A stretch of DNA of 64,000 nt, taken from NCBI RefSeq assembly GCF_038725785.1, contig NZ_CP109796.1:496001-560000 (forward strand). The letters are read 5' to 3'. Below are positions 1-64,000 of this stretch, piece by piece. Within the stretch, counting starts at the first letter, position 1, and the number at the start of each line of letters is the position of its first letter. The stretch comes from Termitidicoccus mucosus (lineage in GTDB: Bacteria > Verrucomicrobiota > Verrucomicrobiia > Opitutales > Opitutaceae). The notes below the pieces were generated by a model. The model made no database searches. It was given only the letters and a program-made list of their open reading frames with translations, and was not told the DNA's origin. The translations under genes and the position numbers were made by a program.

Positions 1-1
1 T

Positions 2-3000
2 GTCTCAGGCTCCGGCTTGTGGGCCACCACGGGCACTCTTTCCATAGGAGCAATCGGCGGGGGAATCCTGACCATTCAAGAAGGAGGGATCGTCCGGGTC
101 GCCAATTCGGTGGTGATGATCGGCGGCGCCACCGCGCCTGCAACCGGCACGCTCGCCCTGAAAGGCGGCGTTCTGGAGGCGCAGGGCATCGCTAGGACAG
201 CAGGTGCCGCATCTGGCAACGCCACACTCATTCTTAATGGCGGCACCGTCCGCGCCTTGCAGGGCACCGGTTCCTACTTCAACCTGCCGGGCACGACGCT
301 CACGCTGGACGGCACCGGCCTCGCCGCAGGAGCCCCGGCCTTGACGATTGATACAAATGGTTTTGACCTCACTGTCTCCAACACCTTCACCGGCGATGGA
401 GCCTTCGGAAAAACCGGCGGAGGCAAAGTCATCCTTGAGGGTGACAATCACGCGACCACCGGCGGCCTGAATCTCAATGAAGGCGTCGTCCAGATCAGCA
501 GCACCCTGAATCTTTTCGGCGGCGCGCTCAACGGCAGCGGAACCCTCGTCATCGACAACGCCGGCGCCTTCGCCTTCGCCGCTGGCCACACCGGGGATTT
601 CACCGGCCTTGTGCGCCTGCAAGCCAGCGGCCTCGAACTGGGCAATGCGGCGCCCGTCATTGACGGTGCCACCCTGCAACTCGCCGCTGGCGGCAGCGCA
701 ACCTACAACAGCAACAATGGCGACACCACCATCGGCAGTCTCGATTTTGCGGGAGGATCGCTTGATCTCACCTATTCGCCTTCTGGTACCTTGTTCGTTG
801 ACCATCTCGGCGTCAGCACAAGCGGCACCGTGAAACTCGGTGGATTGAGCGCCTCCGGCCCGCCGGGCAATTTACCCGCCAATTTTATCGACCAGAGCCA
901 TGCCACGGGCGACGGCCTGTTATTGATCAAGGCAAACAGCGTTGGCGACATCTCCCAGTTGCGGGTCGATACCGGGACATCAAGCGGTATAACGAGTGAT
1001 CTCGGTCCAGTGGTGGCCACCTACAACTATGCCGGACTGAGCGGCAGCAATTTCGGCGGCGAAAAAGGCCTCTTCATCAGCACTGTTTTGCAGGAGCTCG
1101 CCATCAAATCCGGCAGTACCCTGGTGCTGAACACCGACAATCTTGAAAGCAACAGCACGCACACCTTGGCGGCCAGGATAAGCGGCGCGGACGGCAACGT
1201 CCACATATCCGCGCCGGGCGACTGCATCATCCTCAACGCAAACAACACCTACACGGGCACCACCACCATCGCCAGCGGCACCGTCCGCGCCGCCACCAAC
1301 GACGTCCTTGGCCACACCTCGCACCTCATCCTGTCGGACAACACCACCTTCGATCTCAATGGTGCCACTCAGTCCATCGGCGCCCTCACCGGCGGGGCCG
1401 GCAGCACCCTCGCGCTCGGCAGCGGCTCGCTGGCCATCAATGGCTCGGGCGTCACCCAGGGCCGGATCACGGGCGTCCAGGCCGGATTTCTCTCCGTCTC
1501 ATCCGGCACGGTCATATTGAACAGCGCCAACACCGATTTGCACGTCACGACCATCATTGGTGCCGGCGGCAGCGTCGTGCTCAATGACGGGCAGGCGCTC
1601 GGTGACGGAGCCATTATCATCGAAAACACCACCGCCAGCCTCACCTTGAACAATGCCTCCGCCGCTTCCTTTGCCAACACGCTCAGCGGCAATGGCACCT
1701 TCCTGAAAACCGGAAACGGTCTCCTGGCCCTCAGCGGCGACAACGAGGGTTTCCTCGGCACGGTTGATTTGCGACAGGGCGCCATCGAGGCGCGCAACAG
1801 CAAGGCCCTCGGCTCCGGCATGACCACCCTCCATGGCACACAGGTTGACTACGTCGGCGCCAACGGCACCGTGCCGGGCGCATTCGCCGGCACGGGCAAA
1901 GTAGTCATTCGCGAGGACTCCCTTCTTGCGCTCGCCAGGGCCGACGCCATCGGAACCGGCATCAATGTTGACATCAACGAATCACACCTTGTTCTCGCGG
2001 CCAACGGCACCCGGCTGGGTAACGTCACGCTCAGCAACGGGCGCATGAGTTTCAACAACCCGCCAGGCATCTTTGTCACAGGCACGCTCAAAAGCCTGCA
2101 CGGCGCTTCCACACTGATCTTCAACGTCGATTTCGACACTGGCAAAGCCAACCATCTGACCATTACCGACGCGGCCACGGGCGAGCACGAGGTGAGCATC
2201 GCGCACACCGGCGATCCAGCGGCCGCCTCCATCGCCATAATAAAGAACCCCGAGGGATTCACCGCAAACTACCGCTACAATCCGATCGAAACCGCCCTTG
2301 AACGATACGACGCGGTCCCCGGCGACGGCTCGGCCGCAAGGCCCGATCGCAACGCCGTCTATTTCCACTCCAGCGGACTGTCCAGCACCGCCGATGCGAT
2401 TCTGGCCACCGCCTCGCTGCAAGGCAGGGACTGGCTCTACTCCCTGGATGCGCTTTACCTGCGCATGGGCGACATCCGCGCCGACCCCAACTACGCCAAG
2501 GCCGGAAATCCCCCCGGCAGTTTCTGGGTGCGCGCCCGCAGCCACCGTCTCAATGCCAGCATTTCGTCCCAAGGAAACGAAACCGGCGCCATCAACGGAC
2601 AGTCCTTCCATCAATACGGCCACGGCCTCACCGCAGGTGTAGATCGCGTTCACGCCAGGGGCGCGGGCACGATTTTCGTGGGCGCGTTTATCGACACGGG
2701 CATCGTTGATCGCGACTTTGATAATTACGGCAATGGCGAAAGCGAAACCATCGGGGCGGGCGTGTATGGAAGCTGGTTGCACGAAAAAGGCTGGTTTGCC
2801 GACATTACCCTAAAACTCGATCATGTGAAAAATGACTTCGACGCCCGCGCGTCGGACGGGAAACTCTCGCATGGTTCTTATAAAAACTACGCCAAGGGTG
2901 TCTCGCTGGAAATTGGACGCCGCCTGGTTAATAAAAACGGATGGTGGGTTGAACCCTCCGTGCAAGCCGCATATGTGCATCTAAACAGCGCCGCTTACCA

Positions 3001-3367
3001 AGTCCACGGTGCATACGGTCCGAACTTCGTGCAGGCGAACGTGCCTTCCCCGGTATCCGTGCATCTGGACGCAACCAGCGCCTTCCAGTCTCGCGCTGGT
3101 CTGCGAATCGGACGCCAGTTGGGAGCCACACGCTGGCATCCCTATGGCAAAGCTGCAGTGGCAGGCAGCTTCTCAAACGGTGGCGAAGTCACCGCGGAGG
3201 GCAAAACCCTCGCATCGGACTACGACGGATGTCGCGTCGAGGCAGGGTTCGGCGCCAGCTTCATCATCAACGCCAGGCATGCTCTGTATCTTGATTTTGA
3301 ATACGCAAAGGCGGACGATTACGAGCGCCCCTGGTCCATTAACATCGGCTATCGGGCCTGCTGGTAA
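2..3367 (+). CDS. Autotransporter with beta-strand repeats and C-terminal beta-barrel (5' end missing)
   Basis: The reading frame is open from the first bases of the window, so the N-terminus and any signal peptide lie outside it; the TTG at 17 is not a credible start. The first two thirds is Gly/Thr/Asn/Ser-rich sequence with recurring 'NTYTGTTTIASGTVRA'-type units, the autotransporter-associated beta-strand repeat pattern that forms a secreted beta-helix passenger. From about residue 860 aromatic-alternating strands (VGAFIDTGIVDRDF, GSWLHEKGWFADITLKLDHV) build a pertactin-like outer-membrane barrel, and the protein ends in an aromatic residue (RACW), as barrel proteins do. It lies 80 nt upstream of the GH5 pair. 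The passenger's function is not readable; adhesion or carbohydrate display is a guess. Confidence 0.88.
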   Translation, partial: VSGSGLWATTGTLSIGAIGGGILTIQEGGIVRVANSVVMIGGATAPATGTLALKGGVLEAQGIARTAGAASGNATLILNGGTVRALQGTGSYFNLPGTTLTLDGTGLAAGAPALTIDTNGFDLTVSNTFTGDGAFGKTGGGKVILEGDNHATTGGLNLNEGVVQISSTLNLFGGALNGSGTLVIDNAGAFAFAAGHTGDFTGLVRLQASGLELGNAAPVIDGATLQLAAGGSATYNSNNGDTTIGSLDFAGGSLDLTYSPSGTLFVDHLGVSTSGTVKLGGLSASGPPGNLPANFIDQSHATGDGLLLIKANSVGDISQLRVDTGTSSGITSDLGPVVATYNYAGLSGSNFGGEKGLFISTVLQELAIKSGSTLVLNTDNLESNSTHTLAARISGADGNVHISAPGDCIILNANNTYTGTTTIASGTVRAATNDVLGHTSHLILSDNTTFDLNGATQSIGALTGGAGSTLALGSGSLAINGSGVTQGRITGVQAGFLSVSSGTVILNSANTDLHVTTIIGAGGSVVLNDGQALGDGAIIIENTTASLTLNNASAASFANTLSGNGTFLKTGNGLLALSGDNEGFLGTVDLRQGAIEARNSKALGSGMTTLHGTQVDYVGANGTVPGAFAGTGKVVIREDSLLALARADAIGTGINVDINESHLVLAANGTRLGNVTLSNGRMSFNNPPGIFVTGTLKSLHGASTLIFNVDFDTGKANHLTITDAATGEHEVSIAHTGDPAAASIAIIKNPEGFTANYRYNPIETALERYDAVPGDGSAARPDRNAVYFHSSGLSSTADAILATASLQGRDWLYSLDALYLRMGDIRADPNYAKAGNPPGSFWVRARSHRLNASISSQGNETGAINGQSFHQYGHGLTAGVDRVHARGAGTIFVGAFIDTGIVDRDFDNYGNGESETIGAGVYGSWLHEKGWFADITLKLDHVKNDFDARASDGKLSHGSYKNYAKGVSLEIGRRLVNKNGWWVEPSVQAAYVHLNSAAYQVHGAYGPNFVQANVPSPVSVHLDATSAFQSRAGLRIGRQLGATRWHPYGKAAVAGSFSNGGEVTAEGKTLASDYDGCRVEAGFGASFIINARHALYLDFEYAKADDYERPWSINIGYRACW

Positions 3368-3376
3368 TATTATATG

Positions 3377-3397
3377 GCCGGGCCCGGCACGCCCGGC
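3377..3397 (+). terminator. GC hairpin after autotransporter
   Basis: GCCGGGC, a 7-nt loop and GCCCGGC form a perfect 7-bp stem just after the stop codon at 3367. No U-tract follows directly, so termination here would be weak; the GH5 gene 50 nt downstream may be partly co-transcribed. Confidence 0.35.
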
Positions 3398-3447
3398 ATC
3401 CGCCCCGATCTCCGGGTGGATTAATTTTTCCCCACACTCCCCCGGCA

Positions 3448-6036
3448 ATGGCACCCATGCCTCATCACATCCCCCTCTCATTTATACTGCCACTGGCCCT
3501 TGCCCTGCTGGCGGGCTTGCCAGCGACCGCCGCCGACGACGAACACCTTTGGCTAAAGGTCAAAGGCACGCAAATCGTCACCTCGGCAGAAAGCGACGGG
3601 GGCGAGCGTCTGTTCATTCCCGCCGGCATCGGTTACGGCCGTGATGTCATGATTTACCCCAGGCACTATCCCCCTGGCGACGAGCGCATCCTGCAATTCT
3701 GCAAGGAGCGGGGATTGAACACTGTTCGCCTCGCGTTTTATACGCTGTATTTTAACAGCGTGGAAAACCGCCCGATTGACATCCAGGAGCACGTGCAAAA
3801 TCATATCGATCCCGTCATTGCCGCGGCCAGAAAACAGGGCATGTATGTGATACTCGACTGCCATGAGTTCATGAGCGGGACGATTGACGAGGATGACGCC
3901 CGGGAGGATCAGCATGTCCCCAAGTGGGGGGAGGAAAAAATCCAGCAATGGATAAACGCATGGAAGATCGTCGCGTCGCGTTACAAGGACGAGCCCCACG
4001 TGCTGGGATACGAACTGCTCAACGAGCCTCATGTCACCCCGACAGCCGATTTGCGCGACAATTACAGGCGTTGCATACAGGCCATCCGGGAGGTGGACAA
4101 ACGCCACATTATCATCTTGGGAAACGAAACTTGGACCCATGCCAGGTCCATGGAACGCACTTGGGGAGACATCGCAACCACCATTGACGCACCCCATAAT
4201 AATGTCGTGTTCGCCTTTCACGATTATCCTGATGACAACCACCCGTGGCTGGTGGAGGAGTATGTCACCACCTTTCGCGACAAGCATGGCGTGCCGGTGC
4301 TCTGCACGGAATTTGGCGCCCTTAATTGGAAAAAAAGCGAGACGGTGTGCCGGAACTTCCTTGCGGGTATGCATATGCTTTTTGCAAAGGAAGGCATAGG
4401 CTGGATGATCTGGTGCCTGAGAACCTTGGAGGACCACCCGCGCGATTCCTATAATACGGTGGATGAAACCGGGCTGGGCCCTCCCATCGTTTTTGATTCC
4501 TGCCCCTACAGCGACCTGTGGCCCGCCGTGGCGCGGGTCACGGCGAGCCCGATGCCTCTGCCAAAGCGTCCCCCCTTTGTCGTCCCCGACGCGCTCCCGG
4601 GACAGGAAATCATCATGGAGGCAAATACGGATGGGTATCCCTCCGATCTATCCTACTCGTGGGAGGTGTCCTCCGATGGTGTCAGCTGGTCGAAAATATC
4701 CGGCGACACGGAATTATATAAAGACACCAACACCGCCAGGCTCCGCATTCGCGGCGCGACCGCGCTCATGAGCGGTTATTACTATCGTTACATCGCCGCC
4801 AATCCCGCGATGACGGTGAGCGGCACGGCCACCCTCACGGTCAAGGCCCCGGTTCTCTCCGCCCCCGCCGCACTTGTGGTGGACGCAATCACTGGCGAAC
4901 TCTACGTGACTGACGCGAATCAGCACACGATTTATAAAATCACCGCCGATGCCTCCGGCATAAGCCTCTTCGCCGGTGCCATCGGGCAATCCGGCACCCT
5001 CAATGCCAGCGGGACAGCGGCGCGCTTTAATCAAATCGCGGGCATTGACATTGATACGCAGAGCGGAGGACTGGTGGTCGCCGACACGGGAAACTCCACC
5101 CTGCGCATCCTCAATTCCGCGGCCGCGGTCAACAGCCTCGCCGGCTCTCCGGGCCTTGCCGGATTTACCGATGGCTCCGGCACGAACGCCTTTTTCCGCA
5201 ACCCCGCCGCTGTCGTTGCCGACAATATGGGCAACATCTATGTCGCCGACACGGACAATCATGTTATTCGCATGGTCACCCCCGAAGGCATCGTCACCAC
5301 CATCGCAGGCACACCTCAAGTTTCCGGCACACTCGATGGCAGCGGGACCCATGCCCAATTCAAGAACCCCGCCGGCATCGCTTTCGCCGGCAACACTCTC
5401 TATATTGCAGACACGGGAAATCACACCATCCGCTTTATCACTCCCGCAGACGATGCACATCAAGTTTTCACATTGGCGGGACAGCCTGGGAGCCACGGTT
5501 CCGCGGATGGCGACATGGCGACGGCCGCCCGCTTTCATTCGCCCCGCGGACTTCTCGTCGACGGCGACACGGTCTATGTGGCCGACACGGGCAATTCGCT
5601 CATTCGGAAAATAGAAATTTCCGCAGGCAAAGTCGCCACCATCGCCGGTTACCCGGGAGATGACGGTGATGGCGACTCCGGCGTGATGCCCGGCGTTCCC
5701 GGGTTCAAAGACGGCCAGGGCAACGACGCCTGGCTGCGCCATCCCGAGGACATCGCCATCGCATCCGACGGCACCCTCTATGTAGCGGATACCGGCAACG
5801 CGGCCATACGCAAAATCGCCGCCGATAATAATGCCACGGTAAGCACACTCACCCCCGACATGATTGAACTCAATCCCCCAACTCCGCCGCCCCCTGTCGA
5901 CCCGCCGCCCTCTTCCGGCGGCAGCAGCGGTTCAGGAGGAGGGGGAGGGGGCGTTCCGTCCCACTGGTTTTTCGCCATCATCATCGCCCTTGTTATCATT
6001 CGCGCCAGAAAACCCGGTAAAATTTTTCTCCCATGA
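3448..6036 (+). CDS. Secreted GH5-type glycoside hydrolase with NHL propeller and C-terminal anchor
   Basis: An 862-residue exported protein. Residues 1-29 are a signal peptide (Met4 at 3457 is an alternative start). Residues ~30-370 are a GH5/clan-A TIM barrel: RLAFYTLYF, H139 in ILDCHEF, acid/base E193 in LLNEPH, a conserved FHDYP and nucleophile E288 in LCTEFG. An Ig-like module (~371-467) follows, then about six NHL units (YVADTGNxxIRKI type, ~470-795). The end is Pro-rich, then Ser/Gly-rich, then VPSHW, a hydrophobic stretch and RARK, a tripartite tail suggesting membrane anchoring or sorting. GH5 enzymes are usually beta-1,4-mannanases or glucanases; substrate cannot be told here. The stop overlaps the next start by 4 nt. 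Confidence 0.88.
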   Translation: MAPMPHHIPLSFILPLALALLAGLPATAADDEHLWLKVKGTQIVTSAESDGGERLFIPAGIGYGRDVMIYPRHYPPGDERILQFCKERGLNTVRLAFYTLYFNSVENRPIDIQEHVQNHIDPVIAAARKQGMYVILDCHEFMSGTIDEDDAREDQHVPKWGEEKIQQWINAWKIVASRYKDEPHVLGYELLNEPHVTPTADLRDNYRRCIQAIREVDKRHIIILGNETWTHARSMERTWGDIATTIDAPHNNVVFAFHDYPDDNHPWLVEEYVTTFRDKHGVPVLCTEFGALNWKKSETVCRNFLAGMHMLFAKEGIGWMIWCLRTLEDHPRDSYNTVDETGLGPPIVFDSCPYSDLWPAVARVTASPMPLPKRPPFVVPDALPGQEIIMEANTDGYPSDLSYSWEVSSDGVSWSKISGDTELYKDTNTARLRIRGATALMSGYYYRYIAANPAMTVSGTATLTVKAPVLSAPAALVVDAITGELYVTDANQHTIYKITADASGISLFAGAIGQSGTLNASGTAARFNQIAGIDIDTQSGGLVVADTGNSTLRILNSAAAVNSLAGSPGLAGFTDGSGTNAFFRNPAAVVADNMGNIYVADTDNHVIRMVTPEGIVTTIAGTPQVSGTLDGSGTHAQFKNPAGIAFAGNTLYIADTGNHTIRFITPADDAHQVFTLAGQPGSHGSADGDMATAARFHSPRGLLVDGDTVYVADTGNSLIRKIEISAGKVATIAGYPGDDGDGDSGVMPGVPGFKDGQGNDAWLRHPEDIAIASDGTLYVADTGNAAIRKIAADNNATVSTLTPDMIELNPPTPPPPVDPPPSSGGSSGSGGGGGGVPSHWFFAIIIALVIIRARKPGKIFLP

Positions 6037-7151
6037 AAGAAGAAATGCCGCGCCCCGGTGAAAGCACTCCATATACATTGCTTCCCATCCTCGCATTGCC
6101 GCTCATTTTCATTCTGGCGGCAGCCAGGCTGGCGGCAAACCCGGCAAGCGAGCATCTCTGGCTCAAGGCCAGGGGAAGGCTGATTGTCACCTCGTCGGAA
6201 AGTGACGGAGGAGAGCGCCCGTTTATTGCGGCCGGCATGGCCTATTGCCGCGACGTTATCATTCCGGCGCAGGACGAGGCGGTCATGGCCTTCTGCAAGG
6301 AGCACAACCTGAACACCGTCCGTCTGACATTTTACACCCTGTATTTTGACAATGACAAAAGTCGCCCGATTGAAATGCAAGAGCACATTAGAAATCACAT
6401 TGAGCCAGCCGTCGCCGCCGCGCGAAACCACGGCATGTATGTGATTCTGGCGTGTGATGAGCACATGAGCGATCCATCCGTTGACGGCGTCGCCGTCCGG
6501 GCCTGGGATGAAGCCGCGATACAAAAATGGGTGGCAGGATGGACGGCCGTGGCCGAATACTATAAAGGAGAGCCGCGTGTATTGGGCTACGAATTCCTGG
6601 GCGAACCCATTGGGGTCACTTTTGAGCAGATGAGAAGCAACTATGCGCGGTGCCGGCGCGAAATTCGAAAAGTGGATGACCGCCACCTCCTTATTCTCGG
6701 GGCCAATCATCGTTCCCGACCCGGCACCATGCAAAAATCGTGGGAACTCATGCCTTCGATCATGGACGCCCCTTATAACAATGTGGCATTCGCCTTCCAT
6801 GCGTATCCCGGGGAAGAATCCCCGGTTGTCATTCAAAACCATGTCGTCCAATTTCGGGACGCGCATGGAGTCCCGGTGCTATGCACGCAATTTGGCGCGG
6901 ATTACCAAAACAAGAGTGAAGCGGAATGCCGCAAGTTCCTTGCGGGCATGCACGCAAGCTTTGCCAAGGAGGACGTGGGCTGGATGATCTGGGCACTAAG
7001 GACCCTGGTGGACCACCCGCGCAATTCGTACAACGCAGTGGATCAAACCGGACTTGGTCCTCCTCCGACATATGATTCCTGCCCCTACAGCGATCTGTGG
7101 GCTCCCGCAGCCCGCATGACAGCAAGCGCGATACCCCAGCCGAAAAGATAA
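6033..7151 (+). CDS. GH5-fold paralogue, catalytic residues lost (probable pseudoenzyme)
   Basis: A 372-residue secreted protein translationally coupled to the preceding gene (ATGA overlap). It is a clear paralogue of that protein's GH5 domain throughout (SEHLWLK, RLTFYTLYF, WMIWALRTLVDHPRNSYN match closely) but has no Ig, NHL or anchor region. The nucleophile position reads Gln286 (LCTQFG instead of LCTEFG), the Asn before the acid/base Glu is Gly190 (LGEP instead of LNEP) and the His of DCHEF is Asp142. In retaining GH5 enzymes loss of the nucleophile abolishes hydrolysis. The frame is intact and well conserved elsewhere, so I favour a non-catalytic carbohydrate-binding or partner role over recent decay. 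Confidence 0.85.
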   Translation: MKEEMPRPGESTPYTLLPILALPLIFILAAARLAANPASEHLWLKARGRLIVTSSESDGGERPFIAAGMAYCRDVIIPAQDEAVMAFCKEHNLNTVRLTFYTLYFDNDKSRPIEMQEHIRNHIEPAVAAARNHGMYVILACDEHMSDPSVDGVAVRAWDEAAIQKWVAGWTAVAEYYKGEPRVLGYEFLGEPIGVTFEQMRSNYARCRREIRKVDDRHLLILGANHRSRPGTMQKSWELMPSIMDAPYNNVAFAFHAYPGEESPVVIQNHVVQFRDAHGVPVLCTQFGADYQNKSEAECRKFLAGMHASFAKEDVGWMIWALRTLVDHPRNSYNAVDQTGLGPPPTYDSCPYSDLWAPAARMTASAIPQPKR

Positions 7152-7261
7152 ACGTCCGGCGGCTTTGCTATTAAAGCCTTTGCCCACTTGAAAACGTCGG
7201 AATACTGGTTTCACTTTTCGGCTTCACCTAAATCGAGTTAATCTCTCCGGGTTTAATTCCT

Positions 7262-7307
7262 CGAAGCTTGCTTCGGTTGTATTGTGTTCTGCAACGGAAT
7301 CCGTTGC
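7262..7307. repeat. Two tandem intergenic hairpins
   Basis: Between convergent genes lie CGAAG-CTTG-CTTCG (7262-7275) and GCAACGG-AAT-CCGTTGC (7291-7307, extendable outward by 2-3 bp). With the hairpin at 7322 they form three evenly spaced stem-loops, which looks like a mobile palindromic intergenic repeat rather than three independent terminators. Confidence 0.5.
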
Positions 7308-7321
7308 AGGGATCTTTAATA

Positions 7322-7351
7322 CCTCGGGGCTTGCCCCGGGGTTCTTTATTT
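7322..7351 (+). terminator. Hairpin terminator between convergent genes
   Basis: CCTCGGGG, a CTTG loop and CCCCGGGG form an 8-bp stem (one G-U) followed by a T-rich run (TTCTTTATTT). It sits between the GH5 pair and the leftward GH2 gene and could serve both strands. Confidence 0.5.
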
Positions 7352-7376
7352 CTGCTTCAACTGCATGAGGTCCGGC

Positions 7377-9581
7377 TTAGTGATTCAGCGCGCGTGCGCC
7401 TACGCTGGCGATCTCGTCCATGGCAGGCCGCAGGCTCAGCCGATAGCTGGAATCCCAGTCCTCATGGCCGGTGACGCGCAGCATGAGCGTAAACTCACCG
7501 TCCTGTGTATTCTGTAATTTGATACGAACACTTGGGCCGACGACGGTCTGCTGCGGCGGCAAATCCGGGATGCGCCAGCGCAGCAACTCGATGACCAGGC
7601 CGTCGCACTCCAGCGCGACGATGAGCTCTCCGCCGGGTTGCGCGACGGGGCTGTCGTTGAGCACCCAGATTTCGGCGCTGAAGCATTCGCCGCGCTCCCA
7701 TTGGAATTTGGGGATGCGTGCGCTGGCGAGAGTCGGACGGCACGCCGCCCGCGCCGCATAATAGGCGGGCTTGGGCCGGGCCGGATAATTGACGATGCTG
7801 TTGTTGGCGGCGGTTGGCCAGGGTTCGTTGAAGCACCAGTTGAGCGCCATCGAGCAGCGCGGGCTTTGGCGCCGGGCCTCCTCGAAGACGGATTTCACAC
7901 CCTCGCTTTGCAGCCATTCGCCGCGCGCGACGTGCTGCTCCAGCGATGTGGATTCGCCGAAATAATGCTCGCTGGCGCGTGTGTTTATCCAGAGGGCGTT
8001 GTCGCTGCTCCACGCGCCGAAGGCGTGATGGGTTTCCCAACTCGTGCACGGGCGCGGGGGCCAGAGTTCCTCGGCGGGGATGAATGTTTTCAGGTATTCG
8101 ACTGGAGCGAGCCCGGGACAACCGAACTCGCTGTAGGCGGTGCAGGCGGCGGACCGGAATATCTGGAATATGTCGCGTCCATCAGGGTCGAGGAAGCGGT
8201 AGTCGCCGTGGCCCATGCCCTCAAGCGGCGCGGTGGGGATGAACGGCGTGAGCGGATCGAGGTCGAGGCAGTTGCGGTTGAGCAGGCGGAGCGCGAGCGA
8301 CTGGTCGTCCATGCGTGACCAGGAGTTGAAGAGCTCGTTGCCACCGCACCACAACGCCAGACATGGATGCTGCCGCACGCGGCGGATGATGGCGCGCGAC
8401 TCGCGATCGAGGCCGTCGAGATAGGCGTCGTCATCGGGATAGGCGTTGCAGGCGAGCGGAAACTCCTGCCACACGAGCAGGCCAAGCTCATCGCATTGTT
8501 CGAAAAAAGACTCCTTCGGCGTGGCCGTGCCGCCCCAGCAGCGGAGCAGGTTGAAGTGCGCGTCGCGGGCCAGTGCGAGCAGCGGCTCGTAGGTCGCGGC
8601 GTCCACGCGGCCGTGAAAGATGTCGGGACAGACGAAGTTCGTGCCGCGCGCGAAGATGCGGCGTCCGTTGAGCTCGACCGTCACCGGCGGGAGGCTGCGC
8701 GACTTGGGAAAACCGGCGGGGTGGCTCCAAGCGCCCTCGTGCATGACGAGCCGCACCCGGCGGAATCCGACACGCCGCGTGGCCGCGTCGGCACCGGGCG
8801 CGTCGAGCGAGACTTCCAGCGTGTAGAGCGCCGGCTCGCCGTGGTCATGCGTCCACCAAAGCTGTGGCTCGCGGAGCGTCGCGACGGATTCGCTGGATTC
8901 CAGCACGACGCGTCCGCCCGGCTCGCGCAAGCGCCAGGTGATACCGGACGGCATACTGGTTTCAACCGCGACGGTGATGCGTGCCGACGAGAAATCATCC
9001 GCCAACACGTAGCGAAAATCAATGTGCCTGATGTGCGCCGCCGGGCGTTTTTCAAAACGCGTGTCGTGGCAGAGCCCGAGCGGAATCAGGCGCGGGTGCC
9101 AGTCCCAGCCATAGCTGACGACGGGCTTGGTGACGTGCGCGGCTTGCGAGCGGTCGGGTGGCGCGCCCTCGCGTTTCGGCGCGGGGTGGATGAGGATTTC
9201 GAGCGGCGTGCCCGGCGCAAGGCCCGTCACGTCGAGCTCGAACGGCGTGCACACGCCGGTGTGCTCAAGTAGCACGCGGTCGCCGGCGCGGAATTCGGCA
9301 TGATAGTCGAGCCCGTCGCCGGCGAGAAAGACACGCTCGTCCGCCGCACGTTTGACGGCGGGAATTGCCGCGCGATACAGCCACCAGAAATCCTCAAGGC
9401 CGTTGTAGGCGCGGACGTTTTGCCCGAAGTGCAAATCGGGCAGCGACTGCACACGCGCCCAGTCGAGCTGCACGGCGCCGGGAACGGTGGCGGGAATCCA
9501 GTCGGCAGGCGCAGGTGTCGCGGCGGGCGAGGGCAGGCGCGCCAGTTGCCAGGAGACGGGAAAGGTTGCACGGGAGGACAT
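7377..9581 (-). CDS. GH2-family beta-mannosidase
   Basis: A 734-residue cytoplasmic or periplasmic glycosidase; no clear signal peptide. The N-terminus has the GH2 jelly-roll pattern (WIPATVPGAVQLDW, NGLEDFWWLYRAAIP) typical of beta-mannosidases. The TIM barrel shows acid/base E416 in CGGNELFNSW and nucleophile E485 in YSEFGCPG, with the usual RCWGGTATPKESFFEQCDELGLLVWQEF strand between. I start it at the Met at 9581; an in-frame start at 9635 would run into the preceding gene. It lies 11 nt after the GH5-like gene, so probably the same transcript. Expected role: removing terminal beta-mannose (or related hexose) from oligosaccharides trimmed by its neighbour. Confidence 0.9.
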   Translation of the reverse strand: MSSRATFPVSWQLARLPSPAATPAPADWIPATVPGAVQLDWARVQSLPDLHFGQNVRAYNGLEDFWWLYRAAIPAVKRAADERVFLAGDGLDYHAEFRAGDRVLLEHTGVCTPFELDVTGLAPGTPLEILIHPAPKREGAPPDRSQAAHVTKPVVSYGWDWHPRLIPLGLCHDTRFEKRPAAHIRHIDFRYVLADDFSSARITVAVETSMPSGITWRLREPGGRVVLESSESVATLREPQLWWTHDHGEPALYTLEVSLDAPGADAATRRVGFRRVRLVMHEGAWSHPAGFPKSRSLPPVTVELNGRRIFARGTNFVCPDIFHGRVDAATYEPLLALARDAHFNLLRCWGGTATPKESFFEQCDELGLLVWQEFPLACNAYPDDDAYLDGLDRESRAIIRRVRQHPCLALWCGGNELFNSWSRMDDQSLALRLLNRNCLDLDPLTPFIPTAPLEGMGHGDYRFLDPDGRDIFQIFRSAACTAYSEFGCPGLAPVEYLKTFIPAEELWPPRPCTSWETHHAFGAWSSDNALWINTRASEHYFGESTSLEQHVARGEWLQSEGVKSVFEEARRQSPRCSMALNWCFNEPWPTAANNSIVNYPARPKPAYYAARAACRPTLASARIPKFQWERGECFSAEIWVLNDSPVAQPGGELIVALECDGLVIELLRWRIPDLPPQQTVVGPSVRIKLQNTQDGEFTLMLRVTGHEDWDSSYRLSLRPAMDEIASVGARALNH

Positions 9582-9592
9582 GCGGAGGGGTG

Positions 9593-12190
9593 TCAGTTTT
9601 TTGCGGTGCGAATGCTGAAGATGGCGGTGCGCCATTTCGGGAGATCAATGTCGATGCCCTGCCCGGACAGCGTGGCGGCGGTGCCGTCGAAGACAACTTT
9701 GTTGTCTTCATCAACAAGCAGGAACGTCCCTTCGACATGCAGGCGCGGATACGCTTTGGCCGGCCCTTCGCCCGCGCGGCGGTAGACCAGGAAGTGCGCC
9801 GGTCCCTCAATGAGCAGGAGGCCGGGCGGAGTGCGCTGGTCGAGCACCAGGCCGGCCTCCCTGAGAAACGTGGAGAGTGTTTCCGCCGTGAGGGCTTCGG
9901 CATCGTCGATGATGAGCAGCGGGATCTTGCTGCGCTTGAGCAGGTCGAGCGAGCGCGAGTCGAGGTTGCGGGTGTCCACCACGGCCGCCTTGTAGCGCAG
10001 GCCCGCGGCGACCTCCTCCACCTGTTCGAGTCCCACCGCCATTTGCACGAGGCCGGTGGCGAGGAGTTGGTCGTCGGTCATGTAGTGCACGGGCGCGAGG
10101 TGGAGGTCGAGCGCGAGGCGGGCGAAAGGCACGCAGGCGTGGTTGAGTCCGTTGGCGACGGGCACGGCGGCGGTGTTTTGCACAAAGAGCACCTCGGCGC
10201 GGTCCAAATCAACCGGCCCGGCGGCATAGACAGGCGCGAAGCGGCGGTAGTTTTTCTCGTAAAGGTCGACCACTGGAGCATAAGTGTGGGGGCTGCCCGT
10301 CAAAGTCCAGCCAAGCGAGCCCGTCCAGCCCGAGGCATAGGCCTGCACGGTCTGGGCCTCAATCATAAGCGGGGTGGATTCGCGCTGGCTCATCTCGGGG
10401 AGAAACGAGGCATAGCCGTGCTCGCCCGATTCGCCGTTCCAGACCGGATGCGGCGCGGCGGAATAGGGAAGGGTGATGGCGTAGAACGCATGGCTGAAGG
10501 TGGCGTCCACGTCGCGGGCCAGCCACGGCTCCTTGCGCTGCTTCGCATCGGCGCGGAGCGCGACGGGGCCGTTGCCGAGATAATGGTGCGGCGCCATGCC
10601 GGTGAGCCCGTCGGGCGGCATCCAGGTGAACGAGGGCGTGACATTGCTGTGGCCCCAGGCCGGCGGCATGCCGAAGGTGAGGCGCGCCGGATCGCCCTCG
10701 AGGACGCCGCGAATCGTGGCGCTCGTGATGTCGCGCCACGCAACCTCGCCGGAGTCGGTCACACTGTGCGGCTCGTTGTAGGGGACCTCGAAGCCGAGGA
10801 TGTTGCCGTTGCCGCGCAGCCGGCGGGCAAGCCAGATGTTGGTGTCCACCACGGCCTTCGTATGGCGCGGATCGCCGGGCTCGACGGCCTTGTGGGTTTC
10901 GTGGTTGTAGAGCCAGCCGATGCCGGTGCCGGGTTTGCCCGTGCCTTTGTCGTGGTTGTTGCCGCCGACAAAATAGCGATACGGGTCGGTGGGCAGCTCA
11001 TGCCAGTCGATGAACAGGCGGATGCCGTAATGGCCGGCAAGCGCCACGGCGTATTCGAAGATGTTGAAAAATCCGGTCTCCACCTTGTACGAATTAAGCA
11101 CGTCCGTGTAACGCGGATCGTCTGGAAAAATACCCGGTGCGGGCTGGAACATGCCGAGGTGCAGCGGCACGCGCAACGCGGTGATGCCCCAGTCGCTGTA
11201 TTTGCGGAAATCCTCGGCGAGCGCCTGGTAATTGGCGCGCTCGCGCAGGCTGAATTCGAGCAGGAAACGTGTGTAGTTCAGGCCGAGAAACGCCCAGGGT
11301 TTCCCGTCCACAATGAGATGGCGGCCGTCTTTCTCGACCATCGGTAGCGTCTTCTTGTAGTCAATCAATGGATACACATAGAGCGGCAGGTCGGGCGACT
11401 CGGGGCCGCCGCCGACCGACACGCGCAACGCCAGCGGCCCGGGGCGCATCTGGCGGCGGTCGATCGCAAACACAAACGCGCCGTCCGCCCCGGCCTTCAC
11501 GGACGACTCGCCGATGCATGTCCCGGACGCGTCGAACGCGCGCACGAGCACCGCGTCGCCGGGCGAGGCCTCACCCTTTATCCGCAAGGGGTTTTCCAAA
11601 CGCTGCGTGTCATCGGAAACGGGATGCAGCGCCACCGCCACCTCCTGCCCGACGGACAGCGCGGACACGACAAGCGGGGGGATTTTTTTCCCGACCAAGG
11701 AGATGCGCAGGTTCTCGACCGGAGCATCCGGATCGGGAGGGGAGGGCAGCGGGACGGTGAAAGTGACCGGTTCGCCTGCAATCAGGCTGACGGGGCCGCC
11801 TTCGTCCATCTCCGACCATCCGCCCGCGTTGACGGCCACCCGGGGGGTGAGCGTCACATCCGCCCCGGCGGTCAGGGTGATGCTCACCCGCGCGTCGTGG
11901 CCGACCGGCCATTGCCCGGCCTCGGGGCGCGTGTGGCCCCAGAATGTCCAGACCAAGTTCACTTCGCCGCGGGCGCCGGGAATCCCGATGATGCCGCGTC
12001 CGTCCGAGCCCGGTTTGAAAACCGGCGTGATGCCGGCATAAGTGGACACGGTGCCAATGCCGTTGCCGGTTCGCGGAACCAGCGGGATTTGTTCGGAAAA
12101 CGCCGCGCGTGTCGGAGTCGTTGTGACAAGGAGTGGGAATATCAGCGCGGCCAGCGCCGCGCGCGTCGTCGTAGGGAGGAGGTGTTTCAT
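9593..12190 (-). CDS. Secreted GH5-like (clan A) glycoside hydrolase
   Basis: An 865-residue exported enzyme with signal peptide MKHLLPTTTRAALAALIF. An N-terminal beta-sandwich region (~30-290) precedes a TIM barrel starting at the DGRHLIVDGKPWAFLGLNYTR strand. Acid/base E473 lies in VPYNEPHS and the likely nucleophile E587 in WNGESGEHG; spacing (114 residues) suits clan GH-A. The last ~200 residues are an unassigned domain ending in a small beta module. The frame is open upstream to 12799, but that part is the shadow of the isomerase gene; the signal peptide fixes the start at 12190. Likely attacks a beta-linked glucan or mannan together with the GH2 enzyme; the exact family is uncertain. 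Confidence 0.82.
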   Translation of the reverse strand: MKHLLPTTTRAALAALIFPLLVTTTPTRAAFSEQIPLVPRTGNGIGTVSTYAGITPVFKPGSDGRGIIGIPGARGEVNLVWTFWGHTRPEAGQWPVGHDARVSITLTAGADVTLTPRVAVNAGGWSEMDEGGPVSLIAGEPVTFTVPLPSPPDPDAPVENLRISLVGKKIPPLVVSALSVGQEVAVALHPVSDDTQRLENPLRIKGEASPGDAVLVRAFDASGTCIGESSVKAGADGAFVFAIDRRQMRPGPLALRVSVGGGPESPDLPLYVYPLIDYKKTLPMVEKDGRHLIVDGKPWAFLGLNYTRFLLEFSLRERANYQALAEDFRKYSDWGITALRVPLHLGMFQPAPGIFPDDPRYTDVLNSYKVETGFFNIFEYAVALAGHYGIRLFIDWHELPTDPYRYFVGGNNHDKGTGKPGTGIGWLYNHETHKAVEPGDPRHTKAVVDTNIWLARRLRGNGNILGFEVPYNEPHSVTDSGEVAWRDITSATIRGVLEGDPARLTFGMPPAWGHSNVTPSFTWMPPDGLTGMAPHHYLGNGPVALRADAKQRKEPWLARDVDATFSHAFYAITLPYSAAPHPVWNGESGEHGYASFLPEMSQRESTPLMIEAQTVQAYASGWTGSLGWTLTGSPHTYAPVVDLYEKNYRRFAPVYAAGPVDLDRAEVLFVQNTAAVPVANGLNHACVPFARLALDLHLAPVHYMTDDQLLATGLVQMAVGLEQVEEVAAGLRYKAAVVDTRNLDSRSLDLLKRSKIPLLIIDDAEALTAETLSTFLREAGLVLDQRTPPGLLLIEGPAHFLVYRRAGEGPAKAYPRLHVEGTFLLVDEDNKVVFDGTAATLSGQGIDIDLPKWRTAIFSIRTAKN

Positions 12191-12279
12191 TTTGGAGTCA
12201 GGATTAAAAGCGTGGGGGGCGGGCGGGCCGGGCATGAGATGCGCAGCCCGCCGGGAAAAACCAAACCGGGCGGGAACGC

Positions 12280-13803
12280 TCAGAGCTGGCCAGCGCCGGG
12301 CGTGACCACCGCATAGTCGATGTCGAGCAGCTTCGCGATCTCGACGAGTTCCGCGGCGTGGTGGCCGATGCCGAGCGCGAAGTGGTGCGTGGGCCCTTCG
12401 GCGACCCAGCGCTTGAGGAAGGTGCGCACATCGGGCAGGAAGACGCCGTGGGTGTTGGTGTTGCCCGTCGGCGGAATCGGGCGGCGGGCGGACTCGCCCT
12501 CGGCGATGATAAACTTGAATTTGCCGTCCGCCTTCTGGCCGATGGAGAGCATGGTGATGGGTCCCTCCTTGATCTGGAACTCCACGCCCGCGCCCGAGCC
12601 GGGTTTGCCGTGGTATTTTTTCAGGCTGCGAATCACCGGTTTGCCGGCGGCGATGTTGATGTGGTGCGGGCCGTCGTGGCCCACGAGCACGCTGTCGAGC
12701 TTGAAGTCGATGGGATGGAATTCGGCGAAACTTCCGCCGATGTCGAGGCGGTCCATGATCATCATGGCCACGCAGGTCTTGAGGTCGAACTCGCCGCACA
12801 TCGGGAAGCCCGCGCCGGTCAGCATCGAGTTGCCGACGATGAGATTGGTCACGAGCGTGCGCAACTCGGAGCCGGGCTCCCCCTCGTAATAGTAGGCGAG
12901 ACCGTCGAGTTTTTTCTCGGCAATCAGTTTTTCCAGCGCGACGGCCGCGCGCGCGGCCGTCTCCAAATCCTCGGGACGGAGCTTCCCGGTCAGCGAATCA
13001 CTCTTCGGGTCGGGAGTGTCGAAGAAGCGGAGAATCTCCTTTTTCCAGCGTTCAACCGTGTCGGTGTCCGGCGAACGGTAGTGTTTGAAGAGATCGTCCG
13101 GCTCGACGAGCACGACATGGAGGCCAAACGTCGCCGTGATCGCGGTCGGATCGGTGTGCATGTCGAGCATGGCCTCAAGCACGTGGCCCATGAGCCCGAT
13201 GCGCGAGCGTCGCAGTGAATGAAGCACCTTCGCGATGCCGCACCAACTGTCGAGCTCGCGCGCGACGACGGGGTCGTTGTCCTCATGTCCGATAATGACC
13301 GGTGGTGGCCGCCGGCCGATCCGCACCGCCACGCCGGTGAACTCGGGTACGGAGCAGAAATCGTCGTTGCAAAGCTGCATGTAGGTCGTGCCGTTTTCGT
13401 AATCCATCGCCTTCAGAGGCTGAATGGCGACGAGCACGATGGGGACAGTCAGCTCGCGGCAAAGCACGCCGAAGGTGGACGACGTGCCGTAGGTCACCAT
13501 GTCCACAAAGAGCAGGTCGATGTCGGCCCCTTTGATTTTCGCCACCGTGTCGTAGGCGGCCTGCGCGGTGTCGAGCATCCCGAAATCCTCCACCTCCACG
13601 CCGCGCGCCTCGATAAGGCCGCGCAGATGTTTTTGCTTGCGCGCCATCTCGTCCGGCAGGCCGGGAAACTGCGGCCAGTAGACATGGTGTCCGATGCCGA
13701 CGAGGCCGGCCTTGGCGCGCAGCGGATGCAGGCGCGCGATGCGCGGGGCGGCCATGGAGCCGGGCGAATTAGGTGCGGGGGGGGCTATCTGTTTTGTTGT
13801 CAT
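12280..13803 (-). CDS. L-arabinose/L-fucose isomerase-family protein
   Basis: A 507-residue cytoplasmic protein of typical AraA length. It has the family's N-terminal Rossmann-like region (GLVGIGHHVYWPQFPGL, DIDLLFVDMVTYGTS), a central GHEDNDP segment, and the candidate metal/catalytic set in order: Glu in YYEGEPGSE, Glu in MCGEFDLKT, His in VGHDGPHHIN and His-His in THHFALGIGHH. Known relatives interconvert aldoses and ketoses using Mn2+. Similarity to classical AraA looks distant, so the substrate may differ. It is first in a leftward unit with two glycosidases and could isomerise a released sugar. Confidence 0.78.
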   Translation of the reverse strand: MTTKQIAPPAPNSPGSMAAPRIARLHPLRAKAGLVGIGHHVYWPQFPGLPDEMARKQKHLRGLIEARGVEVEDFGMLDTAQAAYDTVAKIKGADIDLLFVDMVTYGTSSTFGVLCRELTVPIVLVAIQPLKAMDYENGTTYMQLCNDDFCSVPEFTGVAVRIGRRPPPVIIGHEDNDPVVARELDSWCGIAKVLHSLRRSRIGLMGHVLEAMLDMHTDPTAITATFGLHVVLVEPDDLFKHYRSPDTDTVERWKKEILRFFDTPDPKSDSLTGKLRPEDLETAARAAVALEKLIAEKKLDGLAYYYEGEPGSELRTLVTNLIVGNSMLTGAGFPMCGEFDLKTCVAMMIMDRLDIGGSFAEFHPIDFKLDSVLVGHDGPHHINIAAGKPVIRSLKKYHGKPGSGAGVEFQIKEGPITMLSIGQKADGKFKFIIAEGESARRPIPPTGNTNTHGVFLPDVRTFLKRWVAEGPTHHFALGIGHHAAELVEIAKLLDIDYAVVTPGAGQL

Positions 13804-14141
13804 GATCGATTCGGCATCTGCCGGAAATTCAGCTGGCGGGAAAGGGGCGCGCGCCCGGCGCAGTTTTGTATCGGCGGATTCGTAAAAAGCTCGGGCGCAA
13901 ACGGGATAATAAACACGCGGTCATTAAGTGTTCATTTAAGGATAACATCAATAAAATAATTGATGATTTTATTTTCTGGTCTGCAAATCCCCTTGACCTT
14001 TTAGGCATAATATAATGATGGAAATGGACGCAGTCAGGCTGGATGATAGGTTAAATATTAATGTTTATTATATATAAACAATCTTTGCGCCCTTGATCCG
14101 TCTGGTTATCCCTCAATTCCGTCAGTCCGCTCCAAAATCTC
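13804..14141. promoter_or_regulatory. Divergent intergenic control region with nested inverted repeats
   Basis: This 338-nt AT-rich gap separates two divergent units. It holds CATCAAT-N6-ATTGATG (13946-13952/13959-13965) overlapping AATAAAAT-N8-ATTTTATT (13950-13957/13966-13973), plausible operator material. A TTGACC (13993) and a TATAAT (14011) are present but only 12 nt apart, too close for a standard promoter. No gene is visible. Confidence 0.45.
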
Positions 14142-15182
14142 ATGACCCGCCCCGCGCAAACAACGCCCCGGCCCAGCCTCATCCCCCTCGTGATTGCCAT
14201 CGCGGCCTTCGCCGCGCCGGCATTGGCCGCGTCCTCCTCCGCGCAAATCGTGCTCGAAAATGAAAGCGTGCACGTGGTCATCGATCCGGCGGTGGGACGC
14301 GTGCTGGAGTTCATCCCCAAAGCGGAACCTGCGCGAAACACGCTTTGGGTCAACACGCCCGAGGCGCGGGCCGCCGAGGCCGCGCAGGCGGGCTACCAAA
14401 ACTGGGGCGGCGACAAGGTCTGGCCGTCGGCGCAATCGTTCTGGCGTTACGCCGCCGGGCGGGTCTGGCCGCCGGACGAGGCGACCGACGGGGCGGAAGC
14501 GCGCGCTGAAAAACTGTCGCCGCTGCGCGCGCGGCTGGTGTTTCCCGAAAGCGCGGCGTTCCACTCGCGCCTCGTTCGCGAGTTCGAGCTCGATGCGACC
14601 CGCCCGGTGCTGACCATTCACAACCGCATCACGCAGTTGCGCGCGTCGCCCTTTCCCGCGCAAGCGTGGGGCGTCACGCAAGTCCCCCTGCCGGAGCGCG
14701 TCCTCTTCGGCATCGCTGCCGCCCGCCATTCCGGTATCGCGCAACCGGTCAATATGAACGCCATCCGTGCGAAGCCGCCGTTCGGGCCGGTGGAGTTCGC
14801 GTCCGGCTCGGTGGCTTCCGGCGAGGGCTGGGTATCGCTGCGGCCCGCGCCGGGCACGCAGAAAAAAGCGGGCGCGCTCGGGTGCTGGCTGGCGGGGGTG
14901 TGGCCGGACGGAATTCTGCTACAGGCGATCGCGTTTGACCCGGGCGGCTTGTATCCTGAGGCAGCCTCGCTGCAATTTTACCACGACGACCGCTATGGCG
15001 AAATCGAGACACTCGGCCCCGCCCGTTTGCTCAAGCCCGGCGAGACCCTCAATACGGTTGTCATCTGGCAATGGCTGCCCGCATCCGCATCCGGCCTGCC
15101 CGACGACGCTCTCGCCCGCCGTCTTGCCGCCGCAGCAGCGGAACTCGCGCCGCCGGTCACCACGCTGACGACGGATAACTAA
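14142..15182 (+). CDS. Secreted DUF4380 family protein (mutarotase-like fold)
   Basis: A 346-residue exported protein with an N-terminal signal peptide (LIPLVIAIAAFAAPALA). The body has the pattern of DUF4380: QIVLENESVHVVIDPAVGRVLEFIPK, then NWGGDKVWPSAQSFW with a Trp-Pro-rich motif, and late QFYHDDRYGEIETLGP and LKPGETLNTVVIWQW strands. The family resembles aldose-1-epimerase beta-sandwiches and recurs in verrucomicrobial carbohydrate loci, but I know of no established activity. It is first in a rightward pair with the CBM9-like protein (42 nt gap). Confidence 0.75.
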   Translation: MTRPAQTTPRPSLIPLVIAIAAFAAPALAASSSAQIVLENESVHVVIDPAVGRVLEFIPKAEPARNTLWVNTPEARAAEAAQAGYQNWGGDKVWPSAQSFWRYAAGRVWPPDEATDGAEARAEKLSPLRARLVFPESAAFHSRLVREFELDATRPVLTIHNRITQLRASPFPAQAWGVTQVPLPERVLFGIAAARHSGIAQPVNMNAIRAKPPFGPVEFASGSVASGEGWVSLRPAPGTQKKAGALGCWLAGVWPDGILLQAIAFDPGGLYPEAASLQFYHDDRYGEIETLGPARLLKPGETLNTVVIWQWLPASASGLPDDALARRLAAAAAELAPPVTTLTTDN

Positions 15183-15223
15183 GGCATCACGAAGGAATCA
15201 ACATCGCGCAATTTTTCAAAAAC

Positions 15224-18172
15224 ATGAACCCGACCCGACCCGCTCCCCTCCAGAACGCATCCCGAAAACTCGCCGTGCTCGCCGGCCTGCTCGCCCTCGC
15301 CGGCATCGCGCTTCCCGCCGCCGCGCCGTCCGGGCGCGAGGTGCCCGTTTATCGCGCGCAGCCGCTGTCCGGTGCCGCGCCGGTCATCGACGGCCGCCTC
15401 GACGACGATGTCTGGCGGCAGGCGAAACGCGCGCCCATTCAACGCCAGCATCACGACGAGAAACCGCTCCCCGAAGGACAGCGCAACGCCGGCTACTGGA
15501 TGGCGGCGTGGGATGCCGAAAACCTTTACCTCGCCGTGAGTGTCATCGACCAGAACGTGAACGCCCGCGAGGCCCGCCCCTACGAGCCGCACAACGATGT
15601 CGTGGAGCTGTTTTTCGACCCGCTGCTCAACTACCAGTTCAACCTGCAATACCGCGTGTGGCCGTTCGGCCGGCGTGGCGACGGCGGCGAAATCACACAA
15701 GACCCGACCTGGGGCCGCTGGGAGGTCGCGAGCACGCAGACCGATACCGGCTATTGCACGGAAGTGCGCGTGCCGCTCTCGCATTTCATGGAAGTCGCGC
15801 AGGTGGATTTGCGCCCGGGGGATCTGATGGGTTTTGACGTGTCCGTTCACGATGTCGATTTCCCCGACGATACGGAATGGGTGTCGCCCAAAATCACCGG
15901 CTGGTCCGGCGACGGCACCAACTGGCAATACGCCTCGCAAAACGGCATCCTCACCCTCGGCGAACCGCGTCCCGGCGCCCTCGCATCCGCGCGCCCGCAG
16001 GTCGACGACGTCGGGGAGACCCCGGATCACGAGGCCATGGCACTCTGGCCGTCGCTCCGGCTGGTGGACGGATTTTTCAACCTCGACGTTCCCAACCAGT
16101 CATGGTCGTGGGAAAGCTACCAGCCATGGCGGCTTGGCCGCGTGCGTCATGAATTAGTGGGTACAGCCGCCCCCGGCGACGCGCGCGCCGTGAACCGCAC
16201 CGTCGGTCCTCACGCCCACGGAGAGGCGCTGGAGCCGCGCCCGCGCGTGGTCGAGCTGGCGTTGTCCGGTGTGCGCGACGGCCGCCACGAGGAACTCACC
16301 ATCATCACCACGCCCTTCCATCCCGCCATCTGCTACCGGACAAACTCCGGCGCGCTCACGCTCTTCGACGACATGGTCAGGGTCGGCCAGCCCACCGGCC
16401 CGTCATATGTCGCGCTCCCGCTTGAGTCCGGCGTGAGTATCCGTAAAATAGATACAGACACCGCCGCCGTGTTCGACGCCGCCCGAGACGGCGCGCTCGC
16501 GGAAGGCTGGGTGCTCGTCTGGTTCGCGCGTGAAGGCGACCCGCGCGCCACCGATTTTCCGATGGTTGTTTACCCGAACCGCAGCCCGCGTGAAATCACC
16601 CTCGCCGATGCGGGCGGGTTGACCTGGCACTTCGACCTCCCCGGGCGCGGCACGCTCACGCTGATGCCGTTGCAAGGCATCGCGGCCGTTGAAAAAAGCA
16701 CCACGCAAGCCTGGGCCAAAGCCGGAGCGCTTCCCTCCGGCGCCACCGACCGCGTCCGCACTTGGCAAAAACGCAGCCTGCGCCTCCCCGTCGGCGTGAC
16801 GGAATCGTGGCAGTATCACCCGGAGCGCCGCGTCTTCGAGCTGCGTCACCGTTTTGCGTATTCGGAAAACCTGTCGCAGTGGCCCGTCGAGGAAGAGCTG
16901 ATCGCGCCGCTGCCACAGTTGCTCTCCAGCACCGAAGCCATCGCGCGCTTCCCCGCGACGCCGCTGGTCGATTTGGATTACCGCCTGTTCCAGGGAAATT
17001 ATTACGGTGTCACCGGCCGCGCCGAAATCCGTTTCGAGCTCCCCGAGGTTGACCTTTCCCTGCTTCCGCCGCGTCTTGACCGCGCAAAATTGATGCAGTC
17101 CGAAACCGGCCGCAACTACCTCGCGCAACTCGACGAGTTGAACCTCGCCAGGATTTTCGCCGGCAACATGGACCGCGTCATGAAGCGCCCCTATTTCATG
17201 CCGCACATCTGGCCCATGATAGACAAGCCGGACCTGTTTTCCGGCTATCCATTGATCCCGGAGGATGAACGGACGGCACTGATTCGACGCGTGGAGGAAG
17301 GCTACGAGAAAATCATCTTCAGCGACGAGTGGCGCGAACGCCTCTGGCCGGAAACCGCGCCCTACCTCGGAAGCAATTTCCGCTACGGCAACCTCACCTA
17401 CCCGTATGGCGTCGCCGAGCCCTACTACGGCGTCGTCGAAATGCTCTCGAAAATGTATTATTTTTGCCAGGGCAACAACGACTACAGCGTGATCGTACGA
17501 TATTGGCCACGCCTCAAGGAGCTGACCGAAATCATCTGGCACGGAGGTTTCGTGCAGTATCGCTATGACGGCGGCACGATGATTGGCGAGGCGCTGGTTG
17601 GCCTCGTGAAAGGCGCGGAAGCCGCCGGCGACCGCCGTTTCCAGCGCCGCGCGATGCTGCGTCTCGCCCAGCACGCCGCGAGCGCTCCCGGCTACCTTGA
17701 GGGAGGACAACGCCTCGCCGCCGACAAAAGCTGGACTTGGCGCGGTCGCTCCCCGGTGCTGTTCGGCCCCATCCAGCAAACCACCCCCAACACCGCCGCC
17801 CCCATTGCGGACGGCTCCCTCACCGGCTCGGACGGCACCTTCTACTGGGACCGCGGCTACGGGAATCCCGTGGTGCTGCGCGAGTTCGCGCTGCCGCAAG
17901 TCCGCGCCATCGAAGCCCAGCTCGACCGCGACGTGAAAAACTGGTCGGCTGAAACCGGCCACAACTTCAAGCGCCGCGACGGCATGTTCCGCCGCTTCAC
18001 TGTTCGTGCACTGGTCATCCGTGAGCCGATGGACAAGCTCGAAGCCGAGGCCGCCTCGCTTCGTACCACATTTGTCGGCAACCCTGAATTTGACGCGGCC
18101 ATCCTCATTATTCTCATGCAACGAATACAGGAAGATTCAAACCAATGTCATCTCGCTTATGTAAACATATGA
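15224..18172 (+). CDS. Secreted CBM9-like protein with large uncharacterised domain
   Basis: A 982-residue exported protein (signal peptide ~1-33). Residues ~45-255 match a CBM9/DOMON-type carbohydrate-binding sandwich: VIDGRLDDDVWRQA, MAAWDAENLYLAVSVID, NDVVELFFDP and YCTEVRVPLSHF. The following ~350 residues are beta-rich; the last ~350 are helical and aromatic-rich (YGVAEPYYGVVEMLSKMYYFCQGNNDYSV, GGFVQYRYDGGTMIGEALVGL), suggesting an alpha/alpha-barrel that I cannot place in a family. Catalytic residues were not identified. The stop lies 47 nt before the left end of a decayed IS element, so check whether the C-terminus is native. Confidence 0.72.
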   Translation: MNPTRPAPLQNASRKLAVLAGLLALAGIALPAAAPSGREVPVYRAQPLSGAAPVIDGRLDDDVWRQAKRAPIQRQHHDEKPLPEGQRNAGYWMAAWDAENLYLAVSVIDQNVNAREARPYEPHNDVVELFFDPLLNYQFNLQYRVWPFGRRGDGGEITQDPTWGRWEVASTQTDTGYCTEVRVPLSHFMEVAQVDLRPGDLMGFDVSVHDVDFPDDTEWVSPKITGWSGDGTNWQYASQNGILTLGEPRPGALASARPQVDDVGETPDHEAMALWPSLRLVDGFFNLDVPNQSWSWESYQPWRLGRVRHELVGTAAPGDARAVNRTVGPHAHGEALEPRPRVVELALSGVRDGRHEELTIITTPFHPAICYRTNSGALTLFDDMVRVGQPTGPSYVALPLESGVSIRKIDTDTAAVFDAARDGALAEGWVLVWFAREGDPRATDFPMVVYPNRSPREITLADAGGLTWHFDLPGRGTLTLMPLQGIAAVEKSTTQAWAKAGALPSGATDRVRTWQKRSLRLPVGVTESWQYHPERRVFELRHRFAYSENLSQWPVEEELIAPLPQLLSSTEAIARFPATPLVDLDYRLFQGNYYGVTGRAEIRFELPEVDLSLLPPRLDRAKLMQSETGRNYLAQLDELNLARIFAGNMDRVMKRPYFMPHIWPMIDKPDLFSGYPLIPEDERTALIRRVEEGYEKIIFSDEWRERLWPETAPYLGSNFRYGNLTYPYGVAEPYYGVVEMLSKMYYFCQGNNDYSVIVRYWPRLKELTEIIWHGGFVQYRYDGGTMIGEALVGLVKGAEAAGDRRFQRRAMLRLAQHAASAPGYLEGGQRLAADKSWTWRGRSPVLFGPIQQTTPNTAAPIADGSLTGSDGTFYWDRGYGNPVVLREFALPQVRAIEAQLDRDVKNWSAETGHNFKRRDGMFRRFTVRALVIREPMDKLEAEAASLRTTFVGNPEFDAAILIILMQRIQEDSNQCHLAYVNI

Positions 18173-18219
18173 ATTACGCTCGTGCACCCGAACGATTATC
18201 AAATATTATAAATACGCTA

Positions 18220-18236
18220 GCACTACTCCGTTAAGT
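18220..18236 (+). repeat. Left terminal inverted repeat of the IS
   Basis: GCACTACTCCGTTAAGT; exact reverse complement of 19377-19393. Confidence 0.85.
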
Positions 18237-18238
18237 AG

Positions 18239-19380
18239 TTGTTGCCTCCTTGGCGGGGAGCATCAGCGTGCGCCGGCATGATGACAGCCAGGCAGGTGAC
18301 CAGGCGCTGCAACAGTTTGTCAACCAGAGCCCGTGGGATCATCGCAGCGTGCTCCACCGGCTGCGTCAGCAGATGCGTTCGCGCGCGCAGGCCGGCGGGG
18401 TGTTCGTGCTCGACGAGCCCAGTCTGCCCAAGCAGGGCCGGCATTCGGTGGGAGTGACGCGCCAGTATTGCGGCACCCTGGGTAAGATCACCAACTGCCA
18501 GAGCATCGTCACCTGGCATTGGATGGGGACGACGGGGCTGCACTGGCTGCGCAACTCTACCTTCCCGCGGAGTGGACCGACGATGGGGCGAGTGGGGGGC
18601 CGTCGGCCGCGCGACGCTTCCAAGAAAAGTGGCGCATCGCGCTCGCGTTGCTCGACGAGATGAAGCTGCAGTTACCGGCCTATCAAGCCATCGTCTTCAA
18701 TGCAGCTATGGCGTGGTGCAGCCCCTACTCGCCAAACTGGAGCGGCGGGATGAGCCCTACGTAGCCCAAGTCCCCGGCAACAACGCCGCTTGGCCGCTCG
18801 AAACCCAGGCCACCCTCGAGTCGACCGGTCGCGGCCGCCTGCGCCCACACGCCATTGTGCGGGATGCGAAGAGGCATCCGCTCTCGATGGTCGAGTGGTG
18901 GGACAAGCGCCAGACCCGACCGCAGCGCTGAACCGAGGTGAGGTTGCTGCGGGCGGAAGGTGCCAGCATCCGCGCGATCGCCGTCCGGGTGCAGGCGTTC
19001 CAACGCTGCAGTCGCTGGCTGTTGATCGAGCAACTCGGGAAAGGCGCCTTCAAGTACTCTCTCGAACCTACCGGCGGAAACGCCGGTGACCGAGTTGATT
19101 CGCTTGGCACACCAGCGGTGGGCTATTGAGCAGGGCTACCAGTAACTCAAGGAGGAACTCGGGCTCGATCACTTCGAAGGACGCTCTTGGCGGGGACTGC
19201 ATCACCACCTCGTCTTGTGCTTCCTTGCGTCCTGTTTTCTGACCAGACTGCGGGCGTGCCCGGCGCTGCCAGAAGTGCGCCGCTGGCTCATGGAAGCCTC
19301 TGGCCCTGTGCACCTGCCCGCGCTGCCAAACCCGCTTCACCCGTTCCGGTCTCATCCTCGATTCGCCCTAGCTGTCACTT
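18239..19380 (+). pseudogene. IS701-like DDE transposase, multiply frameshifted
   Basis: Transposase homology is continuous but jumps frame: LPPWRGASACAGMMTA (frame of 18239), then VFVLDEPSLPKQGRHSVGV and TRQYCGTLGKITNCQS (frame of 18250, from ~18290), then LYLPAEWTDD and FQEKWRIALALLDEMK (frame of 18519), then LLAKLERRDEPYVAQVPGN (frame of 18572), and finally LIRLAHQRWAIEQGYQ, an in-frame TAA where Gln is expected, then [15 protein letters not shown]. The Asp in DEPSLPKQG and the closing Glu-containing [14 protein letters not shown] are DDE_5/IS701 hallmarks. At least three frameshifts and one stop make it non-functional. Confidence 0.82.
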
Positions 19381-19393
19381 AACGGAGTAGTGC
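19377..19393 (-). repeat. Right terminal inverted repeat of the IS
   Basis: ACTTAACGGAGTAGTGC; exact reverse complement of 18220-18236. Confidence 0.85.
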
Positions 19394-19797
19394 CAGTGTT
19401 AGGAGGGACAAAAAGCTGCTTAGGGGCGGACTTTCGTGAGGCAAATGAGGCAAATTGGGAGGCTCAATTTGGGTTCGTGTTGAACGCCGGTTCCTGCCAT
19501 GCTTTAACCAATTAAGAGCGGTGCCTTGTAAAGCCTCTCGAAAAACGCAAACTCGCCTCACGAAGTTCCAGATTCCATCGGATGCGGGCAGCCATTTCGA
19601 AAAAAAAGCGAACTCGTAACGAGATTGGTTAACAAAGCGAGTTAAGCGGCTTTCATTAAAAGATAACCGGGATTTGTAAAATTAACCAATCTTGTCCCTA
19701 GTTCTTGTTTTTATCCCGTCCGGATCTCTTAATCGCAGGGTTGCCACACTCCATTACGGATATTGATTAACAGCGCGAGCCTTTGTCGGGGGAGATT
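19394..19797. other. Non-coding stretch between mobile remnants
   Basis: About 400 nt without a convincing gene, lower in GC than the neighbouring loci. The only structure I see is an 11-bp inverted repeat, AGATTGGTTAA (19622-19632) and TTAACCAATCT (19682-19692), with a 49-nt spacer. Its position next to a recombinase-module remnant would fit an old recombination site, but nothing proves that. Confidence 0.4.
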
Positions 19798-20113
19798 TTA
19801 GGCCCAAAAGAAGAACTGGGTGACCATGCTGGCAAACGCCTGTTGCTGCTGTTTGACCGTCATATCGGCGATTTCGCTAAGCGCCCTGATACTGAAATGC
19901 CATGCCCCACTCGCTGTCTTCAAACTGGCCAAATAGGTCTGAATATCCGGAGCAAGACGGACAAGTTTGAGGATGCCGGCTGACCATGACGTTGCTGAAG
20001 CCTACACGCTTCGCGAGAGCTCTATGACCGGAAGCCTTGCCGCTTATCAGCATTTGATGCCACTTCTGCGCGCGGACAATCGGATGCGCCACCTGTGCCT
20101 TTTCGGAGGGCAC
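19798..20113 (-). pseudogene. Recombinase-associated HTH protein remnant (single frameshift)
   Basis: Reading leftward, HPIVRAQKWHQMLISGKASG and HRALAKRVGFSNVMVSR form a helix-turn-helix. One extra C after SR shifts the frame; restoring it continues ILKLVRLAPDIQTYLASLK, TASGAWHFSIRALSEIA and DMTVKQQQQAFASMVTQFFF to a stop at 19798. The pattern (HTH, then LAPDIQ, then RAL.EIA) is like small HTH proteins I recall encoded beside site-specific recombinases in mobile modules. No recombinase gene remains nearby. Confidence 0.6.
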
Positions 20114-20247
20114 TGACTTTATCGGCCACTACCATGCCAGTCGCATCGTCTTCGAAATGGATCGAGGTCTTCTACAACCTCCTCCTCCGCCACTCTTCAA
20201 TCGGCTTCCTCTCTCCGGTTGACTTCGAAAACCTCAAAAACGGATAA
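20112..20247 (+). pseudogene. IS3-family transposase OrfB C-terminal remnant
   Basis: KWIEVFYNLLLRHSSIGFLS followed by PVDFENLKNG and a TAA at 20245 is the characteristic tail of IS3-family OrfB (IEVFYN.xRRHSxLGYxSPxxFE). Just upstream TDFIGHYHASRIVFE sits in another frame, implying a one-base frameshift. The rest of the element is gone. Confidence 0.7.
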
Positions 20248-20370
20248 ACCCTGCGCCGCACCCCAAGTCCATTTTCCGAGGGTAATCCCAGTTTGGCGCG
20301 GCCACAAAATTGAAGACAGGGGGCCATCCTCGTGCTTGAGCAACTGTGCGACAAGCGCTTTGCTTGGATC

Positions 20371-21036
20371 ATGCCAGCAAAAACCAAGGGAGCCGCCATT
20401 CCCGCCGTTCCAGTAATTGGCCACCGTCGTGATCCTGAGCGCACGCGCGCCCGGTTGCTTAAAACAGCCATCCAAATGTTTTCGGCCAAAGGATACCATG
20501 GTGTCTCCGTTGATGAAGTGGTGGAGGCTGCCAAGGTAAACAAGCGAATGGTTTATCATTATTTCGGCAGTAAAGAGGATTTATATCTTGCGGCGCTTGA
20601 GGAAGTCTTCGGTCGCTTTGTCCGCCTGGAGATTGCTCCCTTGGCGTCCGATGCAAGTCCCATGGATAAACTAAGCCAACTGCTCGCTGCCAATTTCGAG
20701 TTTCTGGAGAAAAATCCCGAGTTTGTGCGCCTTCTCCTCTGGGAGAATCTCGACAATGGCCAAAGACTTGCCGCTCATCCCCAGTATCTTACAAAAAACC
20801 CGTTCATGGACCGGTTTCGCATGGTGGTTGAGGAGGGGGTAAAAGCGGGTGTTTTCCGTCAGCCGCGCGATATGCGGCATTTGCTCGTCAATTTTATTGG
20901 GCTGAGTTTTGTTTATTATTCCAACAGGTATTCTCTCGCCGCCACCATTGGGTTGAAAAACACTGGCAAAGAAACGCACGGCATGCGTCTCGCACAGGTC
21001 ATTGACCTCGTCCTGAATGGACTTCTTGCGCGGTGA
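20371..21036 (+). CDS. TetR/AcrR family transcriptional regulator
   Basis: A 221-residue cytoplasmic repressor of normal TetR length. The N-terminal HTH reads RDPERTRARLLKTAIQMFSA, then KGYHGVSVDEVVEAAKVNKR and MVYHYFGSKEDLY; the rest is an all-helical ligand/dimer domain (FEFLEKNPEFVRLLLWEN). The frame is open to a GTG at 20332, but that extension lies in IS remnant sequence, so I use the ATG at 20371. It stands alone between decayed mobile DNA and a convergent AraC gene, so its target cannot be inferred. Confidence 0.88.
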   Translation: MPAKTKGAAIPAVPVIGHRRDPERTRARLLKTAIQMFSAKGYHGVSVDEVVEAAKVNKRMVYHYFGSKEDLYLAALEEVFGRFVRLEIAPLASDASPMDKLSQLLAANFEFLEKNPEFVRLLLWENLDNGQRLAAHPQYLTKNPFMDRFRMVVEEGVKAGVFRQPRDMRHLLVNFIGLSFVYYSNRYSLAATIGLKNTGKETHGMRLAQVIDLVLNGLLAR

Positions 21037-21113
21037 GCGGCTTGATCGATTTGCATCCTATTTCCCGCAGCAAACATTCCTGATGTCGCTGCACCGACGC
21101 GATTCCGCATGAC

Positions 21114-22064
21114 TCACCGGTGTTTGCGGCGGGCGGAGCGGGGGGCGGCTATCTGGCCGGTCTTCAGTAGCTTCAAGTAGGCTGTCGGGGGCACGCCCAT
21201 CGCCGTTTTAAACGCGCGGCTGAACGCGAAGATCGACCTGAAGCCGCAGGCCTTGGAAATGGTTTCGATGCTGGCTGGTTCCGGTTCGCTCAGCATCGAG
21301 GCGGCCGTGGAGATTCGCGAGTCACGCATGTAGGCGCCCAGACTCACGCCCAGATGTTTGCGAAAAATCGCGCGCAGATGGCTGATGGAGTAGCCCGTGT
21401 GTTCGGCGATGTCGGCGATGGTCAGGGTCTTGTCGAGATGGGCGCGCACATGGGTGTTGATTGCGCGCAGGATTTCGCCGTGCGTCTCCTCAAGCGGCGT
21501 TCCGGCGGCGGCAGCCGTGCAGTCGGCCTCTCGCGCGGCCAAGAGCCGCCGTAACAGGCGGGAGAGGTTGACCACCAGTTCGAAGTTCCGCGCGGGGCCG
21601 GGCGTGGCCGCGAGATGGTTTCTTATCAGTTCCGCCAGCATTTCCAGCGTCCCGCCTTCCATCATTCGCGGCGAGTTGCGCAAGGGAGCCAGCCGGTCCG
21701 CCTGCTTGCACTCAAAGGTGATAAAAAGCCAGTTCAGCTCGCCCGTCTCAATGTCGAGATAGTGGTGAAACTGATGCGGAAAGATGAGATACACGCATCC
21801 ACGATCAAGCATGTAGTCGTGCCCGTCCACATGGATGCGCCCGGCTTGCACCAGGGGAATCACGAGCTCAAAGCGATGGTGGTAATTGTGCGTCACGCCT
21901 TGGGGACGCAGCATTTCCACCGAGGTGCGTTTGAAAATGACGACGTTGTCGGCCACGAGCGTCTCGCCGAGCTTGGCACCGGAAAACAGGTTGACCGGAT
22001 TGACCAGCGCCCGGATATCCCCGGCGATTTTCTGAAAGACGGTATCTGTGGTTTTGTCGCTCAT
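21114..22064 (-). CDS. AraC family transcriptional regulator with cupin sensor
   Basis: A 316-residue regulator. Residues ~40-120 are an AraC-type cupin (HNYHHRFELVIPLVQAGRIH, GCVYLIFPHQFHHY), the ligand-sensing module. The C-terminal ~100 residues hold two HTHs: TIADIAEHTGYSISHLRAIF and the signature SIETISKACGFRSIFAFSRA followed by FKTAMGVPPTAY. It lies just downstream of the N-acetylhexosamine operon in the same orientation, behind a hairpin, so it may control that operon, though a local role is not demonstrated. Confidence 0.9.
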   Translation of the reverse strand: MSDKTTDTVFQKIAGDIRALVNPVNLFSGAKLGETLVADNVVIFKRTSVEMLRPQGVTHNYHHRFELVIPLVQAGRIHVDGHDYMLDRGCVYLIFPHQFHHYLDIETGELNWLFITFECKQADRLAPLRNSPRMMEGGTLEMLAELIRNHLAATPGPARNFELVVNLSRLLRRLLAAREADCTAAAAGTPLEETHGEILRAINTHVRAHLDKTLTIADIAEHTGYSISHLRAIFRKHLGVSLGAYMRDSRISTAASMLSEPEPASIETISKACGFRSIFAFSRAFKTAMGVPPTAYLKLLKTGQIAAPRSARRKHR

Positions 22065-22079
22065 GGCTGTGTGTTTTTA

Positions 22080-22139
22080 ATCGTTTTCATTCTCTTGGCC
22101 ACCCTCGGGGCGTTCCGGAAAAGGAAAGAGGAAAACGAT
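22080..22139 (-). terminator. Hairpin terminator after the hexosamine operon
   Basis: On the minus strand ATCGTTTTC ... GAAAACGAT form a 9-bp stem, extended after a small bulge by CTCTT/AAGAG, followed by TAAAAAC. It lies between the stop of the PIG-L gene and the AraC start, fitting the end of the eight-gene transcript. Confidence 0.45.
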
Positions 22140-22149
22140 CAAGGGCGCA

Positions 22150-23001
22150 TCAAGCAAACCGTCGAAGACGCATGTCAACATCCTGTCGAAAGCGGTCGAT
22201 GAAGGCGAGCGTGTATTCCGAGATTGAATACGCGGGGTCTTCCACCAGCGGCGTGAGGTCCATGGCCCAGTTGATGCCCTGGCAGACATCGGTGGCATGG
22301 GAGGTGTGATAAGTGGCGTGCGCGAGGCGCCGGCCCGCCGTGGCGAGGTCGTAACGCTTTCCCCCGACGATTTGCGAGTCGAACACGCCGACGAGCGAGG
22401 CGGCGATGTTCGGATGCGCGCCGGTGTCGAGCACGTGCTTGTCGGAGTCGCACATCCAGTCGAGGTCGCGCCAGACTTCGCAGCCGAGCACCTTTTTCGG
22501 GCGACGGGCGGCGGGGAGCGCGCGGAGGGCCTTGAGGCAGTGCATGAGCACCGCGATGTGCGTGTCATGTTTGTCGGCCGGCTGGTGCAGGTAAACGACC
22601 TCGGGGGCGCATCCGGCAAAGATGGCGGCGAGGTCGGCCTGCACGCCGGCATCGGCGGGGGCCTTCACCGCCGCGCTGGGATGTGCGAGCTGGAGCTGGA
22701 TGGAGTAATCGCCGACATAGGCGGCCTTGCGCTGCTCGCGGCGGCGGATGCCCTGCATGGCCTCGTCGGTGCAATCCCGATAAGGGCCCGAGCGGGGGCT
22801 GCCGGCGCCGTTGGTGACGACGACGCCGGAAAACCATTTGTCGTCGCGCCCGAAGCAGGCGGCGATGCCTTGGTAGGCCATGATTTCGATGTCATCCTGA
22901 TGCGCGGCGACGCACAGGTGCGTGGTGCGCTTGAGCGCGTCGGAGGGCGCGAGGGTGGCGTCGGGGACGAAGATGTCGGCTTCAGAGCGGGTGAATTTCA
23001 T
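22150..23001 (-). CDS. PIG-L (LmbE-type) family N-acetyl sugar deacetylase
   Basis: A 283-residue cytoplasmic zinc hydrolase. The metal/catalytic motif reads AAHQDDIEI, a variant of AHPDDExE that keeps the His and both Asp, and a second His-rich motif HQPADKHDTHIAVL supplies the third ligand. PIG-L enzymes remove acetyl groups from GlcNAc-containing molecules. It is the last gene of the hexosamine operon, which has no NagA, so I infer that it deacetylates N-acetylhexosamine or its phosphate before the NagB step; the exact substrate is unknown. Confidence 0.82.
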   Translation of the reverse strand: MKFTRSEADIFVPDATLAPSDALKRTTHLCVAAHQDDIEIMAYQGIAACFGRDDKWFSGVVVTNGAGSPRSGPYRDCTDEAMQGIRRREQRKAAYVGDYSIQLQLAHPSAAVKAPADAGVQADLAAIFAGCAPEVVYLHQPADKHDTHIAVLMHCLKALRALPAARRPKKVLGCEVWRDLDWMCDSDKHVLDTGAHPNIAASLVGVFDSQIVGGKRYDLATAGRRLAHATYHTSHATDVCQGINWAMDLTPLVEDPAYSISEYTLAFIDRFRQDVDMRLRRFA

Positions 23002-23040
23002 GATGTGTGTCGTTAGGGAGTAGTCAAATTGCTCGCCGGA

Positions 23041-24447
23041 TCAAGCAGGCTTCGGGATCGCGGGCAGGCTGGCGGCGGCGATGGCCTGGCCGTGGCGTTT
23101 TTCCTGTTCGCCGGGGGTGCGCAACGCGAGGCGCGCGGCGAGTTCAGGGAACTCGGCTTGAAGGACGGCGCGCGCCCGGTCGATAATGAGGCGCCCGCCC
23201 TCGCCGGAGGTCACCCGTCCGAGGATGAGAACGTTGCGCAGCTCGTAGAAATCCGCGTAGTGGCCGAGTGAATACCCAAGGTAGGCGCCGATGGTCTCGT
23301 AGATGGCGCGGGCGCGCGGATCGTCTTTTTTCATGGCGTCCTGCACGGCGGCAAGCTGCCCGGGCGGCGGCATGGCCTCGGGAAAACCGAAGCCGGCGGC
23401 GCGGGCGAGCCGCGCCACGGCCTGCTGCGAAAAATATTGCACGCCACAACCGGCGTCCCCGGACCATTCGTCGCGGGGCGCGCCGGGCCGGTAGTCCACG
23501 GGGACAAAGGCGAGCTCGTTGAGCCACGGGGTGATGCCGCCCTCGGGCGTGACATAGCCGCCGGCCTGGCTGGTGCCCATCGAGATGCCGAGGACCGTGT
23601 GGTCCTTCATGAACATCGAGCCGGCGAGCGCGGTGACCTCGCCGTCGTTGGCGACCTCGAAGGGCACGCCGCCCCAGCGCTCGCGCAGATCGGGAAACAT
23701 GCGCCGGATTTTTTGCTCGAAAAGCTCTGGCGGCACGGTGCGGAAGAGGGAGGCGACGCGCACCTCGTTGTTCACGTAAACGCCGGCGGCGCTTCCGCCG
23801 ATGGCATCGACGCGCGGCAGGTGCGAGGCGGCGCGGACCAGCAGATCCTGCACGCCGTCGATGTGATACGAGGGATTTTTCTCAAAATAGGGGTTCCAGG
23901 GGATTTCTTCGGAATAAACCACGCGCCCGTCGATAAGCGCGGCGACCTTGCGGTCGCTGCCGCCAAGGTCGAAACCGATGCGGCAGCCCTCGAGATGCCC
24001 GCCGATGCCGGGCGCGGTTTCGCTGGCGGGTGCGGACGGGGCGGGGGATTTTCCCATTCGGGCGACGTTAAAGGGCTGCCTGTAAATTTTCTCCCCCATG
24101 AAGGCGTGGTCGAAGGCGCGCTCGCCTTGCGGACCGTAAATGCGGGCGAGCGGCGCGACCAGTTCGTCCGCGCCCGCGATGAGCACGCGGCAGCCGCCGC
24201 GTTGCCAGAGGAGAAATTTCACCATGCGCTCGACATGGCGGAGCGTGAGCCCGGCCTGCGGGTGGCCGGCGGCGAGCACGCGCGCGCGGTGGGTCGAGGC
24301 GCCGCCGTCGCCGCGGACCAGGGTGAGCTCGACATCGCGCGCGCTGGCGTCGCGCGCGACGAGCTCGCGGTAGGCGCGCGTCCACAGCGCAGCGGGCACG
24401 AAGACGGGGTCGAGAGGCGGCGTGACTTCGGGATGGATGTCGAGCAT
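23041..24447 (-). CDS. ROK-family sugar kinase with N-terminal extension
   Basis: A 468-residue protein, long for a ROK kinase (~300). The kinase core starts near residue 155 with RIGFDLGGSDRKVAALIDG (phosphate-binding DxGG...K), has Asp in EVANDGEVTALAG and a C-terminal VLILGRVTSGEGGRLI glycine loop. The usual Cys-rich ROK zinc motif is absent. The first ~150 residues form a separate region (AYRELVARDASARDVELTLV, FDHAFMGEKIYRQPF). I start it at 24447; the open frame to 24534 overlaps the symporter gene. In this operon it most likely phosphorylates the imported amino sugar at O6. Confidence 0.8.
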   Translation of the reverse strand: MLDIHPEVTPPLDPVFVPAALWTRAYRELVARDASARDVELTLVRGDGGASTHRARVLAAGHPQAGLTLRHVERMVKFLLWQRGGCRVLIAGADELVAPLARIYGPQGERAFDHAFMGEKIYRQPFNVARMGKSPAPSAPASETAPGIGGHLEGCRIGFDLGGSDRKVAALIDGRVVYSEEIPWNPYFEKNPSYHIDGVQDLLVRAASHLPRVDAIGGSAAGVYVNNEVRVASLFRTVPPELFEQKIRRMFPDLRERWGGVPFEVANDGEVTALAGSMFMKDHTVLGISMGTSQAGGYVTPEGGITPWLNELAFVPVDYRPGAPRDEWSGDAGCGVQYFSQQAVARLARAAGFGFPEAMPPPGQLAAVQDAMKKDDPRARAIYETIGAYLGYSLGHYADFYELRNVLILGRVTSGEGGRLIIDRARAVLQAEFPELAARLALRTPGEQEKRHGQAIAAASLPAIPKPA

Positions 24448-24508
24448 GGAAAAACGGAATGGTGAAAAATGAGAAATGAAGGCGGGAGGCTGGAGTCGCC
24501 GCGAGTGC

Positions 24509-26479
24509 TCAGCCCAATTTGATGCGGGAGGCAAAGCGCAGGGTGGCGGCGGTGGCGACCACCGCCACGACGCAAAGCGTCACGCCAAGCGCCGTGCGCG
24601 CGTAGAGCAGGTTGCCGATGCCGAACAGGGCCGACCAGACGGCCAGGCAGCCGGTCATCATGCACAGCAGGCCGGTGGGCACATCCCATTTGCCTTGCGC
24701 GGCGAGGGGCGCGGGCATGGCTGCGCGCACCTTGCGCCAGCCGGGGCCGCCGGCGCGGATTTTTTCGCAGAACCTGCCCAGCACCTCCGGCGGCTCCGGC
24801 GGGGTGAGGAAGGTGACCGCCAGCCAGCCGGCGGTCGTTGTCAGGATGCCGAGGACGAGTTTCCACGCGCTGTAGTCCATGATGGAAAACCAGCCGCCTT
24901 CGCGCATGGCCGCCTCGACGCCGAGCGGCGCCGCGCCCCATTGGAAGAAACAGGCGACGGCGAACGACACGATCATTGCGGCGATTTCGCTCCACGCGTT
25001 GATGCGCCACCAGAACCAGCGCAGGAGGTAGAGCAGCCCGGTGCCTGCGCCGATTTGCAGGAGGATGTCGAAGGAGTCTTTCGCGTTTTGCATGCCGAGC
25101 GCGACCAGCCCGGAGAGCGCGAGCAGGCCGAGCATGGTCAGGCGTCCGACGAGCACGGCGCGGCGCGGGGTGACCTTTTTGTTTATGAAGCGCGCATAAA
25201 AATCCTGCACGACATAGGACGAGCCCCAGTTGAGGTGCGTGGCGATGGTGGACATGTAGGCGGCGACGAGCGAGGCGACGATCAGCCCGAGCCAGCCTTC
25301 CGGCATCTTGGAAATCATGCCGGGATATGCGATGTCGTGACGCAAAAACTGGTCGTCCACTTGAGGAAAGGCCCGCGCCAGGCTGCCCGTCCCGAAGGCG
25401 TCGGCTCGCGCCTGCCTCACCTCGGCCCGCTCGATCTCGGGCAGCGCGGCAGCGTCTTTATCATATTGCCCGACGAGGGCGGAGTGTGCGGCGAGCCATT
25501 CGCGGGCGGCGGCTTGCTGCGCGGGCGGGGTAATGGGAAACTGCACCAGCGAGACCAGCGCGACGATGATCCACGGCCAGGGGCGCATGGCGTAGTGGAG
25601 GAAGTTGAACAGGAGCGTCGCGCCGACGGCGTTTTTCTCGTTTTTCGCGGAGAGCATGCGCTGGGCGATGTAGCCGCCGCCGCCCGGCTCGGCGCCGGGA
25701 TACCAGACGTTCCACCATTGCACGGCGACGGGCAGGATGAGCACCGTCATCAGCGCGGAGAGGCCGCCGGCGCCGTCGGGAAACATGTTCATCTTCGCGG
25801 CGACATCGGTGTTGGCGAAGAGTTCGCGCAGCGAGGAGACGCCGCCGATTTCGGGCGAGTTGACCGCGTAGACCGCCGCGAAAATCGCGCCGAGCATCGC
25901 CACCGCGTATTGGTAAAAGTCGGCCCAGATCGAGCCGGTCAGCCCGCCGAGTGTCGCGTAGACGGCGACACCGGCGGAGGCCCATAGGAGCGTCGCCACC
26001 GGCGAGAGACCGAAGAGCACCTGGCCGATCTTGATGGCCGCCAGCGACACCGTCGCCATGATCATGATGTTGAAAAACACGCCGAGGTAGATCGCGCGGA
26101 AGCCGCGCAACGCCGCCGCCGGGCGTCCGCTGTAGCGGATTTCATAAAAGCCGAGGTCAGTGTCCAGCGCCGAGCGCCGCCAGAGTTTCGCATACACGAA
26201 AACCGTCAGCATCCCCGTCAGCAAAAACGCCCACCACGCCCAGTTGCCGGCGACGCCCTGCGTGCGCACGATGTCGGTGACGAGGTTGGGCGTGTCGCAC
26301 GAAAACGTGCAGGCGACCATCGAGACGCCGAGCAGCCACCACGGCATCGAGCGGCCGGACAAAAAGAAATCGCCCGCGCTGCGGCTCGAGCGCCGGGCCG
26401 CTGCCGAGCCGACGAGGACGACCGAGATCAAAAAGCCGACAATGATCGCCGCGTCGAGAAGTGAAATGGAGGTTAGCAT
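24509..26479 (-). CDS. SSS-family sodium/solute symporter
   Basis: A 656-residue inner-membrane transporter with the sodium:solute symporter fold: AAIIVGFLISVVLVGSAAAR, then DFFLSGRSMPWWLLGVSMVA (family signature), TFSCDTPNLVTDIVR, and about 13-14 hydrophobic segments, with long loops around residues 310-390. It sits between the GH20 and ROK genes on the same strand, so it probably imports the N-acetylhexosamine released in the periplasm. The sequence just upstream of its ATG contains TTAATACGCAT, a weak resemblance to the LacI-site consensus of the 38-48 kb region. Confidence 0.9.
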   Translation of the reverse strand: MLTSISLLDAAIIVGFLISVVLVGSAAARRSSRSAGDFFLSGRSMPWWLLGVSMVACTFSCDTPNLVTDIVRTQGVAGNWAWWAFLLTGMLTVFVYAKLWRRSALDTDLGFYEIRYSGRPAAALRGFRAIYLGVFFNIMIMATVSLAAIKIGQVLFGLSPVATLLWASAGVAVYATLGGLTGSIWADFYQYAVAMLGAIFAAVYAVNSPEIGGVSSLRELFANTDVAAKMNMFPDGAGGLSALMTVLILPVAVQWWNVWYPGAEPGGGGYIAQRMLSAKNEKNAVGATLLFNFLHYAMRPWPWIIVALVSLVQFPITPPAQQAAAREWLAAHSALVGQYDKDAAALPEIERAEVRQARADAFGTGSLARAFPQVDDQFLRHDIAYPGMISKMPEGWLGLIVASLVAAYMSTIATHLNWGSSYVVQDFYARFINKKVTPRRAVLVGRLTMLGLLALSGLVALGMQNAKDSFDILLQIGAGTGLLYLLRWFWWRINAWSEIAAMIVSFAVACFFQWGAAPLGVEAAMREGGWFSIMDYSAWKLVLGILTTTAGWLAVTFLTPPEPPEVLGRFCEKIRAGGPGWRKVRAAMPAPLAAQGKWDVPTGLLCMMTGCLAVWSALFGIGNLLYARTALGVTLCVVAVVATAATLRFASRIKLG

Positions 26480-26586
26480 GGGATGCGTATTAAGAGGGGG
26501 TGAGCGTTTGTTTTTTAACCATGGATGGACACGGATATGACAAGGTGTTGTTGGGTTTGCATATTCGCATGCACCCGCGGCCGGAT

Positions 26587-28281
26587 TTATTGGCGGGCAG
26601 GTTCAGCCGGGGCGCGGTGTTGCGCGGGGGAACCGTCGGCGCGGCGGTAGTTGGCCTGGAGTTGGTCGAGGCGGCGCAGGGCGGCGGGGAGGCGTTGCTG
26701 GAAGGACGCCCAGTCGCGCGCGGCCTTCGGGCTCCACGCGACCTCCGCCATCGCGAACAGGCGCGGATACAAATTATACTCGGCGCGGTTCCAGTCGAAG
26801 AGATACTCGCCCCAAAGGTTCGCCTGGCAGCCGAGCACTTGCTTCTCGCGTTCCGGCGGCGTGTCTTCCGGAATGGGTTCGAATTGATAAACCTTTTCAA
26901 GCGGCAGCAGCCGCGGCGGACGGTTTCCGGAACGTTTTATGCCGATGTGCTCGTAATAAGGGTCATCCGGGAGGCCCTCGACGGACTCGACGTAGTCAAT
27001 GTAGCAATGGGAGCTTGGCGTCATGACGACATCGTTGCCCTTCTCGATGGCGAGCCGCGCCCATTGCCAGTCGCGCCAGACCATCATGGTGGCGGTCGGC
27101 GACAGGCCGCCCTCCTGGATTTCATCCCAGCCGACGATGCGGCGCCCGCGGGAATTGAGGTGTTTTTCGATGCGGCGGATGAACCACGATTGCAGTCCGA
27201 ATTCGTCCTTGAGGTTGTTGTCGCGGATGACTTTTTGCGCAAAGGGGGACTCCTTCCATTGTTTTTTCGGCGCCTCGTCGCCGCCGATGTGTATATAAGA
27301 CGCGTCGGGAAACAGCGCGCAAATCTCGTCGAGGACGTCCTGCAAAAAGCGGAAGGTCTCCTCCTTGGGCGCGTAGATGTAAGGTTTCACGCCCATGGTC
27401 GTCTGCACCTTCGGTGCGTAATCGGGGATATCGGTGTTTCCATACTCGGGATACGCGGCGAGGGCGGCGGAACTGTGTCCGGGAATTTCGATCTCGGGGA
27501 TGATCGTGACATGGCGGCTGCGCGCATACGCCACGATCTCGCGTATTTCATCCTGCGTGTAATAACCGCCGTGCGGCACACCGTCGGGCATGTCGCGATT
27601 TCCGGGCGTGGGGGAGGAGGCGCGCCACGCGCCGGTTTGCGTCAGCCGGGGGTATTTTTTTATTTCGATGCGCCAGCCCTGGTCCTCGGTGAGGTGCCAG
27701 TGCAGGGTGTTGAATTTATACAGCGCCATCGAATCAATCAGGCGCTTCGCCGCCGCCGGGCCGAAAAAGTGCCGTCCCTCGTCGAGCAGGACCCCGCGCC
27801 ACGGGAAGCGCGGCGAGTCGTGGATGCGCACGACCGGCAGCGTGACGCGCGCGTCGTCCCGCGCGACGAGTTGCGCGAGGGTTTGCAACGCGTAAAACGC
27901 GCCGCCGCGCGCGGACGCCTCGACGCGCACGGCGCCGTCCGACGCGACCTCAAGCGCGTAGCCTTCGGGGTGCGCGACGTGACTGTCCGTCGAGAGCGAC
28001 GCGCAGTCCACGGCGATCACCGGGCGGCCCGCGGCGGTCGCCGCCGTGGGGTGGACGGGCAGGCGCAGCCCCGTCCGCTCGAAAAGGGTGTCCGCATACA
28101 CGCGCCCCAGGGCGGCGTCGGCGCATACAATGATGTGCGACGCGCCCAGCGCGGCACTCGCGCCGGCGGCGTCGCGCACGACGCTCGCGGGGCGGGGGAT
28201 GACATTGATATCGGCGGCGGCGAGCGCGCCGGACAGCAGGCCGCACACGAGTGCGCCGAGGAGCAGTTTTTTAGGATTCAT
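26587..28281 (-). CDS. GH20 beta-N-acetylhexosaminidase
   Basis: A 564-residue secreted enzyme (signal peptide MNPKKLLLGALVCGLLSGALA). An N-terminal GH20b domain (VIPRPASVVRDAAG) precedes the TIM barrel. The catalytic Asp335-Glu336 pair is in YIHIGGDEAPKKQW, with DEGRHFFG, LHWHLTEDQGWRIEIKKYP and IIPEIEIPGHSSAAL as family landmarks and a late WGEYLFDWNRAEY. It releases terminal GlcNAc or GalNAc and presumably feeds the symporter and kinases encoded around it. Confidence 0.93.
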   Translation of the reverse strand: MNPKKLLLGALVCGLLSGALAAADINVIPRPASVVRDAAGASAALGASHIIVCADAALGRVYADTLFERTGLRLPVHPTAATAAGRPVIAVDCASLSTDSHVAHPEGYALEVASDGAVRVEASARGGAFYALQTLAQLVARDDARVTLPVVRIHDSPRFPWRGVLLDEGRHFFGPAAAKRLIDSMALYKFNTLHWHLTEDQGWRIEIKKYPRLTQTGAWRASSPTPGNRDMPDGVPHGGYYTQDEIREIVAYARSRHVTIIPEIEIPGHSSAALAAYPEYGNTDIPDYAPKVQTTMGVKPYIYAPKEETFRFLQDVLDEICALFPDASYIHIGGDEAPKKQWKESPFAQKVIRDNNLKDEFGLQSWFIRRIEKHLNSRGRRIVGWDEIQEGGLSPTATMMVWRDWQWARLAIEKGNDVVMTPSSHCYIDYVESVEGLPDDPYYEHIGIKRSGNRPPRLLPLEKVYQFEPIPEDTPPEREKQVLGCQANLWGEYLFDWNRAEYNLYPRLFAMAEVAWSPKAARDWASFQQRLPAALRRLDQLQANYRRADGSPAQHRAPAEPARQ

Positions 28282-28323
28282 GGGGCAGGGTGGATTGAGG
28301 GAAAAAGAGGAGGAGGGGTATCA

Positions 28324-30222
28324 TTATTCCTTCCATTGCCGGAAGGGTTCAATGGCCTCGTAGTTGGCAAGTCCAAACTCATCGTAGGCGCGGGCGACGG
28401 TCTGGTCATGATGTCCGGCCTGCTGCCAGGCCTCGCCTGTTTGCTGGCCGCGCTGGCTTTTATGATGGCGGATGGACTGGATTTTCGCGGACAACTCCAT
28501 CGGACTCATCGGGACGGCCATGTCGATCCCGGCGATGTCCCAGTCGCGCGCAGGGCTGCGATAGAGCCAGACGCGGCAGTCGCGCCGCCAGCCGTCGTCA
28601 CGGGTGCGCGCTAGGGCCTGGCGCAACACATCGAAACAGATGGCGGGAACCGAACTGGGGTCCTCGGAGTCGCCGGTGGCAAAAATTTGATGCGGTTCGA
28701 GTTTGCGCAGGAGGGCGACCATGGTGTCCACGTCGGCCCCGCCGGCACGGAACTGGCGGTAGCGGCCCTGCTCATAGAAGGGCAGGTCGAGGAAGTGTAT
28801 GTTTTCCGTGGATACGCCGCAGGAGCGCAGCGCGGCGCGCTCCTCGCCACGGCGGAGGACGCCCTTGAAGCGGCGCAACTCGGGCGGATCGCCGTCGAAG
28901 GCGGATTTCGAGTCGAGCTGCTGTTTGATCAGGCGGGCGAGGGCGGCGCCGGAACCGCCGCCGGTTTCACGGGGACCGGAATCGTCCAGTTCGATCATGA
29001 AATCGGCGAGCGTGGCGGCTTCGTCATCGGGGACGCCCAGGTTGCCCGAGGTCTGGCTTGCGATGGTGACGTGATGGCCCTGCTCGACGAGGCGCCGGAT
29101 GGTGCCGCCCATGCCCAGCACATCGTCGGAGGGCTCGGGACTGAGAACGAGCACGCGTTTCGGGTGCGGCGCGGCGCGCTCGGGGCGGTGCGTGTCGTCC
29201 GCGCCGGGTTTGCCGCCGGGCCATCCGGTGATGGTGTGCTGGAGCTCGTTAAAGATGCGGATATTGAGCATGTAGGCGGGGCCCTGCTCGGTGAGGAGGT
29301 CGGCCATGCCGTGCTCGGTGTAATCATCGTCGAGGAGCTTGAGCACGGGCTTTTTCACATGGCGGGAGAGCCACGCGACGGCGCGGCGGGAGAGGGAAGG
29401 GGACCACCCGACATGGCCGACGAGCCACGGAAGCCTGACGCGGGTGAGTTCCGAGGCGGCGGCCCGGTCGACAAGGAAGGTGGCGTCAGGGTGCTGCTGG
29501 AGGAAGCTCGCGGGCAGCGTCTCGGAGGGTGGCTTCTCGGCGGCGTCGGCGATGACGCGGGCCTTGGCCCCGCCCCAGGCGAGAAGGACGATCCGCCGCG
29601 CGTCGAGAATCGTGCCGACACCCATCGTGATGGCGTGACGCGGGACATTGGCCTCGCCGAGGAAATCGCGGGCGGCGTCGCGCCGCGTCATGCTGTCGAG
29701 CGTGACCAGGCGCGTGCGCGAGTCCGCGCCCGAGCCGGGTTCGTTGAAGCCAATGTGTCCCGTGCGCCCGATGCCGAGGATTTGCAGGTCGATGCCGCCG
29801 GCCTCCTTGATCTGCCGCTCGTAGTCGCGGCACCAGTCGAACACGGCGGCGCGCGGCACCGTGCCGTCGGGGATGTGGACGGCGGCGGGGGGGATGTCGA
29901 TGTGATCGAAAAGCTGCTCGTGCATGAAGCGCCAGTAGCTTTCGGCGTGGGCGCGGGGGATGCCGTGGTATTCGTCGAGGTTGAAGGTGACGACGTTTTT
30001 GAAGCTCAGTCCCTCCTCGCGGTGCATCCGGACAAGCTCGCGGTAAAGGCGGACGGGCGTGGAGCCGGTGGCGAGGCCGATCACGGCGGCGCGCCCGGCC
30101 GCGGCGCGGTCCCGGACCAGGACGGCGATTTCCCGCGCAAGGGCGCGCGACGCCTCGTCAGCCGTGTCATGGACATGGATGCGCACGCGTTCGCGTTGCT
30201 GGCTTTCGATGGTGTGGTTCAT
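28324..30222 (-). CDS. nagB: Glucosamine-6-phosphate deaminase fused to a PIG-L-like domain
   Basis: A 632-residue two-domain cytoplasmic protein. Residues ~1-260 are NagB: GLATGSTPVRLYRELVRMH, FNLDEYHG, GIGRTGHIGFNEPGSGADSR; it converts GlcN-6-P to Fru-6-P and ammonia. Residues ~355-632 are PIG-L-like, but the metal motif reads SPEPSDDV with Glu363 where the family has its first His, so deacetylase activity is doubtful. NagB/PIG-L fusions of this size are known in Bacteroidota. The ATG at 30222 is used; a GTG at 30240 would overlap the upstream stop by 4 nt. Confidence 0.88.
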   Translation of the reverse strand: MNHTIESQQRERVRIHVHDTADEASRALAREIAVLVRDRAAAGRAAVIGLATGSTPVRLYRELVRMHREEGLSFKNVVTFNLDEYHGIPRAHAESYWRFMHEQLFDHIDIPPAAVHIPDGTVPRAAVFDWCRDYERQIKEAGGIDLQILGIGRTGHIGFNEPGSGADSRTRLVTLDSMTRRDAARDFLGEANVPRHAITMGVGTILDARRIVLLAWGGAKARVIADAAEKPPSETLPASFLQQHPDATFLVDRAAASELTRVRLPWLVGHVGWSPSLSRRAVAWLSRHVKKPVLKLLDDDYTEHGMADLLTEQGPAYMLNIRIFNELQHTITGWPGGKPGADDTHRPERAAPHPKRVLVLSPEPSDDVLGMGGTIRRLVEQGHHVTIASQTSGNLGVPDDEAATLADFMIELDDSGPRETGGGSGAALARLIKQQLDSKSAFDGDPPELRRFKGVLRRGEERAALRSCGVSTENIHFLDLPFYEQGRYRQFRAGGADVDTMVALLRKLEPHQIFATGDSEDPSSVPAICFDVLRQALARTRDDGWRRDCRVWLYRSPARDWDIAGIDMAVPMSPMELSAKIQSIRHHKSQRGQQTGEAWQQAGHHDQTVARAYDEFGLANYEAIEPFRQWKE

Positions 30223-30236
30223 TGTGATTGACGGGT

Positions 30237-31184
30237 TCACGGTTCGCCGGCCGTCCCGCCGGAGGCGGCACGGGATTTGAAATAGTCGAGCGTCGCGGAC
30301 AGCCCCGCGTCGAGACCGACCCCCGGGACGAAGCCGGCGGCGCGGAGCGCGCCGACGTCAGCGCGGGAGTGGCGCACATCGCCCGCGCGCACAGGGGCGT
30401 GGACAATGCCCGAGCGCGACCCGGCCAGCGCCATGACGCGCCGGGCCAGCTCCAGCACGGTGAGCTGGCCGCCGTAGCCGGCGTTATACACGCCCGCGAG
30501 GCCGTTTGTATTTGTAACATGGATACATGCCGCGGCGAGGTCCTTCACATAGATGAAGTCCCGCGTCTGGCCGCCGTCGCCGTGGATGACAAGCGGCTCG
30601 CCGGCGAGGGCCTTTTGCATGAACACGGGCACGACGGCGGCGTAGGCGCTCCTGGGATCCTGGCGGGGGCCGAAGACGTTGAAAAAACGCAGCGCGACCG
30701 CCCCGAGGCGGCCCGCCTCGGCGAACTGCCGGCAGTAATACTCGCCGTCGAGCTTGGTGACGGCGTAGGGGCTGCGCGGCTCGGGCAGCATGGTCTCCAC
30801 CTTGGGCACGGCGGGGTTGTCGCCATAGACGGCGGCGGAGGAGGCGAAGAAAAAGCGCCTCACGCCCGCGGCGGCGGATTCCTCAAGGACATTGAGCAGG
30901 CCGGTGACGTTGATGTCGACGCACTCGCGCGGTTTTTCGACGGACTCGGGCACGCTGATGAGCGCGGCGAGATGATAGACGTGCTCCACGCCCTTGAGCG
31001 CGGCGCGGAGCGCGGCGCGGTCGAGGATGGAGCCCTCGACAAACCGGGCGCGGATGCCTTCGAGGTTGCGGAGGTGCCCGGTGCGCAGGTTGTCAAAGAC
31101 GATGACCTCGGCGTCGTGCTGGAGCATTTCCGCGATGTGGCTGCCGATGAAACCGCAGCCTCCGGTGATGAGGATTTTTTTCAT
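30237..31184 (-). CDS. NAD-dependent sugar-nucleotide 4-epimerase (GalE-like extended SDR)
   Basis: A 315-residue cytoplasmic SDR. KILITGGCGFIGSHIAEML is the GxxGxxG NAD site, HLAALISVPESVEKP follows, and the catalytic set is SSAAVYGD plus Y-A-V-T-K (SPYAVTKLDGEYY), then LRFFNVFGPRQDP. UDP-hexose/UDP-HexNAc 4-epimerases share these features. It overlaps the NahK-like stop by 4 nt (ATGA), so the genes are translationally coupled; with the 1-kinase and nucleotidyltransferase it would interconvert UDP-GalNAc and UDP-GlcNAc or the corresponding hexoses. Confidence 0.87.
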   Translation of the reverse strand: MKKILITGGCGFIGSHIAEMLQHDAEVIVFDNLRTGHLRNLEGIRARFVEGSILDRAALRAALKGVEHVYHLAALISVPESVEKPRECVDINVTGLLNVLEESAAAGVRRFFFASSAAVYGDNPAVPKVETMLPEPRSPYAVTKLDGEYYCRQFAEAGRLGAVALRFFNVFGPRQDPRSAYAAVVPVFMQKALAGEPLVIHGDGGQTRDFIYVKDLAAACIHVTNTNGLAGVYNAGYGGQLTVLELARRVMALAGSRSGIVHAPVRAGDVRHSRADVGALRAAGFVPGVGLDAGLSATLDYFKSRAASGGTAGEP

Positions 31185-32326
31185 GGCGCGGGGGCGGGCG
31201 GGGCAGGTTCCTTGAAGAGGCGTCCGGCCACGGACTCCATTTCCGATTGCCGCGCGTCGATGTCACGGACGAGCGCGAACTGGTTGCGCGCCCGGTCGAG
31301 GTTGTGGCCGGGGCGCTTGGTTTTGAAATAAACATCGCCCTCGATGTGATCGGTGAGGAAACGCAGGCCGATTTCAAAGGTGATGACCCGGCCCGAGAGT
31401 GCGAGATGGGCGCGCTCCGCCCCGGTGAGGAAATCGCCCGCGGCGGCAAGGTAGCCCTCGACCAGTCCCTCGTAAACGGGCATGCGCATCGAAACCTTGG
31501 AAAGATCGGGCTCGTCCTCGGCGGCCGAGTTGGTGGCGGAGCGCACCATGTCGCCGAAGTCGTGGAGCGCGAGGCCGGGCATGACGGTGTCGAGGTCGAT
31601 CACGCAGACCCCCGTATGCGTGTCATCGTCGAGCATGACGTTGTTGAACTTGGTGTCGTTGTGCGTGACCCGCTCGGGGATTTCCCCGGAGGCGTGAAGC
31701 TTGGCGAGCACGTCCACGAGCGGTTCGTTTTGCCGGGCGAAATCGATCTCGGCGCGCACGGCGGCGGCGCGGTTGAGGGGATCGGCGTTGACGGCGCGCA
31801 TGAGGTTTTCGTAGCGGCGGCGGGTGTTGTGGAAATCGGGGATCGTCTCGTGGAGGCGCGCGCCGGGCAGGCCGGTGAGGAGGCGCTGGAAATTCCCGAA
31901 CGCGCGCGCGGCCTCGCGGGCATGGGCGGGGGTCTCGACGATGTCGTAGGTGCGCGCTTTTTCGATGAAGAGGTAGCAGCGCCAGAATCCGCCGTGCTCG
32001 TCGGTCAGGCAGGGGCGCCCGTCATGCGCGGGAATGAGCGTGAGCGCGCGGCGCGAGACATCGCCGCCGCCAAGCTTTGCCGCCTGGCTCGCGGCGTGGG
32101 CGGTGACGCGGCGGATGTTGTCCATGAGCGCGGGCACGTTTTTGAAAACGCGATTGTTGATGCGCTGGAAAATGTAGCGCACGGGCGCGCCGGCCTGGTC
32201 GAAGTTGACGACGTAGGTGTCGTTGATGTGGCCGTTGCCGTAGGGCTGGCCGCCGAGGCACTGGCCGTACAGCGCGAAACCGCGGGCGAGGCGGGTGAAA
32301 TCCACAGTTGCTGGCGAAGGGGGCAT
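31181..32326 (-). CDS. NahK-like N-acetylhexosamine 1-kinase (aminoglycoside phosphotransferase fold)
   Basis: A 381-residue cytoplasmic kinase. It has NGHINDTYVV (phosphate loop region), IFQRINNRVFKNVPALMDNI, catalytic ERVTHNDTKFNNVML (HND) and metal-binding VIDLDTVMPGLALHDFGD, the order seen in NahK and the proteins often annotated as mucin desulfatase. NahK phosphorylates GlcNAc/GalNAc at C1. The Met at 32326 is used; the open frame further upstream is the shadow of the nucleotidyltransferase gene. Coupled to the epimerase by ATGA and preceded by the nucleotidyltransferase, it looks like the entry of a salvage branch to UDP-HexNAc. Confidence 0.85.
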   Translation of the reverse strand: MPPSPATVDFTRLARGFALYGQCLGGQPYGNGHINDTYVVNFDQAGAPVRYIFQRINNRVFKNVPALMDNIRRVTAHAASQAAKLGGGDVSRRALTLIPAHDGRPCLTDEHGGFWRCYLFIEKARTYDIVETPAHAREAARAFGNFQRLLTGLPGARLHETIPDFHNTRRRYENLMRAVNADPLNRAAAVRAEIDFARQNEPLVDVLAKLHASGEIPERVTHNDTKFNNVMLDDDTHTGVCVIDLDTVMPGLALHDFGDMVRSATNSAAEDEPDLSKVSMRMPVYEGLVEGYLAAAGDFLTGAERAHLALSGRVITFEIGLRFLTDHIEGDVYFKTKRPGHNLDRARNQFALVRDIDARQSEMESVAGRLFKEPAPPAPAP

Positions 32327-32370
32327 GGCGAAGGTTTGAAACGAGGGTTGGGTTGACGCCGGTGAAAAGT

Positions 32371-33288
32371 TCAGGACCAGAGCCGCTCCGGATAGACGCC
32401 GGCATCCACAAGTGCGCGGAGGGCCGCGACCACGCGCGGGCGGTCCTCCCGGTAAGTGATGCCGAACCACGAGCCGGCGGCGGGCAGCACATCCACGACG
32501 GCCTCGCGGCATCCGATCATGGCGGTGACGGCCGCAGGCAGGTAGAACTCGGTTTTTGTTTCGCCGCCATGGCTGTCGAGGAATTTTCCAAGATGCCGTT
32601 CCAGCGGCGGCAGGATGGCGGGAGTGAAGCCCCAGCAGTTCATCGAGGCTGTCTCCGCGCCGGTGAGGAAGCGCGCGGAGCCCCCGCCGTCCTTGATCCG
32701 CGCCCCTCCGTCGGGCAGGCGCTCGATGCCGGTGCATTCCTCGACGGAGACGAGCCGCCCGCTTGTATCCATAGAACAAATACCGCGGGAAACCGCGCCA
32801 TGCTCCGAGAGCGTGCGGTCGAGCCGGAAGCCGGCCATGCAGCAGGCCGCGGGCAAGGCCGCGGGATCGGCGGCGGAAAGGAACGAGCCGAGCTGCCTGA
32901 AAGAGTCGGCGCCGTAGAAATCGTCGGCATTGATCACTGCGAAGGGCTCCTTGAGCGCGTCACGAGCGCACCAGACGGCATGGCCGGTCCCCCAGGGTTT
33001 TTCACGGACGGAGGAGCACTTGCGATCGCCAGGCAACGCGTGCGGATCCTGAAAGACATAGCGGACTTCGACGCGCCCCCCGAAGCGGCGGCCCACCTTT
33101 TCGCGGAATTCCGCTTCGAAATCACGGCGTATGACAAAAACGATTTTTTTGAATCCGGAGCGCAACGCGTCGAAAACCGAGTAGTCGAGCACCGTCTCCT
33201 GCGATGGGCCGACAGGGTCGATTTGCTTCAGGCCGCCGTAACGACTGCCCATGCCGGCGGCGAGGATGAGTAATGAGGGTGATCGCAT
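32371..33288 (-). CDS. Nucleotidyltransferase (sugar-1-phosphate type)
   Basis: A 305-residue cytoplasmic enzyme with the nucleotidyltransferase loop LLILAAGMGSRYGGLKQIDP, later KIVFVIRRDFEAEF, AVINADDFYGADSF (metal-binding Asp pair) and SMNCWGFTPAIL. Close relatives lie next to NahK-like genes in Bacteroidota, supporting use of the hexosamine-1-phosphate made by the next gene. The start at 33288 fits the family's short N-terminus; an ATG at 33312 is possible but its first base falls in the upstream inverted repeat. First gene of the operon. Confidence 0.82.
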   Translation of the reverse strand: MRSPSLLILAAGMGSRYGGLKQIDPVGPSQETVLDYSVFDALRSGFKKIVFVIRRDFEAEFREKVGRRFGGRVEVRYVFQDPHALPGDRKCSSVREKPWGTGHAVWCARDALKEPFAVINADDFYGADSFRQLGSFLSAADPAALPAACCMAGFRLDRTLSEHGAVSRGICSMDTSGRLVSVEECTGIERLPDGGARIKDGGGSARFLTGAETASMNCWGFTPAILPPLERHLGKFLDSHGGETKTEFYLPAAVTAMIGCREAVVDVLPAAGSWFGITYREDRPRVVAALRALVDAGVYPERLWS

Positions 33289-33311
33289 GAACTTTGGTGG
33301 AAAAAGGCGCA

Positions 33312-33346
33312 TTAAATCGAATATGTCAATAATTCTATCGATTTAA
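33312..33346 (-). promoter_or_regulatory. Inverted repeat upstream of the hexosamine operon (candidate operator)
   Basis: TTAAATCGA (33312-33320) and TCGATTTAA (33338-33346) are perfect 9-bp arms around a 17-nt AT-rich spacer, ending 24 nt before the first start codon. A minus-strand TTGACA lies inside the spacer. The motif is unlike the sites of the 38-48 kb region, so another regulator (perhaps the adjacent AraC protein) would be involved. Confidence 0.5.
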
Positions 33347-33482
33347 CATTTTAGATTTTTCGAGAAGATGATTCCTCCCCTATGACACCGTGCTGTTTCA
33401 CTTGACGCGGGGCAGGGCAATGACCGGGGACATCCCGAAGCGTCCCGGCCGCCGGGCCGGGCTGTCCAAGCCGGAGGGCGGC

Positions 33483-34253
33483 TCACGACACCAGATGGTC
33501 CCGGATGTATTCGAAGCTTTGCCGCACCGAGACGAACGGGTCGCCGGGCGTCTCGTCCTGCTCGACGATGAACCACTCGCAACCGCCCGCCTCGGCCTCG
33601 GCGATGATTTTCGGGAACGGCAGCGAGCCCGCGCCGATTTCCCGGTATTCGTGGTGGTTTCCGACCGTGATGCCGTAGTCCTTGAGGTGAATGAACGGCA
33701 GGCGCCCGCGCAAACGCCGGCACCAGTCCACCACGTCGTGACCGCCATACCACACCCAGAAGGTGTCGAGCTCCGACACGAGGTTGCGCGGGTCGGTGCG
33801 GGACAGGAGATACTCGAAAATGGTGGTGTCGCGGAATCGCGCAAATTCGCATGCGTGGTTGTGGTAGCCCAGCGTCAGGCCGGCGGCGCGAAGCCGCGCA
33901 CCGGCGGCGTCGAGCTTCCGCGCCAGGGTTTCGAGTTGTCCCGCGTCCGCGAGGTCAATGCCCGCAAGGTTAGGGTAGGCGGTGTTGCGGCAGCCCAGCG
34001 CCTGAAGCCGGTCTATGACGGCCCCGGTTTCGTCGAGGATTTTTGGCCCCGGCTCGTGCGTCGCGCAAATGGAGAGCCCTTCGCCGCGCGTGATGGCGAC
34101 GAGTTCGCTTTCCGGAATCGGGCCGACTCCGCTGATCTGGACAGCGGTGTAGCCGATTTCCCGGACGCGCTTTGCCGTGGCGGCGAATTGCGCGGCGTCA
34201 CGGCAGTGATCGCGCAGGGTGTAAAGTTGCAGTGCGACTTGCGACAGTTTCAT
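33483..34253 (-). CDS. Sugar phosphate isomerase/epimerase-like TIM-barrel protein
   Basis: A 256-residue cytoplasmic protein of the xylose-isomerase-like (AP endonuclease 2) family: VALQLYTLRDHCRD at the start, VQISGVGPIPESE, LTLGYHNHACEFARF, VSELDTFWVWYGGHD and LPFIHLKDYG, with Glu/Asp/His residues placed as the divalent-metal ligands of the family. These enzymes often isomerise or epimerise keto-sugars made by Gfo/Idh partners, and a Gfo/Idh gene lies 12 nt upstream. It is the last gene of its operon. Confidence 0.85.
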   Translation of the reverse strand: MKLSQVALQLYTLRDHCRDAAQFAATAKRVREIGYTAVQISGVGPIPESELVAITRGEGLSICATHEPGPKILDETGAVIDRLQALGCRNTAYPNLAGIDLADAGQLETLARKLDAAGARLRAAGLTLGYHNHACEFARFRDTTIFEYLLSRTDPRNLVSELDTFWVWYGGHDVVDWCRRLRGRLPFIHLKDYGITVGNHHEYREIGAGSLPFPKIIAEAEAGGCEWFIVEQDETPGDPFVSVRQSFEYIRDHLVS

Positions 34254-34265
34254 CGGGGAAAGGCA

Positions 34266-35396
34266 TCAACGGGTGGCGGGCGCGTTTTTCGGGCGATGGG
34301 CGGCGGACCGGGCGATGCGCGTTTCGAGTTCGGCGGCGAACACGACGCCGTCCAGCGGCAGTTCGACGGTGCGTCCGAGCCAGGTGGAGAGGAGCATGGC
34401 GTTGGCGAGCTCGACCTGTTGCAACCCCTCCTCCGCGGGCGCGATGAGCGGCGCGCCGTCCAGAATCGAGTCGGCGAAATTTTGCATGATTTCGGCGTGC
34501 TGCCCGCCGGCGCCGCCGACCGGGATGTCCGCGTTCCACACCGGCGGCACGCCGAAAGGCTCGTCCGTCTCGCGGCAAAACACCGGCGCCGGTGTTTCGT
34601 TGCGGGTGAAGGCCAGCCGTCCGTTTTCATAAACAACCCGCCCACGGTCGCAGGCGATTTCAAGGCGGTTCGTGCCCGGCGCCTCGCCCGTCGAGGTGAT
34701 GAAAACGCCCGTCGCGCCGCCGGGCCATTCGAGGTAGGCGGTGACCTCGTCCTCGACCTCGATCTCGTGATACTTGCCGAAATGGCAGAAGGCGCGCGTG
34801 CTCCCCGGCAGGCCGAACAACCAGCACAACAGGTCGAGCTGGTGCGGGCTTTGGTTCACCAGCACGCCGCCGCCTTCGCCACCCCACGTGGCCCGCCAGG
34901 AGCTGGAGCGGTAATACGCGTCGGGGCGGAACCAGTCGGTCAACGTCCACTGCACCCGGCGGGGCGCGCCCAACTCACCGGCTTGCAGCAGCCGGCGGAT
35001 TTTCCGAAAGGCCGGATTCGTGCGCTGGTTGAACATCACCCCGAAGCGGAGGCTTTTGTCCGTGTGCGCCGCGAGCATGCGGACGGCGTCGGCCTTGTGG
35101 ACGGCGATTGGTTTTTCAACGAGCACGTGCCGGCCCGACCGCAATCCTGCCGTCGCCGCCTCAACGTGCCCGAAATGCGGCGTGGCGACCAGCAGGGCGT
35201 CGAGTACGTCGGACGCCAGCATCTCGTCGAGGCGCGAAAAAACCCGCGCCGCCCCGCGCCAAGCGTCGAGCCGCGCCGGATCGGTGTCGCAAACCGCGCC
35301 CAGCTCCGCCCGGGCCGCCCGGCCATCCAGCAGGGCGCGGGCGTGGCTCGCGCCGATGTTTCCCATGCCGACGATGCCGAAACGAATTTTGCGCAT
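34266..35396 (-). CDS. Gfo/Idh/MocA family oxidoreductase
   Basis: A 376-residue NAD(P)-dependent sugar dehydrogenase. RFGIVGMGNIGASHARALLD is the Rossmann motif, VLVEKPIAVHKADAV carries the family EKP lysine, and GGEGGGVLVNQSPHQLDLL supplies the conserved His/Asp region. ATG 35396 is chosen because the longer frame to 35414 offers only an extra MSPTST. It sits between the symporter and the isomerase in a four-gene leftward operon, consistent with oxidising the imported sugar. Confidence 0.9.
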   Translation of the reverse strand: MRKIRFGIVGMGNIGASHARALLDGRAARAELGAVCDTDPARLDAWRGAARVFSRLDEMLASDVLDALLVATPHFGHVEAATAGLRSGRHVLVEKPIAVHKADAVRMLAAHTDKSLRFGVMFNQRTNPAFRKIRRLLQAGELGAPRRVQWTLTDWFRPDAYYRSSSWRATWGGEGGGVLVNQSPHQLDLLCWLFGLPGSTRAFCHFGKYHEIEVEDEVTAYLEWPGGATGVFITSTGEAPGTNRLEIACDRGRVVYENGRLAFTRNETPAPVFCRETDEPFGVPPVWNADIPVGGAGGQHAEIMQNFADSILDGAPLIAPAEEGLQQVELANAMLLSTWLGRTVELPLDGVVFAAELETRIARSAAHRPKNAPATR

Positions 35397-35417
35397 AGTG
35401 CTTGTTGGGGACAAAAA

Positions 35418-37160
35418 TCAACGGGCGCGTCCGACGCGCGTCAGTGCGAAGCCGATGCCCGCGATGAACAATGCGCAGAAAAGAATTTCAAGCCGCCCAA
35501 CGAGGCCATTCGGGATGAGTGCCAGCAGCATGATGAATCCGCCGTACAAAAGGCACAGCCGTCCGATGCCTTGCGTGCCGCGGGTGTTGACCTGCTCGAC
35601 CGACTCCGCCGCCGCCTCGACCGGGCGGCGCATGGTGGAAAAGAAGTTTTCTATCTCCGCCATGCGTTCCGGGCGGATGCGCGGGCCGAACAATTTTGCC
35701 ACGCCGAAAAACCACAACGAGCTGACCGCCACCCCGCCAAGCGTCACCGAGATGAAATGATGATCGCCCATCCACGCCAGCCGCCCGGCCCAGGCCGAGC
35801 CCTCGGTGACGAGTCCCCCGAGGAGCCTGGGCGCGCCGCTTATGGCCGCGCCCACGCCCATGCCGACCAGCACCGTGGACCACGCCGCCCAGTCCGGCAC
35901 GCGCTTGATGAACAGGCACCAGGTCGCGGCCACGGCATACGGAATGCCCATGAGCGCGCTGAATCCGAACATGAGATCGAAGACCCCCAGGTCTTTCCAT
36001 GTGCTGTAGAGCAGCGCCGTCAGGATCACGATGGCGCCAAACGCCAGCGTCGCGATCCGCCCCGCCAGGACCTGCTCGCGGTCTCCCGCCCGCGGACGCA
36101 GCAACGGCATATACACACTGCGCACGAAGATGCCGGCGTTGCGGTTCAATCCCGCGTCCATTGACGACAACGTGGCCGCGATGATGCCCGTGATCATCAG
36201 TCCCATCAATCCCGCGGGCAGCACCCGCGAGGCGACCGCCACATAGGCGGCCTCGGAAGGCTTGGTCAGCCCCGGAAACAACGCCGCCAGATCCAGCCCT
36301 TGCGCCCGGGCGGCCAGGGGAGGGAGGAACCAGAGGAACGAGGCGCCGCCAAAGAGCAGGGTGGCCAGCAGCGCCGCCTTTTTCGCCTCGCGCCCGTCGC
36401 GGACATTCAAATAACGGCCCGCGCCGTGCAGCGCGTTTTGGACGAAGAATTTTTCCAGCAGGACGGCGACCACCCACAATTTGCCGAATGACACCGAGGC
36501 TGATGCCGAAAGATCCCAATGGGTCGCGGGCAGGGTTTCGCGCAGGCCGGACCAGCCGCCGACGGAAAACCATGCCGCCACCGCCGCGACAATGGCGATG
36601 GGGATCAGCATCAACGCCTGCATGAAATCGGTGGCGACGATCGCCCACTGGCCCCCGGAGGCCGTCATGAGCACGACCGCGATCCCGCAAATCAGGATCA
36701 TGGCCTGAAGGTTGAAGCCGAAGACCGGCGCGCAAAACACGGAGAGACCGTAGAGCCAGATGCCGGCGACGATGATGCCTATCGGCAGCGCGAGCCAAGT
36801 GTAGAATTGCTCGTTGGCCGGCCCGAGCCGCGCCCGGATCGCCTCCATGGACGTGATGACGCGCGTCTGGCGGAACCATGCCGCCGTGCAGCCCGCGTTG
36901 ACAAGAAAGGCCAGCGCGCCGGCCCAGTAAATGGTGAGCACGACCAAGCCGTGCTCGTAGGCCTGCCCGGCCGCCCCCGTGAAAGTCCAGGCGCTGAACG
37001 CGCTCATGAACGCCGAGCAGCCGACCAGCCACCAGGCCATCCGCCCGCCGCCGCGGAAATACTGGCTGCTGTCCTTGCTGAACCGGCGGAAATACCAGCC
37101 GGAGCCCAGAAGGAAGGCAAAGAAAGCGGCAATGACGATGTAGTCGAATATGGTGATCAT
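35418..37160 (-). CDS. SSS-family sodium/solute symporter
   Basis: A 580-residue inner-membrane symporter with about 14 hydrophobic segments: FDYIVIAAFFAFLLGSGWYF, then YFRGGGRMAWWLVGCSAFMS (family signature) and AFSAWTFTGAAGQAYEHG, with the core SSS motif region GLMGLMITGIIAATLSSMDAG. It lies 24 nt after the dehydrogenase gene and 21 nt before the Gfo/Idh gene; it probably imports this operon's substrate. Confidence 0.92.
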   Translation of the reverse strand: MITIFDYIVIAAFFAFLLGSGWYFRRFSKDSSQYFRGGGRMAWWLVGCSAFMSAFSAWTFTGAAGQAYEHGLVVLTIYWAGALAFLVNAGCTAAWFRQTRVITSMEAIRARLGPANEQFYTWLALPIGIIVAGIWLYGLSVFCAPVFGFNLQAMILICGIAVVLMTASGGQWAIVATDFMQALMLIPIAIVAAVAAWFSVGGWSGLRETLPATHWDLSASASVSFGKLWVVAVLLEKFFVQNALHGAGRYLNVRDGREAKKAALLATLLFGGASFLWFLPPLAARAQGLDLAALFPGLTKPSEAAYVAVASRVLPAGLMGLMITGIIAATLSSMDAGLNRNAGIFVRSVYMPLLRPRAGDREQVLAGRIATLAFGAIVILTALLYSTWKDLGVFDLMFGFSALMGIPYAVAATWCLFIKRVPDWAAWSTVLVGMGVGAAISGAPRLLGGLVTEGSAWAGRLAWMGDHHFISVTLGGVAVSSLWFFGVAKLFGPRIRPERMAEIENFFSTMRRPVEAAAESVEQVNTRGTQGIGRLCLLYGGFIMLLALIPNGLVGRLEILFCALFIAGIGFALTRVGRAR

Positions 37161-37184
37161 GGGGAAGGGGAGAGAGCCGCCGGC

Positions 37185-38276
37185 TCAGGTTGAGCGGTCG
37201 TAAAGTTCCAGGGAGACAAGCGAGTCATCCTCGGGAGGCTCGCCGCGCAAATACCGGTTGAGGTTCTCCCACGCGCGGCGCCCGCAGAGGCCGTATTCCT
37301 CCCGCGTCGGCCCGCCGATGTGCGGGGAGACGATCGCCCCCGGCGCGCGCAGGAGCGGATGATCCTCTTGTATCGGTTCGTTGGATACGACATCCACCGC
37401 GACGCGCAGGCGGCGGCTGGACGCAGCCTCGGCCAGCGCGTCCTCCGCCACCACCCGGCCCCGGCCGACATTCACAAAAACGGCGTCATCCGGCAGCAGG
37501 CGCAGCAAGGCGGCGGTGACCGAGCCCCTGGTCTTTTCCGTCAGCGCCTCGCATTCCACCAGCACGTCGCTTTGCCCGAACAATGCCTCGAGCGAATCGC
37601 ACCTCTCCACTCCATGCTCATGGAAGACACCGGCGGGCACGCCCTCGGAAAAGGCCCGGATGGTGACGCCGAAGGACCGCAAGAGCGCGACAAGCGCCCG
37701 TGCGATTCCCCCAAAGCCATGCAGCCCGATCCTGCGTCCCCGCAGCGGGCGCGTGGGCAGCCGCTCCTGCGGCCCTTGGGCCGACAAGGCGGCGATGTGG
37801 TCGCGCCAGGAGCCGAGGTCGCGCAGCGCCGCCAGAATCAGCAGCAACGCGTGCTCGGCCACGCTCGCCGCCGCAATCCCGCCCCAGTTGCTCACCAGCC
37901 CGCCGCGGGCCAGAAAAGCCCGCGGCACCAGACGCCGCACCGAGCCGGCGAGGTGGCAGACATATCGCAGACGGCACCCGGGATCTTGAATCCACTGCTC
38001 CGGCAGCGGCAGCGTCTCCCAGCCGCTGACGATGACCTCCGGCTCGATTCTTCGCAGGGTTTCCCGCCAGGTTTCCGGTGATTGCGCGGTGGGATCGATC
38101 CACTGCGCGGCGCCGGCAAACGTGTCCCACGGCATCAGGGATGCGTCGAGGAAGAGCCGCCGGTCCACGGGCGCGAGCGCGAACAGCACCGCGGGCGGCG
38201 CCGTCCGGGTTTCCCGCGCCGGCGCGGATGGACCGCCCGAGGCGTCGGCATTGGAATGGGACGGGCGAACTGGCAT
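37185..38276 (-). CDS. D-isomer-specific 2-hydroxyacid dehydrogenase family protein
   Basis: A 363-residue cytoplasmic NAD-dependent dehydrogenase. GRRIGLHGFGGIARALVALL is the nucleotide fold, VFVNVGRGRVVAEDAL and VAVDVVSNEPIQEDHPLL give the catalytic Arg/Glu region, and IVSPHIGGPT the catalytic His. Known relatives reduce or oxidise 2-hydroxy/2-keto acids. ATG 38276 lies only a few bases after a palindromic CCAATACGCATTTG site, implying a very short leader; the longer frame has no family similarity. First gene of the operon ending at 33483. Confidence 0.87.
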   Translation of the reverse strand: MPVRPSHSNADASGGPSAPARETRTAPPAVLFALAPVDRRLFLDASLMPWDTFAGAAQWIDPTAQSPETWRETLRRIEPEVIVSGWETLPLPEQWIQDPGCRLRYVCHLAGSVRRLVPRAFLARGGLVSNWGGIAAASVAEHALLLILAALRDLGSWRDHIAALSAQGPQERLPTRPLRGRRIGLHGFGGIARALVALLRSFGVTIRAFSEGVPAGVFHEHGVERCDSLEALFGQSDVLVECEALTEKTRGSVTAALLRLLPDDAVFVNVGRGRVVAEDALAEAASSRRLRVAVDVVSNEPIQEDHPLLRAPGAIVSPHIGGPTREEYGLCGRRAWENLNRYLRGEPPEDDSLVSLELYDRST

Positions 38277-38280
38277 GGTG

Positions 38281-38294
38281 CAAATGCGTATTGG
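38281..38294 (-). promoter_or_regulatory. LacI-type operator candidate A
   Basis: CAAATGCGTATTGG (minus strand CCAATACGCATTTG), a near-palindrome around a central CG as in LacI-family operators. The 14-mer is identical to the site before the TonB receptor gene. It lies 4 nt upstream of the dehydrogenase ATG. Confidence 0.6.
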
Positions 38295-38391
38295 ATCCGT
38301 GGCGGAAATTCCAATTGAAAATTCACGCGGGCGCGCCCCGGCGGGGAATCGGGGAGGCATGTTCAATGATTGCCCATGAAACAGGGGACGC

Positions 38392-39801
38392 CTAGCGCAA
38401 TTCGCCCAGCCGGATGGCGTCGGGGCGCAAGGGCACAAGGCTCGAAACCGACACTGGTTTGCCTGTCGCGATGCTCTCGTTGGCGGCGATGCCGATCAGG
38501 ATGGAGGCGGCGCCTTGTTCCGGCCCCGCGGCGCGCTGGAAAGGATCGACCGGCGGGGTGCTGGAAAAAATCTGCTCCTGCAACAGGTCGTCGCTGCCGC
38601 CGTGGGCTCCGTGGATGACGGGGACTTCCACGGAGTAGGACGGCTTGAAATGAGGAAACACCCGCAGCTCGGACCTGCCGGCGTGCGCGTGCTCCTGCCC
38701 GATGCCGGCGTCCGGCGCCAAATGGGCGCCGTGGAACTCGCGATACTCGACACGCCCGCGATCCCCGTTGAATGCGACGCGGAAACCCTCGTAGGGGCTG
38801 AACGCGTTGAGCGAATAGTTGAGCAGGGTGCCGTCGCGGTAGCGGACGAGGACGTTCATGGTGTCCTCGATGTCAATGCCGTTGCGAAAGACATTCCGGT
38901 CGCGCACGTAGCCGGTTTCCTTTTCGGCCTCGCCCAGATAGATGGCTTTTTCATAAGGAATATCCTGTATCATTGACCGGCTGTAATCGTAGGCGAAGGG
39001 ATCGGCGCTCATCGGACCCTGTCCGTAATAGCGGGGATAGCGGGTGAATGCTTCGTCCCCGCGCCGAATCGCGTTTTCCCGGCCATAAAATTGCAACGCG
39101 CCGTGGGCGAATACTTCGGAGGGGATGGCGTCGATCCACCAGTTGACGAGGTCGAAATGGTGGGTGGATTTGTGGACGAGCAACCCGCCCGAATTGTGTT
39201 TTTCGGAATGCCAGCGGCGGAAGTAATCGGCCCCGTGGCTCGTATTAAGGAGGTATTCCAGGGTGACATGGCGGACTTTGCCGATGACACCGTCCCGCAG
39301 TATTTCGCGCACCTTGGTCGCGCCGGGTATCCAGCGGTAGTTGAAGCATACGCGGACCGCGCGTTCGCTCTCCCCGGCGGCCCGCAGGATGGCGGCGCAT
39401 TTGGCCGCGGTGGTGGTCATGGGCTTTTCGGTCACCGCGTCGCAGCCGGCGCGCAACGCCTCGATGATATAGCGGTCGTGCTCGCAATCAACGGTGCAAA
39501 CCACGACGACATCGGGCCTGGTCTCGCGGAGCATGCGGCCGAAATCCGCCGCCTGATACACCGGCACCTCGCCATAACCAAAGCGCTCCCGCAGGCGTTT
39601 CTGGTGGAATCTCGCCCGCACGATGCTTGCGTCGCACAGTCCGACGATTGCCGCCTCGGCGGGGAACCGGGCCGGCACGGGATCGAGAAACGTTCTGACC
39701 CGTCCGCCAGTTCCTACGAAGGCGAAGCGAACGGGAGCGGACGTCCGGGACAGTGGCTTTGCCCCGGCGGGACCGGGCGCATGGGATTGTGGAATGATCA
39801 T
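38392..39801 (-). CDS. Gfo/Idh/MocA family oxidoreductase
   Basis: A 469-residue predicted dehydrogenase, longer than the sister enzymes. VRFAFVGTGGRVRTFLDPVP is the Rossmann start, VTEKPMTTTAAKC the EKP motif, RVCFNYRWIPGATKVREIL and GLLVHKSTHHFDLVNWWID the substrate region, with a large insert (RYPRYYGQGPMSADPFAYDY) characteristic of a longer subgroup. No signal peptide. ATG 39801 is used; the upstream TTG at 39828 is unnecessary. A separate transcription unit with its own promoter and operator candidate. Confidence 0.88.
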   Translation of the reverse strand: MIIPQSHAPGPAGAKPLSRTSAPVRFAFVGTGGRVRTFLDPVPARFPAEAAIVGLCDASIVRARFHQKRLRERFGYGEVPVYQAADFGRMLRETRPDVVVVCTVDCEHDRYIIEALRAGCDAVTEKPMTTTAAKCAAILRAAGESERAVRVCFNYRWIPGATKVREILRDGVIGKVRHVTLEYLLNTSHGADYFRRWHSEKHNSGGLLVHKSTHHFDLVNWWIDAIPSEVFAHGALQFYGRENAIRRGDEAFTRYPRYYGQGPMSADPFAYDYSRSMIQDIPYEKAIYLGEAEKETGYVRDRNVFRNGIDIEDTMNVLVRYRDGTLLNYSLNAFSPYEGFRVAFNGDRGRVEYREFHGAHLAPDAGIGQEHAHAGRSELRVFPHFKPSYSVEVPVIHGAHGGSDDLLQEQIFSSTPPVDPFQRAAGPEQGAASILIGIAANESIATGKPVSVSSLVPLRPDAIRLGELR

Positions 39802-39850
39802 GGATGCAAAAGAGAATGGCACCCTCAATGAGCAGAGGGAAGCCTTGAAT

Positions 39851-39888
39851 CACATGCGTATTGGAATTATTTGATGATGACTTGTCAA
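39851..39888 (-). promoter_or_regulatory. LacI-type operator candidate B with -35 box
   Basis: On the minus strand a perfect TTGACA (39883-39888) is followed by an 18-nt gap and CCAATACGCATGTG (39864-39851), which covers the expected -10 region. The preceding AAATAATT also precedes the site in front of the TonB receptor. The rest of the 328-nt gap to the LacI gene shows no gene. Confidence 0.62.
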
Positions 39889-40129
39889 AGCTTTTGTTGG
39901 CATCTGATGCTGTCGCGCAGACTATCATGCCTGCTTCTGCAATGGCTGGTTGATGCGGAACTTTTCTGATCGTCGATCTCAATCCGGGATGAGACGCAAG
40001 GGCAGGAAGGCCGGTGCAAATGCGAGACGGATTGGAAGATGGCTTGCCATTATCGATACCAGGCGTTGCATTCGCAAGGCACACGACAACGTGACGTTTG
40101 TTTATCAAATTTAAATCATCTCTCCCCCT

Positions 40130-41203
40130 ATGCCACGAAAAGGCTCATCCAAAAAAAACTCAGCCGCGGGCAAAAACGCCGAGCAAATCAAGTCGATCTC
40201 TGACTTTGCCCGTCACCTGAATCTTTCAAGCTGGACGGTGTCCCGTGCGATCAATGGGCACCCGGAAGTGAACGAAAAGACGCGTCTCCGAATCATGTCG
40301 GCAATGGATGCGCTGGACTTCAGGCCGAACCCGCTGGCGCGCGGGCTGGGCGGACGGCGCACCAACATGATCGGCGTTTGTTTCATGGGACTCGGCAACC
40401 CGATTCTGGATCGCAAGGTTTATTATTTGCAGGAGTTTTTCCGGCGCCATCAATTGCGCAGTTTTCTCGAGATGCGGCCAAGGGACCTGGAGCACGAGAC
40501 AAGGGCGATCGAGGATTTTAAGCGCATCCACGTTGACGGCATGGTGCTGATTCACTCCGAGCTGGACGCGGCATCCACCCGGCGCTTGTTCGCCGCGCGC
40601 GCGTGCGTGCATGTGGATCCGCACCTCCCGCAGCAAAGTCCCTCCGTCGCTCTGGACCGGCATCGCGCCATGCGCCTGCTGATGGAGCATCTTTTGCGGC
40701 TGGGGCACCGTTCCTTTGCGTTGTTGGGCATTCGCGAAAGCGACCCCTGGCGCTGGCCGGCCTTGGTGGAGACGGCAAAGGCAAATGGCCTCAACCCGCA
40801 CAAAGTCCTTCGCCCCGTGGAGCCGCCGCCGGAGATTGAGAGCTTGATCGAGCGAGGCGAACTGATGGCGGAAACCGTTCTCGACTGGACGGAACGCCCC
40901 ACCGCGATCATCGCAGTGGACGACCGCACCGCGCTGGGCGCGATCCAGGCCTTGCACAAGGCGGGGATCGATGTGCCGCGGCACATGTCCGTCACGGGTT
41001 TCGACAATCTTGACCTGGCAAGAAAGCTGCACCCGACACTCACGACAATAGAGCAAAATCCGCTGCGACTCATGGAGCGGGCGGGCGCAATGTTGCTCAA
41101 ACAGATAGCATTGCCGCCGGACAAACGCGGGCAACCGGTCGTGGAATCGGTGGCTCCGGAACTGATTGTCGGCGAGTCCACCGGTCCCTGCTGGCCCAAG
41201 TGA
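40130..41203 (+). CDS. LacI/GalR family transcriptional regulator
   Basis: A 357-residue DNA-binding repressor. The N-terminal HTH and hinge read SISDFARHLNLSSWTVSRAI, then NGHPEVNEKTRLRIMSAMDA and LDFRPNPLARGLGGRRT, followed by a periplasmic-binding-protein-like sensor (HVDGMVLIHSEL, VALDRHRAMRLLMEHLLRLG, PTAIIAVDDRTALGAIQALH, VPRHMSVTGFDNLDLARKL). It lies in the middle of the region holding candidate operators A-E and is the obvious candidate to bind them, with effector presumably a sugar-like intermediate. Confidence 0.93.
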   Translation: MPRKGSSKKNSAAGKNAEQIKSISDFARHLNLSSWTVSRAINGHPEVNEKTRLRIMSAMDALDFRPNPLARGLGGRRTNMIGVCFMGLGNPILDRKVYYLQEFFRRHQLRSFLEMRPRDLEHETRAIEDFKRIHVDGMVLIHSELDAASTRRLFAARACVHVDPHLPQQSPSVALDRHRAMRLLMEHLLRLGHRSFALLGIRESDPWRWPALVETAKANGLNPHKVLRPVEPPPEIESLIERGELMAETVLDWTERPTAIIAVDDRTALGAIQALHKAGIDVPRHMSVTGFDNLDLARKLHPTLTTIEQNPLRLMERAGAMLLKQIALPPDKRGQPVVESVAPELIVGESTGPCWPK

Positions 41204-41211
41204 GCCACCGG

Positions 41212-42396
41212 TCAATGGACCGCCGCCGGCCGGCACCACGGGAAGCCGATTTCACTTGGCAGACGCCGTTCCGCAAAGGCGCGGAAAAGCGCGGGCTCAA
41301 TGCCGACAATGGACACCTGGGCATCGGAATTGCCACCAGCCGATTCTCGCCGAATCAAGGCAGCAGGGACATCTTGCACCGTGCTCGCATGATGCACGGC
41401 GGAAACGCACCGGGTATGCAGCGCCGCCTCCTCCGGACCGCAGATTGGCTGGTCTGGATGGCGAAGGCGGCGGAGCACTTGACCGAACATTTGGGTGCGG
41501 GCGGCGGTTTCGTTCGGGACAGTCATCATGGCGCGGGTGCCATCAGCCCGTTCCAATACGCATGAGTCCAGCGTCCGGACAATCCGCCCTTGGGTTCCCT
41601 CAAGCACGAGCATCGGGTCGAATGTCTCGCGGCAACTATGCGTGGCGAAGAAAAGAAACCGGACGCCGGCACGGGTGACGAAGCGCACGGCGGCAGTGTC
41701 GTAACTCTCGATGGCTTGCGCGCGATAAAGTCCGGCCTCGATTCCGGCAAAATCGTCATTCCCTCCCACCATCGCCCAGTGCAGTCCCATCAGCAGAAAA
41801 TGCGCGAGGCTGTTGGTGATGGGCGAATCCCACACACTGATGCCTTCCGCCTGGATTCGTCCCGCCCACGAGTTGCGGCGGAAATACGACTCGGGGCGCG
41901 GCCACATCCCGAGCCCGCTCACCGCCTGTAATCGCCCGATTCCGCCCGCTTCAATCATGGTGCGGACTTGATGCGTCACGCCCGCATACATTTGCTGAAA
42001 TCCAACCGCGACAAAGCGTCCGCTGTCCGCGCTGGCGCTTTGGATGGCCTCGATTTCCTCCCATGTCATGGCGAGCGGTTTCTCAACCAGCACGTTGGCG
42101 CCGGCCCGCAACGCGGCGATGGTCATGCGCGAATGCCAGGGGATGCCGGTGGGGATGAGCGCCAGGTCGAGTGTGCCTTGGTGTGTTTCCAGCATGAGTT
42201 GGAAATCCTCGTAAAGGCGGCACCCAAGCGCCTTGAGTCTGGCGCAAGTCGCGGCCTCCTCCACCTGGTTGACGACCGTGGCGGCCACAAGCCTCACCGT
42301 CCCTGACTCCACCAAGGGCAGCAAATGTTCGAGATAGAATTTGCCGTAACCTGAGATGCCGATGATGGCGACGGAAACGGGTGCGGGCTGGTGCAT
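41212..42396 (-). CDS. Gfo/Idh/MocA family oxidoreductase
   Basis: A 394-residue NAD(P)-dependent dehydrogenase: SVAIIGISGYGKFYLEHLLP at the start (a GxSGYG variant of the Rossmann loop), LIPTGIPWHSRMTIAALRAG, VLVEKPLAMTWEEI and a substrate-domain WDSPITNSLAHFLLMGLHW. Compared with its sister enzymes the C-terminal domain is shorter. ATG 42396 is used. It follows the M14 peptidase gene by 28 nt on the same strand and ends 8 nt from the convergent LacI gene. It also contains an internal copy of the operator-like motif. Confidence 0.87.
   Translation of the reverse strand: MHQPAPVSVAIIGISGYGKFYLEHLLPLVESGTVRLVAATVVNQVEEAATCARLKALGCRLYEDFQLMLETHQGTLDLALIPTGIPWHSRMTIAALRAGANVLVEKPLAMTWEEIEAIQSASADSGRFVAVGFQQMYAGVTHQVRTMIEAGGIGRLQAVSGLGMWPRPESYFRRNSWAGRIQAEGISVWDSPITNSLAHFLLMGLHWAMVGGNDDFAGIEAGLYRAQAIESYDTAAVRFVTRAGVRFLFFATHSCRETFDPMLVLEGTQGRIVRTLDSCVLERADGTRAMMTVPNETAARTQMFGQVLRRLRHPDQPICGPEEAALHTRCVSAVHHASTVQDVPAALIRRESAGGNSDAQVSIVGIEPALFRAFAERRLPSEIGFPWCRPAAVH
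41553..41566 (-). promoter_or_regulatory. Intragenic operator-like motif E
   Basis: CCAATACGCATGAG (minus strand CTCATGCGTATTGG) inside the Gfo/Idh gene; TTCCAATACGCAT is shared exactly with site B. It could be an auxiliary LacI looping site or chance, because the bases also encode an ordinary peptide. Confidence 0.3.
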
Positions 42397-42424
42397 AAAG
42401 ATGGCGACGACAAGTGGTATCGTT

Positions 42425-43660
42425 TCATTTTGGCGCCCACTTGGCGCGTCCGCCGTTGTCGGCAAGGAAACCCAGCCCGGACTGATAGGCGACTAGTTGG
42501 GCATCGAGAAGCATGTCCGCGCTGTGCGGAACCACTTCGCCTTGCCGGTTCCTCCCCGCAAAGCTGTGGGACGGGGATTCGATGACCACCGACAGCACGC
42601 CGCAGTGCATGTTGAGCGCGGCATCCAGATTCACGAGCGCGTTGCCGCGCTTGGGCTTCGCCGCCTCGATGGCGGGATCCTTTGTCCCCTGCAATCCGGC
42701 GAGCGCCAGCGCGGTATGCACGGTGCGGTAGAGCTCCTCGTAAACCGCATCGAGCCGCAACTCGGCCGCGGGCCGATGCATGCGCATGTAATAATTTTCC
42801 GGCGGCGCGCCCGTGTGCATGTTGAAAAGCAAATCCGGCTTTTCGCGGGACATGAGATCAAGCAGCGCTTGTGTCTCCGGCTGCCGGGCGCCGAGAAAAT
42901 CATCGTGCATCAGATTCACGCCGGCATCGTTCGGATATCCGCCAGGGAACTGCGTGCGGGAAAACTCGAGCGGAATGAACTCCTTGATCGTGGGCCAGCC
43001 GATGGGCCTGCCGTTTTTCCATGTGCCCGTGTTGAAATATTGGTGATAGCGATTGTCCGTGCCGGCAAACGGCTCCATGCGCAGCGGAATGCGCACCCGC
43101 CCGTCGATGTTTACGACAGGCACCAGCACGATTCGGTCGATCCTGGCCGCGGCCGCGGTCAACTCGGGCCACTCGCGACCGCGCAGGTCACGGCCGGTTT
43201 CCAGCACCGAAATGAAATTCACCACGCCAACAATGCCCTCGAACTCCCCGCCATGGACACCGCCCAGCCCCACGAAGACTTTTTTCGCGTGATCCGGACC
43301 GAGATACGCGCGCACATCGAAAAAGCCGATCGCCCCGGAAAACGTCGTGGTGCCCCTGCCTTTGCGCGGCTCACCGTAGGCCACGGCCAGAATCGGACGC
43401 CCGCCGGCGGTGCGGCCAATTTCCATGACGCGCCCCCGCTTTACTTTTTCCTTAAGAAAGCTGGCGATCGCATCAACCTCGCTGACCCAGAAGGCAGGGA
43501 TTTCGTCCGCGTTCTGCAGCAAGTCATTCGGGATATCGGGAAAATCCGGATTACCCGGCACGGGCTTCCCCGCGAAGATCGGCAGCGCAAACACGAAACC
43601 CGCAAGCAAGACGGCGAAAACACGGACACGGCATGGACGGCGGGAATTGGACGGTGACAT
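42425..43660 (-). CDS. Secreted M14-family zinc carboxypeptidase
   Basis: A 411-residue exported protein (signal peptide RVRVFAVLLAGFVFALPIFA). The zinc motif is HxxE in GGVHGGEFEG (H136, E139), with later NLMHDD, FNMHTGAPPENYY and a catalytic-Glu candidate in VVIESPSHSF; GRTAGGRPILAVAYGEP is the M14 N-terminal landmark. M14 enzymes cleave C-terminal amino acids or amide-linked groups. A peptidase amid sugar dehydrogenases, behind an operator candidate, suggests the substrate carries an amino acid or amide. ATG 43660 is chosen for the signal peptide. Confidence 0.85.
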   Translation of the reverse strand: MSPSNSRRPCRVRVFAVLLAGFVFALPIFAGKPVPGNPDFPDIPNDLLQNADEIPAFWVSEVDAIASFLKEKVKRGRVMEIGRTAGGRPILAVAYGEPRKGRGTTTFSGAIGFFDVRAYLGPDHAKKVFVGLGGVHGGEFEGIVGVVNFISVLETGRDLRGREWPELTAAAARIDRIVLVPVVNIDGRVRIPLRMEPFAGTDNRYHQYFNTGTWKNGRPIGWPTIKEFIPLEFSRTQFPGGYPNDAGVNLMHDDFLGARQPETQALLDLMSREKPDLLFNMHTGAPPENYYMRMHRPAAELRLDAVYEELYRTVHTALALAGLQGTKDPAIEAAKPKRGNALVNLDAALNMHCGVLSVVIESPSHSFAGRNRQGEVVPHSADMLLDAQLVAYQSGLGFLADNGGRAKWAPK

Positions 43661-43730
43661 AAAAAGAAGCAGGTTGGAAAACACGCGACAGTTGGAATAC
43701 CGGGATGGAAGCAGCGACGGGGCCACATGT

Positions 43731-43754
43731 TCACATGCGCATGTGATTTTTCAA
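43731..43754 (-). promoter_or_regulatory. Perfect palindromic operator candidate C in promoter spacer
   Basis: TCACATGCGCATGTGA (43731-43746) is a perfect 16-bp palindrome centred on CG, matching the A/B/D consensus core. Minus-strand TTGAAA (43749-43754) and AACATG (43726-43731) flank it with a 17-nt spacer, so it would occlude polymerase at the M14 promoter. Confidence 0.58.
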
Positions 43755-43868
43755 TGAGAATTTTTGAGTTTGCCCCGCTTTTCACTGGAAAAGCACCGGA
43801 CGCATGCGGATTAGCAGGAATTTTATCTGAAGCCAAAACGCAAACCGGACTTGCAATCGGCCAACTTA

Positions 43869-43882
43869 TAACCAAATGGTTA
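43869..43882 (+). promoter_or_regulatory. Palindrome before the SDR/aldolase/dehydratase operon
   Basis: TAACCA-AA-TGGTTA, perfect 6-bp arms, 7 nt before the ATG at 43890 and overlapping a TTATAA. It differs from the LacI-type sites and could be an operator or a leader hairpin. Confidence 0.35.
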
Positions 43883-43889
43883 CTTTATC

Positions 43890-44963
43890 ATGATTGCATC
43901 CCCCAATGTGACCAAGGCCGCCGTGAACCTTCCTCCGCCGCCTTGCACCGCCGGCACGGCGGACGATTTTCTCTCCGAACCGGCGCCCGCCACCATCGAG
44001 GCCGTGGCCGCGATGCCCCGGGGCCCGGTCGCGATTCTCGGCGCAGGCGGGAAAATGGGCCTGCATCTCAGCCTCATGCTGAAGAAAGCAGCCGTCGCCG
44101 CCGGGCAGCCCGAACGCCGCGTCATCGCCATTTCCCGTTTTGCGTCCTTGCGCGATCGCGGCGGCTTTGAGGCTGCCGGCATCACCACCATTCCTTGCGA
44201 CCTTTCCGTGCCGGTCAATGTCGCCGCGCTTCCCGATGCATCCGTCGTGTTTTTTCTGGCCGGTGTCAAATTCGGCACCGCCTCCTCGCCCCTTCTTCTG
44301 GAGCAGATGAATGTCACCGTCCCCAAGCTTGTCGCCGCCCGTTACAAAGATTCCCGCATGGTCGTCTTCTCCACCGGTTGCGTCTATCCTTTCGCCCCGG
44401 TCAATACCCGTGGTTGCACGGAATCCACGCCTCCCGCCCCGGTCGGTGATTATGCCCAATCCTGCCTTCGCCGCGAACAAATCTTTGCCGCCGCCTCCGC
44501 CGCCCATGGCACATCCGTCGTCCTCATTCGCCTCAACTATGCCGTCGAGTTTCGTTATGGCGTGCTCGTGGACATCGCGACGAAAGTCCGCGACGGTCTG
44601 CCGGTGGACGTCACCATGGGTCACGTCAATATCATCTGGCAACCCGATGCGCTCAATCACATCATTCGTGCCGCCTCCATTGCGGCGAGCCCCGCCGTGC
44701 CGCTCAACATCACCGGTTCCGGTGTCCATCGCGTCCGGGATATCGCCGCGGATTTTGGTGCGTTTTTGGGCGCCGCTCCGGTCATCACCGGTGACGAAGC
44801 GACCACCGCGTGGCTCAACGACGCTTCGCATTCCCATCGGCTTTTCGGCCTTCCGCCGACATCGCCCGGCACCATGCGCCAATGGATCGCAAGCTGGCTC
44901 GCCTCCGGGGGCCACACATGGGGCAAACCCACCGGCTTTGAAAAACGCGATGGCAAATTCTGA
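43890..44963 (+). CDS. NAD-dependent epimerase/dehydratase-like SDR with atypical active site
   Basis: A 357-residue extended SDR. VAILGAGGKMGLHLSLMLKK is a GxGGxxG nucleotide site, STGCVYPFAPVNTRG corresponds to the Ser/Thr strand, and the active-site Tyr188 is followed at +4 by Cys192 (DYAQSCLRRE) where classical SDRs have Lys. I recall similar Y...SC..RE sequences in SDRs of sugar-catabolic loci, so this may be a subfamily trait rather than damage. First of a rightward operon with an aldolase (42 nt gap) and serine dehydratase subunits. Reaction unknown. Confidence 0.75.
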   Translation: MIASPNVTKAAVNLPPPPCTAGTADDFLSEPAPATIEAVAAMPRGPVAILGAGGKMGLHLSLMLKKAAVAAGQPERRVIAISRFASLRDRGGFEAAGITTIPCDLSVPVNVAALPDASVVFFLAGVKFGTASSPLLLEQMNVTVPKLVAARYKDSRMVVFSTGCVYPFAPVNTRGCTESTPPAPVGDYAQSCLRREQIFAAASAAHGTSVVLIRLNYAVEFRYGVLVDIATKVRDGLPVDVTMGHVNIIWQPDALNHIIRAASIAASPAVPLNITGSGVHRVRDIAADFGAFLGAAPVITGDEATTAWLNDASHSHRLFGLPPTSPGTMRQWIASWLASGGHTWGKPTGFEKRDGKF

Positions 44964-45005
44964 TCCCCGCCGCCCCTCCATATAACCAACGCCAGACTTA
45001 TATAA

Positions 45006-46052
45006 ATGCACAGTATCCCCTCCATCCGAAACCATCTGCTCGCCGGCCAGGTCATTCCTGCTTTGCCCCTTGCGCTCGACCGCCGCCGTCGCTGGTCCGA
45101 ACTCCGCCAACGTGCCGTCTTGCGCTATTACCTGGATGCCGGCGCGGGAGGCGTCGCTGTCGGCGTGCATTCCACACAGTTCGAAATCCGCGAAAAAAAG
45201 CACGGTCTCTTTGGGCCCCTGCTCGCCTTCGCCGCTGAAACCATCACCAGCTGGCTCGACTCTCGTCCGCGTCCGTTTCTTCGGATTGCCGGTGTCTGTG
45301 GCCGCACCTCCCAAGCCGTGACTGAGGCGGAAATCGCGGCGGGACTCGGCTACCATGCCGCGCTCCTCAGCGTCGCCGCCTTTAAAAACGAAAACGAGCG
45401 CGTCATCATACGCCATTGCGAACGGGTCGCCCGCACGATTCCCGTCATCGGGTTTTATCTCCAGACGGCGGTGGGTGGACGCATGCTCAGTTATCGCTTT
45501 TGGAGAGCCTTTGCCGACATCCCAAACGTCGTTGCCGTGAAAATGGCTCCCTTCAACCGCTATCAGACACATGATGTCATCCGCGCCGTCATCGACTCCG
45601 GCCGCGAGGACATCGCGCTCTACACCGGCAACGACGACAATATCATTGTCGATCTGCTCACACCCTTTGCCCACGCGGGCAAAACCAGGTATGTCGTCGG
45701 CGGGCTTCTCGGCCAATGGGGCGTGTGGACCGAGCGCGCGACGGATATCCTGGCCGGCATCAAAAAAGCCAGGAACAGGCAAAAAATTTCCGCCGACTGG
45801 CTTGCGCGCGCCGCCGCGCTCACCGATGCCAATGGCGCCATTTTCGATGTCGCCAACGGCTTTGCCGGTTGTATTCCCGGCATCCACGAAATTCTCCGCC
45901 GCCAGGGAATTTTTGAAACCACCGCCTGCCTCAATCCGCACGAAAAGCTCTCGCCCGGGCAGGCTGCCGAACTCGATCGTGTCATTCGCGCCTACCCGTG
46001 GCTCACCGACGATACCTTCGTTCAAGAAAACCGCCATCGCTGGCTTAAATAA
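45006..46052 (+). CDS. Dihydrodipicolinate synthase/N-acetylneuraminate lyase-family aldolase
   Basis: A 348-residue TIM-barrel protein: GQVIPALPLALDRRRRWSEL, then YYLDAGAGGVAVGVHSTQFE, IPVIGFYLQTAVGGR (Tyr position) and VVAVKMAPFNRYQ with Schiff-base candidate Lys179, then IALYTGNDDNI and YVVGGLLGQWGVW. Family members cleave or form 2-keto-3-deoxy acids with pyruvate. It is longer than classical DapA (~290) and lies in a catabolic operon, so a sugar-acid aldolase or dehydratase role is more likely than lysine synthesis. Confidence 0.85.
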   Translation: MHSIPSIRNHLLAGQVIPALPLALDRRRRWSELRQRAVLRYYLDAGAGGVAVGVHSTQFEIREKKHGLFGPLLAFAAETITSWLDSRPRPFLRIAGVCGRTSQAVTEAEIAAGLGYHAALLSVAAFKNENERVIIRHCERVARTIPVIGFYLQTAVGGRMLSYRFWRAFADIPNVVAVKMAPFNRYQTHDVIRAVIDSGREDIALYTGNDDNIIVDLLTPFAHAGKTRYVVGGLLGQWGVWTERATDILAGIKKARNRQKISADWLARAAALTDANGAIFDVANGFAGCIPGIHEILRRQGIFETTACLNPHEKLSPGQAAELDRVIRAYPWLTDDTFVQENRHRWLK

Positions 46053-46114
46053 ACCAGGCGCGGGATGGCACTCCCGCGCATCCCGCATATACGTTCCGCC
46101 GACCCGATTCCATC

Positions 46115-46804
46115 ATGCCATTTTCCGCTTTTGATATCATCGGTCCGGTGATGGTGGGCCCCTCCAGCTCGCACACGGCGGGCGCGGCGCGGCTTGGGCT
46201 CATGGCGCGTCGTTTGCTCGGCGAGGTTCCGCGCGCCGCCGCGATCACGCTTCACGGATCTTTTGCGGCCACCGGCCACGGCCACGCCACCGACCGCGCC
46301 CTTCTTGCCGGCCTGCTCGGCCTCGCTCCGGATGACGCCTCCCTGCCGCGCTCGCGCGAACTCGCCGCCGCCGCCGGCCTCGCCTTTGCCTTCGCCGCCG
46401 AGGATATGGGCGAGTCCGTTCACCCCAACACCGCACGCATTCAACTAACCTCCTCCGAGGCCGGAGCGGCCGATGCCCCGGATTCCCTCACGATGACCGG
46501 CTCCTCGCTCGGAGGCGGCGTCATTGAGATATCGAGCATAGACGGCTACGCCACGTCCTTTCGCGGCGACCTCGACACACTTGTTTGCTGGCACGAAGAC
46601 CGGAGGGGTTTTCTCGCCCACATCACGGCCATCGTTGCCTGTGTCGAGGTCAACATTGCCGCGCTCCGAACCACGCGCACCGGGCGGGGCACGCATGCGC
46701 TCACTGTCATCGAAACCGATGGTCCGCTTCCCTCCGCCGCGCTCAATCTCTTCGCGCATATCCCCTGGCTCGCCCGCCTCCGCGCCCTGCCTCCGCTCCC
46801 GTGA
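46115..46804 (+). CDS. sdaAB: L-serine dehydratase, beta subunit (with ACT domain)
   Basis: A 229-residue protein. IIGPVMVGPSSSHTAGAARLG is the serine dehydratase beta signature, HGSFAATGHGHATDRALLAG and SVHPNTARIQL follow, and residues ~155-225 form an ACT-like domain (RGFLAHITAIVACVEVNIAALR). With the alpha subunit it makes the oxygen-sensitive Fe-S enzyme L-serine to pyruvate plus ammonia. The stop overlaps the GTG of the next gene by 4 nt. The operon context with an aldolase leaves open that the pair acts on another 3-hydroxy amino acid. Confidence 0.9.
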   Translation: MPFSAFDIIGPVMVGPSSSHTAGAARLGLMARRLLGEVPRAAAITLHGSFAATGHGHATDRALLAGLLGLAPDDASLPRSRELAAAAGLAFAFAAEDMGESVHPNTARIQLTSSEAGAADAPDSLTMTGSSLGGGVIEISSIDGYATSFRGDLDTLVCWHEDRRGFLAHITAIVACVEVNIAALRTTRTGRGTHALTVIETDGPLPSAALNLFAHIPWLARLRALPPLP

Positions 46805-47748
46805 ACAGCTCCCGCTCATCCGCCACTGACGACACCAATGCGCCCGCCGGTTCATGGGACTGGGACTGCGCAAAAACGCTCGTCGCTCTCTGCGCGGCCC
46901 GCCACTGCGCCATCGCCGACGCCGCCTTGCAACGCGAAGCCGCCGAATCCGGGCAACCCGCCTCCGCGCTGCTTGCCCGCATGGAAGACCGCTACCGCAT
47001 CATGCGCGATGCCATCCGCCAGGGACTGGCCATCAACACGCGCTCCACCAGCGGACTTTCCGGCGGCGATGCCGCGCGCTTGCAGGCCTATTCGCAAACT
47101 GCCGCCCCGCTGCTCGGCCCGCACCTCGCCCGGACAATGGCCTATGGCTTCGCCGTGCTCGAAATCAACGCGCAGTTCGGCCGCATCGTGGCAACGCCCA
47201 CCGCCGGCTCCTCCGGCATCGTGCCCGCCTGTCTTTTGATGCTGGAAGAAACGCGCGGACTCTCAGAGCAGCAGGCGGCCCGCGCCCTGTTCACCGCGGC
47301 GGGCATCGGTCTGGTCATCGGACGCCGCGCGCCTTTTTCCGGGGCGCAAGGCGGATGCCAGGCGGAGGTCGGCAGCGCTTCCGCGATGGCCGCCGCCGCC
47401 ATTGTGGAAGCGGAGGGAGGCACTCCCCAACAAGCGGCGGATGCCGCCGCCTTCGCGCTCATGAATACCCTCGGCATGGTCTGCGACCCGATCGGCGGAT
47501 ATGTTGAGATCCCCTGCGTGAGTCGCAACGGCATGTTTGCCGTCCATTCCTTCCTTGCGGCGACGATGGCGCTTGCCGGCATCCGCGGCATGGTTCCCCT
47601 GGACGACGTTGTGACTGCCATGCGCGACATCGGCCGCCGGATGCCCCGCGCGCTCAAGGAAACGTCGCAGGCCGGCCTCGCCACGACCCCGACGGGCCTC
47701 CTGCATCGGCCGCAACCCATCCGGAACCCCGCCGAGAATATCAAATAG
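46801..47748 (+). CDS. sdaAA: L-serine dehydratase, alpha (Fe-S) subunit
   Basis: A 315-residue catalytic subunit. It has TRSTSGLSGGDAARLQAY, ATPTAGSSGIVPACLLML and three cysteines placed to ligate a [4Fe-4S] cluster: C186 in GAQGGCQAEVGS, C228 in MVCDPIGG and C239 in VEIPCVSRN. The frame is open to 46585, but that part shadows the beta subunit; the GTG at 46801, overlapping the beta stop (GTGA), is the logical coupled start. Confidence 0.9.
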   Translation: MNSSRSSATDDTNAPAGSWDWDCAKTLVALCAARHCAIADAALQREAAESGQPASALLARMEDRYRIMRDAIRQGLAINTRSTSGLSGGDAARLQAYSQTAAPLLGPHLARTMAYGFAVLEINAQFGRIVATPTAGSSGIVPACLLMLEETRGLSEQQAARALFTAAGIGLVIGRRAPFSGAQGGCQAEVGSASAMAAAAIVEAEGGTPQQAADAAAFALMNTLGMVCDPIGGYVEIPCVSRNGMFAVHSFLAATMALAGIRGMVPLDDVVTAMRDIGRRMPRALKETSQAGLATTPTGLLHRPQPIRNPAENIK

Positions 47749-47784
47749 GCATGTGAAACATGAAAAGTTTTATCATGTTTCATA

Positions 47785-47812
47785 TTGACAAAATAATTCC
47801 AATACGCATTTG
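47785..47812 (+). promoter_or_regulatory. Promoter -35 and LacI-type operator candidate D before the TonB receptor
   Basis: A perfect TTGACA (47785-47790) is followed by AAATAATT and CCAATACGCATTTG (47799-47812), identical to site A. The site covers the spacer and the expected -10 position, as a repressor site should. The leader to the ATG at 47975 is about 160 nt; the 226-nt gap holds no other gene. Confidence 0.66.
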
Positions 47813-47974
47813 TTTTTTTCGTTAAATTTCCCCGTCCCCACTCCCCTTGGCACACTTTCTGCAAAATTATGCCCCGTGAATGCGCATTTTGACGGCCCGG
47901 CACCGGCCAGTGATTCCAGTGCCCCGGTCACACGTTTCCCACCAATCCACCAACCCGATCGCTTGTTCCATCCT

Positions 47975-50900
47975 ATGACAACAACTGTTCTCCCTGTCTC
48001 CAGCCGCGACCGCTGCCACCATGCGCGGGCGTGGGCTCAGCTCGTGCTTCCCTGCCTGGCGCTGCTTGCGGCCGCGCCGGGCTCCGGGCAAACCGTGTCT
48101 CCTCCGGGAAATGAAATTGCCGGCGAAGAGCCGGTCATCATGTCGCCGTTCGAAGTGGTTTCCGAGCAGGACAAAGGCTACATGGCCAGCTCGGCCCAAT
48201 CGGGCACGCGCCTGCGCACGGATCTCCGCGATATCGCCTCCTCGATTTCGGTGATCACGAAGGATTTTATGAACGACGTCGGCGCCACCGGCCTTGAGGG
48301 ACTGCTCATCTACACGCTGGGCACCGAGGTCAACGGACTGGGCGGCAATTTTTCCGACGCCGGCACGATCGACAATCCCAACGGGGCGGAGACGGACTAC
48401 GACGCGGCGTTTGCCTCGGCGACACCGAGCACGCGTGTCCGCGGGCTGACCTCGGCGGATCTCTCCCGCGACTTCTTCGTCAGCCGGCTGCCGGTTGACA
48501 GTTATAATATCGAGCGGATGGAAATCAGCCGCGGCCCGAACGCGATGCTCTTCGGCCTGGGCAGCCCCTCCGGCATCATCAACTCCTCGCTGATTTCCGC
48601 GCGACTGAACGGCAACCGCACGTCGTTGGGGTTTCGTTTCGATCAATACGGCTCGTTGCGCGCGGAACTGGACCACAACCAAGTGTTGATTCGCAACAAG
48701 CTCGCGCTGCGGGCCTCCACCGTCTTTGAGGACTCGAATTACAAGGTCGAGGAAGCCTGGCGCGAAAACAAGCGGCTGTTCCTTACCGCCATCTACCGTC
48801 CGTTCAGGAACACCACCTTGAAAGCAGGCGTCGAGTTTGGTGATGTCGATTCCAACATGCCCGAGCTTCGCCCGCCCTTCGATGCCTACACCCAGTGGTG
48901 GGCGATGGGCAGGCCAGCCTGGAATCCCAGCACCAATACCGGCGTGCTGCTCGGCACGCCCGCGTCCGGCTGGCCCGCCACGGTCTTTAATGCCAATGGC
49001 AGCGCTGCGAACACCGGGGGTGTCGGCTACGACGGCGCAGGCTCGCCAAATTCCGGCAATCTCTTCGGCGGGCAGATCGGCGCCATGGGCAATGGCTCGC
49101 GCCAGATGGTGATCGTTTACAACGACCCCAACAGCCCGGTGCCCTCCCTCGGGCTCCCCGGTTCCGGCGTGGTCGGTTTCCGCAATGGCAATTACAACGC
49201 GAACAAACCAAACGCGAACGCCACCTCCTACACCCAGACCCAGACCAGGGGCGTGCGCGACTGGAACTACATCTACAACAATGTCCTTCATTACACGGAA
49301 ATCACCAAGGGTTTTTGGAAGTCGCAGCAAATCTCCGACCCGTCCATTTTCAATTTCTACGAGCACATGTTGCACGGCCAGAACAAGCACGAGTGGGCCG
49401 ATTTCGAGGCGTATGACGTCACCCTCGAACAGCGGTTTTTCAACGGCAAGGCCGGTGCCGAACTTTCCTTCCACCGGGAGCTGCTCGACAACGGCAACGT
49501 GATGCAGCTCGACAGCGTGATCAGCGGTTACACCCTGCGCATCGACATGAATTCGCACCTCGGCAACGGCGAGGTTAACCCGAATTTCGGGCGTCCGTTT
49601 GTGACCGGCTACAGCAAGGCGACGCTCCAGCGCTACGAACAGGAGGGAGTGCGCGGCACGGTTTATTATGATCTCGACCTGCAAAACATAAGCAAACGCG
49701 TCAGCTGGCTCGGCAAACTGCTGGGCCGTCACCGGCTGACCGGCACATGGACGGCGCTGGATAATTCCGCGTTTGAGAGCAAGAACAACTTTGCCCTCGC
49801 CTCGGGGCTTGATTACATGGCGACGGAATGGGGGGCCACGGTGAACGACCTGAATTCGGGCCGGCGCGGCCTGCCGGTCATGCGCTATCTCGGCCCCGAC
49901 GTCAGCGCCTCTCCCGTGCCGGCGGCCGGCGCCTTCGCGGTTCCCGTCACGCAGGATGCGAGCAGTCTCGGCTCCGCCAAAATCCTTTATTACGCCCAGC
50001 CCACCGCCGCCACCAACCCCACGCCGGGCACCTGGTCGGAGCAAACCTTCAGCATTCTGGCCGCGGGAGAAAAAGACGTGGACGAGGTGATCAGCAAGGC
50101 CACCCGCAAGCGGGAGAAAGTCGACTCGCTCGTCGGCGTGGCGCAAAGCTACTGGTGGGACGGCACGCTCGTCAGCACACTGGGCTGGCGCCAGGACAAG
50201 GTGCGGACCTACGATGCCGGCTCGGTGCAATACGACGCGCAGACAGGCCGCGCCATCCTCGACGGCTTCGATGCCGTGCCCACGGGCCGGCAGACCGAGA
50301 CCAGCTTCAACTACGGCTTCGTGCTTCACTCCCCCGAGTTCATCCGCCGTCACCTGCCGTTCGGCTCGTCGCTCAGCCTGATTTACAACCACGCGGACAA
50401 TTTCCGGCCCGCCGGCCAGCGCTATGACATTTATGACAATCTCCTGCCCGCCGAGACCGGCGAGAGCAAGGAATACGGCGTTTTGCTCTCCACGCTGAAC
50501 GGCAGGCTGGTGTTCAAGTTCATGAAATACGAGACGACCTCCGGCCTGTCTTCCTCCCTGTTCACGCTGAGCACGGCGATCACCAATCTGGCCAAGGGAA
50601 TTGCCGAGATGAGAGAGCAAATCCTCCGGGGCAACAACTGGTGGAACAACAGTGGCCACCCCGACGACCCCGCCACCTACCCTGGCAACCCTGCGGGCAT
50701 CGCCGCGTTCAACGCCTGGTATGACGGCCCGGTGGGCATGGCGCTGCGCAACACGTTTCGCATCCGGGAAACCGGTTCGGGCGAGGCGGCCGAGGTTATT
50801 TATGATGATCGCGCGGGCAGCGTTGTCGCCACGGCGGATGTCGTCTCGAAGGGCGAGGAATACGAGGTTGTTTTCAATCCCACGCCGCAATGGCGCATCG

Positions 50901-51514
50901 CGCTCAACGCGAACCGCGCCGAGGCCGTGCGCACCAACATCGCGCGCGATTTCCAGGCCCTCATGCTCAATTCCATCATGCCGCTCGTCAACGGCCCCGC
51001 CGGCGCCTTGAGCCCCAACCCGAACGGCTTTTCCGAATTCGAGACCGTATTCCTCAAGGAACGCATGACCCTGCAGGTTTATAACCAGATGCTGCCCAAG
51101 ACCGCGGCCGAGGGCCTGCCCGCCAACGAACTGCGCGAATGGCGCTTTAACGCGATCACCAACTATGACTTTACCCGCGGCTTCCTGAAAGGCTGGAACA
51201 TCGGCGGCGGCGTGCGCTGGCAGGACAAGGTCGCGATCGGCTTCCCCGTCGTCCACGTCAACGGCGACACCTCGCTCGACCGCGTGTCCGACGTGCGCAA
51301 TCCTTACTACGGCCCGAGGCAGACCGATTTCGACCTCTGGATCGGCTATACGCGCAAGTTCAAAAAATTCATCTTCAAGGCGCAGTTGAATGTGAAGAAC
51401 ATCGGCGTGGGCGATGAGTTGATTCCGGTCGAAGCGCAGCCCGACGGTTCGGTCGCCGCCTGGCGCATCCGCGAGCCGCAATATATTTCGATGCGCACCT
51501 CGTTTGCTTTCTGA
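47975..51514 (+). CDS. TonB-dependent outer-membrane receptor
   Basis: A 1179-residue outer-membrane transporter. A signal peptide region (AWAQLVLPCLALLAAAPGSG) is followed by VIMSPFEVVSEQDKGYMASS and SGTRLRTDLRDIASSISVIT, the N-terminal signature of Opitutaceae-type receptors and likely the TonB-contact segment, then a plug domain (YNIERMEISRGPNAMLFGLG) and a 22-strand-type barrel ending in Phe (ISMRTSFAF). ATG 47975 is chosen because the longer frame to 47810 starts inside the promoter/operator. No SusD partner is encoded nearby. It probably imports the ligand of the LacI-controlled locus. Confidence 0.92.
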   Translation: MTTTVLPVSSRDRCHHARAWAQLVLPCLALLAAAPGSGQTVSPPGNEIAGEEPVIMSPFEVVSEQDKGYMASSAQSGTRLRTDLRDIASSISVITKDFMNDVGATGLEGLLIYTLGTEVNGLGGNFSDAGTIDNPNGAETDYDAAFASATPSTRVRGLTSADLSRDFFVSRLPVDSYNIERMEISRGPNAMLFGLGSPSGIINSSLISARLNGNRTSLGFRFDQYGSLRAELDHNQVLIRNKLALRASTVFEDSNYKVEEAWRENKRLFLTAIYRPFRNTTLKAGVEFGDVDSNMPELRPPFDAYTQWWAMGRPAWNPSTNTGVLLGTPASGWPATVFNANGSAANTGGVGYDGAGSPNSGNLFGGQIGAMGNGSRQMVIVYNDPNSPVPSLGLPGSGVVGFRNGNYNANKPNANATSYTQTQTRGVRDWNYIYNNVLHYTEITKGFWKSQQISDPSIFNFYEHMLHGQNKHEWADFEAYDVTLEQRFFNGKAGAELSFHRELLDNGNVMQLDSVISGYTLRIDMNSHLGNGEVNPNFGRPFVTGYSKATLQRYEQEGVRGTVYYDLDLQNISKRVSWLGKLLGRHRLTGTWTALDNSAFESKNNFALASGLDYMATEWGATVNDLNSGRRGLPVMRYLGPDVSASPVPAAGAFAVPVTQDASSLGSAKILYYAQPTAATNPTPGTWSEQTFSILAAGEKDVDEVISKATRKREKVDSLVGVAQSYWWDGTLVSTLGWRQDKVRTYDAGSVQYDAQTGRAILDGFDAVPTGRQTETSFNYGFVLHSPEFIRRHLPFGSSLSLIYNHADNFRPAGQRYDIYDNLLPAETGESKEYGVLLSTLNGRLVFKFMKYETTSGLSSSLFTLSTAITNLAKGIAEMREQILRGNNWWNNSGHPDDPATYPGNPAGIAAFNAWYDGPVGMALRNTFRIRETGSGEAAEVIYDDRAGSVVATADVVSKGEEYEVVFNPTPQWRIALNANRAEAVRTNIARDFQALMLNSIMPLVNGPAGALSPNPNGFSEFETVFLKERMTLQVYNQMLPKTAAEGLPANELREWRFNAITNYDFTRGFLKGWNIGGGVRWQDKVAIGFPVVHVNGDTSLDRVSDVRNPYYGPRQTDFDLWIGYTRKFKKFIFKAQLNVKNIGVGDELIPVEAQPDGSVAAWRIREPQYISMRTSFAF

Positions 51515-51546
51515 GGGCGGCCAAGGCCGCGCCAATGACAACACCC

Positions 51547-51592
51547 AAGGCCGCCCGGCGGTGGCACGAGTCCCCGCAGACGGCCTTTTTTT
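51547..51592 (+). terminator. Rho-independent terminator after the TonB receptor
   Basis: AAGGCCG (51547-51553) pairs with CGGCCTT (51581-51587), followed by a run of Ts, 30 nt after the receptor stop. Confidence 0.75.
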
Positions 51593-51671
51593 AATTCATT
51601 TACCCGAAACAATGCGGGCGGAGTCCGCTGCCATGTATAAAACCGAAATTCCAGTGGAATAATATAATATT

Positions 51672-54600
51672 ATGAGAACAACAAACATCTGTTTGATAAT
51701 GGCATTATTGGCTGGCTTGTCGGGAATGGCCGCTCCCGGCGCGCGGGCGCTGCCCGTGTTCCCCGGTGCGGAGGGCTTCGGCACCGAGACGGTCGCCGGG
51801 CGCGGCTCGGCGGGGGCACCGGCCATCATTTATACAGTGACCTCGCTGGCCGACAGCGATCCGACGGTGGAAGGCGAATTTCGCTATGGCGTGGAAACCC
51901 TTTCCGGCCCGAGAGTCATCGTGTTCGCGGTTTCCGGCGTGATTGAACTCAAAAAAGTAATTCGCGTCCGCAACACCCGACCGTATCTCACTATTGCCGG
52001 GCAAACCGCGCCCTATCCGGGAATCACCATAAAAAACTCCGGGCTTGATATACAGACGCATGACATCCTGGTGCAGCATATCGCCATTCGCCCGGGCGCG
52101 CGGCCCAAGGCGGCCAGCGGCGAGTGGTCGGGCCTGTTGGGCTATTCGAGCCGGAAATGCATCCTGCTGAACGCAGTGGCAGGGGTGCCCGATGCCAATG
52201 CATGCTACAACATCGTGTTCGATCATGTCTCGACGAGCTGGGGCACCGACGAAAACATCACGCTTTCCGGGAAAGCCCTCTCGGATACCGGAAAAAACAC
52301 AGTCAACGATGTCACGTTCAGCAACTCGCTTAATTATGAGGCGCTGCGTTTTTGCGGCAAGGAAGGGCCGGTGAGCGAGGGTGCCTACGAGGGCCACCCG
52401 GACGTTTACGACACGGTGGATGGCAATGTGGTCAGGGTCAAGAATGCCTCCATCAACGGAATCGACGGCCATTCCGCCGGCTTTTATGTTTATGAAAAAT
52501 CAAAAAACGTTTCGCTGGTGTGCAACATCCTTGCCTATAATCGTTGGCGCAACCCCCTGATGGCCGCCGGCGGGAAGGACACGCGCATCATCAACAATCT
52601 CATTTTCGCCCCCGGCGAGTCGTCCGGGCACCGGATTAACGTGGGAAACCTTTACCCCTACGGCGCGGAATCAGCCACCTACGATTTCAAGGCCTCGGCC
52701 GACGGCAATGTCGTCATCCTGCACGAGGATCCCACCCAGTTTCCAACCTGGTCCCCCGCCAATGAGAAATATGGCGCGAATGCCACGCAGGCGCTCCAGG
52801 TCGAGTCCACCGCCGCGGTCAACACGCAGTTGTTTCTTAATAACAACCGCCTCTGGCATCCGACCTATGAGGGAAACTGGGTGCCTTACGCCGATCCGTT
52901 TAACGCGACCTTGGTTACACAAAAACGCGCGGTCACGCCGCTCGCCACCGACCCGTTCACGATCGACGGAGTCACCCTGTCCCCCCCCGGGTGGACGCCC
53001 GCGCAGCTTGAGGCGGAACTGCTCGCCAAATCGGGCGCCCGCCCCTTGGTGCGCGACCTTCATGACAAACGCCTGATCAAGCAAATCCGGGAGCGCCGCC
53101 TGCGGGACTGGACGGATTTGCCGAGCCAGAGCATCACGGAAAACTGGTCGGGCGACATCGACTTGGGCGAACTCGACGCGGATGGCTACCAAACCACCCA
53201 AGGTTCGCATGATTTGATTTTCCCGTCCGACCCGCAGGGCGACTCGGACGGCGACGGCTATACCAATTTCGAGGAATGGCTGCACGCCTGGTCGGCTTTT
53301 GTCGAGGCGGTGCCCGGCGCCCCGCTAAGCGACGCTGTTCCGAGCGTGAATGATTTCGAAAACGGCGACCCAGGCAACTGGATCGCCAGCGGTACGGGTG
53401 CCTGGTCGGTTGCGACGCTGGGGACGTCCGGCGCTCCCGGATACAACAAAGTTTATTCCCAAACGGACACGACCGGCGACGCCCGCGCCATTCTTGAAAA
53501 TACAAACTGGGCCTATCAAACCGTGCAGGCGGACGTGACCCTGGCATCGTTTGATGGCGCCGGGTATGATTGCGGCATCCTTGGCCGCTGCCGCGATAGC
53601 GACAATCACTACAGCCTCGTCCTGCGCGATGGAAACCTTCTCGAACTGCGGCGCGTGGCCGGGGGAATCACCACGGTGCTGGCCTCCACAAGCTACACCG
53701 TCACTGCCGGAGCCACCCACCGGCTCGCGCTGACATTGGACGGTCCCCAGTTAATCGCCACCGCCAGCGTTTGGGATGCCGGCAGCTCCGCATGGTCGGC
53801 TCCGGTCCGGATAACAGGCTTTGACTACAGCCCCATCGCCAATGGCAATGCGGGAATCGCGACCCACCGCGCCGCGGCGCAATTCGACAACGTGTTCGCC
53901 TCCGATGCCATCGCCGCCGCCCATCCGCCGGTCGCGCCGACCGCCGCCGCGGCCACTTCCATCACCACCAGCGGCTTCACCGCCAACTGGGGTTTTGTTG
54001 CCGGCGCGACCGCCTACCGCCTCGACGTTTCCACCGACTCCTCCTTCGCAACCTTCATTTCCGGCGGCGAAGACATCCTCGTCGGTGCCAGCCTCAGCCA
54101 TGCCGTCACCGGCCTCGCCCCCGCAGTCACCTATTACTACCGCGTCCGCGCTGTCGGCCCCGGCGGCGCCAGTGACAGCTCCGTCGCCGCGAGCGTTACG
54201 ACCCAGCCCCTTCCCACCGCGCCCCCCGGCATCACCAGCGCCTTGGCCGCCACCGGCACCGTCGGCTCCGCCTTCAGTTACCAAGTCACCGCCACCAACA
54301 CTCCCGACAGCTACGCAGCCACCGGCCTCCCCTCGGGACTCGGCATCAACCCCGCCACCGGGTTCATCAGCGGCACGCCCGCCACCGACGGCGCGAGCGA
54401 TGTCACGCTCACGGCGTCCAATGCCGTCGGCGTCAGCGCGCCCGTCACCCTCGCCATCAGCATTGCTCCTTATGTCCCGCCTGTCGTTCCTCCCGTGATC
54501 GGCGGCAACCTCACTGCCGCCGCAGTGCAGGGCATGCCCTTCAGCTACGCCATCAGCGCCAGCAACAACCCCTCCGGCTACGGCGCCACCGCGCTCCCCC

Positions 54601-56387
54601 CCGGCCTCTCGTTCGACCCCGCCGCCGGCATCATCAACGGCGTTCCCACCGCCTCCGGCAACTACACCGTCGCCCTCACCGCCACCAATGCCGGCGGCAC
54701 CGGCAACGCCAGCCTCACGATCATCATCGCGCCGCCACCGCCGCCCTCCGCCACCCCCGTGATCAACTGCTCCGCCTCGGTCGCCGCCGCCGTCGACGAA
54801 GCCTTCTCGTTTCAAGTCACCGCGACCAACGACCCCGCCAGTTACTCCGCCGCCGGCCTCCCCGCCGGCCTCGCCATCAACTCCGCCACCGGCCACATCA
54901 GCGGCCATCCCGCGTTTGTCGGAGTCAGCACTGTCACGCTCGCCGCCTCCAACTCCGCCGGCACCGGCACGGCGCAACTCCTCATCGCCATCGAGGGCAA
55001 GGTCGGCCTCGTCACCCTCGCCGGCACCGCGACCGTCTCCGGCACGGCCAACGGCAACGGACTCGCCGCGCAATTCAACGCCCCTGAAGGCGCGGCGGCC
55101 TCCGACAAAGCCGGCAATCTTTATGTCGCCGACACCGCCAGTCACACCATCCGCCGCATCGCCCCCGACGGCACCGTCACCACTTACGCCGGCCAGCCCG
55201 GCGTCCCCGGCGCGGTCAACGGTGCCGCCGCCGCGCGGTTCAATTCGCCTTCGTCCATCGTCATCGATGCCGATGGAGCCACTCTGTATGTCGCCGACAC
55301 CGGCAACCAGGTCATCCGCAAAATCGACATCCCCACCGCCGAAGTCAGCATTCTCGCCGGCCTTCCCAATGACGCCGGCAGCACCGATGGCGCCCACTTT
55401 GCCGCCCGCTTCGACACGCCTTCCGGCCTCGCCCTCGACGCGGACGGCAACCTCTACGTTGCCGACACCGGCAACAGCACCATCCGCAAAATCGTCATCG
55501 CCACCGGCGCCGTGACCACGCTCGCCGGCTCGCCCGGCGCCCCCGGTTCGTCCGATGGCCCCCTCGTCTCCGCCCGTTTCGACATGCCCACCGGGCTCGC
55601 CATCGACACCGCCGCCGCGCATCTCCACATCGCCGACACCGGCAACAGCACCATCCGCAGGCTCATCCTCTCGACCGGCGTGGTCGAGACCCTCGCCGGC
55701 GTTCCCGGCCAGACCGGCATGGCTGACGGGACTCGCGCCAACGCCCGCTTCAACACACCGCAGGCCCTCGCCACCGACGCCGCCGGCAACCTTTACGTCG
55801 CCGATACCGGCAACGATATCCTCCGCAAAATCGAGCCCGCCACGCGCGCTGTCACGACCATCATCGGAATCGCCGGACAACCCGGCTCGCAGGACGGCAT
55901 CGGCCCGCAAGCCGCCGTGAACGCGCCCGCCGGCATGACTGCCGACGCCGCCGGCAACATCTATGTGCTGGACACCGGCAACCACACCGTCCGCGCCCTT
56001 CAGGCCAGCCCGGCCATCATCACGCACCCTGCGGACCGGACTGTTTCCTCCGGCGCGGCGACAACCCTCGCTGTTGTCGCCGCCGGCTCCCCCGTTCTCT
56101 CCTATCAATGGCACAAAAATGGCCTGCCCATCGTCAACGCAACCAGCGCCACCCTCGGAATCGCTCCCGCCACGGCGACCGACGCGGCCAGTTACACCGT
56201 GGTCGTCTCGAACCAGATGGGGGCTGTCCAGAGCCTCCCCGCCGTGCTCACGGTCGGAGATTCCAGCGGCGGCGACACTCTCCCCGGACATGCAACCAAT
56301 ACTGGCGGAGGAGGAGGCGCGCCCGGCTGGCTGCATCTCCTTGGCTTGACGCTGCTCCTCGCGCTTCGCCGCGCCACTGGTAACTGA
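51672..56387 (+). CDS. Secreted multidomain pectate-lyase-like protein with NHL propeller and C-terminal anchor
   Basis: A 1571-residue exported protein. After the signal peptide, residues ~28-500 are a PL1-like beta-helix (LPVFPGAEGFGTETVAGRGS, YLTIAGQTAPYPGITIKNSG, FDHVSTSWGTDENITLSG), closed by a Ca-loop-like DSDGDGYTNFEEWLH (~524). Then come a LamG/DUF1080-like sandwich (~559-746), one FN3 (~756-845), three putative-Ig repeats (~852-1107), about six NHL units (~1112-1446), an Ig-like domain (~1450-1531) and a Gly-rich GGGGGAPGW-hydrophobic-RRATGN tail. PL1 enzymes cleave polygalacturonate by beta-elimination; the true polymer is unproven. First gene of the lyase locus. A TATAAT lies 4 nt upstream of the ATG. 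Confidence 0.85.
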   Translation: MRTTNICLIMALLAGLSGMAAPGARALPVFPGAEGFGTETVAGRGSAGAPAIIYTVTSLADSDPTVEGEFRYGVETLSGPRVIVFAVSGVIELKKVIRVRNTRPYLTIAGQTAPYPGITIKNSGLDIQTHDILVQHIAIRPGARPKAASGEWSGLLGYSSRKCILLNAVAGVPDANACYNIVFDHVSTSWGTDENITLSGKALSDTGKNTVNDVTFSNSLNYEALRFCGKEGPVSEGAYEGHPDVYDTVDGNVVRVKNASINGIDGHSAGFYVYEKSKNVSLVCNILAYNRWRNPLMAAGGKDTRIINNLIFAPGESSGHRINVGNLYPYGAESATYDFKASADGNVVILHEDPTQFPTWSPANEKYGANATQALQVESTAAVNTQLFLNNNRLWHPTYEGNWVPYADPFNATLVTQKRAVTPLATDPFTIDGVTLSPPGWTPAQLEAELLAKSGARPLVRDLHDKRLIKQIRERRLRDWTDLPSQSITENWSGDIDLGELDADGYQTTQGSHDLIFPSDPQGDSDGDGYTNFEEWLHAWSAFVEAVPGAPLSDAVPSVNDFENGDPGNWIASGTGAWSVATLGTSGAPGYNKVYSQTDTTGDARAILENTNWAYQTVQADVTLASFDGAGYDCGILGRCRDSDNHYSLVLRDGNLLELRRVAGGITTVLASTSYTVTAGATHRLALTLDGPQLIATASVWDAGSSAWSAPVRITGFDYSPIANGNAGIATHRAAAQFDNVFASDAIAAAHPPVAPTAAAATSITTSGFTANWGFVAGATAYRLDVSTDSSFATFISGGEDILVGASLSHAVTGLAPAVTYYYRVRAVGPGGASDSSVAASVTTQPLPTAPPGITSALAATGTVGSAFSYQVTATNTPDSYAATGLPSGLGINPATGFISGTPATDGASDVTLTASNAVGVSAPVTLAISIAPYVPPVVPPVIGGNLTAAAVQGMPFSYAISASNNPSGYGATALPPGLSFDPAAGIINGVPTASGNYTVALTATNAGGTGNASLTIIIAPPPPPSATPVINCSASVAAAVDEAFSFQVTATNDPASYSAAGLPAGLAINSATGHISGHPAFVGVSTVTLAASNSAGTGTAQLLIAIEGKVGLVTLAGTATVSGTANGNGLAAQFNAPEGAAASDKAGNLYVADTASHTIRRIAPDGTVTTYAGQPGVPGAVNGAAAARFNSPSSIVIDADGATLYVADTGNQVIRKIDIPTAEVSILAGLPNDAGSTDGAHFAARFDTPSGLALDADGNLYVADTGNSTIRKIVIATGAVTTLAGSPGAPGSSDGPLVSARFDMPTGLAIDTAAAHLHIADTGNSTIRRLILSTGVVETLAGVPGQTGMADGTRANARFNTPQALATDAAGNLYVADTGNDILRKIEPATRAVTTIIGIAGQPGSQDGIGPQAAVNAPAGMTADAAGNIYVLDTGNHTVRALQASPAIITHPADRTVSSGAATTLAVVAAGSPVLSYQWHKNGLPIVNATSATLGIAPATATDAASYTVVVSNQMGAVQSLPAVLTVGDSSGGDTLPGHATNTGGGGGAPGWLHLLGLTLLLALRRATGN

Positions 56388-56499
56388 ATCGTGCGCCGCG
56401 GAGCACATTGATGTATCTTTCTTGCCGAATCTTATCCCGAACGAGTTCTAGGCGCACGCGTCAAAATATGGCCACCCGCACAAAAATCGACCTGACAAA

Positions 56500-58572
56500 A
56501 TGAAACCACACTCCGTCCCCTTCCTGGTGTTACTGCTGTCTTCCGTTCCGTTGTGCGCGGAATATCGTATCGGGGAAAAAGAAATCCCCTCCGTTAAAAT
56601 TCACTCCGATGCCGCCGACTTTGCGGTTCATCCAAGCCACCCGCGCCTGTTCTTTCGCGACACTGATATTCCGACAATCCGGACGCGTATCGCCGGGGAA
56701 TATCAAACCGAGTGGCGCCAGATGCTGCATCATCTGGAGGAGGTTGGATTGTCACAGCGCCCGGGTAAATTCGCGGTGCATCCCCATTTGAAGAGTTGGG
56801 AGATTGTCCGCAACATCGCGTTTGTCGCCGCCGTGACGGGGGAGGAGCGTTATATCAAATGGTCGAAAGAATGGGCCGCCATCATGGCGGATGCGGGTCC
56901 GGTCGGAAATGACACCGAATTTCGAGGACGCTTGCAGTGCCTGGCCATTGCTTACGACTGGCTTTTCCCGTGGCTGTCCGCCGATGAAAAACAGGCGCTG
57001 GAAAAGGCAATCCTCGCGCACATCGACAGATCGTGGTATTTCGCCACGCAGAGCACCAACTATGTGGGCGGGCATTCGCGGTGGGGGAATTTTGCGCTTA
57101 CGGCGGGTTTGCTCGCGCTGGTGACGGAACACCCGGAACTGCGCGAAAAGCTGCTGCTTCTGCGCCGGCACTGGCTGGAGGGGTATTTTCCCGCCCAAGG
57201 CTGGATCGCCCGGGACGGCGGTTATCACATGGGGTGGTCTTACAGCGCCGCCTACCTGACGGCGAGCATCCACTACGTGTGGTCCACGGCGACAAACGAA
57301 AGCGTCTTCTTTCCCTGGCAGGCGAAGATTCCCTGGTTCTGGATCTACGGGCGGCAGGGGGATGGAACCTACGCGAATACCGGCGATGCCTACACGGTCA
57401 CCGATGATCTCAACGCCTATCAATCCGATCTGCTCATACTCGCAGCCGGCGTGCTGAAAGAGCCGCGGGCGGCGTGGGCGCTGAAAGACCGGACCAATCG
57501 TTTCGCAGATATCCTTTATCAGGACAAAAGCGTGCGTCCGCTGGCGCCTGACGATCCCGCCGCTCCGCTTGAATTAAGCCGGCACTTTCGCAATGCCGGC
57601 GTCGTGATCGCACGCGATCGCTGGGACGGGAAGACCACGTTGCTGAACTTCGCATCGACACCGTTTTTCGCGACCAATCACCTGCATCGCGACGCGAACG
57701 CATTCACCCTGCACTACCGGGGATCGCTTGCAGTCGACTCCGGCATCTACGATGAGGGCGGCAAAAACGCGGGTGGCTACGGCGGCACGCATTGGCGGAA
57801 TTATTTCACCCGCACGATTGCTCACAATGCCATCACTGTATTTGACCCGGCGCAAAAGATGTTCGTTCTCGATGAACCGGCTTCGAATGACGGCGGCCAG
57901 GTCTTTCGCCAGGAGCCGACAAAACTTGCCGATATTCAACCGGGGGGGCATGCGCATTTGGACGGTATCGTCCACTACGTCGCGACGGATGATTATACCT
58001 ACGCGGTGGGTGATGCCACCAAGGCCTATGATGCGGAGCGCGTGCGACTGGCGCAGCGCGAAATCGTCTATCTTCGCGCCGCCGCCCGCGGGCATCCCGT
58101 CGTGGTCGTCTATGACCGGGTGGAAAGCGTGAAGGCGGAATTCCAGAAGCGTTTTCTGCTCCACACCATCAATAAGCCGGTGGTCCGGGGAAACCTTGCG
58201 GTGGCCGAGAACCAGGGCGGCCGGCTCTCCTGCCTGACCTTGCTGCCGGAGAAAGCGGGGCTCGCGCTGATCGGCGGCCCCGGCAAGGAAGCCTGGGTGG
58301 ACGGGAAAAATTATCCCTGGGACGAGACTGCGAAAAAACGCCGTTCGCGCGAATTGGCGCAGTGGCGGCTGGAAGTTTCCCCGCGCGAGGCGCGCTTGCG
58401 TGACGATTTCCTGCACGTGCTTTTCGTTGACGATGCCGGCGCGCCAGTCATCGACGCGAAGGAGGCCGCGCTCGTGCAGTCTGGCGACAATGCCGGCGTG
58501 GAAGTCGCGGGCTGGAGAATCCTCTTTTCGCGCGATCCCGGGCGCCAGGCACGCATTGAGCGCCTTCGCTGA
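56500..58572 (+). CDS. Heparinase II/III-like polysaccharide lyase
   Basis: A 690-residue exported protein (signal peptide ending near LCAEY). The N-terminal half is an (alpha/alpha) toroid: HPRLFFRDTDIPTIRTRIAG, NIAFVAAVTGEERYIKWSKE, LAIAYDWLFPWLSADEKQAL and NYVGGHSRWGNFALTAGLLA. The C-terminal half has the heparinase II/III landmarks ATNHLHRDANAFTLHYRGSL and WRNYFTRTIAHNAITVFDP, with His and Tyr residues at the usual catalytic positions. Family members eliminate uronic-acid polymers (heparin, alginate and related). It follows the multidomain lyase by 112 nt and precedes the DUF4185-like gene by 10 nt. Confidence 0.85.
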   Translation: MKPHSVPFLVLLLSSVPLCAEYRIGEKEIPSVKIHSDAADFAVHPSHPRLFFRDTDIPTIRTRIAGEYQTEWRQMLHHLEEVGLSQRPGKFAVHPHLKSWEIVRNIAFVAAVTGEERYIKWSKEWAAIMADAGPVGNDTEFRGRLQCLAIAYDWLFPWLSADEKQALEKAILAHIDRSWYFATQSTNYVGGHSRWGNFALTAGLLALVTEHPELREKLLLLRRHWLEGYFPAQGWIARDGGYHMGWSYSAAYLTASIHYVWSTATNESVFFPWQAKIPWFWIYGRQGDGTYANTGDAYTVTDDLNAYQSDLLILAAGVLKEPRAAWALKDRTNRFADILYQDKSVRPLAPDDPAAPLELSRHFRNAGVVIARDRWDGKTTLLNFASTPFFATNHLHRDANAFTLHYRGSLAVDSGIYDEGGKNAGGYGGTHWRNYFTRTIAHNAITVFDPAQKMFVLDEPASNDGGQVFRQEPTKLADIQPGGHAHLDGIVHYVATDDYTYAVGDATKAYDAERVRLAQREIVYLRAAARGHPVVVVYDRVESVKAEFQKRFLLHTINKPVVRGNLAVAENQGGRLSCLTLLPEKAGLALIGGPGKEAWVDGKNYPWDETAKKRRSRELAQWRLEVSPREARLRDDFLHVLFVDDAGAPVIDAKEAALVQSGDNAGVEVAGWRILFSRDPGRQARIERLR

Positions 58573-58582
58573 GAGATTTGCC

Positions 58583-59719
58583 ATGAGAAGTTTGTCGAAC
58601 CAGATTCTCTTTATCGTCACACTTTCCGCGCTCCGGGCCGGGGACATGCCGCAATCATTCCATCCGCCCTATCCGCCGAGTCCGGTGATCGCGGGGCTGG
58701 CATTCGATGATCGCGCCGCGCGGATTGAGGCACCGGGCAGCGACATCTGGCCGGTTACGTGGGCGGACGACGGCAATCTCTACACGGCGTGGGGCGACGG
58801 CGGCGGATTCGGCGGCAACAATGAGGCCGGACGCGTTTCACTGGGCATTGCGATCATCCGCGGCACGCGCACCGACTATCGCGGATTCAATCTCGCGGGC
58901 GGCGTGGATGCGCCGCATCCCGCGCCCTTCACGGGCAAAAGCGAAGGCATCCTCGCCGTCGGTCCGAAACTTTACCTGTGCCGGGACGGCGATGGATCGA
59001 GCCCGGGATATTTCAAGTTTGTCGAACTTTACCGCTCGGACGACCACGGCGCCAGCTGGCGAAAAACCGGCGTGCGTTTCAGCAAAAACGAAGGCGATTT
59101 TCCGGCCAATGATGCCGGAATTTTTGCCCCGGCGTTTTGTCAGTTTGGGCAGGCTTATGCGGGCGCGCGCGATCAGTTCATCTATATCTACGCTCCCGAC
59201 AGCATTGACCCGGGCCACTGGCGCGTGCGTCTCCCGGGGCGCATCAATTTGCTGCGCGTCGCACAGGATGCGGTGGAGCAAAAGGACGCTTATGAATTTT
59301 TTGCCGGCATGGATGCGCAGGGACAGCCAACGTGGGCGCGCGATTCCGCATGCCGCCGGCCCATATGGCAGGATGCCGCCCAGGGCACGCATCGCATCGC
59401 GGTCAGCTACAATCCCGGACTGAAACGGTATCTCCTCACCACGATCACCATCGACCGCTCCGGGTGGATGAGTCTCTACGATGCGCCGGAGCCATGGGGG
59501 CCGTGGACGCATGTGCAAACGGAGCATAATCCCGAACGGTGGGGCCGGCTCACCATTATTTTCAGCTTTGTAAACAAATGGCTGAGCGCCGATGGCCGCG
59601 ACTTTGTAATAGTGCATACGCGCAACGACCACTGGGCCAGCATTCCCGGACGTTTCGTGCTCGCGGGCGAAAGTCTGCGGCAGACGATGCCGGTGGAATT
59701 TCTTCCGGATGCCAAATGA
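58583..59719 (+). CDS. DUF4185-like secreted beta-propeller protein
   Basis: A 378-residue exported protein. SDIWPVTWADDGNLYTAWGD, then GGGFGGNNEAGRVSLGIAII, ELYRSDDHGASWRKTGVRFS (an Asp-box-like S-x-D-x-G-x-x-W) and YLLTTITIDRSGWMSLYDAP indicate a five- or six-bladed propeller of the DUF4185/GH-like type. No catalytic assignment is possible. Start 58583 (MRSLSNQILFIVTLSAL, a signal peptide) is preferred over an in-frame start at 58400 inside the preceding gene. Part of the lyase operon. Confidence 0.75.
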   Translation: MRSLSNQILFIVTLSALRAGDMPQSFHPPYPPSPVIAGLAFDDRAARIEAPGSDIWPVTWADDGNLYTAWGDGGGFGGNNEAGRVSLGIAIIRGTRTDYRGFNLAGGVDAPHPAPFTGKSEGILAVGPKLYLCRDGDGSSPGYFKFVELYRSDDHGASWRKTGVRFSKNEGDFPANDAGIFAPAFCQFGQAYAGARDQFIYIYAPDSIDPGHWRVRLPGRINLLRVAQDAVEQKDAYEFFAGMDAQGQPTWARDSACRRPIWQDAAQGTHRIAVSYNPGLKRYLLTTITIDRSGWMSLYDAPEPWGPWTHVQTEHNPERWGRLTIIFSFVNKWLSADGRDFVIVHTRNDHWASIPGRFVLAGESLRQTMPVEFLPDAK

Positions 59720-59764
59720 CGGCAGCCCGCCAGTATCCCGTGCTCTTTATAATTTATCCAACCC

Positions 59765-61219
59765 ATGAAAACACTCCGTCCTCGCCTCTTGCTCTTTCTG
59801 GTCGCCCTCGCGGCTGTCTTTTCCTTGTCGAACACAGGCGGGGCGCTTCCGGTTTTTCCCAGCGCGGTTGGTTTTGGCACCGATACGCCCGCCGGACGCA
59901 AGGGCCGAATCGTCCGCGTCACCAATCTGCTCGACGATGACAAAAAACCGCCCGCTGGCTCGTTTCGCCACGCGGTGGAAAAAGTCACCGGGCCGCGCGT
60001 GGTCATCTTCGACGTGTCCGGCGTGATAGATCTGAAAAGGGATATCATCATCCGGGACGACGGGCACGGGAAACACGGCCATCTCACCATCGCCGGCCAG
60101 ACGGCGCCATTTCCGGGCATCACGCTCAAGGGCGCGGGCATCGACATCTCTTCCCATGATATTTTGATCCAGCACATCGCAATTCGTCCGGGCGACAAAC
60201 TTCCGCCCGTCGATAATCGGGATTGTATAAAAATAGGCGCGCCAAAGGACCACGCTGCTCGCAATATAGTAATAGATCATGTTTCCTGCAGCTGGGCGGT
60301 TGACGAGACCGTGTCCACTTGGAGCGACCGGGGCAGGGTGCATGATGTCACATTTTCAAACTGTATTTTCAGCGAGCCTGTCATTAACGGCGGGCACAGC
60401 AAGGGCTCGCATCCCTACGGCCCCTTGGTGGGGCGCAACTCAAACAACGTCACCCTGGTCGGCAATATCATGGCCTTCACTTGGGCGCGCAATCCCCTGG
60501 CCCGCGACAAAGGAGCGGGAGCGCAAATCGTGAACAACCTCGTTTACCGCCCGGGCATCTGGTCGAACTGCGCGATTTACATCGGCGACCTCCCGCAGGA
60601 TCCACGCCCGGTCTCGGTCGTTGGCAACGTCGTGGTCCGCCATCCGGTGCCGTTCACCATCTCCAGGTCCGAGGAGGGGAAACCGCGAGCCGCGCGCACC
60701 CACACGAAGGAAGATTACCGCGACACCGCCATTTATGTACACAAGGGCGTTTCCCCGCCGCCGGAACTTTTTCTGCGTGACAACCGCTTGTTTAATCCGG
60801 TGGATGGAAAATGGCTGCCGGAAGACGGCGACCCGTGGAACACCGGTATTTTCCGCGACAGTCCCGAAAACCCGGTGACGAAGCTCAAGGCCGATCCGTA
60901 TGCAAACTCGGGCGGGACAAGCTGGACGCCGTTGCCATCCACGGAGGTGGAAGCCCGCCTGCTGGCCGCGGCGGGCAAGCACCCGGCGAAACGCGACGCG
61001 CTCGACGCGGCGCTTGTTGAAAAAATCAGGAATCGCCAGGGCAGTTTCCTGGAGGACTTGCCAATGGACGCATGGGACATCGTGGACATCCGAGCGACGC
61101 GCGTCCTTGCGCCGCCGCCCGACCCGAATGGCGACCCGGACGGAAATGGCTATACAAACCTCGAAGAATGGCTCCATCGGCGGGCGGCGGAGGTGGAGGG
61201 ACGTTCCCATGACAATTGA
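59765..61219 (+). CDS. Secreted pectate-lyase-like protein (PL1 type)
   Basis: A 484-residue exported protein, a shorter homologue of the N-terminal part of the 1571-residue protein: LPVFPSAVGFGTDTPAGRKG, VVIFDVSGVIDLKRDIIIRD, HLTIAGQTAPFPGITLKGAG, IDHVSCSWAVDETVSTWSDR and the same C-terminal DPDGNGYTNLEEWLHR calcium-loop-like end. It lacks all accessory modules. The signal peptide is at residues 1-28. A TATAAT at 59748-59753, 11 nt before the ATG, hints at a very short leader. Likely cleaves the same polymer class as its large relative, perhaps after release. Confidence 0.87.
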   Translation: MKTLRPRLLLFLVALAAVFSLSNTGGALPVFPSAVGFGTDTPAGRKGRIVRVTNLLDDDKKPPAGSFRHAVEKVTGPRVVIFDVSGVIDLKRDIIIRDDGHGKHGHLTIAGQTAPFPGITLKGAGIDISSHDILIQHIAIRPGDKLPPVDNRDCIKIGAPKDHAARNIVIDHVSCSWAVDETVSTWSDRGRVHDVTFSNCIFSEPVINGGHSKGSHPYGPLVGRNSNNVTLVGNIMAFTWARNPLARDKGAGAQIVNNLVYRPGIWSNCAIYIGDLPQDPRPVSVVGNVVVRHPVPFTISRSEEGKPRAARTHTKEDYRDTAIYVHKGVSPPPELFLRDNRLFNPVDGKWLPEDGDPWNTGIFRDSPENPVTKLKADPYANSGGTSWTPLPSTEVEARLLAAAGKHPAKRDALDAALVEKIRNRQGSFLEDLPMDAWDIVDIRATRVLAPPPDPNGDPDGNGYTNLEEWLHRRAAEVEGRSHDN

Positions 61220-61273
61220 TCGTTTTGCCAATTCTTCGTTTTTCGCAGCCTGCATAGTTTATCCATCGTTTCC

Positions 61274-63298
61274 ATGACCAGCCTTCATTTTTTGGATTAC
61301 CTTATCATCGGTGCCTATTTGGTGCTTATGCTTGTTCTGGGCCGCGTGGCGGGACGCCATGCCAGCAAGGGCGAGGAGGGTTTCTTTCTCGCGGGGAGAA
61401 AACTTGGGAAATTCTACCAGTTGTTTTTGAATTTTGGCAATTCCACCGATGCCAACAATGCGGTCAGCACGGTCAGCCTGGTCTATCAACAGGGTGTGTC
61501 CGCGGCCTGGCTCGCGTTCCAGATGGTTTTTATGAACCCGTATTTCTGGTTCATGAATGTCTGGTTTCGCCGGGTGAGGTTGATCACGATGGCGGACTTG
61601 TTTGAGGACCGGCTGGGCAGCCGCAGCCTCGCCCGGCTGTATGCCGTGTTTCAGATTTTGGCCGCGGTGGTGGTCACCATCGGATTTGGCAACCTGGTCA
61701 CTTACAAGATTTGCACCGCCATCGTGGTGAAACCGGAGGCGGCGTGGACCGTGGCCGAGCGCGCGTCCGTCGAAGGCTACCATCAATGGCGCGAACTGGA
61801 GAACCGGGCCTCCAGCCTGACTCCTGCCGAGGCGGGCGAGCTTGACGTGTTGCGCGAACGCGTGGCGCGGGGCGAGCTGAGCCATTCCGTCAGCCCGATA
61901 AACCCCTTCCTCTTCTACCTTGTTTATACGCTTATCGTCGGCGGCTATATCATCCTTGGCGGGATGGCGGCCACGGCGCTCAACGAGATTGTGCAGTGCT
62001 TTCTGATAGTAAGTTTTTCGCTGATGCTGCTGCCTGTCGGCCTCCATGCCATCGGCGGCTTTTCCGCCTTGGGGGAAAGAGTGCCGGAGGCATTTTTTGA
62101 CCTGTTTGGCAACTTGGGCAGTCAGGTGACAACACTCACGATTCTCGCCGTCTTCGCGGTTTCCTGGGTCCAAATCACAGGCATCATGGGCAACATGAGC
62201 ATTGGCGGATCGGCGCGCGACGAGTATGCGGCCCGCTTCGGCGCCGTGGCCGGCACCTATTCGAAACGGCTGATGGTTATTCTATGGGCCTTTTGCGGCT
62301 TGGTGGCGGTCGCGCTTTATTGCGGCCCGGCGGCACTGTCCGATCCCGACATGGCATGGGGAATGATGTCGCGGCAGCTCCTCGGCCCCGGCTTGCTCGG
62401 CCTCATGCTGACCGGCGTGATGGCGGCCAACATGTCCTCGGTGGCCGCGCAGACGATGTCCATCTCCGCGCTGTTCGTGCGGACGATTTATCTGCCTTTG
62501 CGCCCGGGCGCGACGGGGGCAAGGCTGGTCACTGTCGGGCGCTGGGCCATCGCCTGCATTCTCGGGCTTGGCATTTTCGTGGCCATGGCGATGAACAATA
62601 TTTTCACCGTCTTCCAACTCGTGCTGACGGTGAATGTGCCCTTCGGCGCCGCCGTCTTCATGATGCTCTTCTGGCGGCGCCTGACCGTGCCGGCGGTATG
62701 GTGCGCGGTCCTGATTTCCGCCACGGTCAACCTCGTCGCGCCGCTGGCCCTGGCGAGAATCGACGCCGTCCGCCACCATCCCGCGCTGACGGTGCGGGTC
62801 GAAAACGCCGCGGGTGGCAGCAACCCCGTGTATTTCGACACCGTGGTGAGGCAGCGCCCGGATGATCCCGCGAGTCTGCTGGAAGGCCGGGAACGTTTCC
62901 ATATGGAATTATATTTGCTGAATCTGGCAGGCGTGCCGGTCGAAAAAATGTCACCCGGCCACCGGTTCGCGGCACGGATGTTTTTCGACGCGCTCACTCC
63001 CTTCGTTTTGTTATTGGGCATAAGCCTGCTGACCCGCGCGCCGGAGAAACGGCGGGTTGATTTATTCTACGGAAAAATGAAGACCCCCGTGGATGCGACA
63101 CCGGACCTGGATGCGCGGGAGATGGAGGAGACACTGAGGAATCCCGCCCGCTTCGATCACACCAAGCTCTTTCCAAATTCGTCCTGGGAGTTTACGAAAT
63201 GGAACCGGATCGATGCGCTCGGGTTCCTCTTTTGCTGCGCCTTCTCCGGCGCGTTGATCTTGCTGTTTTGGGGATTGGTGCGGCTGGTGGCTCCCTGA
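61274..63298 (+). CDS. SSS-family sodium/solute symporter
   Basis: A 674-residue inner-membrane transporter with the SSS signature FFLAGRKLGKFYQLFLNFGN, STDANNAVSTVSLVYQQG and GLLGLMLTGVMAANMSSVAA, and about 14 hydrophobic segments. It has a hydrophilic insert near residues 155-200 (REWR/ELENRASSLTPAEAGEL) and a ~100-residue soluble insert before the last membrane segments. It lies 54 nt after the lyase gene and likely imports unsaturated oligo- or monosaccharides produced by the locus. Confidence 0.9.
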   Translation: MTSLHFLDYLIIGAYLVLMLVLGRVAGRHASKGEEGFFLAGRKLGKFYQLFLNFGNSTDANNAVSTVSLVYQQGVSAAWLAFQMVFMNPYFWFMNVWFRRVRLITMADLFEDRLGSRSLARLYAVFQILAAVVVTIGFGNLVTYKICTAIVVKPEAAWTVAERASVEGYHQWRELENRASSLTPAEAGELDVLRERVARGELSHSVSPINPFLFYLVYTLIVGGYIILGGMAATALNEIVQCFLIVSFSLMLLPVGLHAIGGFSALGERVPEAFFDLFGNLGSQVTTLTILAVFAVSWVQITGIMGNMSIGGSARDEYAARFGAVAGTYSKRLMVILWAFCGLVAVALYCGPAALSDPDMAWGMMSRQLLGPGLLGLMLTGVMAANMSSVAAQTMSISALFVRTIYLPLRPGATGARLVTVGRWAIACILGLGIFVAMAMNNIFTVFQLVLTVNVPFGAAVFMMLFWRRLTVPAVWCAVLISATVNLVAPLALARIDAVRHHPALTVRVENAAGGSNPVYFDTVVRQRPDDPASLLEGRERFHMELYLLNLAGVPVEKMSPGHRFAARMFFDALTPFVLLLGISLLTRAPEKRRVDLFYGKMKTPVDATPDLDAREMEETLRNPARFDHTKLFPNSSWEFTKWNRIDALGFLFCCAFSGALILLFWGLVRLVAP

Positions 63299-63359
63299 GC
63301 GCGGCATCCCTTGGAATTTCAGAATAGTTATTATATAAACCGACTGATTATAATTCCCC

Positions 63360-64000
63360 ATGACCGCCTTGTTTCGCCTTTGGCAACTCATCGTTTTGGC
63401 GCTTTCGGGCTCGTGCTGCGTGCTGGCAGCGCAGGTGATCGAGATCGACGGACGGGCGTGGCGCGCGACGGAAATCGCCCGCGAAAAATTTGCCGACGCG
63501 ACTTGGCGCGAACGCTGGGTCGTTGAAGGGAATGCCGCGTTGGAGGCCCGCAACGGGCGGCTCCATGCCGTCACGGGCCAGCCGCCAGCCTCGAATCAGT
63601 CGGCGACCCTCTGGTGGCGGGAGCCGCTGCCGGCAAATGTGCTGGTCGAGATGACCGCGGGCGCCGCGCCAGTCGGAGGAGAGGCGAACGCCGCGAATCT
63701 CAACCTGTTTTTCCATGCCCGCGAGCTTGACGGCGCACCTTATCATTTCGGGCGTTCCGGCGATTATCCGGAATATCACCGCATCCCGAACTATATCATC
63801 ACGCTCACTGGCGGGTTCCAGCCGGGATGGTCGCGGGTGCGGCGAAATCCGGGCTTCGCCATGCTGGCCGAGGAGCCGTCGACCCGATCGGAGCCGGGGC
63901 AGACCTACCGCATCCGCACGCTCATTGCCGGCGGGCGGATTCGTTACTGGCTCGACAACCGCCTGGTGCATGACACACGCGATCCCGAGCCTCTGCCTGG
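63360..64000 (+). CDS. DUF6250 domain protein (3' end beyond window)
   Basis: A reading frame from ATG 63360 open to the window end (213 codons visible). A signal peptide (LWQLIVLALSGSCCVLAA) is followed by REKFADATWRERWVVEGNAA, WWREPLPANVLVEMTAG and the hallmark SGDYPEYHRIPNYIITLTGG ... GWSRVRRNPGF ... RYWLDNRLVHD of DUF6250, a LamG/3-keto-disaccharide-hydrolase-like sandwich. Such proteins occur next to lyases and symporters in polysaccharide loci. The function is unknown. Confidence 0.78.
   Translation, partial: MTALFRLWQLIVLALSGSCCVLAAQVIEIDGRAWRATEIAREKFADATWRERWVVEGNAALEARNGRLHAVTGQPPASNQSATLWWREPLPANVLVEMTAGAAPVGGEANAANLNLFFHARELDGAPYHFGRSGDYPEYHRIPNYIITLTGGFQPGWSRVRRNPGFAMLAEEPSTRSEPGQTYRIRTLIAGGRIRYWLDNRLVHDTRDPEPLP

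Follow-up and report, generated by a model that had tools for sequence, protein, structure and literature searches.

A GH5 paralogue without its catalytic nucleophile, encoded beside an intact copy in Termitidicoccus mucosus, as a probable secreted pseudoenzyme

Introduction

Two adjacent genes of Termitidicoccus mucosus, here called W1 and W2, encode related GH5 domains, and the second carries glutamine at the position of the catalytic nucleophile. The question raised by this locus is whether W2 encodes a protein that is maintained for another purpose or a copy that is being lost. Both genes lie in a window of 64,000 nucleotides (contig NZ_CP109796.1, positions 496,001 to 560,000), to which all coordinates refer. 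The best explanation, with a probability of roughly 0.6, is that W2 is a secreted pseudoenzyme whose fold is kept by selection, rather than a fresh pseudogene.

Organization of the locus

W1 (3448-6036, + strand) encodes 862 amino acids with a signal-like N-terminus, an intact GH5 domain, a linker region, an NHL propeller, a Gly-rich stretch, and a C-terminal hydrophobic segment. Its profile matches are PF00150 (133 bits, cut-off 23.5) and PF01436 (115.3 bits). The proposed pseudoenzyme, W2 (6033-7151, + strand), has 372 amino acids, formed by a hydrophobic, signal-like N-terminal segment and a GH5 barrel without the nucleophile, and matches PF00150 with 78.3 bits against the curated cut-off of 23.5, while no NCBIfam family was found for it at E 0.01. 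As originally predicted, its open frame is unbroken over 372 codons. A sequencing or frame error is ruled out by this intact frame in a 7.8 Mb contig and by the many separate substitutions.

The TGA stop of W1 (6034-6036) and a possible ATG start of W2 (6033-6035) form the 4-nt ATGA overlap (6033-6036, + strand) that had been described. An alternative in-frame ATG for W2 is present at 6045, with AAAGAAGAA ahead of it, and the overlap would disappear if this start were used. The original prediction also placed W2 in an operon with W1, which stands in part: the overlap, the shared strand, and two terminator-like hairpins 3' of W2 (7287-7342, + strand) are in favor, whereas a pattern scan placed a weak terminator-like site (5948-5962) and a promoter-like site (5972-5999) just 5' of W2. 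Another terminator-like hairpin (3398-3421, + strand) is located in the interval between an upstream autotransporter gene and W1. All these hairpins are pattern matches only, and the terminator scan of 3200-7500 on both strands gave 10 matches versus 4.3 expected. Concerning the sequence features, a W1-W2 operon arrangement is plausible and W2 is probably made together with W1, an estimate that was slightly lowered because promoter- and terminator-like sites sit just before W2.

Other searches of the locus gave little. No tandem repeats were found in positions 1-14000, and the 16 plasmid records that matched were all below 60% identity, none of them covering 80% of the query. For the sorting-like motif at the C-terminus of W1, the strict pattern occurs once in the genome and a looser one gave 6 matches versus 3 in a reversed control.

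Loss of active-site residues in W2

W2 and the GH5 domain of W1 are identical at 193 of 343 positions (56%, E 2e-138), so the proposed paralogy is clear. Recent gene conversion between them was ruled out, since no identical stretch in a simple pairwise comparison of their DNA exceeds 21 nt, and the one of this length covers a conserved motif.

The comparison set, drawn from 16 genomes, consisted of 26 distinct relatives, W1 among them. The eight classical GH5 positions (R, H, N, E, H, Y, E, W) are all kept in these 26 relatives. W2 keeps five of them (R97, E191, H256, Y258, and W320) and has lost the His, the Asn, and the nucleophile Glu. The three substitutions named in the original prediction were confirmed by the codons and by the alignment to W1. 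Gln286 (codon CAA, 6888-6890, + strand) is at the nucleophile position opposite E288 of W1 and is Glu in the 26 other relatives, Gly190 (6600-6602, + strand) is opposite the Asn of W1 and is Asn in the 26 other relatives, and Asp142 (6456-6458, + strand) is opposite H139 of W1 and is His in the 26 other relatives. The retained acid/base position, according to the alignment with relatives, is Glu191 (6603-6605, + strand). Moreover, the Gln of PDB entry 2ckr, an engineered E355Q mutant of Thermobifida fusca Cel5A, aligned with Q286 of W2, and E355 is presumably the nucleophile of that enzyme. Two distant GH5-like proteins (L005 and L051) also read GEP and yet have Glu at the nucleophile position, so Gly190 alone is weak evidence.

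The losses extend beyond these residues. D140, W227, H229, D257, W265, and W292, kept with few exceptions in the 26 relatives, are also missing in W2, and the residue table of the wider cleft shows changes at 9 of 15 positions in W2 and at 0 of 15 in W1. Furthermore, W2 misses 16 of 81 family-invariant aligned positions, compared with 0-4 of 83-87 for any other member (leave-one-out, 26 relatives); an earlier set of 20 relatives gave 27 of 113 versus 0-5. Three substitutions are thus ruled out as the full extent of the damage, and the earlier statement that the surrounding landmarks are intact was too generous. Judging from its residues, W2 very probably does not hydrolyze glycans by the retaining GH5 mechanism.

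Predicted fold and possible role

The W2 model, built with an alignment of 28 sequences (two distant GH5 proteins among them), reached a pLDDT of 88.5 and a pTM of 0.89; a first model with 11 sequences had a pLDDT of 70.6. The modeling and alignment with GH5 structures that had been proposed as a check returned a barrel with Gln at the nucleophile position and a best Z of 30.1 against the solved structures, and in this confident model the predicted fold is still an intact GH5 (beta/alpha)8 barrel.

It was also analyzed whether the losses are concentrated in the cleft. Considering the positions where W1 and its relative L003 are equal, W2 changed 56 of 223 overall and 9 of 15 in the cleft (hypergeometric 0.003), with a cleft list partly compiled after the alignment had been seen. 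The structure-based tests, whose strands come from the first, poorer model, gave 13/40 losses on the catalytic face versus 11/59 elsewhere (p 0.15, two-sided) and 9/28 versus 7/46 (p 0.08, one-sided). A distance test gave p 0.02 (one-sided), and adjacency clustering of the losses was not significant (p 0.11). Cleft enrichment in the modeled structure is therefore weak.

Regarding the role of W2, the loss of its catalytic site in an otherwise preserved protein suggests that it is kept for a non-cutting job. We tentatively favor a role outside the cytoplasm as an accessory of W1 that binds but does not catalyze, although this falls short of an even chance; it would most likely bind a glycan held differently from that of the ancestral enzyme. 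Unchanged binding of the ancestral substrate is less likely because W227, W265, W292, H229, and D257 are lost.

Alternatively, W2 could be a scaffold or regulatory partner in which the old cleft is unused and the barrel surface binds W1, the autotransporter encoded upstream, or another surface protein. The gene overlap and tandem origin are consistent with this, as is the loss of the conserved aromatics W227, W265, and W292 while the predicted fold is retained. Nevertheless, the old site still has R97, E191, H256, Y258, and W320, which would be needless for a pure scaffold, and terminator-like sequence separates the autotransporter gene from W1. This role is rather unlikely, whether the partner is W1 or another protein.

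Distribution in related genomes

The original prediction proposed looking in related genomes for an equivalent active/inactive pair, and none appeared: among the best candidates scored per genome, no dead copy was found in the 15 other genomes with the subfamily. Seven of these 15 have at least two copies, and all the copies found are intact at the site; the copy numbers are lower bounds, as scoring in the large, overlapping genome sets was confined to a few top candidates from each genome. The genome searches found no orthologue of W2, and two genomes of the same genus (68% and 72% complete) gave no W2 match.

Several sequences were left out of the counts: the partial L029_7, L029_3427, L028_3400, and L030_1, the duplicate L012, eight identical repeat copies of loci, and the distant GH5 proteins L004, L005 (G040, G016), and L051 (G316), which are far weaker matches with Glu still present at the nucleophile position. 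L018 entered the trees with two letters beyond its stop and was omitted from the second structure alignment. The loci of a further search, except L051, coincided with sites already covered (G040 being the place of L004) and were not realigned.

Phylogeny and selection

W1 and W2 are sisters in the tree (support 96/85), and the codon likelihoods prefer this grouping by about 16 units, while under the AU test a closer placement of W1 to L003 than to W2 was not rejected (p 0.108). The end branch of W2 is the longest (0.74), compared with 0.43 for W1 and 0.14 for L003.

With the first taxon set, omega on the W2 branch was 0.09 versus a background of 0.07, and omega=1 was rejected (2dlnL 39.3). With nearer relatives and three topologies, it was 0.038-0.039 versus 0.012-0.013, again with omega=1 rejected (2dlnL 38.8-46.2). 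As the background differs about sixfold between the taxon sets, the absolute omega values are unreliable. The fits are home-made, and they average the constraint over a long branch on which synonymous sites are saturated. Within these terms, neutral evolution over the whole W2 branch is rejected and the codon data indicate purifying selection as a branch average, and the W2 omega of about three times the background in the nearer-relative set (2dlnL 5.2-6.6) suggests some relaxation of constraint. A late neutral phase was best fitted at zero, with an interpolated 95% upper bound of about 0.12 neutral changes per codon, which would still leave room for a brief neutral period in recent time, with about 30 replacements at most.

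These results bear on the possibility that W2 is a fading relic, that is, a redundant tandem copy that lost its activity recently and is heading to a pseudogene with no present function. Its presence in a single genome, the longest end branch, the largest number of invariant positions lost, the threefold omega, and the weak cleft enrichment in several tests are what would be expected of it. On the other hand, the frame, the signal-like N-terminus, and 65 of 81 invariant positions are intact, omega=1 is rejected on its branch, and no late neutral phase is preferred by the fit. The relic explanation is consequently considered unlikely, at about the level of the scaffold. Since W2 is known from one genome and no orthologue was found, any retention of the inactive state after the loss is putative.

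That W2 retains enzyme activity through a different mechanism, with Glu191 as the acid and the new carboxylate Asp142, at the conserved His position, as base or nucleophile, would agree with the retained E191 and with an altered cleft in a maintained protein, but is very improbable given that W227, H229, D257, and W265 are also lost, that no intermediate was found among the relatives, and that in the model Asp142 follows strand 3 while the nucleophile position lies where strand 7 ends. An exchanged chemistry, in which W2 would cleave or rearrange a different glycan in sequence with W1 through a mechanism that GH5 is not known to use, is equally improbable.

The secreted pseudoenzyme thus remains the preferred reading, and this claim of the original prediction has sequence support in the 3 of 8 classical residues lost, the 9 of 15 cleft positions changed, the intact predicted barrel, and the rejection of omega=1. 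The events could have been as follows: a GH5 gene would have been duplicated in tandem in this lineage; the W1 copy would have kept the catalytic site, joined to the NHL propeller and the C-terminal hydrophobic segment; and the W2 copy would have remained a single secreted barrel, stripped of the nucleophile, of that site's His and Asn, and of a large part of the conserved cleft, with its fold held by purifying selection.

Comparison with known systems

The W2 model is similar to the clan GH-A enzymes Bacillus agaradhaerens Cel5A and T. fusca Cel5A (Z 28.6-29.8 over 270-276 residues), with 15-20% identity to their structures. Like GH5 endoglucanases, W2 has a PF00150 match and retains, from the eight positions, the acid/base Glu, Arg, His, Tyr, and Trp; unlike them, it lacks the nucleophile Glu, two further residues of that site (His and Asn), and the Trp that follows strand 5. 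Annotation by PF00150 alone, with a score far above the cut-off, would miscount it as a cellulase. W2 also differs from SusE/F-type surface glycan-binding lipoproteins because it has no lipobox Cys; its first Cys is residue 72, which rules out a lipoprotein.

Proteins of this kind have precedents in a dead GH26 paralogue and in Glu-to-Gln GH18 proteins. GH26B from PUL 7 of Segatella copri is a secreted dead paralogue encoded beside active relatives in one carbohydrate locus and is reported to show no hydrolysis, with both catalytic residues mutated, these mutations maintained across another 62 genomes and MAGs, a predicted outer-membrane anchor, and no glycan binding found in the assays (PMC12704710). 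W2 shares with it the position near an active relative and, by prediction, secretion, but belongs to GH5, keeps one catalytic Glu, is found in a single genome, and lacks a lipobox Cys. In the GH18 insect IDGFs and mouse Ym1/Ym2, Gln replaces the catalytic Glu (PMC1945033), as in this glycosidase homologue, although those are animal proteins with several members and the replaced residue is the proton donor. The leaf-beetle GH28 pseudoenzymes include a duplicated GH28-3 with the catalytic nucleophile substituted (PMC6549527); duplication and nucleophile substitution are shared with W2, while theirs is an insect multigene family. In the literature pairing GH5 with pseudoenzymes or inactivity, as far as the portions consulted extend, no bacterial GH5 pseudoenzyme was found described, which is no proof of absence in print.

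W2 would add GH5 to the families, GH18, GH26, and GH28 among them, that have dead glycosidase paralogues, and because its active twin adjoins it and the site is preserved in the other members found, the W1/W2 pair offers a clean test of the role of a dead glycosidase.

The W1/W2 gene pair and its surroundings

The upstream GH5 gene, W1 (3448-6036, + strand), encodes 862 aa with a GH5 domain (PF00150, 133 bits) and NHL repeats, and its downstream neighbour, W2 (6033-7151, + strand), encodes 372 aa with a single GH5 domain (PF00150, 78.3 bits) that terminates, in the pairwise alignment, where the GH5 domain of W1 terminates. The two had been described as overlapping paralogues, and this was borne out, as ATGA joins W1 to W2 and 193 of 343 aligned residues are identical. 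An ATG at 6045 is an alternative possible start of W2. On inspection, both proteins show a hydrophobic N-terminal stretch compatible with a putative signal peptide. With W2 as query, its own genome (7.9 Mb, two contigs; the window is G000:C1:496001-560000) returned only the places of W1 and W2 at E 0.001.

The NHL repeats of W1 are followed by a Gly-rich stretch, a hydrophobic segment and basic residues (about 5930-6033, + strand, with VPSHWF before the hydrophobic segment and RARK after it). This end resembles a signal for C-terminal sorting or anchoring; it had no match among the NCBIfam models, and its strict pattern occurs once in the whole genome. At least two large proteins of the window contain the NHL propeller module: besides W1, a 1571-aa protein with Ig-like domains (51672-56387, + strand) carries one with 42% identity to that of W1 over 342 columns. 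The region 47810-58572 (+ strand), with a TonB-plug protein (1234 aa), the 1571-aa protein just described and a heparinase II/III-like protein in this order, is possibly a separate polysaccharide locus.

An autotransporter gene (1384 aa; T5SS/PEP-CTERM-associated repeats and beta-barrel) starts about 790 bases before the window and ends at 3367 on the same strand, upstream of W1. It was left out of the W1/W2 unit because a terminator-like hairpin (3398-3421) stands between them. Two further hairpins of this type follow W2 (7287-7342). Counting against a simple two-gene unit, the end of W1 contains a promoter-like site (5972-5999; 9 of 12) and a weak terminator-like site (5948-5962), all these signals being pattern matches only (terminator-like, 10 vs 4.3 expected; promoter-like, 5 vs 2.3 expected). 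Downstream of W2, the opposite strand encodes a GH2-type, a GH5-like and an isomerase-like protein. About 9-12 kb before the window begins there are GH3 and apiosidase-like genes, and the surroundings as a whole look like a carbohydrate-use neighbourhood. For the GH5-like gene (9593-12799, - strand), the probable start is at 12190 (MKHLLPTT..., signal-like); in its longest frame, the N-terminal 203 residues mostly overlap the isomerase-like gene.

Loss of active-site residues in W2

The substitutions originally described in W2 were confirmed on the alignment, where Q286, G190 and D142 face E288, Asn and H139 of W1. In 2ckr, which is T. fusca Cel5A with an engineered E355Q mutation, a Gln aligns with Q286. 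The comparison set comprised 26 distinct sequences besides W2 from 16 genomes (G000, G041, G208, G222, G234, G245, G259, G272, G280, G524, G562, G569, G590, G717, G738 and G841), and further searches for subfamily members added none. The eight classical positions read Arg, His, Asn, Glu, His, Tyr, Glu and Trp in every one of the 26, which also share Asp140, Trp227, His229 and Trp265. At position 257, 25 of them have Asp and one has Glu; Trp292 is found in 24, the remaining two having an alignment gap there. W2 departs from them at D140, H142, N190, W227, H229, D257, W265, E286 and W292. It has lost 16 of the 81 aligned positions invariant across the others, whereas any other member, in a leave-one-out control, lost 0-4 of 83-87 (27 of 113 vs 0-5 in an earlier set of 20 relatives). 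Gly190 alone is no proof of inactivity, since GEP also occurs in L005 and L051, distant GH5-like proteins whose nucleophile position is Glu. R97, E191, H256, Y258 and W320 are retained, and part of the old site is thus still present in the W2 sequence.

At listed cleft positions, W2 losses amount to 9/15 vs 56/223 overall (p 0.003, with a partly post hoc list). The enrichment is less clear with structure-based classes (p 0.15 two-sided, 0.08 one-sided); a distance test gave p 0.02 (one-sided) and adjacency p 0.11.

Predicted fold and constraint

The W2 domain, predicted with 28 aligned sequences, gave pLDDT 88.5 and pTM 0.89, with the strand/helix order expected of the barrel. Within the 50 rows listed, the matches from Foldseek and VIA-align 2 were GH5-type enzymes; most were cellulases, and there were also mannanases, ceramidases and a GH5_22 xylosidase. 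The best match had Z 30.1 and rmsd 2.8 over 278 residues. Since it relies on active relatives within its alignment, the prediction indicates compatibility with the fold rather than proof of it.

A custom codon model with branch-specific omega (convergence unchecked; the W2 branch is not divisible at the moment of loss) was fitted to two sets. In the first (8 taxa, 311 codons), omega was 0.09 on the W2 branch vs 0.07 elsewhere, a non-significant difference (2dlnL 0.35), and omega=1 was rejected on that branch (2dlnL 39.3). In the second, which had nearer relatives, 8 taxa, 326 codons and three topologies, the values were 0.038-0.039 vs 0.012-0.013, omega=1 was again rejected (2dlnL 38.8, 45.8 and 46.2) and a single ratio was mildly disfavoured (2dlnL 5.2, 6.2 and 6.6). 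Constraint on the W2 branch is therefore strong but probably relaxed; the absolute omegas are unreliable, given saturation at synonymous sites and a background omega that differs about sixfold between sets. In a two-phase model, the best length of a final neutral phase was zero; interpolation places a likelihood drop of 1.9 at about 0.12 neutral changes per codon. Predicted fold and constraint together argue for W2 being a kept protein.

Phylogeny and occurrence

W1 and W2 are sisters (support 97/91 in a 21-row tree and 96/85 in a 27-row tree) and adjoin L003, a solo intact 414-aa copy from another genus of the family; an AU test did not reject the alternative W1+L003 grouping (p 0.108). The subfamily is present in two of 252 genomes searched of its own family, and no member was found in two same-genus genomes (68% and 72% complete). 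A search of related genomes for the same active/inactive pairing found it only in this genome, since all copies found in multi-copy genomes are intact at the site (at least two in G222, G245, G280, G524 and G841, three in G738 and four in G569). The genomes searched yielded no W2 orthologue, so the dead state is known from one genome and neither recent decay of W2 nor long retention of that state is directly demonstrable.

Other arrangements were also seen. A MAG contig carries three tandem intact copies of the subfamily with an extra N-terminal region (L007, 3355-8913) and a fourth (L006) about 70 kb away. L040 and L041, with 40% and 37% identity to W2, a long N-terminal region and an intact active site, form a second, deeper branch, and their genomes also carry the short form.

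Possible role of W2 and known inactive glycosidases

The retaining GH5 mechanism requires the nucleophile, so, judging by its sequence, W2 should not hydrolyse by that mechanism. W2 has also lost conserved tryptophans, including the one that follows strand 5, which is a +1 platform in endoglucanases of GH5, and this speaks against continued binding of the ancestral substrate in its original mode. In the favoured reading, W2 would be secreted and would serve W1 as a binding accessory whose ligand has changed. A role as a protein partner is ranked after it, and a fading relic comes last, the probable relaxation standing beside the rejection of omega=1 and a best-fit neutral phase of zero length.

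No bacterial GH5 pseudoenzyme was seen in the literature searched, part of which was covered at listing level and the subscription part thinly. Pseudoglycosidases have been reviewed (PMC7828330), and other papers describe GH18 proteins with a Glu-to-Gln change (PMC1945033) and a substituted nucleophile in GH28-3 (PMC6549527). According to another report, both catalytic residues of GH26B from S. copri PUL 7 are mutated, 62 further genomes and MAGs share these mutations, and the protein showed neither hydrolysis nor binding in the assays used (PMC12704710), which weighs against assuming glycan binding by W2.
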